Positions 1-26,283 of a stretch of 26,283 bases of DNA are shown here, piece after piece. The notes under the pieces are model-generated. The model made no database searches. It was not told the DNA's origin and was given only the letters and a program-made list of their open reading frames with translations. This DNA is from a virus. The stretch covers positions 1 through 26,283 of IMG/VR virus record IMGVR_UViG_3300029448_000114, one strand, 5' to 3'. A program made the position numbers and the translations under genes. Position 1 is the first letter of the stretch. Each line of letters begins with the position of its first letter.

Positions 1-1800
1 CACAGTTATGGAACATACACAGCGAACAGTTCAACACTGATCGACAACTTGTATGACCTACCAACAGGTGAGAGCCTTGACTCAAGTGCTAACACAGGTA
101 TAATGGCAAGTAACTGGAAAAGATTGAGCTACACTGCTTCATTAAGTTCACCAACTAATGAACCAGCAGATGGTACATTATGGTACCACACTGCAACTGA
201 CGAAGCAGACATAATGGCACACAACGGAACAACTTGGGTTGGTTATGCAACAGCATACGCAACTACAGATCCAAATGGTCCACAGTTCAGTGCAACAGCA
301 CCGACTACACAGTCAGACGGCACTGCACTTGTAACTAATGACTTATGGATTGACACAAGTGATCTTGAGAACTATCCAAAACTTTACAAATACAACACGT
401 CAGCAACTCTAAGTTCAACAAACACTGCCAACCAAGTAGCAGTCACTACAACTGGTAAGGCGTGGGTATTGGTCGACAAAGCTGACCAAACCACAGAAGA
501 CGGAATTGTTTTCGCTGATGCAAGATGGCAGACGACAGCAGAGAAGAACGCTAACGACAGTACACAAGCTGGCTCACCTAGTTCTATCAAAGACTTGTTG
601 AGTGATGGCTTCTTAGACCCAGACGCTCCAGATCCAGACAACTTCCCACAAGGAATCCTGCTTTGGAACACTAGACGTTCTGGTTACAATGTTAAGGAAT
701 ACAAAAACAATCACATCACAACAACCAAGTATCCTGGTTCAGGATCAACTGGTTTGGGTAACATCAGAGCAAGTAACGAATCAGTTGCAGGCTACTTCCC
801 AGACAGATGGGTTACTAAATCAAGCAACAATGCCGACGGTTCTGGATCTTTTGGAAGAAAAGCACAGAGAAAAGTTATTGTTGAACAACTAAAATCAGAG
901 ATCGACACTAACCAAGCAATAAGAGAAGACCAAAGAGGCTTCAATGTTATTGCTACACCTGGTTACCCAGAGTTGATGCAAAACATGATAAACTTAAACA
1001 CAGACAGAAACAACACAGCTTTTGTAGTAGGTGACACGCCATTTAGATTAGAAGGCACGTCAACTAAAATACAAAACTGGGCGAACAACTCAGTGTCAGC
1101 ACTAGACAACGGTGAAGACGGACTTGTTAGTTCAAGTGATTTCTTAGGTGTGTTTTATCCATCAGGTTTAACCACAGACAATACGGGAAAATCAATTGTT
1201 GTTCCACCATCACACATGATGTTGAGAACGTTAGCAAACAACGACAACATAGCTTTCCCATGGTTCGCACCAGCAGGAACAAGAAGAGGTGTTGTGGATA
1301 ACGCTACTTCGGTTGGTTACATCGAAGCGTCATCTGGAGAGTTTGAAACTATATCTGTAACGGAGTCAGTGAGAGATTCTATGCACGAAGTTAAAGTTAA
1401 CCCAATCACTTTCTTCTCAGGAGCAGGTATTGTTAACTTTGGTAACTTAACTAAAACAACAGCAAGTTCAGCCTTGGACAGAATAAACGTTTCAAGATTG
1501 GCAGTGTATCTAAGAACACAGTTAGATGCAATTGGAAAACCGTTTATATTTGAGCCAAATGACGAACTAACTAGAAACGAAATTAAACAAGCAATTGAAT
1601 CGTTCTTGTTAGAACTTGTTGGTCAAAGAGCATTATTCGACTTCCTAGTAGTTTGTGATGACACAAACAACACACCTACAAGGATCGACAGAAATGAACT
1701 GTACGTAGATATAGCAATTGAGCCTATCAAATCAGTTGAATTTATCTACATACCGTTGAGAATCAAAAACACAGGAGAAATTGCACAATTAGGGAACTAA
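1..1800 (+). CDS. gp18: Contractile tail sheath protein gp18, 5' end missing
   Basis: The reading frame is open from the first base, so the start lies outside the window; 599 codons and the TAA are visible (T4 gp18 has 659 residues). The C-terminal third has the conserved core of tail sheath proteins: a segment with INVSRLAVYLRTQLDAIG, then FEPNDELTRNEI, FLLELVGQRALFDFLVVCDD and a final beta strand ending near IAQLGN. This part holds the sheath subunits together around the tube. The visible N-terminal part has two Thr/Asn-rich modules with the pattern P-x-x-x-x-D-G-x-L-W ... W-V (around 1-based visible residues 49-82 and 100-160), probably the surface-exposed insertion seen in marine T4-like sheaths. 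The gene is followed after 24 bases by the tail tube gene, the usual 18-19 order. A TTG at 49 could be taken as a start, but coding sequence clearly continues upstream. Identification is by recognition of the family, without a search. Confidence 0.93.
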   Translation, partial: HSYGTYTANSSTLIDNLYDLPTGESLDSSANTGIMASNWKRLSYTASLSSPTNEPADGTLWYHTATDEADIMAHNGTTWVGYATAYATTDPNGPQFSATAPTTQSDGTALVTNDLWIDTSDLENYPKLYKYNTSATLSSTNTANQVAVTTTGKAWVLVDKADQTTEDGIVFADARWQTTAEKNANDSTQAGSPSSIKDLLSDGFLDPDAPDPDNFPQGILLWNTRRSGYNVKEYKNNHITTTKYPGSGSTGLGNIRASNESVAGYFPDRWVTKSSNNADGSGSFGRKAQRKVIVEQLKSEIDTNQAIREDQRGFNVIATPGYPELMQNMINLNTDRNNTAFVVGDTPFRLEGTSTKIQNWANNSVSALDNGEDGLVSSSDFLGVFYPSGLTTDNTGKSIVVPPSHMMLRTLANNDNIAFPWFAPAGTRRGVVDNATSVGYIEASSGEFETISVTESVRDSMHEVKVNPITFFSGAGIVNFGNLTKTTASSALDRINVSRLAVYLRTQLDAIGKPFIFEPNDELTRNEIKQAIESFLLELVGQRALFDFLVVCDDTNNTPTRIDRNELYVDIAIEPIKSVEFIYIPLRIKNTGEIAQLGN

Positions 1801-1806
1801 TTTTGG

Positions 1807-1818
1807 AATAAATAGGAG
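1807..1818 (+). promoter_or_regulatory. Possible late promoter AATAAATA plus ribosome site before gp19
   Basis: AATAAATA (1807-1814) differs at one base from the T4 late promoter core TATAAATA. It runs straight into AGGAG (1814-1818), which lies 6 bases before the gp19 ATG. If the promoter is used as in T4, transcription would start near 1820, downstream of the ribosome site, and remove it. The AGGAG may therefore serve messages coming through from gp18. The promoter call is inference; the ribosome site is plain. Confidence 0.45.
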
Positions 1819-1824
1819 AAACAG

Positions 1825-2451
1825 ATGGCAATATCAACTTTATCAAAATTTACAGTACCTTTAGCAAACGATCAAAGTAGTGGTTCACAAGGCCTACTAA
1901 TGCCTAAACTACAATATCGTTTCAGAGCAATCCTGGAAAATTTTGGAGTATCAACACCAAGATCAGAATTAACAAAACAAGTAATTGATATCACAAGACC
2001 TAACTTGACTTTTGATAATGTAACACTAGATGTGTACAACTCAAAAGTTTATGTAGCAGGAAAACACACTTGGGATCCGATCACAATCACATTGAGAGAT
2101 GACGTCAACAACTCAGTTACTAAACTGGTTGGAGAACAGATCCAGAAACAATTTGATTTCTTTGAACAGTCAAGTGCGGCATCAGGAATTGATTACAAAT
2201 TCACAACTAGAATTGAAATGCTAGACGGTGGTAACGGAGCAAGTACTCCAAATGTATTAGAAACATTTGAGTTGTACGGTGCTTACGTTGAGAACGTTAA
2301 CTACAACTCACTAGCATACAACACGTCAGAACCGGCTACAATAACAATGTCTGTAAGATACGACAACGCAATCCAAACTCCAACAGGAACAGGAATTGGA
2401 ACAGCAGTGGCTAGAACGATCGGTACTCTAACTACCGGCGGTGGACAGTAA
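1825..2451 (+). CDS. gp19: Tail tube protein gp19
   Basis: The 208-residue product is the inner tube subunit of the contractile tail, through which DNA passes. The recognisable features are an N-terminal MPKLQYRFRAILENFG strand region, the ITRPNLTFDNVTLDVYNSK segment followed by VYVAGKHTWDPITITLRDD, and a C-terminal LAYNTSEPATITMSVRYDNA strand. These are typical of T4-type tube proteins (163 residues in T4), and the copy here is longer. The ATG is preceded by AGGAG at 6 bases. Position just after the sheath gene supports the call. A strong hairpin terminator follows, so gp19 seems to close the sheath-tube transcription unit. Confidence 0.93.
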   Translation: MAISTLSKFTVPLANDQSSGSQGLLMPKLQYRFRAILENFGVSTPRSELTKQVIDITRPNLTFDNVTLDVYNSKVYVAGKHTWDPITITLRDDVNNSVTKLVGEQIQKQFDFFEQSSAASGIDYKFTTRIEMLDGGNGASTPNVLETFELYGAYVENVNYNSLAYNTSEPATITMSVRYDNAIQTPTGTGIGTAVARTIGTLTTGGGQ

Positions 2452-2482
2452 TACACAAGATTAAGTTAGCAATTATAAAGTG

Positions 2483-2511
2483 AAAAAAGCGTCTTTATAG
2501 GCGCTTTTTTT
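2483..2511 (+). terminator. Intrinsic terminator after gp19
   Basis: An 11-bp stem pairs 2483-2493 (AAAAAAGCGTC) with 2500-2510 (GGCGCTTTTTT). It has one T-G wobble and a 6-base loop (TTTATA), and is followed by a T. The A-tract before and T-tract after mean it could also work on the opposite strand. It sits 32 bases after the gp19 stop and directly before the next promoter-like element. Confidence 0.85.
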
Positions 2512-2516
2512 GTGAC

Positions 2517-2524
2517 TATAAATA
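2517..2524 (+). promoter_or_regulatory. T4-type late promoter TATAAATA
   Basis: An exact match to the T4 late promoter core TATAAATA lies between the gp19 terminator and the next gene. T4 late transcripts begin about 6 bases after this octamer, which here is the A of the ATG at 2530. This implies a leaderless message. There is no ribosome site upstream of 2530, which fits. The promoter motif is seen directly; the transcription start is inferred. Confidence 0.75.
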
Positions 2525-2529
2525 ACAGT

Positions 2530-3918
2530 ATGCCAAGCATTAACAATTTCCTAAAAGGTTTCCAGGACGGATTACCAGGTATGAAAGACTACCAACACGC
2601 ATCAAGATTGTACATAGACGACAACTACAAGCTGATGCCAAAACAGAAGTTTCTATTCCATGTGGTATTCAAAACAGACGAAACACTATTCCAGCAAGGT
2701 TTCAATCAAGGTGAGAGATACGATTTAAACATGTTAGTCAAGAGTGCCGACCTGCCAAAGTACGACATGAGTATGGAAGAGAAAGTACAGTACAATAAGA
2801 AGATGTACACAGCAACCAGGATAGCATATGAACCAGTTAACATCACATTCCACGATGACCACGCAGACACAGTAAATGCTTTTTGGAAGAAGTATCTCGA
2901 GTATAACATAGCAGATCCTATCAACATGAATTCGGACCTTACAATATCAGATACAAAAGACGACTACTATCAAGCTGGCAAAAATAGAGCAACCACAAAG
3001 TTTGGCTTGGATACTCCCAAACAAAGAAATAGACCTTATCTACAAGGAGTTGAAATTTTTGTATTACACAAAAAAAGATTCACGTCCATGACTTTGATCA
3101 ATCCAGTGATAGGTTCTTTCTCGCATGACAACTTAGACCAAGCAGACGGTACAGGAGTGCTTCAAAACACCATGCAGATTTTGTATGAAACAGTAATATA
3201 CAAGTCAGGTATAATCAATAGAAACAATGTACAAGGATTCGCTACAATAAATTACGACAATTCGCCTAGTCCACTTACAATATTAGGTGGTGGTACCAAC
3301 AGCATATTTGGTCCAGGAGGTATTGTTGACGGTGTAGGATCAGTAATTAGGAATGTTCAGTCAGGAAACATACTAGGTGCAATACTAGGTGCATCTAACA
3401 CGTACAACAACGCTAAAAAAATTAAAAAGAGAGATGTTAAAGAAGAATTAAAAGGTATAGCTAAAGATGGTATACTTGAGGTTGGCAGACAAGCAGGATC
3501 AATTACAAATCCAGTTTCACAATTCACAGTCGGCGCGGCTGTGGCCGCAGGTGTTGTGTTGGCATCAGCAAGAGGCACACCAGACAACAACGACCAGGCA
3601 AATAACACAGTAATTACAAATCCAGTACGAGACACAGTAAACTTCCTTACAGCCGACGAAGCATTCAATCTTGTATCAAACGATAAAACAGTGCGGGACG
3701 AAATAGCCGCAGGAATCTACTACAAGGACATAGGTTCACGTAAAAATCTATCCGTATCGGAATCAGATATCGAATACGCTGGAGCATCCGACAACACAAA
3801 AAATGTTTACACTAACAAGGCAATAACTGATATACGTAAGTTGGTTACAGAAGGCTACATAAAAATTGAAAGACAAAGCCTAGACGTAGAAATACAAATA
3901 GAGAAACTGGAAGTATAA
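2530..3918 (+). CDS. Tail-tube-like structural protein (gp19/gp48/gp54-type)
   Basis: The product has 462 residues from the ATG at 2530. An in-frame GTG at 2512 would put the start inside the terminator and before the promoter, so I reject it. The N-terminal ~190 residues look like the tube-protein fold: KQKFLFHVVFKT, then LVKSADLPKYDMS followed by YNKKMYTATRIAYEPVNITF and FWKKYLEYNIADP. In T4 the tube paralogues gp48 and gp54 form the baseplate-tube junction, and a role there or as an extended tube/neck protein fits. After about residue 235 the sequence becomes Gly/Asn-rich, then carries an Ala/Val-rich stretch (FTVGAAVAAGVVLASARG), then a charged C-terminal domain. The stop overlaps the next start (TAATG). 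Family assignment is moderate; the exact T4 counterpart is not settled. Confidence 0.6.
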   Translation: MPSINNFLKGFQDGLPGMKDYQHASRLYIDDNYKLMPKQKFLFHVVFKTDETLFQQGFNQGERYDLNMLVKSADLPKYDMSMEEKVQYNKKMYTATRIAYEPVNITFHDDHADTVNAFWKKYLEYNIADPINMNSDLTISDTKDDYYQAGKNRATTKFGLDTPKQRNRPYLQGVEIFVLHKKRFTSMTLINPVIGSFSHDNLDQADGTGVLQNTMQILYETVIYKSGIINRNNVQGFATINYDNSPSPLTILGGGTNSIFGPGGIVDGVGSVIRNVQSGNILGAILGASNTYNNAKKIKKRDVKEELKGIAKDGILEVGRQAGSITNPVSQFTVGAAVAAGVVLASARGTPDNNDQANNTVITNPVRDTVNFLTADEAFNLVSNDKTVRDEIAAGIYYKDIGSRKNLSVSESDIEYAGASDNTKNVYTNKAITDIRKLVTEGYIKIERQSLDVEIQIEKLEV

Positions 3919-4295
3919 TGGCTGAATTTTACACAAACCTACCACCAAAACAAAAAGACGATCTCGATAAAACAATAGAGAAACTGACCACTTCCAACTA
4001 TGAGACAGAATACCAATTCAATGTTGGAGAGTACGATAGCACTGTGGCATTTTTTGTTAAAAGAAATTTTTCAAGATCCTCTGCAGAATCAACAGCATAT
4101 GCTATTCTATCACAGGCTAAAATTGATAACATAAAACCACAACAGATCCTAGACCAGTTGACCTATGCCACACCAGCACTGTTATCCGAGTTGATCACAA
4201 TTATATTAAATGCCAACAGATACAAGTCAAGTAGATTAGGTGTGAGGCAAACGCTGACAACCAAAGAGACAGTATCTAGAAACATCATAGACTAA
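3918..4295 (+). CDS. Hypothetical protein between tube-like protein and gp4
   Basis: I do not recognise this 125-residue protein. It starts MAEFYTNLPPKQKDDLDKTI, is mostly predicted-helical by eye, has no Cys and no membrane segment. A weak motif (FSRSSAESTAYAILSQAKID) precedes a helical LLSELITIILNANRYKSSR region. Both ends overlap neighbours by one base (TAATG at each junction), so it is translationally coupled to the tube-like protein and to gp4. Context suggests a virion assembly role (tail or neck), by position only. Confidence 0.8.
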   Translation: MAEFYTNLPPKQKDDLDKTIEKLTTSNYETEYQFNVGEYDSTVAFFVKRNFSRSSAESTAYAILSQAKIDNIKPQQILDQLTYATPALLSELITIILNANRYKSSRLGVRQTLTTKETVSRNIID

Positions 4296-4735
4296 TGCTT
4301 CCGAGATTTGCAAGAGGAAAGTTCTCTCCCAAGAATCAAGAGAAATACGTTGGCACAAAGACTCCGACTTATAGATCAAGTTGGGAACACGCTTTTATGA
4401 GATTGTGTGACGAACATCCAAACGTTTACCAATGGGCAAGTGAGTCTATCAAGGTGCCTTACAGACATCCGTTCACAGGTAAGTACACGGTTTATGTGCC
4501 AGACTTCTTCATAGTGTATCAAGACAAGGATGGCAAGAAACATGCAGAGATGGTAGAAGTAAAACCTGCCTCGCAAACGACAATGGAGGCGGCCGGAAAA
4601 AGCCTTGCAAAGAAAAAACAGGTTGTAATTAACATGGCAAAGTGGGAGGCGGCAAGTGCCTACGCCAAACAGAGAAGGATTAAATTTAGAGTAGTGTCAG
4701 AAGAACAGTTGTTTCACAATGGCAAACGTAAGTAA
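4295..4735 (+). CDS. gp4: Head completion protein gp4 (PD-(D/E)xK nuclease-like)
   Basis: The 146-residue product matches T4 gp4/gp50 in size and pattern: GKFSPKNQEKYVG near the start, YRSSWEHAFMRLCDE (residues 26-40), WASESIKVPYRHPFTGKY, VPDFFIV (68-74), and EMVEVKPASQ (85-94), with a C-terminal KWEAASAYAKQRRIKF. T4 gp4 is needed to finish DNA-filled heads before tails join. E31, P69-D70 and E88-x-K90 have the layout of a PD-(D/E)xK nuclease (TnsA-like), so an enzymatic role on DNA ends is plausible. The ATG overlaps the previous stop (TAATG). Its TAA is part of the TAAATA element of the next gene. Confidence 0.85.
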   Translation: MLPRFARGKFSPKNQEKYVGTKTPTYRSSWEHAFMRLCDEHPNVYQWASESIKVPYRHPFTGKYTVYVPDFFIVYQDKDGKKHAEMVEVKPASQTTMEAAGKSLAKKKQVVINMAKWEAASAYAKQRRIKFRVVSEEQLFHNGKRK

Positions 4736-4738
4736 ATA
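4731..4738 (+). promoter_or_regulatory. Late-promoter-like AGTAAATA before gp16
   Basis: TAAATA at 4733-4738 starts with the stop codon of gp4 and ends 5 bases before the gp16 ATG. There is no ribosome site in the interval. The first two bases depart from TATAAATA. The call rests on the repeated TAAATA-N5-7-ATG arrangement across the window. Confidence 0.5.
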
Positions 4739-4743
4739 CGACA

Positions 4744-5274
4744 ATGACAAAGAAGTTAGAAGATATTCTCAATTTACCAAATGTAAAAGAAGCATTTAAA
4801 GAGGTAGACAAAAAAGAGAAAGACAAAAAGATGAAGGAAAGTAGCAATGGCAATCCTTCTACTAAAAATCTTGATCCACAGACACAACGTAATTTGCAGA
4901 AAAGTTATGCAGAGTTTGACAAGATAGCCGCCGCACTTCCGCAAGTAAAAGGATTGGGAGAACTGTCAGATCTAGAACTTGACAAGCTGGCTGTAGAAGC
5001 CGAAGAAAGCTATAAGAATTTAATGGATTTAGGGATGAATGTCGACTCACGGTATTCTGGGCGTATATTCGAGGTAGCAGGTAATTTCCTACGTAATGCC
5101 ATAGATGCAAAGGGTTCTAAAATAGACAAGAAGCTTAAAATGGTTGAACTACAACTTAAAAAAATGAAACTGGACAAAGATGGTGACAAAGACGGTGGTC
5201 CGGTAGAAGAAAGTGACGGATTTGTTATATCTGACCGGAACGAATTAATGAAGAAACTACTTAAAAAAGACTAA
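4744..5274 (+). CDS. gp16: Terminase small subunit gp16
   Basis: The 176-residue acidic/basic helical protein begins MTKKLEDILNLPNVKEAF. It contains AEESYKNLMDLGMNVDSRYS (about 90-109), then GRIFEVAGNFLRNAIDAKGS followed by KIDKKLKMVELQLKKMKLD. This matches the helical core of T4-type gp16 (164 residues in T4): a repeated Ala/Gly helix, then a coiled coil that makes the ring which regulates the packaging motor gp17. A linker (KDGDKDGGPVEESD) and a short basic tail follow. Two genes separate it from gp17, unlike T4 where they are adjacent. Confidence 0.8.
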   Translation: MTKKLEDILNLPNVKEAFKEVDKKEKDKKMKESSNGNPSTKNLDPQTQRNLQKSYAEFDKIAAALPQVKGLGELSDLELDKLAVEAEESYKNLMDLGMNVDSRYSGRIFEVAGNFLRNAIDAKGSKIDKKLKMVELQLKKMKLDKDGDKDGGPVEESDGFVISDRNELMKKLLKKD

Positions 5275-5277
5275 ATA
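5270..5277 (+). promoter_or_regulatory. Late-promoter-like ACTAAATA before the CTS protein
   Basis: TAAATA at 5272-5277 begins with the gp16 stop codon and ends 6 bases before the ATG at 5284. No ribosome site is present. It has the same arrangement as before gp16 and the tube-like gene. Confidence 0.5.
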
Positions 5278-5283
5278 TTGCAT

Positions 5284-5904
5284 ATGAGCACGTTTAAAGA
5301 CTATCTAGCAGAATCAACAAAGTCATATGACTACAGAGTTAAAGTAGCAGGTGATATTGATAAGGATTTTGCATCTAGGATGGAAACAGCTTTAGCCAAA
5401 TTTGAAGTAGCCAAAATGTCAGCAGGCAAGAAAACACCTATACTGACAGTGCCACTAGATTTTCCTGCACTATCAAATGAGTCTGTGACTATTTTTGATG
5501 TTACTACTAACTATCCAGCATCAGTTAGAGTAATGAAAGAATACTTGGCAGACGTTATGAATATTAATCCTGCCATGATCGTTGTTAGAAAACCAGGTGA
5601 ACCTACAGAAGAATATCAAGAAAAAATGCAGGTAAAATCAGAATATGTCAATAAACTTAATGACATTGAAATGAAAGATGCGCCTAAAGTTAATTCAGAT
5701 GAACACACTGGCGACACATACAACATGGGCCTATTAAGGGAATTACTTAAATCAAAAACTGAAGTTGGTCTAGACAAGACTGAAAAAACACAAGATACAG
5801 CACCGAACGAAGGTGACAAAACAAGTAAATCACCAATCAACACAGGTCCAGGACCAGTAAAAGGCAACCCACATCCGGCAACACTACAAGGATTCAAACA
5901 GTAA
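5284..5904 (+). CDS. Putative capsid-targeted internal protein with T4-like CTS
   Basis: The 206-residue product starts at ATG 5284. A TTG at 5278 would add two residues but overlaps the spacer after TAAATA. The first eleven residues, MSTFKDYLAES, match residue by residue in type the capsid targeting sequence of T4 internal proteins (MKTYQEFIAEA), including the L/I-A-E cut site of the head protease gp21. After it comes a compact domain (SYDYRVKVAGDIDKDF to about residue 115, VRVMKEYLADVMNINPAMIV) that reads like an alpha-beta ferredoxin-type fold. A disordered Thr/Lys/Pro-rich tail follows, ending HPATLQGFKQ. It lies between gp16 and gp17. The biochemical function of the body is unknown; import into the prohead is inferred from the N-terminus. 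Confidence 0.75.
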   Translation: MSTFKDYLAESTKSYDYRVKVAGDIDKDFASRMETALAKFEVAKMSAGKKTPILTVPLDFPALSNESVTIFDVTTNYPASVRVMKEYLADVMNINPAMIVVRKPGEPTEEYQEKMQVKSEYVNKLNDIEMKDAPKVNSDEHTGDTYNMGLLRELLKSKTEVGLDKTEKTQDTAPNEGDKTSKSPINTGPGPVKGNPHPATLQGFKQ

Positions 5905-5916
5905 GGAAAATAAGTT

Positions 5917-6852
5917 ATGGAAATGATCGACGTATTACAAAAATTAAGAGAAATTGCAGAAACAAAACCGGAGTTGGTTAAAGATGCAGTTGACAATGTA
6001 CAAAGAACTAATCCTACAGAAGCAATGAATCCAAAACAACAAGCGGCAATTGCCATTTCGAAAAAAGAAAAAATGGCAGAAGGCGGCATGAAAGACTACT
6101 TGCACGATGAGGCAGAGAAACTTTCAAAAGAAGAATTTATTAAAAAACATGGTGAAAGTCTAGCAGGTTTCTGGGAAGCAATTAACGGCACAGAAGAAGC
6201 AACTGAAGGCAAAATGCCAGCAGGCTTAAAAGCATACCATGATAAAAAAGCAGGCAAAGAAGAGAAAAAAGAAACTGTAAAAGAAGACATTAAAATATCA
6301 GCAGACACTCCTCAAGAAGCAGGCATGATGATGCAGATTTTAAAACTAGCAGGCGTACAGCCAGTTGATGCCAAGATGATGGGCATGGAACCAGAGCATG
6401 GATCTGATATGGATCCAGGTGCAATGAACAAGCAAATGGACACACCAAGCGATGACGCCATGGGCACAATGCAAATGGCAAAAATGAGAGACATGATGAA
6501 AGCACCGGAAGAAGAAAAAGCGGCAGAAACTTTTGCTAACGAACCTGAAGAAAAAGTACAAGACGTTGACACACTTGTAAACAGAATGTCAGGTGGACTA
6601 GGTGCTCAAAGAAAACAGTACAGAAGCGAATACCCGGGTGACAACCCAATGGCAGTTGCAAAAGAAGACACTGTAACAGAACAGGATCTAGCAAACAGCT
6701 TAAGAGCACAGTATGAAAATTTCAAAGAATCATATCAGAAGGCGGCTGAAACAAAAGCTAAACCTGATTTCTTAGATATGGACAAAGACGGCAACAAGAC
6801 AGAACCTATGAAAAAAGCCGTTAAAGACAAAGAAGACAAAGAAACAAAGTAA
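5917..6852 (+). CDS. Acidic Met-rich putative virion/scaffold protein
   Basis: The 311-residue protein has very high Lys/Glu/Met content and no membrane segment. Visible elements: MNPKQQAAIAISKKEKMAEG (37-56), KMPAGLKAYHDKKAGKEEKK (99-118), a Met-rich central stretch (137-195) with ILKLAGVQP (141-149), a conserved-looking VNRMSGGLGAQRKQYR (221-236), and an EF-hand-like acidic loop FLDMDKDGNKTEP (285-297) near the C-terminus. Such pieces recur in marine T4-like virion proteins as far as I recall. An I-A-E at residues 13-15 could be a gp21-type cut site. The start has AAGGA at 5903-5907, 9 bases before the ATG. The position between gp16 and gp17 suggests head assembly; specific function unknown. 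Confidence 0.75.
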   Translation: MEMIDVLQKLREIAETKPELVKDAVDNVQRTNPTEAMNPKQQAAIAISKKEKMAEGGMKDYLHDEAEKLSKEEFIKKHGESLAGFWEAINGTEEATEGKMPAGLKAYHDKKAGKEEKKETVKEDIKISADTPQEAGMMMQILKLAGVQPVDAKMMGMEPEHGSDMDPGAMNKQMDTPSDDAMGTMQMAKMRDMMKAPEEEKAAETFANEPEEKVQDVDTLVNRMSGGLGAQRKQYRSEYPGDNPMAVAKEDTVTEQDLANSLRAQYENFKESYQKAAETKAKPDFLDMDKDGNKTEPMKKAVKDKEDKETK

Positions 6853-6877
6853 TACTTTTTCTATACTGTAAAACACC

Positions 6878-6885
6878 ATTAAATA
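6878..6885 (+). promoter_or_regulatory. Late-promoter-like ATTAAATA before gp17
   Basis: TAAATA (6880-6885) ends 7 bases before the gp17 ATG in a 40-base gap without any ribosome site. One of seven such placements in the window. Confidence 0.5.
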
Positions 6886-6892
6886 CTACACT

Positions 6893-8485
6893 ATGGCGTA
6901 TGTATCATTAGACAGCGACCAAATCAAAAAGGCGCACAAGAAACACAAATACAGCAAGACTCAAGTAGAGCAACTTGAGAAATGTATGGATCCAAAAACA
7001 GGTCCTCTGTTCTTTATGAGGTCTTTCATGAAAATACAACACCCGGTAAAAGGTTCGATTGCATTTCAGCCATTTCCATATCAAGAGCGTTTGATTGAAA
7101 GTTATAATGATCATAGGTTTTCCATTGCCATGCTACCTAGACAAACAGGTAAAACAACATGTGCATCGGGTTTCCTCATTTGGTATGCCATGTTCCGACC
7201 AGATTCGCAGATATTAATTGCGGCACACAAATACGCAGGAGCATCAGACATCATGTCAAGGGTGCGTTATGCCTATGAGATGTTACCTAGTTGGATCAAA
7301 GCAGGTGTAACACAGTACAACAGGAATTCAATAGAGTTCGACAATGGCTCAAAAATTATGGCAACCACAACAACTGAAAATACAGGGCGGGGTATGTCAC
7401 TGACATTAATATACTGTGACGAGTTTGCATTCGTACAACCACCCGAGAAGGCCAAAGAATTTTGGACATCTCTATCTCCGACATTGAGTACAGGTGGTAA
7501 GTGTATGATAACAAGCACACCTAACTCGGATGAAGATCAGTTTGCAATGATATGGAAAGAAGCCAACAAGAGATTTGACGAGTACGGGAATGATAAGCTA
7601 ATAGGGACTAACGGTTTCTACGCCATGAAAGCACACTGGTCAGAACACCCTGACAGAGACCAAGTATGGGCAGATGCAGAAAAGGCCAGGATAGGTGAGG
7701 AAAGATTTAGAAGGGAACACGAATGTGAATTCTTGATATTTGACGAAACACTTATATCTAGTATAACATTGGCCGATATGGAAGGAGTTCCACCGGTCGA
7801 AACAACAGGGCAGGTCCGTTGGTTCAAACGTCCAACACCAGGACACACCTATATGGTATCACTCGACCCCAGCATGGGAACCGGTGGAGATTTTGCCGCA
7901 ATACAAGTTTTTGAGTTGCCAACCTTTGAACAAGTAGGAGAATGGCATCACAACACAACACCAATGAATCATCAGGTACGTATCTTGCAAGGTATTACTA
8001 AACACATACACGACACAATAATGGAAAAAGATGCATCAGCGACGCCTCAAATATTTTATTCAATGGAGAACAACTCCATAGGCGAAGCGGCATTGTTAAG
8101 AGTAATGGACATAGGTGAAGAAAACATAATGGGAATGTTCTTGTCGGAACCTATAAGGAAAGGACACAGAAGAAAATTTAGGAGAGGATTCAACACAACT
8201 GCTAAACATAAAATTGACGCCTGTACAAAATTTAAAGAGCTTGTGGAGAACGACAAGATGAAGATAAACTCATCACTTTTGATATCAGAGCTAAAAGACT
8301 TTGTTGCATCCGGAATGACTTACAGTGCTAAACCCGGCCAGCACGACGATCTAGTAAGCTCTTGTTTGCTAATGACACGTATGATGAAAGTATTGGCAGA
8401 TTTTGACCCGAAAATATTTGAAAAATGGACAGACAGACAAAGTGAGATTACACCAATGCCCATATTTGGAACGTTCACAGGATAA
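6893..8485 (+). CDS. gp17: Terminase large subunit gp17 (packaging ATPase-nuclease)
   Basis: The 530-residue product is the motor that pumps DNA into the prohead and cuts the concatemer. ATPase domain: adenine-binding region FQPFPYQERLI (58-68), Walker A LPRQTGKTT (81-89), Walker B LIYCDEFAF (172-180) with the catalytic Glu, and coupling motif TSTP (208-211). RNase H-type nuclease domain: first Asp in MVSLDPSMGTGGDFAAI (321-337, D325), second acidic residue in YSMENNSIGEAA (E392), and the HDD of PGQHDDLVSS (484-486). All key residues are present, so it should be active. It is shorter than T4 gp17 (610 residues), mainly by lacking N- and C-terminal extensions. Confidence 0.96.
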   Translation: MAYVSLDSDQIKKAHKKHKYSKTQVEQLEKCMDPKTGPLFFMRSFMKIQHPVKGSIAFQPFPYQERLIESYNDHRFSIAMLPRQTGKTTCASGFLIWYAMFRPDSQILIAAHKYAGASDIMSRVRYAYEMLPSWIKAGVTQYNRNSIEFDNGSKIMATTTTENTGRGMSLTLIYCDEFAFVQPPEKAKEFWTSLSPTLSTGGKCMITSTPNSDEDQFAMIWKEANKRFDEYGNDKLIGTNGFYAMKAHWSEHPDRDQVWADAEKARIGEERFRREHECEFLIFDETLISSITLADMEGVPPVETTGQVRWFKRPTPGHTYMVSLDPSMGTGGDFAAIQVFELPTFEQVGEWHHNTTPMNHQVRILQGITKHIHDTIMEKDASATPQIFYSMENNSIGEAALLRVMDIGEENIMGMFLSEPIRKGHRRKFRRGFNTTAKHKIDACTKFKELVENDKMKINSSLLISELKDFVASGMTYSAKPGQHDDLVSSCLLMTRMMKVLADFDPKIFEKWTDRQSEITPMPIFGTFTG

Positions 8486-8491
8486 TAAATA
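8484..8491 (+). promoter_or_regulatory. Late-promoter-like AATAAATA after gp17
   Basis: AATAAATA overlaps the gp17 stop (TAA at 8483-8485) and ends 6 bases before the ATG at 8498. It differs at one base from TATAAATA. No ribosome site precedes the ATG. Confidence 0.6.
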
Positions 8492-8497
8492 CACTAT

Positions 8498-10591
8498 ATG
8501 AACCCTAAAAATTCACAAGATCTATTCAACAAGATAAGATCACAGTTCTCAAACATTAGACTAGGTGATGAGAACGGGGCCGCTACAGCCGATCCAGGCA
8601 GTGCTGTATTTTTTGAATTTGATTTTGAAGAAGATGCAGACACATTTGGTTCAGTGAGCATATCCATGGCCGACGGCGACAACATGAAAGTCTACTACAA
8701 TAGAGATCTTGTAAGCAAAATTGATGAGGACAGCAGGGACGAATGGTATGCTTTCCTTAAAGAACTAAAAGACTTTGCTGTAGAACATCAACTGGGTTTT
8801 GATGTGCGTGATATTACAAAAAATAACCTTACGAAGCAGGATTATAATAATCTTGCAGATACGAACAAAACGGTAAATACTGATGAAATGTCAGAAGAAC
8901 TAGCAAGAATAACAAAATTAGCAGGGGTAACTGAAGGCCTTACAGGAACAGCAAAACGTTCATACGAGAACCTAGAAAAAACAAAATTGATTATAAGACA
9001 CAAAGGCAAAGTTGACGAGACTGTACCAGGTGCGAGATCAAGACAGATTCAATCATTATACATTGAGAACGAAGATGGTGAAAGATTTAAATATCCTATG
9101 ACTCATTTAGCAGGTGCTAGAGCAATGATGAGACACGTGTCAAATGGTGGAAGACCACATGATGAGTTTGGACAACACATTGTTTCGACTTCGGAAGATA
9201 TAGCAAAATTAAATTCATTCTCAAGATATGTTACCAACAAAGATCAATTGAATGACAATGCAGGTGACATCATAGAGCAGACTAAATTAAAACTAGAGAA
9301 CCTGAGGGGTTACATGAAGAACCTTTCTAACCAATCACACTACGAGAACGCAAGTAAAGATTTCAAAACATCAGAAGACCAAATACTGGACGATGAAACT
9401 GTTAACAAAATGAGAGAGAAGTTCACAATGACAAACCTAGACAGCAGAGTTGAAGATGCACTACCAATCATAAACAGAATAATGAGTGAATTGGAAAATG
9501 CACCCAAAGAAGATCAAGTGAACGAACTTGAACCAGATGCGGAACCAATTGATGCACCTGTACAAGCACCAGTGGATCACGGTGCAGTCGTACAAAGTTT
9601 CTTAAATGATCCAGACAGCAAATTAGTTTTGAGAAAAGATGATTCAGCAGACAAGATGTTGAAAGTGACAAAATTCACAAACAAGAACACAATGTTAAGT
9701 TCTATTTTATCAGACATAGCGTCTAGACTGTTGACTAAATCCGGTGAGGAAGACAGGGTGGCAAACTTTGCTTCAAGAGTAGCAGATGAAATGGAACAAG
9801 AGAATTCGGCAACATTCAAAGCAACACCTGACTACATTAAGAACAAGAAGATAGCAGTGCAGTTGGCAAAAAGATACATCGACGACTACAAGAAAATGCA
9901 GTCTGAACCAGGTTATACTGATCAAGTGAGAATGGAACCTGCAGATTTCAATCCTAAGAAAGATCTTAAAGGCAAAGCAAAAGAAACTGAAGCGTTTGAA
10001 GGTTGGGTTGACTCAATGATTGACGAAGGTGGTATCAAACCTTACGTATCAATGAGCAGAGGTGAAGATGACGGCAAGATGATGTACAACGTTCTAGACA
10101 GAAATGAAAAGACAATCTTCGCATCACGAAACCAGAAAGAAGCGACGGAGTTTCTAAGAAGAAATTTTGACAAATTGAGAGCAGGCGAAATGGAAGTGGC
10201 GGAGTATGCAAAAGCACCAAAAGATCCAGAAGACAGAGATGCAAAAATGAAGGCTATACAGGACATACAGATGGATCCTAACACAGCAAAAGATCCTGAA
10301 ATGATGAAAATGGCAATACAACGTAAAAAAGAATTAATGAAAGAACCTGTTGCGGCAGAGGGTAACGAATTTGCAAACGCAGTAAGGAAAGCAAAAGCGG
10401 CAGGAATGAAATCAGGCGATAAATTTAACGTTGGCGACAAAGAGTACACACTCAAAGATGCAATCGAAATGGCAGGATTACAACTGGAAGAATTTTTCTC
10501 AGAAGAGGGTGACGAATCAGAAGCACAGGAAGAAGCACAAGAGATCAACACAGAATTAGATAGAATTAAAACACTAGCCAATCTTTCATAA
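8498..10591 (+). CDS. Large acidic protein next to terminase, probable virion protein
   Basis: This 697-residue protein has no recognised enzyme motif. By eye it has an N-terminal alpha-beta domain (1-110, AVFFEFDFEEDADTFGSVSI), a short hinge with ELARITKLAGVTEG (134-147), a domain with KLIIRHKGKVDETVPGARSR and YPMTHLAGARAMMRHVSNGG (199-218), and a long helical charged middle. The C-terminal module FANAVRKAKAAGMKSGDKF then VGDKEYTLKDAIEMAGLQL is followed by a very acidic tail ending LDRIKTLANLS. I recall related large proteins beside packaging genes in marine T4-like phages, annotated as structural or hypothetical. It carries the TAAATA start signal shared by structural genes. Function unknown. 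Confidence 0.8.
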   Translation: MNPKNSQDLFNKIRSQFSNIRLGDENGAATADPGSAVFFEFDFEEDADTFGSVSISMADGDNMKVYYNRDLVSKIDEDSRDEWYAFLKELKDFAVEHQLGFDVRDITKNNLTKQDYNNLADTNKTVNTDEMSEELARITKLAGVTEGLTGTAKRSYENLEKTKLIIRHKGKVDETVPGARSRQIQSLYIENEDGERFKYPMTHLAGARAMMRHVSNGGRPHDEFGQHIVSTSEDIAKLNSFSRYVTNKDQLNDNAGDIIEQTKLKLENLRGYMKNLSNQSHYENASKDFKTSEDQILDDETVNKMREKFTMTNLDSRVEDALPIINRIMSELENAPKEDQVNELEPDAEPIDAPVQAPVDHGAVVQSFLNDPDSKLVLRKDDSADKMLKVTKFTNKNTMLSSILSDIASRLLTKSGEEDRVANFASRVADEMEQENSATFKATPDYIKNKKIAVQLAKRYIDDYKKMQSEPGYTDQVRMEPADFNPKKDLKGKAKETEAFEGWVDSMIDEGGIKPYVSMSRGEDDGKMMYNVLDRNEKTIFASRNQKEATEFLRRNFDKLRAGEMEVAEYAKAPKDPEDRDAKMKAIQDIQMDPNTAKDPEMMKMAIQRKKELMKEPVAAEGNEFANAVRKAKAAGMKSGDKFNVGDKEYTLKDAIEMAGLQLEEFFSEEGDESEAQEEAQEINTELDRIKTLANLS

Positions 10592-10620
10592 TAAAAACTC
10601 CATATTACCAATAATAGTAG

Positions 10621-10649
10621 TAGACATTAGCTAAATATAGTTGTATATT
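10621..10649 (+). promoter_or_regulatory. sigma70-like promoter before gp32
   Basis: TAGACA (10621-10626, 5 of 6 with TTGACA), a 17-base spacer, and TATATT (10644-10649, 5 of 6 with TATAAT). It lies in the 125-base gap before gp32, the largest gap in the window. A start near 10656 would give a leader of about 60 bases. A CTAAATA (10631-10637) lies between the two boxes and could add late transcription, but no ATG follows it closely. A second weaker pair, TTGTAT (10641) and TGATAT (10664), overlaps. Confidence 0.55.
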
Positions 10650-10716
10650 ACGTACTATATGTCTGATATACATTTAGGCACAACAACAAACATAGGCACA
10701 CAAGGAGGCTTACATT

Positions 10717-11703
10717 ATGGCATCATTAGCTGAAATAAGAGCGAAGTTAAAATCTCAAGAAGTGAATCGCTCCACTTCCAACACAGGCGGAGACAACGCC
10801 ATTTATCCCCATTGGAATATAGCAGAAGGATCAGAAGCAGTAATTAGATTCTTACCCGATAAGGATACAAACAATACATTTTTCTGGACTGAAAGAAATA
10901 TGATCAAATTACCTTTCGCAGGTATCAAAGGTCAGACTGATTCTAGACCAGTACAGGTACAAGTACCTTGTATGGAGATGTATGGCAAAACTTGCCCAGT
11001 ACTGACGGAAGTTAGACCATGGTTCAAAGATAAAAGCATGGAAGACATGGGAAGAAAATATTGGAAAAAGAAATCTTATATTTTCCAAGGTTTTGTTACA
11101 ACAAATCCACTAGCAGAGGACACAACACCTGAGAATCCAATCAGAAGATTTATTATTGGACCTCAAATCTTTAACATTATCAGAGGAGCATTAATGGATC
11201 CAGAGATGGAAGAAATGCCTACTGATTATGTAAAAGGGGTTGACTTCAGAATAAACAAAACTACTAAAGGTGGTTATGCTGATTACTCAACATCAAAATG
11301 GTCGAGAAGAGAACGTGCATTAGATGAGGCAGAGAGAGCCGCAATCGAAACACATGGGTTACACAACCTGGGTGACTTTAGACCAAAAGAACCAACAGAA
11401 GCAGAAGTTAAAATAATCGCAGAACTATTTGCGAAATCTGTGGAAGGTGAGGCTTATGATCTTGAGCAGTATGGACAGTACTTTAGACCAGCAGGCATGG
11501 CTTACCAAGGTAAACCACAGGTCACTGTACCAACAGCAGAGGCTCCAGCGGCAACACCAGTGGCAGAAACGGCACCAGCAAGTGCACCTGTTACTGAATC
11601 TGCGCCGGCACCACAACCTGAGGCGGCTCCGGCTCCTGCAGGAGACAGTGCCAAAAGAGCAGAAGACATCTTGAAGCTGATTAGATCGAGACAAGCAAAA
11701 TAA
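10717..11703 (+). CDS. gp32: Single-stranded DNA-binding protein gp32
   Basis: The 328-residue product coats ssDNA during replication, recombination and repair. The N-terminal LAEIRAKLKSQEV is the cooperativity arm; EGSEAVIRFLPDKDTNNTFFW (37-57) begins the OB-type core; WKKKSYIFQGFVTTNPLAED and NPIRRFIIGPQIFNII follow. Only two Cys of the T4 zinc cluster region are present (C85 and C93), and the T4 CPxC appears as CPVL (93-96), so zinc binding of the T4 kind is doubtful. The T4 acidic tail is replaced by an Ala/Pro/Thr-rich linker (about 270-312) and a short basic end (DILKLIRSRQAK). The ribosome site AAGGAGG (10702-10708), 8 bases before the ATG, is the strongest in the window, fitting a protein needed in large amounts. 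Confidence 0.92.
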   Translation: MASLAEIRAKLKSQEVNRSTSNTGGDNAIYPHWNIAEGSEAVIRFLPDKDTNNTFFWTERNMIKLPFAGIKGQTDSRPVQVQVPCMEMYGKTCPVLTEVRPWFKDKSMEDMGRKYWKKKSYIFQGFVTTNPLAEDTTPENPIRRFIIGPQIFNIIRGALMDPEMEEMPTDYVKGVDFRINKTTKGGYADYSTSKWSRRERALDEAERAAIETHGLHNLGDFRPKEPTEAEVKIIAELFAKSVEGEAYDLEQYGQYFRPAGMAYQGKPQVTVPTAEAPAATPVAETAPASAPVTESAPAPQPEAAPAPAGDSAKRAEDILKLIRSRQAK

Positions 11704-11717
11704 TCTGACATTTACCA

Positions 11718-11743
11718 AGGCCCTGATATTGACGGCAGGGCCT
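11718..11743 (+). other. Perfect hairpin between gp32 and uvsX
   Basis: AGGCCCTG (11718-11725) pairs without mismatch with CAGGGCCT (11736-11743) across a 10-base loop. It sits 15 bases after the gp32 stop. No T-run follows, so it is not a standard terminator. It may protect the 3' end of the gp32 message. The -35 box of the uvsX promoter lies in its loop. Confidence 0.65.
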
Positions 11744-11757
11744 AGGTATGCTAATAT
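11729..11757 (+). promoter_or_regulatory. Near-consensus sigma70 promoter before uvsX
   Basis: TTGACG (11729-11734, 5 of 6), a 17-base spacer ending TGC (extended -10), and TAATAT (11752-11757). The expected start is near 11764, giving a leader of about 16 bases that holds the ribosome site AAAGGA (11766-11771), 8 bases before the uvsX ATG. This is the best host-type promoter in the window and suggests early or middle expression by host RNA polymerase. Confidence 0.7.
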
Positions 11758-11779
11758 AGATATACAAAGGACAAAAATT

Positions 11780-12832
11780 ATGACAAAAGTATTTGATGCA
11801 ACAAAATTTAGAAAAAGTATTACGAAATCCATACAAGGATTAGGCATAGGTTTTAGTGATCCAACGGATTGGATCAGCACAGGAAACTATGCATTAAACT
11901 ATTTAATGACCAGTGACTTCAACAAAGGTATTCCATTAGGAAAAGTGACAGTACTTGCAGGTGAATCAGGAGCAGGCAAATCTTACATAGCGTCAGGTAA
12001 CATAATAAAAAATGCACAGGATCAAGGCATATTTGTTATATTGATTGACACAGAGAATGCCCTAGATGAGAAATGGCTACAAGCACTAAAAGTGGACACG
12101 TCTGAAGACAAACTTTTAAAATTAAGCATGTCCATGGTAGATGATGTTGCAAAAACTGTTTCAGAGTTTATGAAAGGTTACAAAGAGCAACACGCAGACA
12201 ACAAAGAAGGTGCACCAAAAGTACTATTTGTTATAGACAGTTTGGGTATGATGCTCACACCAACAGACGTGAACCAGTTTGAAGCAGGTGACATGAAAGG
12301 TGACTTAGGTAGAAAACCTAAAGCACTAACGGCACTTGTAAGAAATTGTGTTAATATGTTTGGTAGTTGGAATGTAGGGCTTATAGCAACCAATCACACA
12401 TACGCATCGCAAGATATGTTTGATCCAGATGACAAGATATCAGGTGGACAAGGATTTATCTATGCATCAAGTATTGTTGTTGCAATGAAAAAATTAAAAC
12501 TTAAAGAAGACGAAGCAGGTAATAAAGTGACTGATGTAAGAGGTATTAGAGCCGCTTGTAAAGTTATGAAAACAAGATATGCCAAACCATTCGAAGGTGT
12601 ACAGGTTAAGATTCCATACGAAACTGGTATGAATCCATACAGTGGCCTAGTTGAACTTTTTGAGAAAAAAGGGTTGCTAGTACAAACAGGAAACAGGCTA
12701 AAATATGTTGATCCGCAAGGCAAAGAACACATAGAGTTCAGAAAAGCGTGGACAGGTGATAAATTAGATATGATAATGGCGAACTTCAAAGAAGAGTCGC
12801 CTAAAGAACCAATCGAAGATGAGGGTGAATAG
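11780..12832 (+). CDS. uvsX: RecA-like recombinase UvsX
   Basis: The 350-residue product (T4 UvsX has 391) is the strand-exchange ATPase of phage recombination-dependent replication. Walker A GESGAGKS (61-68), catalytic Glu in LIDTENALDE (88-97), Walker B KVLFVIDSLG (147-156), DNA-binding loop region LIATNHTYAS (201-210), then SGGQGFIYASS (221-231). The ATG at 11780 is chosen because it has AAAGGA at 8 bases and follows the promoter; an upstream in-frame start at 11729 would lie in the promoter itself. The next gene starts directly after its TAG. Confidence 0.95.
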   Translation: MTKVFDATKFRKSITKSIQGLGIGFSDPTDWISTGNYALNYLMTSDFNKGIPLGKVTVLAGESGAGKSYIASGNIIKNAQDQGIFVILIDTENALDEKWLQALKVDTSEDKLLKLSMSMVDDVAKTVSEFMKGYKEQHADNKEGAPKVLFVIDSLGMMLTPTDVNQFEAGDMKGDLGRKPKALTALVRNCVNMFGSWNVGLIATNHTYASQDMFDPDDKISGGQGFIYASSIVVAMKKLKLKEDEAGNKVTDVRGIRAACKVMKTRYAKPFEGVQVKIPYETGMNPYSGLVELFEKKGLLVQTGNRLKYVDPQGKEHIEFRKAWTGDKLDMIMANFKEESPKEPIEDEGE

Positions 12833-13069
12833 ATGATAGATTTTACACACGAAGATGTTGAACGTTTGTGGAATTCAGTTGTACATTACGTCCCGGAAAG
12901 ACAGAAGTTAGACATGGCTATTGATTTCATTAAAAGTTTAGAAGACATCGGTGTAGAGCATGACGAATTAAAAGCATCTGCAGAATACGATCCAAAACTA
13001 GAGGAAGCCATCAATACTGTGTTCGAAGAGGACGAAGTCGACGAATCCGGATACGGCGACGATGAATGA
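12833..13069 (+). CDS. Small acidic protein between uvsX and uvsY
   Basis: This 78-residue protein is not recognised. It starts MIDFTHEDVERLWNSVVHYV, is helical, and ends in a strongly acidic tail (EEDEVDESGYGDDE). Its ATG immediately follows the uvsX TAG, with GAGGG about 7 bases upstream, and its TGA overlaps the uvsY ATG (ATGA). This makes a coupled uvsX-orf-uvsY unit. The acidic tail resembles those that mimic DNA or bind ssDNA-binding proteins, but a recombination role is inferred from position only. Confidence 0.8.
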   Translation: MIDFTHEDVERLWNSVVHYVPERQKLDMAIDFIKSLEDIGVEHDELKASAEYDPKLEEAINTVFEEDEVDESGYGDDE

Positions 13070-13527
13070 TAAACTGGTACAACGAAGTAAGTAGAAATTT
13101 AGACAAGATACCAGACTGTGTAGCATACTTTGATAAGGAACTGATCGAAGCTAAGAAACAATGCAAAATTTATGGTAACTTAGAAAGGGCAAGTGCATCG
13201 TTACCAGGCATAGTAGAAGAAAGATTCAGCCAACTACAACAACTTGAAGCAATATTAGAATATCTAAACATTGAGTTGAGAAGACTAAGATCAAGAACAT
13301 TTAGAAAATATTTAGAAAACTACAACAGAGCATTGTCAAGCAGAGATGCCGAGAAATATGTTGACGGCGAAGATGACGTTGTAGATATGGATAAAATTAT
13401 AAACGACTTTGCACTGATAAGAAATCAATGGTTAGGCATCACCAAAGGTTTAGATCAGAAACAATGGCAAATTACTAACATTGTGAAATTACGTGTAGCA
13501 GGAATGGAAGATGCCGACATCAAATAA
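13066..13527 (+). CDS. uvsY: UvsY-type recombination mediator
   Basis: The 153-residue product matches marine T4-like UvsY by pattern: LDKIPDCVAYFDKELIEAKK, a basic helix LNIELRRLRSRTFRKYLENY (about 69-88), RALSSRDAEKYVDGEDDVVD, and a C-terminal FALIRNQWLGITKGLDQKQW. UvsY helps load UvsX on gp32-covered ssDNA. T4 UvsY has 137 residues and is hard to align by eye; the call rests on marine-phage relatives and on the gene order gp32-uvsX-orf-uvsY. Its ATG overlaps the preceding TGA. Confidence 0.82.
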   Translation: MINWYNEVSRNLDKIPDCVAYFDKELIEAKKQCKIYGNLERASASLPGIVEERFSQLQQLEAILEYLNIELRRLRSRTFRKYLENYNRALSSRDAEKYVDGEDDVVDMDKIINDFALIRNQWLGITKGLDQKQWQITNIVKLRVAGMEDADIK

Positions 13528-14140
13528 TAGGATAATACTAACAGACGTGGATGGTGTACTACTCGAATGGGAACATCATTTCACCAAGTGGATGCTACAA
13601 CGCACATTGTTTGATGAAAAAAATGCAAGATATCATCCATATACCCTATTGCCAGACAAACAAAACACTTATGAAATGGCAGAAAGATTTGGAATTTCAA
13701 TAAAACAAATAAGAAAAGAAATAAGAGAATTTAACAGGAGTGCTTGGATGGGCACACAGAGACCAATGTTGGAGTCACAGACATGGGTAAAACTACTGGC
13801 CGCAGAAGGTTGGACATTCATACCTATCACATCACAAACATCAGATATACCGGCACAACAGTTGCGTAAGAAAAGAATGGGTGATTTATTTGGGGATCAT
13901 ATCTTTACAAATTATCACATACTAGGCACAGGAGCAGACAAAGACGGGGCATTAGCTGAGTTTCATGACACCGGACTGTATTGGGTCGAGGACAAGCCAA
14001 AGAACGCTTTAGCCGGGCTCAAATACGGTTTAAAGCCTATATTAATCGACCACCCATACAATCGAGACTTTGAACACCCTGAAATTATACGTGTAAGTAA
14101 TTGGAAGGACATACACAAAATAGTATCAGGAAGAAAATGA
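13511..14140 (+). CDS. HAD-superfamily phosphatase-like protein
   Basis: The 209-residue product has the HAD motifs: DVDGVLL (12-18, nucleophile D12 and acid/base D14), PITSQTS (105-111, motif II Thr/Ser), K144 (motif III candidate in GADKDGAL) and WVEDKPKNA (158-166, acidic motif IV). Between motifs I and II lies a helical cap with ERFGISIKQIRKEIREFNRS. Such proteins remove phosphate from nucleotides or sugars; the substrate cannot be told. The ATG overlaps the uvsY end by 17 bases and has AGGA 7 bases upstream. The stop overlaps the next start (ATGA). It could serve nucleotide salvage or the sugar genes that follow. Confidence 0.78.
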   Translation: MPTSNNRIILTDVDGVLLEWEHHFTKWMLQRTLFDEKNARYHPYTLLPDKQNTYEMAERFGISIKQIRKEIREFNRSAWMGTQRPMLESQTWVKLLAAEGWTFIPITSQTSDIPAQQLRKKRMGDLFGDHIFTNYHILGTGADKDGALAEFHDTGLYWVEDKPKNALAGLKYGLKPILIDHPYNRDFEHPEIIRVSNWKDIHKIVSGRK

Positions 14141-14814
14141 AAATTTACGTAGGTTGGGACTCCAGAGAAGACATAGCATACCAAGTGTGTGAACACTCTA
14201 TCAAACGCAGAGATCCTGATGCAGTAGTAAGACCACTGAAACAAAACGAAATGCGAGAACAAGGTATCTACACACGTGAGGTAGATAAACTTGCAACCAC
14301 TCAATTTACATTCACAAGATTCTTTGTACCGCACCTTAACAACTTCAAAGGCTGGGCAGTCTTTTGCGACTGTGATTTTCTTTGGAAGATACCAGCAAAA
14401 GAACTAGAACAGCACTGTGATGATTCAAAAGCAGTAGTTTGTGTACAGCACGAATACACACCCGAAGAAGGATCAACAAAAATGGACGGACAGATACAGA
14501 CTGCATATCCAAGAAAGAACTGGAGCAGTATGGTATTATGGAACTGCGGCCATCCAAAGAATCAAATACTTACACCAGAGTTTTTAAACAAACAGACTCC
14601 AAAATTCTTACACAGATTTAGTTGGTTAGAAGATTCAGAGATAGGATCACTACCACACGAGTACAACTGGTTGGTAGGCTGGTACAAAGAACCAAAGGAT
14701 GGTGCACCAAAGATACTACACTACACGGAGGGAGGACCTTGGTTTGACGGTTATAGGAATTGCGAATATTCCGACGACTGGAAAAAAGAGGTAATCAATC
14801 TTTTCAGTGCATGA
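14137..14814 (+). CDS. GT8-like glycosyltransferase
   Basis: The 225-residue product starts MKIYVGWDSREDIAYQVCEH, typical of small GT-A transferases, and has the metal-binding DxD in AVFCDCDFLW (D78, D80) and the C-terminal ILHYTEGGPWF (193-203), the place of the second metal-binding His in GT8-type enzymes. Expected reaction: transfer of a sugar from a nucleotide-sugar to an acceptor glycan or protein. The ATG at 14137 is chosen over an upstream frame start at 14101 because it has AGGAAG about 4 bases before it and gives the ATGA overlap with the HAD gene. Confidence 0.82.
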   Translation: MKIYVGWDSREDIAYQVCEHSIKRRDPDAVVRPLKQNEMREQGIYTREVDKLATTQFTFTRFFVPHLNNFKGWAVFCDCDFLWKIPAKELEQHCDDSKAVVCVQHEYTPEEGSTKMDGQIQTAYPRKNWSSMVLWNCGHPKNQILTPEFLNKQTPKFLHRFSWLEDSEIGSLPHEYNWLVGWYKEPKDGAPKILHYTEGGPWFDGYRNCEYSDDWKKEVINLFSA

Positions 14815-15257
14815 TAGAATTCTTTAAAAAACTGCATAAGAAAAATTTTTACACAGATCCGGCTGAACACATCATATGGACTCATCCAAGACGTGTGCAG
14901 GAGTATGACGACCTCTACGAAGAGCAACTGCGTTTTGACAATGAACTATGGACCAATTTCAGAAATACGCATAATATCAAATGCCAATTCCACGATGACA
15001 TAAAGGACATAGATCTATCCCACGATATTGTTTGCCTATGGTTTTTCAGAGAGCGTAGTGACAGAGATGCCGCAAATGATATAGACGTTGCTGGTAAAAT
15101 TATTTCATTTACAGCAAATAAATTATTGATAGCATATGCAAAAGATATCAAAATAATAAAACGTAAAAGATTTTTCCCAAGAAGACCGTGTGTGCAAATA
15201 GCAATTAGCAACGAAGTGTACGTAAATATAAAAAAAGGATTGGGCGTAAATGAATGA
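14811..15257 (+). CDS. Hypothetical protein in sugar cluster
   Basis: The 148-residue product is not recognised. It starts MIEFFKKLHKKNFYTDPAEH; visible pieces are WTHPRRVQEYDDLYEEQLRF, an acidic DDIKDIDLSHDIVCLWFFRE, and a basic KIIKRKRFFPRR near the C-terminus. It lacks a membrane segment. The start at 14811 gives an ATGA overlap with the transferase; an upstream in-frame start at 14760 would overlap it by 55 bases and is rejected. The DI-V-C-L-W-F-F-R-E-R-S-D pattern reads like a sugar-binding or sulfotransferase-like core strand, but this is not enough for a call. Confidence 0.75.
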   Translation: MIEFFKKLHKKNFYTDPAEHIIWTHPRRVQEYDDLYEEQLRFDNELWTNFRNTHNIKCQFHDDIKDIDLSHDIVCLWFFRERSDRDAANDIDVAGKIISFTANKLLIAYAKDIKIIKRKRFFPRRPCVQIAISNEVYVNIKKGLGVNE

Positions 15258-15870
15258 GGGTGAAAGATTTATAGACAAGTGTCTGACAACATTAGTAGGC
15301 CTGCAACCGTGGCCGCATCAAATCATCAACGACACATTAAGTCACGAGGCCTTTGCAAAGCTGAAGGACAGTTGTTTCAAGACCACTTTGACTAAGACAA
15401 CAGAGCTGATACACGTACACCCAGCCGAGTACAAAGACTGGGGCGTAGACTTTTATGACGAGACTGTGGACATATGCACTAACTTATTAAAAAATATAAA
15501 AGAGCTTTGTGGTAGATATCCAAAGCATAGGACATATCAAAACCTAGGAGTCAATGCACACATATCTATAACACCACCACTGCCATACAAGTTCCATATA
15601 CACCAAGAAGGTTTAGAAAAAATATGGAGTTCGGTGACTTACATTACACCAGAAAAAAATATTGGCACCAAGATGTATGCCGAACAAAAAGAACAATCTT
15701 TTGTAAGCGAAGCCCCATGGATCCCTAACAGCACATTTATATTTTGTGGACAACAAGGCAAGACATGGCATTCATATGAAAGTAATCAGAATACAAACAG
15801 GATAACATTGAATCTTTTTATACAAAAGACACGTAAGAATAAATGTTTTATGGAGTTTGCTGATCTTTAA
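15250..15870 (+). CDS. 2OG-Fe(II) oxygenase-like protein
   Basis: The 206-residue product has the size and likely double-stranded beta-helix strands of small phage oxygenases. Possible iron ligands are H118-x-E120 in FHIHQEG (115-121) and H174 in TWHSYESNQ, with R184 in NRITLNLFIQ as the 2-oxoglutarate anchor. The HxE in place of HxD is seen in some members. The product would hydroxylate a protein, sugar or nucleotide; substrate unknown. The ATG overlaps the previous gene by 8 bases and has AAGGA 10 bases upstream. Its 3' end overlaps the convergent gene on the other strand by 23 bases. Confidence 0.6.
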   Translation: MNEGERFIDKCLTTLVGLQPWPHQIINDTLSHEAFAKLKDSCFKTTLTKTTELIHVHPAEYKDWGVDFYDETVDICTNLLKNIKELCGRYPKHRTYQNLGVNAHISITPPLPYKFHIHQEGLEKIWSSVTYITPEKNIGTKMYAEQKEQSFVSEAPWIPNSTFIFCGQQGKTWHSYESNQNTNRITLNLFIQKTRKNKCFMEFADL

Positions 15871-16564
15871 TAAATCTATTTAAAGCATCCACATCAGCTT
15901 CGAGATGCCTTTTCCTTACTTTATTCCAAACAAAATTATCTCTGTTATTAATATTAAGGAATGTACGCACTTGGACACCGGTCTTGTCAAATACCTTTTT
16001 AGCTTTAAACACTACTGTAGGCAAATATAAACATCTACGTAACCTTCGTGCAACTTTTTGTGTGTAAGAATCAACGTGCCAGTGCCAGAAGAATGGTGGG
16101 GCCAGATAACCTAATGTCTTTGTCCAGTTCTTATGCACAGCAAAATGTGGTGCCGGTAGAGCCTCATCACCCCATATCTTTATTTCGTCTTTGAATCTTT
16201 TTGATCCTTTCATTCTGCCATCGCAAGGAACTACCATTAGAATTCTATCATTGTATTTGTCAAACTGTTCCGTAATAAGATGATCCCAGTCCTGTGTTTT
16301 AACTTGTACGTCATCTCCCATAAGCATTACGATATCATGTTTGGCCTTGTCGGCCATAAGATTCCAACTGTAACAAGTGGATTGGTTTGGGCCAATTGTG
16401 TAGTGCTTTTCGTCCAGTAAATCTTTGTAGTGTTCTAACTTTTCATCATCTTCATTGAGATAGAAAAGGAATTCTGTATCGCCCTTTTGTGTTTCTGTGG
16501 CTGTGTCTACTAATCTTTTCGCGTATTCTGGTCTACCTCTAGAAGGGCAACAAAAAGAAATCAT
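15848..16564 (-). CDS. GT2-like (GT-A fold) glycosyltransferase
   Basis: The 238-residue product starts MISFCCPSRGRPEYAKRLVD, the usual first strand of GT2-type transferases, and has LMGDDVQV (81-88) as the metal/nucleotide-sugar DxD-type site, with FWHWHVDSY (159-167) in the acceptor half. It is compact, without membrane segments. Its ATG overlaps the epimerase stop (ATGA), so it is the last gene of the minus-strand operon. The linkage it makes cannot be predicted. Confidence 0.8.
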   Translation of the reverse strand: MISFCCPSRGRPEYAKRLVDTATETQKGDTEFLFYLNEDDEKLEHYKDLLDEKHYTIGPNQSTCYSWNLMADKAKHDIVMLMGDDVQVKTQDWDHLITEQFDKYNDRILMVVPCDGRMKGSKRFKDEIKIWGDEALPAPHFAVHKNWTKTLGYLAPPFFWHWHVDSYTQKVARRLRRCLYLPTVVFKAKKVFDKTGVQVRTFLNINNRDNFVWNKVRKRHLEADVDALNRFIKDQQTP

Positions 16565-17565
16565 ATTAGTTTATTCTTCCAGGTATCCGGTGTCTTATCG
16601 TTTATAATTTCTAAAGGCAAATGGTATTGGAATTTCTTTGTGCCTCTAGATCTAATGTATTCAGCAGTCTTTCTGACAGACTTTCTCATATCTGTTGCTG
16701 TACTATACCCTAATAAGTTTCTAGCTTTGTCTGACGAACACACCGCTAGTTTGACTTCCTTGGGTCTGTCCTTGTGATGTATAGGATCTAGATTAATGCC
16801 TGTTTCGTTGGCACATGCCTCTGCTAACTCATTAATTGTTATAGGTTCTTCGTCTGGTCCTATGTTGATCACTTCTCCTACAACGTTATCATTAAATGCA
16901 AGTGCATTAAGGCAATATAAACAATCATCTATATAGCTGAAACATCTTTTTTGTTCACCGTCTCCGTATATAATTGGTTGTTTTCCTTGCAACATTCTGT
17001 TCAACATGATAGACATTACATTTCTAAAAGGATCATCGTATTTCTGTCTAGGGCCGACAATGTTATGTGGAACGGCAATTACATATTCTACCCCATGGGT
17101 CTCACATAAATTTTTCAAGACATCCTCGCCTGCCTTCTTTGCAATACCATAAGGATCTTGTGGACGACATTCATAGGTTTCTTTGTAAGGAATTTGGTCA
17201 TGATGGCCATATCTTGCCATGCTTGAACAGTATACAATTCGTTTGACTTTGTTTCTAATAGCGGCTGTAATTGTTGTGACCGACGCCTCAAATATATTTC
17301 TAGTTACAAGCACAGGGGAAAACACAGATAATCCTTCGTATGCAGTCGCCGCCGTATGATATACAATATCACAACCTTCCATTGCGTTTGTTAAGTTTTC
17401 TAAGTCACAGCAATCAATTTGGTGAAACTCTACATCTTGTGGTACGTTATCAGTATATCCGCCAATCATGTTATCGTTACCAGCAACAATATGCCCTTGT
17501 GACAACATCAAGTCAGCTAAATGTGAACCAAGAAATCCTGCCACACCTGTAATGAAAATCTTCAT
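16561..17565 (-). CDS. NAD-dependent sugar epimerase/dehydratase (extended SDR)
   Basis: The 334-residue product has the Rossmann glycine motif GVAGFLGS (7-14), VYHTAATAYEG (68-78), the active-site region IVYCSSMARYG (110-120) and Y139-x3-K143 in DPYGIAKKAGED. NIVGPRQKYDDPFRNV and the FSYIDDCLYCLNAL segment, followed by INIGPDEEPITINELA, are typical of UDP-glucose 4-epimerase-type enzymes. It probably acts on a nucleotide-sugar to supply the neighbouring transferases. It is preceded by TAAATA ending 5 bases before the ATG instead of a ribosome site, unlike the other genes of this arm. Confidence 0.9.
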   Translation of the reverse strand: MKIFITGVAGFLGSHLADLMLSQGHIVAGNDNMIGGYTDNVPQDVEFHQIDCCDLENLTNAMEGCDIVYHTAATAYEGLSVFSPVLVTRNIFEASVTTITAAIRNKVKRIVYCSSMARYGHHDQIPYKETYECRPQDPYGIAKKAGEDVLKNLCETHGVEYVIAVPHNIVGPRQKYDDPFRNVMSIMLNRMLQGKQPIIYGDGEQKRCFSYIDDCLYCLNALAFNDNVVGEVINIGPDEEPITINELAEACANETGINLDPIHHKDRPKEVKLAVCSSDKARNLLGYSTATDMRKSVRKTAEYIRSRGTKKFQYHLPLEIINDKTPDTWKNKLI

Positions 17566-17570
17566 AAGTC

Positions 17571-17578
17571 TATTTACG
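17571..17578 (-). promoter_or_regulatory. Late-promoter-like CGTAAATA before the epimerase gene
   Basis: On the minus strand TAAATA (17576 down to 17571) follows the FkbM stop by two bases and ends 5 bases before the epimerase ATG (17565). This is the only sugar gene with the structural-gene arrangement. No AAGGA-type ribosome site is present. Confidence 0.5.
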
Positions 17579-18208
17579 TTATGGTTTTTTGTGCCATACT
17601 ACATCCGGCCACACCTTGACCAATTGCTTAAATCCTTTTTTCACTAGATAATTTTCGATGTCAGCATTACTACTTCCATATTTTTTAGAGTTGTTGTTTA
17701 ATTCAATCATCAAATATTGTAAATTTTCTAGTGTTTGTACAGCACCCTTCAATACTTCCATTTCATATCCTTCTACATCTATCTTAATCATATCTATATC
17801 TGACAGTCCAAGGCCATCAACAGTGACCATAGGAATGCTACCATCACCCACTACACGTTTGGCCTGCGTGAAGTCATCGTCTGACAAAGCTATCATTTTA
17901 CTATCATTTCCAACAGCCAGTTGATGTGTTTCAACGTCCTCGGGCACGTTCTTTGTCAGGCATTCATAATGAACAGGATCTGGTTCAAATGCCACTATCC
18001 TGCCACATAGCGTATTCATGGCCACGGTCCATGTGCCAACCCAGGCTCCTATGTCTAACACATGATTAAATTTAAGATTTTTACTTTTACAATGTGTAAT
18101 AAATTTTTCTAAACATTTATTTTGTGTAAAACTTTTTCCATCTTGCCAATCCCCAATGTGTACATCGTTCGATGGTACCCAGAATCCGTTAATTTTTTTA
18201 ATTTGCAT
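17579..18208 (-). CDS. FkbM-family methyltransferase
   Basis: The 209-residue product has the SAM-binding motif VLDIGAWVGTW (50-60), AFEPDP (73-78), and the FkbM signature DMIKIDVEGYEMEVLKGA (139-156), followed by LQYLMIELNNN. FkbM-type enzymes methylate hydroxyls of sugars or small molecules. The start has AAAGGA 8 bases upstream and overlaps the end of the SGNH gene by 11 bases. A second, more distant FkbM-type protein is encoded at 23176-23988. Confidence 0.9.
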   Translation of the reverse strand: MQIKKINGFWVPSNDVHIGDWQDGKSFTQNKCLEKFITHCKSKNLKFNHVLDIGAWVGTWTVAMNTLCGRIVAFEPDPVHYECLTKNVPEDVETHQLAVGNDSKMIALSDDDFTQAKRVVGDGSIPMVTVDGLGLSDIDMIKIDVEGYEMEVLKGAVQTLENLQYLMIELNNNSKKYGSSNADIENYLVKKGFKQLVKVWPDVVWHKKP

Positions 18209-18968
18209 TCCAGATGTCCTTTACAACTTTGTGTAATTCATCGGCCCATGCTCGTTGTCCTGCTACATTTGGATGTTCGTCGATATCAGACACAGTAAGT
18301 TTTCTCTTTACGCACCACCCATGCTGGCCCTCATCAAAGCTACCTTGTAGTTTGTAAAAATGTTTCTGGTCCACCTGTTGCAAAAGTTTTTTGCATTCGT
18401 AGGTCAGTGGGTCATCAAACCCGTTGTGCAGTGCGTTAAACATTAGATATGGAACATTGTTTAATTTTAAGAAAGACTGCATGTACAGTATTTGTAAAAC
18501 TGTTCTAATTTGACCATCGGCCTCCAGTGCCGGAGTATAGTGTGTTTCTCCGCAATATACCCATGGAGTGAACGGTAAGTCCTTATAATAGGGAGGAGCT
18601 TTTGGATCAACCATTTTCCACGTGTGCCAGTATGAGTTGTTATGGCTAGTTGTCAGTGCCTCACGTCTATTGTAACTGGTCAGCCCTATCAACACAAATG
18701 TTTTACGTATTTTGGTCTGTGGTAATTTACGTACTATCATCTCATTACTAATCCCGTTCTCTGCAATTTTTTTAAATTCCATACCTAGTTTTTTTGCAAG
18801 TATCGAACCACACGTGTGCGGAGCTTCGGCATCCATTCCGTATTTTTTTTTGAAGTTCCCTCTGTTAATGGGAGAAGTTGCACTTACCCCGGATTTTATT
18901 CCTTTGATGTATTCAGGCACACCATTGCCCATTGCAAAAGAACAACCAAAATGTATGAAAGTCTCCAT
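18198..18968 (-). CDS. SGNH/GDSL-like protein 1
   Basis: The 256-residue product starts METFIHFGCSFAMGNGVPEY. GCSFAMG (8-14) is the place of the GDS nucleophile block (S10), ENGISNEMIV (70-79) that of the Asn-containing block, IGLTSYNRRE (94-103) a conserved strand, and DEHPNVAGQ (230-238) the catalytic Asp-His block. SGNH proteins act as esterases or O-acetyl transferases/deacetylases on glycans. I chose the ATG at 18968, with AAAGGA 8 bases before it and a one-base TAATG overlap with the upstream gene, over an in-frame start at 19061. Activity is inferred. Confidence 0.75.
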   Translation of the reverse strand: METFIHFGCSFAMGNGVPEYIKGIKSGVSATSPINRGNFKKKYGMDAEAPHTCGSILAKKLGMEFKKIAENGISNEMIVRKLPQTKIRKTFVLIGLTSYNRREALTTSHNNSYWHTWKMVDPKAPPYYKDLPFTPWVYCGETHYTPALEADGQIRTVLQILYMQSFLKLNNVPYLMFNALHNGFDDPLTYECKKLLQQVDQKHFYKLQGSFDEGQHGWCVKRKLTVSDIDEHPNVAGQRAWADELHKVVKDIWNAN

Positions 18969-19780
18969 TATAATATTCCTTTGTCCAACAAGACTTGCAC
19001 TGCTTTGCCATTCATAAACTCTTCTGGTGTAAATTGTTGGTATGCTAGACTGTACAACCAAGGTTCGGGGCCTGCATAGTAAGGATCTTCTATATCTTCT
19101 AGGTGTGTATTACCCATTGCCTCAGCAAAACTTTTCCTATCACAAAACACTGGCACACCCATACACACGGCTTCTATGGCACTTATGCTACAGCTGGTTA
19201 CACACGCCCATGCATCTTTCAAGTCCTCGGATAGGGGAACCTTGGCTTCACTTGGTCCTGAAGTTCCCCTGCCCCTGGGCTTGTGTCGAAGTCTGATAGG
19301 TCTATCAGTGGCCCTTTTCAACTGATCAATAGTTTCCTGTGTCCAATTTGGTCTTTCAAGATATTCATTGATACTGTTAGAACTTGGACAAACTAAAATA
19401 TGAGATCCTTTCAAAGTAGGTGCTTTGATTTGCATTCCAAATTTTTCAAACCTATCTGGTTTACAATCCTTAATATATTTTGCATGTATGCTGTTCTTAC
19501 ATATTCTCCAGTAATGATTGTCTGGCTTAAGATTGTTGTTATTGAACCTGCCGAAATATGGCGTATCAGTAAACCAAAAATTGTGCTTACGGGCTTCCAG
19601 CTTTTTCACTAAATTTAAATTATTGTTTACGAATCCCCAAAACATAGAATTAGACAGAGGTTCCGTTGCGATGCTGTTATCGTTGACTACAACTTGGTCG
19701 GGCCAGGCCTGTTTGACACCATTAAAAACTTCCCATGCTTTGCTTTTCGGATTATCCGATGGGGCATAAATTGTTAGCAT
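18968..19780 (-). CDS. GT-B-like (capsule-synthesis type) transferase A
   Basis: The 270-residue product has HILVCPSSNS as the start of the second Rossmann-like half, RPIRLRHKPRGR, and CVTSCSISAIEAVCMGVPVF, the glycine/serine loop and helix that bind the nucleotide-sugar in GT-B and KpsC/KpsS-like capsule transferases. The C-terminus ends PWLYSLAYQQFTPEEFMNGK. It shares this layout with the products at 22368 and 23978, so the three are paralogues. AAGGA lies 8 bases before the ATG. The ATG is 29 bases inside the preceding SGNH gene. Donor and acceptor unknown. Confidence 0.65.
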   Translation of the reverse strand: MLTIYAPSDNPKSKAWEVFNGVKQAWPDQVVVNDNSIATEPLSNSMFWGFVNNNLNLVKKLEARKHNFWFTDTPYFGRFNNNNLKPDNHYWRICKNSIHAKYIKDCKPDRFEKFGMQIKAPTLKGSHILVCPSSNSINEYLERPNWTQETIDQLKRATDRPIRLRHKPRGRGTSGPSEAKVPLSEDLKDAWACVTSCSISAIEAVCMGVPVFCDRKSFAEAMGNTHLEDIEDPYYAGPEPWLYSLAYQQFTPEEFMNGKAVQVLLDKGIL

Positions 19781-20456
19781 CTATGAATTCCTTTAGCTGT
19801 TTGGCCCAGTCTTGGTGTCCTGTCGCCGATGGGTGCCAGTCATCAGGCGCACAATGTTGATTATTTTGTTCAGTATAATCCCTATGTGATGTCTCTGGTT
19901 TAAAATATCTGGTCATGTCTATTGATCTATAGAGTGCTTTGACGTCATCTGATTTTGCTTTTATCTCAGGATCAGATATTGTTTTATACATCACATACGG
20001 ATATTTCTTCAATTTAAAATAATTCTGTAAATTAAGTGTGGCCTCGAGAGACTCGTACTGCATCATTTCATCCATATCTAAACTACAGGTATTGAAAAGA
20101 TATTTAAAAAATTTTTCAGTGTAACGATTAATGTGTGGCTTATATGTTCTCCAAGATGTTTTAAGTTGAGGAAATTTGTGTTTTTTGTATCCGTCGGTGG
20201 TTGGTATATCGAATCTCTGGCCAGATGTAATACCAATCACAAAAAAACATTTTTCTGCTATTTCTTTATTACTCTCACACCAAACTTTGGTTGTGATACT
20301 ACATCTCTTGTTACCACGGCCTCCGCCTGCCAAATGGCACGCTGTTTCGAGATCCATCATCTTTGCTAGTTCCATTCCAACGTGTGTGTCGACGCCTTCC
20401 TTTGGCCTCTGTGTAAGAAACGAACAGCCATTGGTAAAAATATGAGTGGGTTGCAT
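19752..20456 (-). CDS. SGNH/GDSL-like protein 2
   Basis: The 234-residue product has NGCSFLTQ (9-16; S12), HLAGGGRGNKRC (41-52), IGITSGQRFD (74-83) and a C-terminal DDWHPSATGHQDW (205-217) that supplies the Asp-x-x-His pair. The order and spacing match SGNH protein 1 encoded two genes on, although sequences are far apart. It is the first gene of the minus-strand arm, starting 33 bases from the divergent gene. The likely role is adding or removing acyl groups on the glycan. Confidence 0.72.
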   Translation of the reverse strand: MQPTHIFTNGCSFLTQRPKEGVDTHVGMELAKMMDLETACHLAGGGRGNKRCSITTKVWCESNKEIAEKCFFVIGITSGQRFDIPTTDGYKKHKFPQLKTSWRTYKPHINRYTEKFFKYLFNTCSLDMDEMMQYESLEATLNLQNYFKLKKYPYVMYKTISDPEIKAKSDDVKALYRSIDMTRYFKPETSHRDYTEQNNQHCAPDDWHPSATGHQDWAKQLKEFIDANNLCPIG

Positions 20457-20498
20457 AATATAATAATTAATTATACACTAAACAAACCCATGTCGCAA
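20457..20498. promoter_or_regulatory. Divergent promoter region with back-to-back -10 boxes
   Basis: The 33-base gap 20457-20489 between divergent genes is almost pure A/T. TATAAT occurs on the plus strand at 20459-20464 and on the minus strand at 20475-20470. For the minus-strand box, TTGCGA (20498-20493, minus strand) lies at exactly 17 bases, a plausible -35. The plus-strand box has no good -35 at the right distance. The region should fire at least the minus arm (start near 20463, about 7 bases before the ATG). Confidence 0.5.
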
Positions 20499-21584
20499 CT
20501 TGTAAAAAATATTACCAGCATTAGATACTTTTTAGACAAATATGATATCATAGACAATTCATATGACATCAATATGAAATATCATGCAACAATGCCAGGT
20601 AAATTCACTAGCAATCCGACATTTGTTGCTGAATTTAAAAACTGTTCGGTGAATAGTCTGCCAATTTTGATTACAGAAGACAGGCACATGATCACAGAAC
20701 ACCTGTGGCCCATGTTAGACAGGTATAAAAATAAGCCAATGAAGCATCACGGAATGTGGAGCAGTTGGGGTGAGGATGTCGACATCGAGATGCCACCAAT
20801 AGCAAGACAGTTCAATGGCACCTACAAGTACGTTTGGTTACCAATAGACAAGCACAGCACCGGCAACCCATGGCACATATGGATAGATGTCATCAGTAAG
20901 TTCAGACTAATAGAAAAAAGATGGTCCACAAACTTTGCTAAATTTGTCTACATACTGTCCAACCCAAGTCCATACTTTGACAAAGTGGCAAAAGAACTTT
21001 TTCCAGATTTAAAATATTATGTGATGCCGGAAGGAGAGACATGGAGATTCCAACACCTACTGGCACCGTCTATGAGCAACTGCAATGACGGAGTTGTAAC
21101 ACCACACTTGCCGCCATGGCTACGTCACTTCAAGGGATCGTTTGGAATACCAGAGAACCAGAAACCATTTAGGAAAATATACATATCTCGAGATAAAGCA
21201 CACACTAGGAAATTGAACAATGCCAGCGAATTATTGATGGCACTGAAAGGATGGCAGTCTGTCACACTTGAGGACCTACCAATAAAAGAACAAGTGAAAG
21301 TGTTTGCAGAAGCATCACAGGTCCTAGCAACACACGGAGCGGGTATGATTAATGCCCTGTGGTGTAGGGAAGGAACAAAGATAGTAGAAATACAAGACGG
21401 AAAGATGTTACACAAAAAAGTTTATCCGTTGTTATCAAATAGCTTGAAACTGAAGCACGAAGTTTTTGTTGCAAAGACAACACCAATAGCAACAGATGGT
21501 AAAAAACCAAAGGGTGTGAAAAGACGAAATGATCTAATCAATTTTAATGTTGACATTCCTAAATTAATTAGACATCTAGACTGA
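20490..21584 (+). CDS. GT61-like (DUF563) glycosyltransferase
   Basis: The 364-residue product has, in its C-terminal half, RKIYISRDKAHTRKLNN (228-244), VTLEDLPIKEQVKVFAEASQ (258-277) and THGAGMINALWCREGTKIVE (281-300). This is the order typical of GT61/DUF563 transferases that act on capsular glycans or proteins. The N-terminal half (WLPIDKHSTGNPWHIWIDV) fits the acceptor side. I chose the ATG at 20490: frame-open starts at 20382 and 20442 lie inside the divergent SGNH gene. No clear ribosome site precedes it. Confidence 0.85.
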   Translation: MSQLVKNITSIRYFLDKYDIIDNSYDINMKYHATMPGKFTSNPTFVAEFKNCSVNSLPILITEDRHMITEHLWPMLDRYKNKPMKHHGMWSSWGEDVDIEMPPIARQFNGTYKYVWLPIDKHSTGNPWHIWIDVISKFRLIEKRWSTNFAKFVYILSNPSPYFDKVAKELFPDLKYYVMPEGETWRFQHLLAPSMSNCNDGVVTPHLPPWLRHFKGSFGIPENQKPFRKIYISRDKAHTRKLNNASELLMALKGWQSVTLEDLPIKEQVKVFAEASQVLATHGAGMINALWCREGTKIVEIQDGKMLHKKVYPLLSNSLKLKHEVFVAKTTPIATDGKKPKGVKRRNDLINFNVDIPKLIRHLD

Positions 21585-21597
21585 TATCACTTATAAT

Positions 21598-22371
21598 ATG
21601 ACCATGTATTCATTGTTACAGAAAAAACCAACAGTACAGACAGATCCTTACCCACACGTGATTATAGAAGACGCCTTACCATGGGATATCTACGAGGCAC
21701 TGGAAAACAGTTTTCCAGAGTCAATGGTATTACAACAACAAAATGCCTACGACAACAACATCTGTTTTAGATTAAAAGCAGACAAACTATTGAATCCAAA
21801 AGAAAACATACCCGGAGTATGGAAAGAATTCACAAAGTATCACACGTCTGCGGAATGGTTCAACGAAGTAAATGAGCTATTCAAACCTTACATGCCAAGC
21901 GTATTGCATAAAACATTCACAGAGGAAGACTTAGGTGCAAGGGGCTGGGCAGACGAAAATAAAAACATATGGACTGATTGTCAAGCGGTCATGCACAAAC
22001 CCATAGAAGAAAAAACTACACGTACACCTCACATAGATAATCCAATGGAGATGTGGGCAGGATTATTGTACATGCCGTATCTAAATGACCGAAGCATAGG
22101 TGGAGAATTTCAAATTTACTCAACACAGTCTAGTGTGCAGAAAGTTAACAAGAAAGCCGGCAGGCAAATTTATGATAGTGACCTTGGTACAGTAATTAAG
22201 ACAATCCCTTACAAAAGGAATACATTTGTCATGTTTGCAAATAATTCACCTAATACTGTACACGGTGTATCACTTAGACAAAATGCAACACTTAACAGGA
22301 GAAGCGTAAACATAATTGGAGAATTCAAAAGAGGTTATTCAACAATGTACAGCGTTCAAGAGATACTATGA
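21598..22371 (+). CDS. 2OG-Fe(II) oxygenase (prolyl-hydroxylase-like)
   Basis: The 257-residue product has the iron ligands in TPHIDNPMEMW (H-x-D) and PNTVHGVSLRQ, followed by the 2-oxoglutarate Arg in LNRRSVNIIGEF. The segment between has LLYMPYLNDRSIGGEFQIY and RNTFVMFANNS, typical of this fold. It would hydroxylate a protein side chain or sugar. Two ATGs are possible: 21598, which overlaps TATAATAT (21592-21599), and 21604, which lies 4 bases after that box and would again suit a leaderless start. A real ribosome site is not seen for either. Confidence 0.88.
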   Translation: MTMYSLLQKKPTVQTDPYPHVIIEDALPWDIYEALENSFPESMVLQQQNAYDNNICFRLKADKLLNPKENIPGVWKEFTKYHTSAEWFNEVNELFKPYMPSVLHKTFTEEDLGARGWADENKNIWTDCQAVMHKPIEEKTTRTPHIDNPMEMWAGLLYMPYLNDRSIGGEFQIYSTQSSVQKVNKKAGRQIYDSDLGTVIKTIPYKRNTFVMFANNSPNTVHGVSLRQNATLNRRSVNIIGEFKRGYSTMYSVQEIL

Positions 22372-23186
22372 TGAACTACGCTGTGAAAACTGAAAGGGCC
22401 AACACTGAAAAATATGTTGAAAGTGCGGCGAGAGGCATGGCTGACTGTAAACTTACAAACTACGAAACGGTATTAAGCACAACTGACTTTGATAAAGTTG
22501 TATTCATGGGAGTCTTACGTGGAACACATCTAGTTTACAAACACTGTCAAAATAATAAAAAAGATTTCTACTACATAGACAGACCTTACTGGGGCGAAAG
22601 CAGGGCTACTCCGTACTGGATGAGATGTGTAAAGAATCAACACGTTAAAACATTTGTTGATCACAGGTCCGATGATAGGTTCAAGAGACAATACAAGGAT
22701 GAGATAAAACCTTTCCATAAGAACGGGAAATATGTACTTGTTGTGCCACCTAGCCATGCAATGGCAGAGATGTTTGACGGCAAGGATTGGTTGGACAACA
22801 CAATGAAAGTTTTAAAAGATAACACAGACAGAGAAATTGTTGTGAGAGAGAAACCTTACAATCCTAAAGCGGTCATAGACGGAGAGGGAAAGATGGTGCC
22901 TGGCAAAAGTGCCAATAACAAACCAGCTAAGCCATTCGAATGGGACAAAGTCCATGCAGTTGTGACCTTCAACAGTTCTATATCGATCAAGGCACTTACA
23001 AATGGTGTGCCGGCGTTTGCTAACTTTGACAACCCTTGTTTACCAGTGTGTGAACAGGACTTCACTAAAATTGAAACACCGAGGTATGAGGATCCAAGGC
23101 CGGTATTCAATTCTTTGGCCTATAATCAATTTACACAAGAAGAATTCAGGAACGGTTACTACATGGAGATACTTGATGGCAGATAG
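22368..23186 (+). CDS. GT-B-like (capsule-synthesis type) transferase B
   Basis: The 272-residue product is a paralogue of the product at 18968-19780. It shares FYYIDRPYWGESRATPYWMR (compare FWFTDTPYFGRF and HYWRI in A), KYVLVVPPSHAM, REIVVREKPYNP, HAVVTFNSSISIKALTNGVP and the end FNSLAYNQFTQEEFRNGYY. The two halves and the Ser/Gly loop suggest a GT-B-type nucleotide-sugar transferase. The ATG overlaps the oxygenase stop (ATGA; a second ATG follows directly). The 3' end overlaps the FkbM-type gene by 11 bases. Confidence 0.65.
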   Translation: MMNYAVKTERANTEKYVESAARGMADCKLTNYETVLSTTDFDKVVFMGVLRGTHLVYKHCQNNKKDFYYIDRPYWGESRATPYWMRCVKNQHVKTFVDHRSDDRFKRQYKDEIKPFHKNGKYVLVVPPSHAMAEMFDGKDWLDNTMKVLKDNTDREIVVREKPYNPKAVIDGEGKMVPGKSANNKPAKPFEWDKVHAVVTFNSSISIKALTNGVPAFANFDNPCLPVCEQDFTKIETPRYEDPRPVFNSLAYNQFTQEEFRNGYYMEILDGR

Positions 23187-23988
23187 GATTAAACAACACA
23201 ATGTTGAACGAATAAAGAAAATAAGAACATGGGAGAATACAAATAATTTCCCCGAGGCAAAAGATTTGCCTCTATTCAAGTTATACAAAAATTATTATTT
23301 GCCTGAGTCTATTGTTAAGAATAGTAATACTGTTTTAAGTTTTGGCGTTGGAGGTAACGTTGGATTCGAAAAAGAATTAGCATTTGACAACAAGGACATT
23401 AAAATACAAATGTATGATCCAACTCCAAGAAGCATTTCGTTGATTAGAGCAATTATAAGATCATCCAGTTACAAAAAGGTAGGTGAGAGAAACGACAGTC
23501 CTGAAAATGAGCAGGCCATAGACCAACTCACGTTTCATCCAATAGCGTATGCACAAACAGTTGGTGAGCAGGCCTTTTACTATGATCCCACAACCGAGGA
23601 GGATGTTCGAGTTGAAAGGGCGTTGCAGAGTTTTTCACTTGTCAAACGTGAAAAACACTACAAACACGTATTAGTTAAAACTAAAAATTTAAGGGCCATC
23701 GTGGCTGATTTAAAGTTAGACAGCCTTGATATTGTAAAAGCGGACATCGAAGGACTATGGTACGAATTTGCAAATGAAATACTAGATAACAAAATTGACT
23801 GCAAGTGTGTAGCACTTGAGCTAGAACTAAACTTTGAAAAAGAACAAAAGGTAGAACCTGCACTTGCGAAAGCACAGATTATTTGCGACAAGTTTAAGGA
23901 TAACAACTATGACGTAGTAATTAATAGGAGACGGGATAAACTTATGTTAGAAATGCTCTTCATAAGGAAAGATGCGTATGAAAGTTGA
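23176..23988 (+). CDS. FkbM-type methyltransferase 2
   Basis: The 270-residue product has TVLSFGVGGNVGFEKEL (52-68) as the SAM motif, QMYDPTPRS (78-86) and LDIVKADIEGLWYEFANEI (184-202), the FkbM-type motif with ADIEG in place of IDVEG. CVALELELNFE follows. The frame is open from 23002, but the ATG at 23176 has GGAG 7 bases upstream and keeps only an 11-base overlap with the previous gene. Between motifs it carries an unusual Arg/Glu-rich insertion (NDSPENEQAIDQLTF). The acceptor is unknown. Confidence 0.8.
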   Translation: MADRIKQHNVERIKKIRTWENTNNFPEAKDLPLFKLYKNYYLPESIVKNSNTVLSFGVGGNVGFEKELAFDNKDIKIQMYDPTPRSISLIRAIIRSSSYKKVGERNDSPENEQAIDQLTFHPIAYAQTVGEQAFYYDPTTEEDVRVERALQSFSLVKREKHYKHVLVKTKNLRAIVADLKLDSLDIVKADIEGLWYEFANEILDNKIDCKCVALELELNFEKEQKVEPALAKAQIICDKFKDNNYDVVINRRRDKLMLEMLFIRKDAYES

Positions 23989-24964
23989 GATATTCAGAAG
24001 AACAGTAAAAGATAGACGTAGAGGTGCTAGTTGGGATCTTCTTAAACACATGGCCACAGGTATCAAGGCGTGTGGTGATGAGCCTATCATTGTGAATGAA
24101 AATAAAGTAGGGCCATGGGACAAAGATGAAATGGAGCCTACTGCACCAATTGGCTGTATGTTTGGATATGGCGGGACAAACCAGATGCATCATACTAAAG
24201 GACGTAGGAGAGACCTTGTTGAACGTGCAAAGAAGAAAGGCATATACATTATAACATTCGATGGTGGAATACTGTCAAGTTTTGGTAACACTATAACCGA
24301 TCCAAATCATCACTGGCGTGTGTCACTCTACTCACCAATGAACAATGGAAACTTTTTAAGCGAGAACAGTCCCCCTGATAGATGGGAGAAAATGAAGAAG
24401 ATATGGAATATAAACTATGCTCCGTGGAGAAAATTTAACCCGAATGATCCAATACTTTTTGTTCTACAGCCACAAGACAACTGGTCTATGAATGAGTTAG
24501 ATCCTATACAATGGTTCAAAGACGTTTACAAATTACTTCGCCCACTTACAAAAAGAAAATTTCTAGTTAGGCCACATCCTAATCATGTTGCCGCAATGGA
24601 AAATAGAATTAACGAGTTTCCTAAGGACGGAGTAGAAATAATAATCGGACAAAAATTTTTCAAGGGAGATGAAAAAAAGTTCTATAGATTCAACTACCAG
24701 GACGCATTAAATAATTGTCATGCTGTCGTTACTCACAATTCTACTGCCTGCATCGATTCCTGTATTCGTGGGGTTCCCACTTTTTGCACCTCCGATCTTG
24801 CACTCGCTTGGCCTGTAGCAAATAAAGATTTGACAAAAATTGAGACACCTGATTATCCCGATAGAGACCAATGGGTCTACAACCTTGGTTACAAACAGTG
24901 GACAGAAGCAGAAATAAAAGATGGCACAGTATTCAAAAGGTTCAAGGAAAAATTAGGATTATAA
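23978..24964 (+). CDS. GT-B-like (capsule-synthesis type) transferase C
   Basis: The 328-residue product is the longest of the three paralogues. PILFVLQPQDNWSMNEL, KFLVRPHPNHVAAMENR and CHAVVTHNSTACIDSCIRGV are the second-domain core; KIETPDYPDRDQWVYNLGYK is the shared C-terminal block (compare KIETPRYEDPRPV in copy B). The extra N-terminal part (MKVEIFRRTVKDRRRGASWD ... GCMFGYGGTNQMHHTKGRRR) probably completes the first Rossmann-like domain that A and B have in reduced form. I prefer the ATG at 23978 over 23972 because AAGGA at 23964-23968 is then 9 bases away rather than 3. Confidence 0.68.
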   Translation: MKVEIFRRTVKDRRRGASWDLLKHMATGIKACGDEPIIVNENKVGPWDKDEMEPTAPIGCMFGYGGTNQMHHTKGRRRDLVERAKKKGIYIITFDGGILSSFGNTITDPNHHWRVSLYSPMNNGNFLSENSPPDRWEKMKKIWNINYAPWRKFNPNDPILFVLQPQDNWSMNELDPIQWFKDVYKLLRPLTKRKFLVRPHPNHVAAMENRINEFPKDGVEIIIGQKFFKGDEKKFYRFNYQDALNNCHAVVTHNSTACIDSCIRGVPTFCTSDLALAWPVANKDLTKIETPDYPDRDQWVYNLGYKQWTEAEIKDGTVFKRFKEKLGL

Positions 24965-24965
24965 A

Positions 24966-26283
24966 ATGTGTGGAATATATGGAATTACAGCACAAGATCC
25001 TGAGTTTGTAAAAAACTTTATACAAACTTGCAGGCACAGAGGGCCGGATGGTGACAGTGTGTACACATCTAAAAAAGTTACATTGGGTCATAATCTTTTG
25101 AGTATAATGGCAGACCCTGGAAAATCAACACAGCCATGGCATACACCGAAAGGTAATATCCTAGTTTACAATGGAGAGATATTTAACTATCACCAACTGA
25201 AACAAACTTACAGTCAGTTTGTAGATACTACAGGATGTGATACTGAACTTCTTGCGTGGGGCTTAGACACATTTGGACTGGACTTTATTGATCGGATAGA
25301 TTCCATGCATGGATTTGCATATTACGAGATGGATAAAAATCAAATTACTTTGAGCAGAGATCACGCTGGCATAAAGCCTGTATACTACGCCGAAATAGAA
25401 CAGGGCCTCGTGTTTGGATCGGAGATTAAAGGCATGCTGGACAAGGTGCCTGGAAGCAGAAAACTAGACGAACTAGCTGTTGGATGTATGAGTACAACCG
25501 GTATCAATCCATTACGTAATACATTTTTCACAGGCATCAAAAAATTATTGGCAGGTGAAACCATAGTGTATGACGTTGCGAATAAAAAAATTATAAAGAA
25601 TAAACGAGTTTTCATAAAGCCAAATTCAAATAAAAAATTTAATCCTGAAGAATTTAGAGCAATGGCACAAAGGTCAATCAAAATGGCAAGTATTGGAAGA
25701 AGAAAGATAGGAGTTTTTTTAAGTGGTGGCCTAGATTCAAGTTTGGTAGCATACGAACTAAAGAACGTGACAGGAGATGCAAATACTTTTACTAATAGAA
25801 TGGAACCAAATTTTGTTCATCCAAAGGACGGAGACTACAACGAAGATGCAGACTGTGCCGCGGTGTTAGCCGATAGTAACAGTTTTAATCATACCGAAGT
25901 AACAATTACTCCGGATATTATAAAACAATTTTGGGATGATTCAATATATTATATGGAACAACCTATGTACAACCAAAGTGTTCCGATGTATTGCTACACC
26001 AACAAGGTTTTGCATGAAAACAAAGTTGTAGTGACAATGGCAGGTGACATGGGTGATGAGATACTAGGCGGATATCCAAAATATTGGAAAATGCAAAGGC
26101 CTGAATTTTTGTTGAGACAAATAGGAAAACGTAAAATAGAAACTTGGGAAGATGTTGTGACTCTATGGATGAACAGGATAAAGAGGCCATTGTTACTGAA
26201 TGAAATCGGTGCATCAATTAGCAAAGAAGAAGTTAAAAAAGAACTGCTGAAATTGTACACTGCAGACTTGTTTGATCAAAACG
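24966..26283 (+). CDS. asnB: Asparagine synthetase B-like glutamine amidotransferase, 3' end missing
   Basis: The frame is open from ATG 24966 (AGGA 7 bases upstream) to the window end, 439 codons. The N-terminal glutaminase has the nucleophile Cys2 (MCGIYGI), RHRGPDG (23-29), LVYNGEIFNY (66-75), TGCDTE (89-94) and RDHAGIKPVYY (131-141). The synthetase half has the ATP loop FLSGGLDSSL (251-260) and MAGDMGDEILGGYPKYW (358-374). Family members have about 550-650 residues, so a quarter or so is lost beyond the window. The reaction moves ammonia from glutamine to an activated carboxylate. Among sugar genes, members can instead amidate uronic acids in O-antigen-type glycans. The two roles cannot be separated from this sequence. 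Confidence 0.93.
   Translation, partial: MCGIYGITAQDPEFVKNFIQTCRHRGPDGDSVYTSKKVTLGHNLLSIMADPGKSTQPWHTPKGNILVYNGEIFNYHQLKQTYSQFVDTTGCDTELLAWGLDTFGLDFIDRIDSMHGFAYYEMDKNQITLSRDHAGIKPVYYAEIEQGLVFGSEIKGMLDKVPGSRKLDELAVGCMSTTGINPLRNTFFTGIKKLLAGETIVYDVANKKIIKNKRVFIKPNSNKKFNPEEFRAMAQRSIKMASIGRRKIGVFLSGGLDSSLVAYELKNVTGDANTFTNRMEPNFVHPKDGDYNEDADCAAVLADSNSFNHTEVTITPDIIKQFWDDSIYYMEQPMYNQSVPMYCYTNKVLHENKVVVTMAGDMGDEILGGYPKYWKMQRPEFLLRQIGKRKIETWEDVVTLWMNRIKRPLLLNEIGASISKEEVKKELLKLYTADLFDQN

Follow-up and report, generated by a model that had tools for sequence, protein, structure and literature searches.

A predicted T4-type capsid-targeting propeptide on a conserved virion protein of marine jumbo-type phages

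Gene X lies in the packaging module of a 26,283-nucleotide stretch of IMG/VR record IMGVR_UViG_3300029448_000114 (the window). It probably encodes a head protein of a marine jumbo-type T4-superfamily myovirus that carries a cleavable capsid-targeting propeptide. Targeting, cleavage and internal location are what we infer, and we put the probability of this reading at roughly 0.8. Residues 1-10 would form a short helix, F4 and Y7 on one helix face would bind the prohead scaffolding core, and X would be enclosed in the head as the shell closes. A gp21-type protease would then cut after L8-A9-E10, freeing mature X from Ser11 inside the head. The targeting device is known from T4; judged by sequence, the X family would be a newly proposed user of it, and no report of a targeting sequence on this family or on phrog_14802 was found in the open-licence literature searched. 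The T4 head-loading device would thereby extend to jumbo phages far from T4, with one specific virion protein named as its user, offering a direct handle on jumbo-phage head contents and a candidate tag with which heads could be loaded with cargo. Coordinates are given in Table 1.

Table 1. Features around gene X, in window coordinates.
Feature	Position	Strand	Basis or remark
gp4-like head-completion/TnsA-type protein	4295..4735	+	phrog_218 8e-41, PF08722 2e-21
gp16-like terminase small subunit	4744..5274	+	phrog_445 E=2e-4, phrog_16202
TAAATA, T4-type late-promoter-like box upstream of X	5272..5277	+	CTAAATA before X in nearly all 118 loci
Gene X	5284..5904	+	206 aa; PHROG 14802 'virion structural protein'
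Predicted capsid-targeting propeptide MSTFKDYLAE, residues 1-10	5284..5313	+	conserved at 4, 7, 8, 10; in register with IPII/IPIII/gp24
Predicted gp21-type cut Glu10/Ser11 (L-A-E/S)	5311..5316	+	L/I-X-E consensus (PMC9026906); relatives' gp23 RYLSE/Q
X body, predicted beta-alpha-beta-beta-alpha-beta (ferredoxin/ribosomal-S6-like) domain	5326..5595	+	AlphaFold, about residues 15-104
Y, mosaic protein with conserved N-terminus MEMIDVLxxLxEIAE	5917..6852	+	comparison across relatives
gp17 terminase large subunit	6893..8485	+	closest is Pseudomonas jumbo phage PA5oct, 55.5%
Z, virion structural protein	8498..10591	+	family phrog_13484

The start of X matches the T4 targeting sequence

Translation from 5284 on the + strand gives the N-terminus MSTFKDYLAESTKSYDYRVKVAG, with 5284-5316 coding for MSTFKDYLAES. 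The initial annotation had placed the start here, and homologous loci agree: in 118 of 118 (117 from two IMG/VR scans plus the window, some contigs having been fetched twice) X opens at the equivalent ATG, and TAAATA ends 6 nt upstream. The TTG at 5278, upstream of this start, is beyond the conserved stretch.

The gapless T4-type design originally proposed for this peptide was confirmed when it was set against MKTYQEFIAEA, the start of T4 IPII and IPIII read from NC_000866. The two share one register and agree at M1, T3, the aromatics at 4 and 7, L/I8, E10 and the small residue at 11. Like X, IPII and IPIII are proteins of about 10-20 kDa with an N-terminal ten-residue sequence that has hydrophobic or aromatic residues at 4 and 7, L/I8-x-E10 and a small residue 11 (MKTYQEFIAE/A); they differ in that the bodies are unrelated and some X lineages lack Glu10. 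The propeptide of T4 gp24 (MAKINELLRE/S) has the length and spacing of that of X and is nearest in style to the CBB and phAPEC6 versions (MNKLQKILTE), but gp24 is a vertex capsid protein with an unrelated body. Head propeptides of the jumbo phages SPN3US and phiKZ are also N-terminal and removed by a prohead protease (PMC5694885), as predicted for X, but most are much longer (several >100 aa), have an A-X-E or S-X-E motif and belong to a different phage lineage.

To gauge chance matches we used a broad pattern, M..[FYLIMVW]..[FYLIMVW][LI].E, and a strict form restricted to aromatics. After internal Met codons of T4 and PA5oct genes the broad pattern occurred at 2 of 2128 and the strict at 1 of 2128, so that the contig, with its 48 called ORFs, should hold about 0.05 and 0.02 matches by chance, respectively; one was seen, and it is conserved. 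At called starts of the T4 genome the pattern retrieved IPII, IPIII and gp24, which are gp21 substrates (PMC5694885, PMC9026906), along with one internal-Met match. Searching T4 at the DNA level added gp61.1, and the reversed control gave no T4 match. In jumbo genomes short patterns do turn up at random, and the reversed control matches there too; the CBB matches at 204755 and 322411 were dismissed as antisense inside genes. PA5oct gp110 (MYNFEKFITE) matches at its annotated start. A search of marine relatives for further tagged proteins, suggested at the outset, was run as a six-frame scan of 1.12 Mb of their DNA (138 loci, partly on shared contigs and hence not all independent), and all 51 distinct ORF matches were X itself.

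Weak scores, which we take as support only, came from the 'internal head protein' profile phrog_2667: it was matched by 13 of 28 X members (best E 0.0032), in the window protein through residues 1-39, and also by T4 IPII and IPIII, via their first 16-19 residues.

T4 gp61.1 (54 aa, NC_000866 18966-19130, locus L097) begins MKTFKEFIKE. Over 37 aa it shares 46% identity with gp23 residues 57-93, which cover the gp23 cut site. From its sequence, gp61.1 appears to join a CTS-like start to a gp23-like junction.

Conservation follows the T4 mutational map

Position by position, 68 distinct 60-nt starts were compared. F4, Y7 and E10 were each kept in 67/68, L8 in 66/68 and S/A11 in 68/68, and the codons for F4, Y7 and L8 varied synonymously. 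The free positions were 5 and 6, with 7-8 different residues apiece, and 9, with four. In T4 IPIII, mutagenesis showed that targeting depends mainly on residues 4 and 7 and that processing depends on 8 and 10, and an Asp10 substitution blocks cutting but keeps targeting (reviewed in PMC9026906). Across 11 hand-chosen lineage representatives, the lowest entropies among positions 2-11 were at 8, 7, 4 and 10, the T4 targeting and processing residues, a ranking with a chance of 1 in 210 under random order; this match covers only part of the T4 map, as the mutated sites listed omit 5, 6 and 9. Position 4 was F or L and position 7 Y or I across lineages, conserved as hydrophobic or aromatic. Natural variation in the X family is in line with the T4 mutational map and supplies natural, presumably uncleaved variants.

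X is a conserved virion protein of jumbo phages

The phrog_14802 profile was matched by all 28 aligned X members over most of their length from residue 1 (best 2.7e-11), and by the window protein at 1.1e-7 across residues 1-144. A tblastn search with X found 79 phage records at ~24-30% identity, mostly aligned from residue 1, and every X-bearing phage among the matches listed was a large or jumbo myophage. Both PA5oct/Rak2-type jumbo phages and their marine relatives conserve the gene. Its phrog_14802 orthologs (CBB_210, phAPEC6 gp270c, PA5oct gp282, GAP32_204) resemble it in sequence, in their place after the gp16-position gene and in virion presence, whilst CBB-type members differ from the window protein in having L/I at 4 and 7. 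Scanning IMG/VR with single X proteins, those of Atu, Vibrio and PA5oct in turn, added nothing new.

The N-terminus keeps L-x-E in the distant orthologs of Atu_ph07 (MKTLQDYLTES), Vibrio 2.275 (MKDLNTILTES), CBB (MNKLQKILTEL) and phAPEC6 (MNRLQQILTEK), the last three with L/I in place of the aromatics at 4 and 7. Residues 4, 7 and 8 remain hydrophobic or aromatic throughout the distant orthologs. In Atu_ph07 (NC_042013, L060 8001-8087) the annotated start of X is too far downstream and hides the targeting motif; likewise, the conserved N-terminus of phAPEC6 gp270c (MK817115, L094 4001-4111) lies upstream of the annotated start.

The earlier suggestion was that the product is packed in the head; presence in virions was found for three orthologs. 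By mass spectrometry, CBB_210 was found in purified virions with 13 unique peptides and 60.5% coverage (PMC5259590) and phAPEC6 gp270c with 4 peptides and 41.1% (PMC7247149), and the record of PA5oct gp282 notes ESI-MS/MS.

X has also been pictured as an accessory protein like the T4 internal proteins. This picture needs changing: X is conserved and syntenic in jumbo phages, with three lineages lacking the cleavage Glu, whereas the T4 proteins vary and are dispensable. The CTS proteins known from T4 are in part injected (PMC9026906), and X could, in addition to being a targeted head protein, be an effector delivered with the DNA in the manner of T4 IPI or Alt. We regard this addition, whose likelihood overlaps with that of the main reading, as possible but doubtful: X is single-copy, and Pfam, PDB-sequence and fold searches found no effector homology. 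A core head role is favoured over that of an optional injected factor because X is conserved and syntenic.

As initially annotated, the body of X is unrelated to T4 internal proteins, with no relative in Pfam or PDB-sequence searches; homology of the mature protein to T4 IPI/II/III was not found, the link being weak and limited to the N-terminal region. An AlphaFold model built from 28 sequences has a short helix at residues 4-11, with confidence below that of the body. pLDDT is mostly about 70-89 in the core, which spans residues 15-102, and averages 64 over the whole model, which has a long low-confidence tail. S6-like and ferredoxin-like folds were among the top PDB matches of the model, as general similarities only (TM to target up to 0.58), and its best BFVD matches were unnamed phage proteins and the Atu_ph07 X. 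No function was drawn from these matches, which point only to a general ferredoxin/ribosomal-S6-like fold. On the preferred reading, X would be a core head protein with a predicted ferredoxin-like domain.

Predicted cleavage and its probable loss in some lineages

The comparison with capsid-protein cut sites proposed initially was made in close relatives. Two of them (G001 and G002, X 67-68% identical) contain both peptidase S77 (gp21) and gp23; neither was found in the window's own 39,617-base IMG/VR record, which is a fragment. Alignment to T4 gp23 (FLTE-65) predicts that gp23 of these relatives is cut at RYLSE/QATAG or RYLSE/QSTAG, an L-x-E site resembling in style the X sites KYLTE/A and DYLAE/S. 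Each of the four named jumbo phages searched, PA5oct, CBB, Atu_ph07 and Vibrio 2.275, also has a gp21-family protease.

Glu10 has been lost in three lineages, PA5oct (MKSFRDYYDAS), Phosso (MKNFYEYLSSV) and marine L189/L190 (MKNLNEYLTSS). All three retain residues 4 and 7, which suggests that X is still targeted there but no longer cut. The L-x-E site is kept in gp23 of PA5oct (RFLVE/N) and Phosso (PLME/T), so the N-terminus of their X should stay uncut, which would parallel the T4 Asp10 result.

These lineages indicate that cleavage is not essential to X, and they would suit a permanent docking peptide, in which the N-terminal helix stays uncleaved and binds the portal, the capsid or some other head protein, the L-x-E match being a coincidence. 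We consider this quite unlikely. L8 and E10 are fixed around a free position 9 in 66-67 of 68 marine sequences, and both processing residues (L/I8 and E10) are present in the window, nearly all marine loci, Atu_ph07, CBB, phAPEC6 and 2.275; the matching protease and gp23 site are present in close relatives. Moreover, T4 E10D is also targeted yet uncut, so that loss of the Glu fits a targeting sequence. Chance resemblance in an unrelated structural protein is highly improbable: the peptide has only eleven residues, of a kind that recurs at random in jumbo genomes, but conservation falls exactly on the functional positions, both in the 118 loci and over the 11 lineages, X is the sole ORF to match in the 1.12 Mb, and the T4 calibration recovers IPII, IPIII and gp24.

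With a cleavable targeting propeptide as the preferred reading, a broader proposal, in our view rather unlikely, is that a T4-type CTS is ancestral to the PA5oct/Rak2/marine jumbo clade and is carried there by a core head protein which forms or fills the inner body, with some lineages turning it into a permanent anchor through Glu loss. An inner body has been seen in phAPEC6 and is poorly understood; a link between it and X is only a suggestion.

The packaging neighbourhood

X was described as lying between gp16 and gp17. It does, though not alone, as a second gene, Y, is there too. The gene order sheath-tube-tube-gp4-(gp16-position gene)-X is largely shared; Atu_ph07 and Phosso carry insertions. 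TAAATA occurs at 1809, 4733, 5272, 6880 and 8486, in each case 11-16 nt ahead of a gene start (gp19, gp16, X, gp17 and Z, in that order), and the boxes of the last four leave room for almost no leader. By analogy with T4 late promoters, these boxes may act as late promoters.

Y is the next gene after X in relatives. Its start is nearly fixed, its C-terminus often carries the fixed motif DFLDMDKDGNKKEPMKKA, and its length ranges from 272 to 491 aa, the middle seeming to be swapped between modules. With conserved ends and a variable middle, Y could be a second head-targeted cargo protein, with a possible I-A-E site at 13-15.

A motif [IL]xx[LI]AG[IV] ends the gp22-position gene in G001, G002 and PA5oct (IRHLAGI, LRRLAGIK) and appears again inside Y, Z and PA5oct gp281. 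Its counts are at least equal to the highest shuffle in each jumbo or marine sequence, yet small; it might be a core-binding motif.

Adjoining the packaging module, window positions 14101-26283 hold a long run of sugar- or surface-modification-like genes on both strands, assigned by eye as epimerase, methyltransferase-like and glycosyltransferase-like. In contig G000 (24966-26917; L061 4966-6917), an asparagine-synthase-like ORF enters a gap of four undetermined residues followed by a near-duplicate of its C-terminal part, a duplication that is probably an assembly join.
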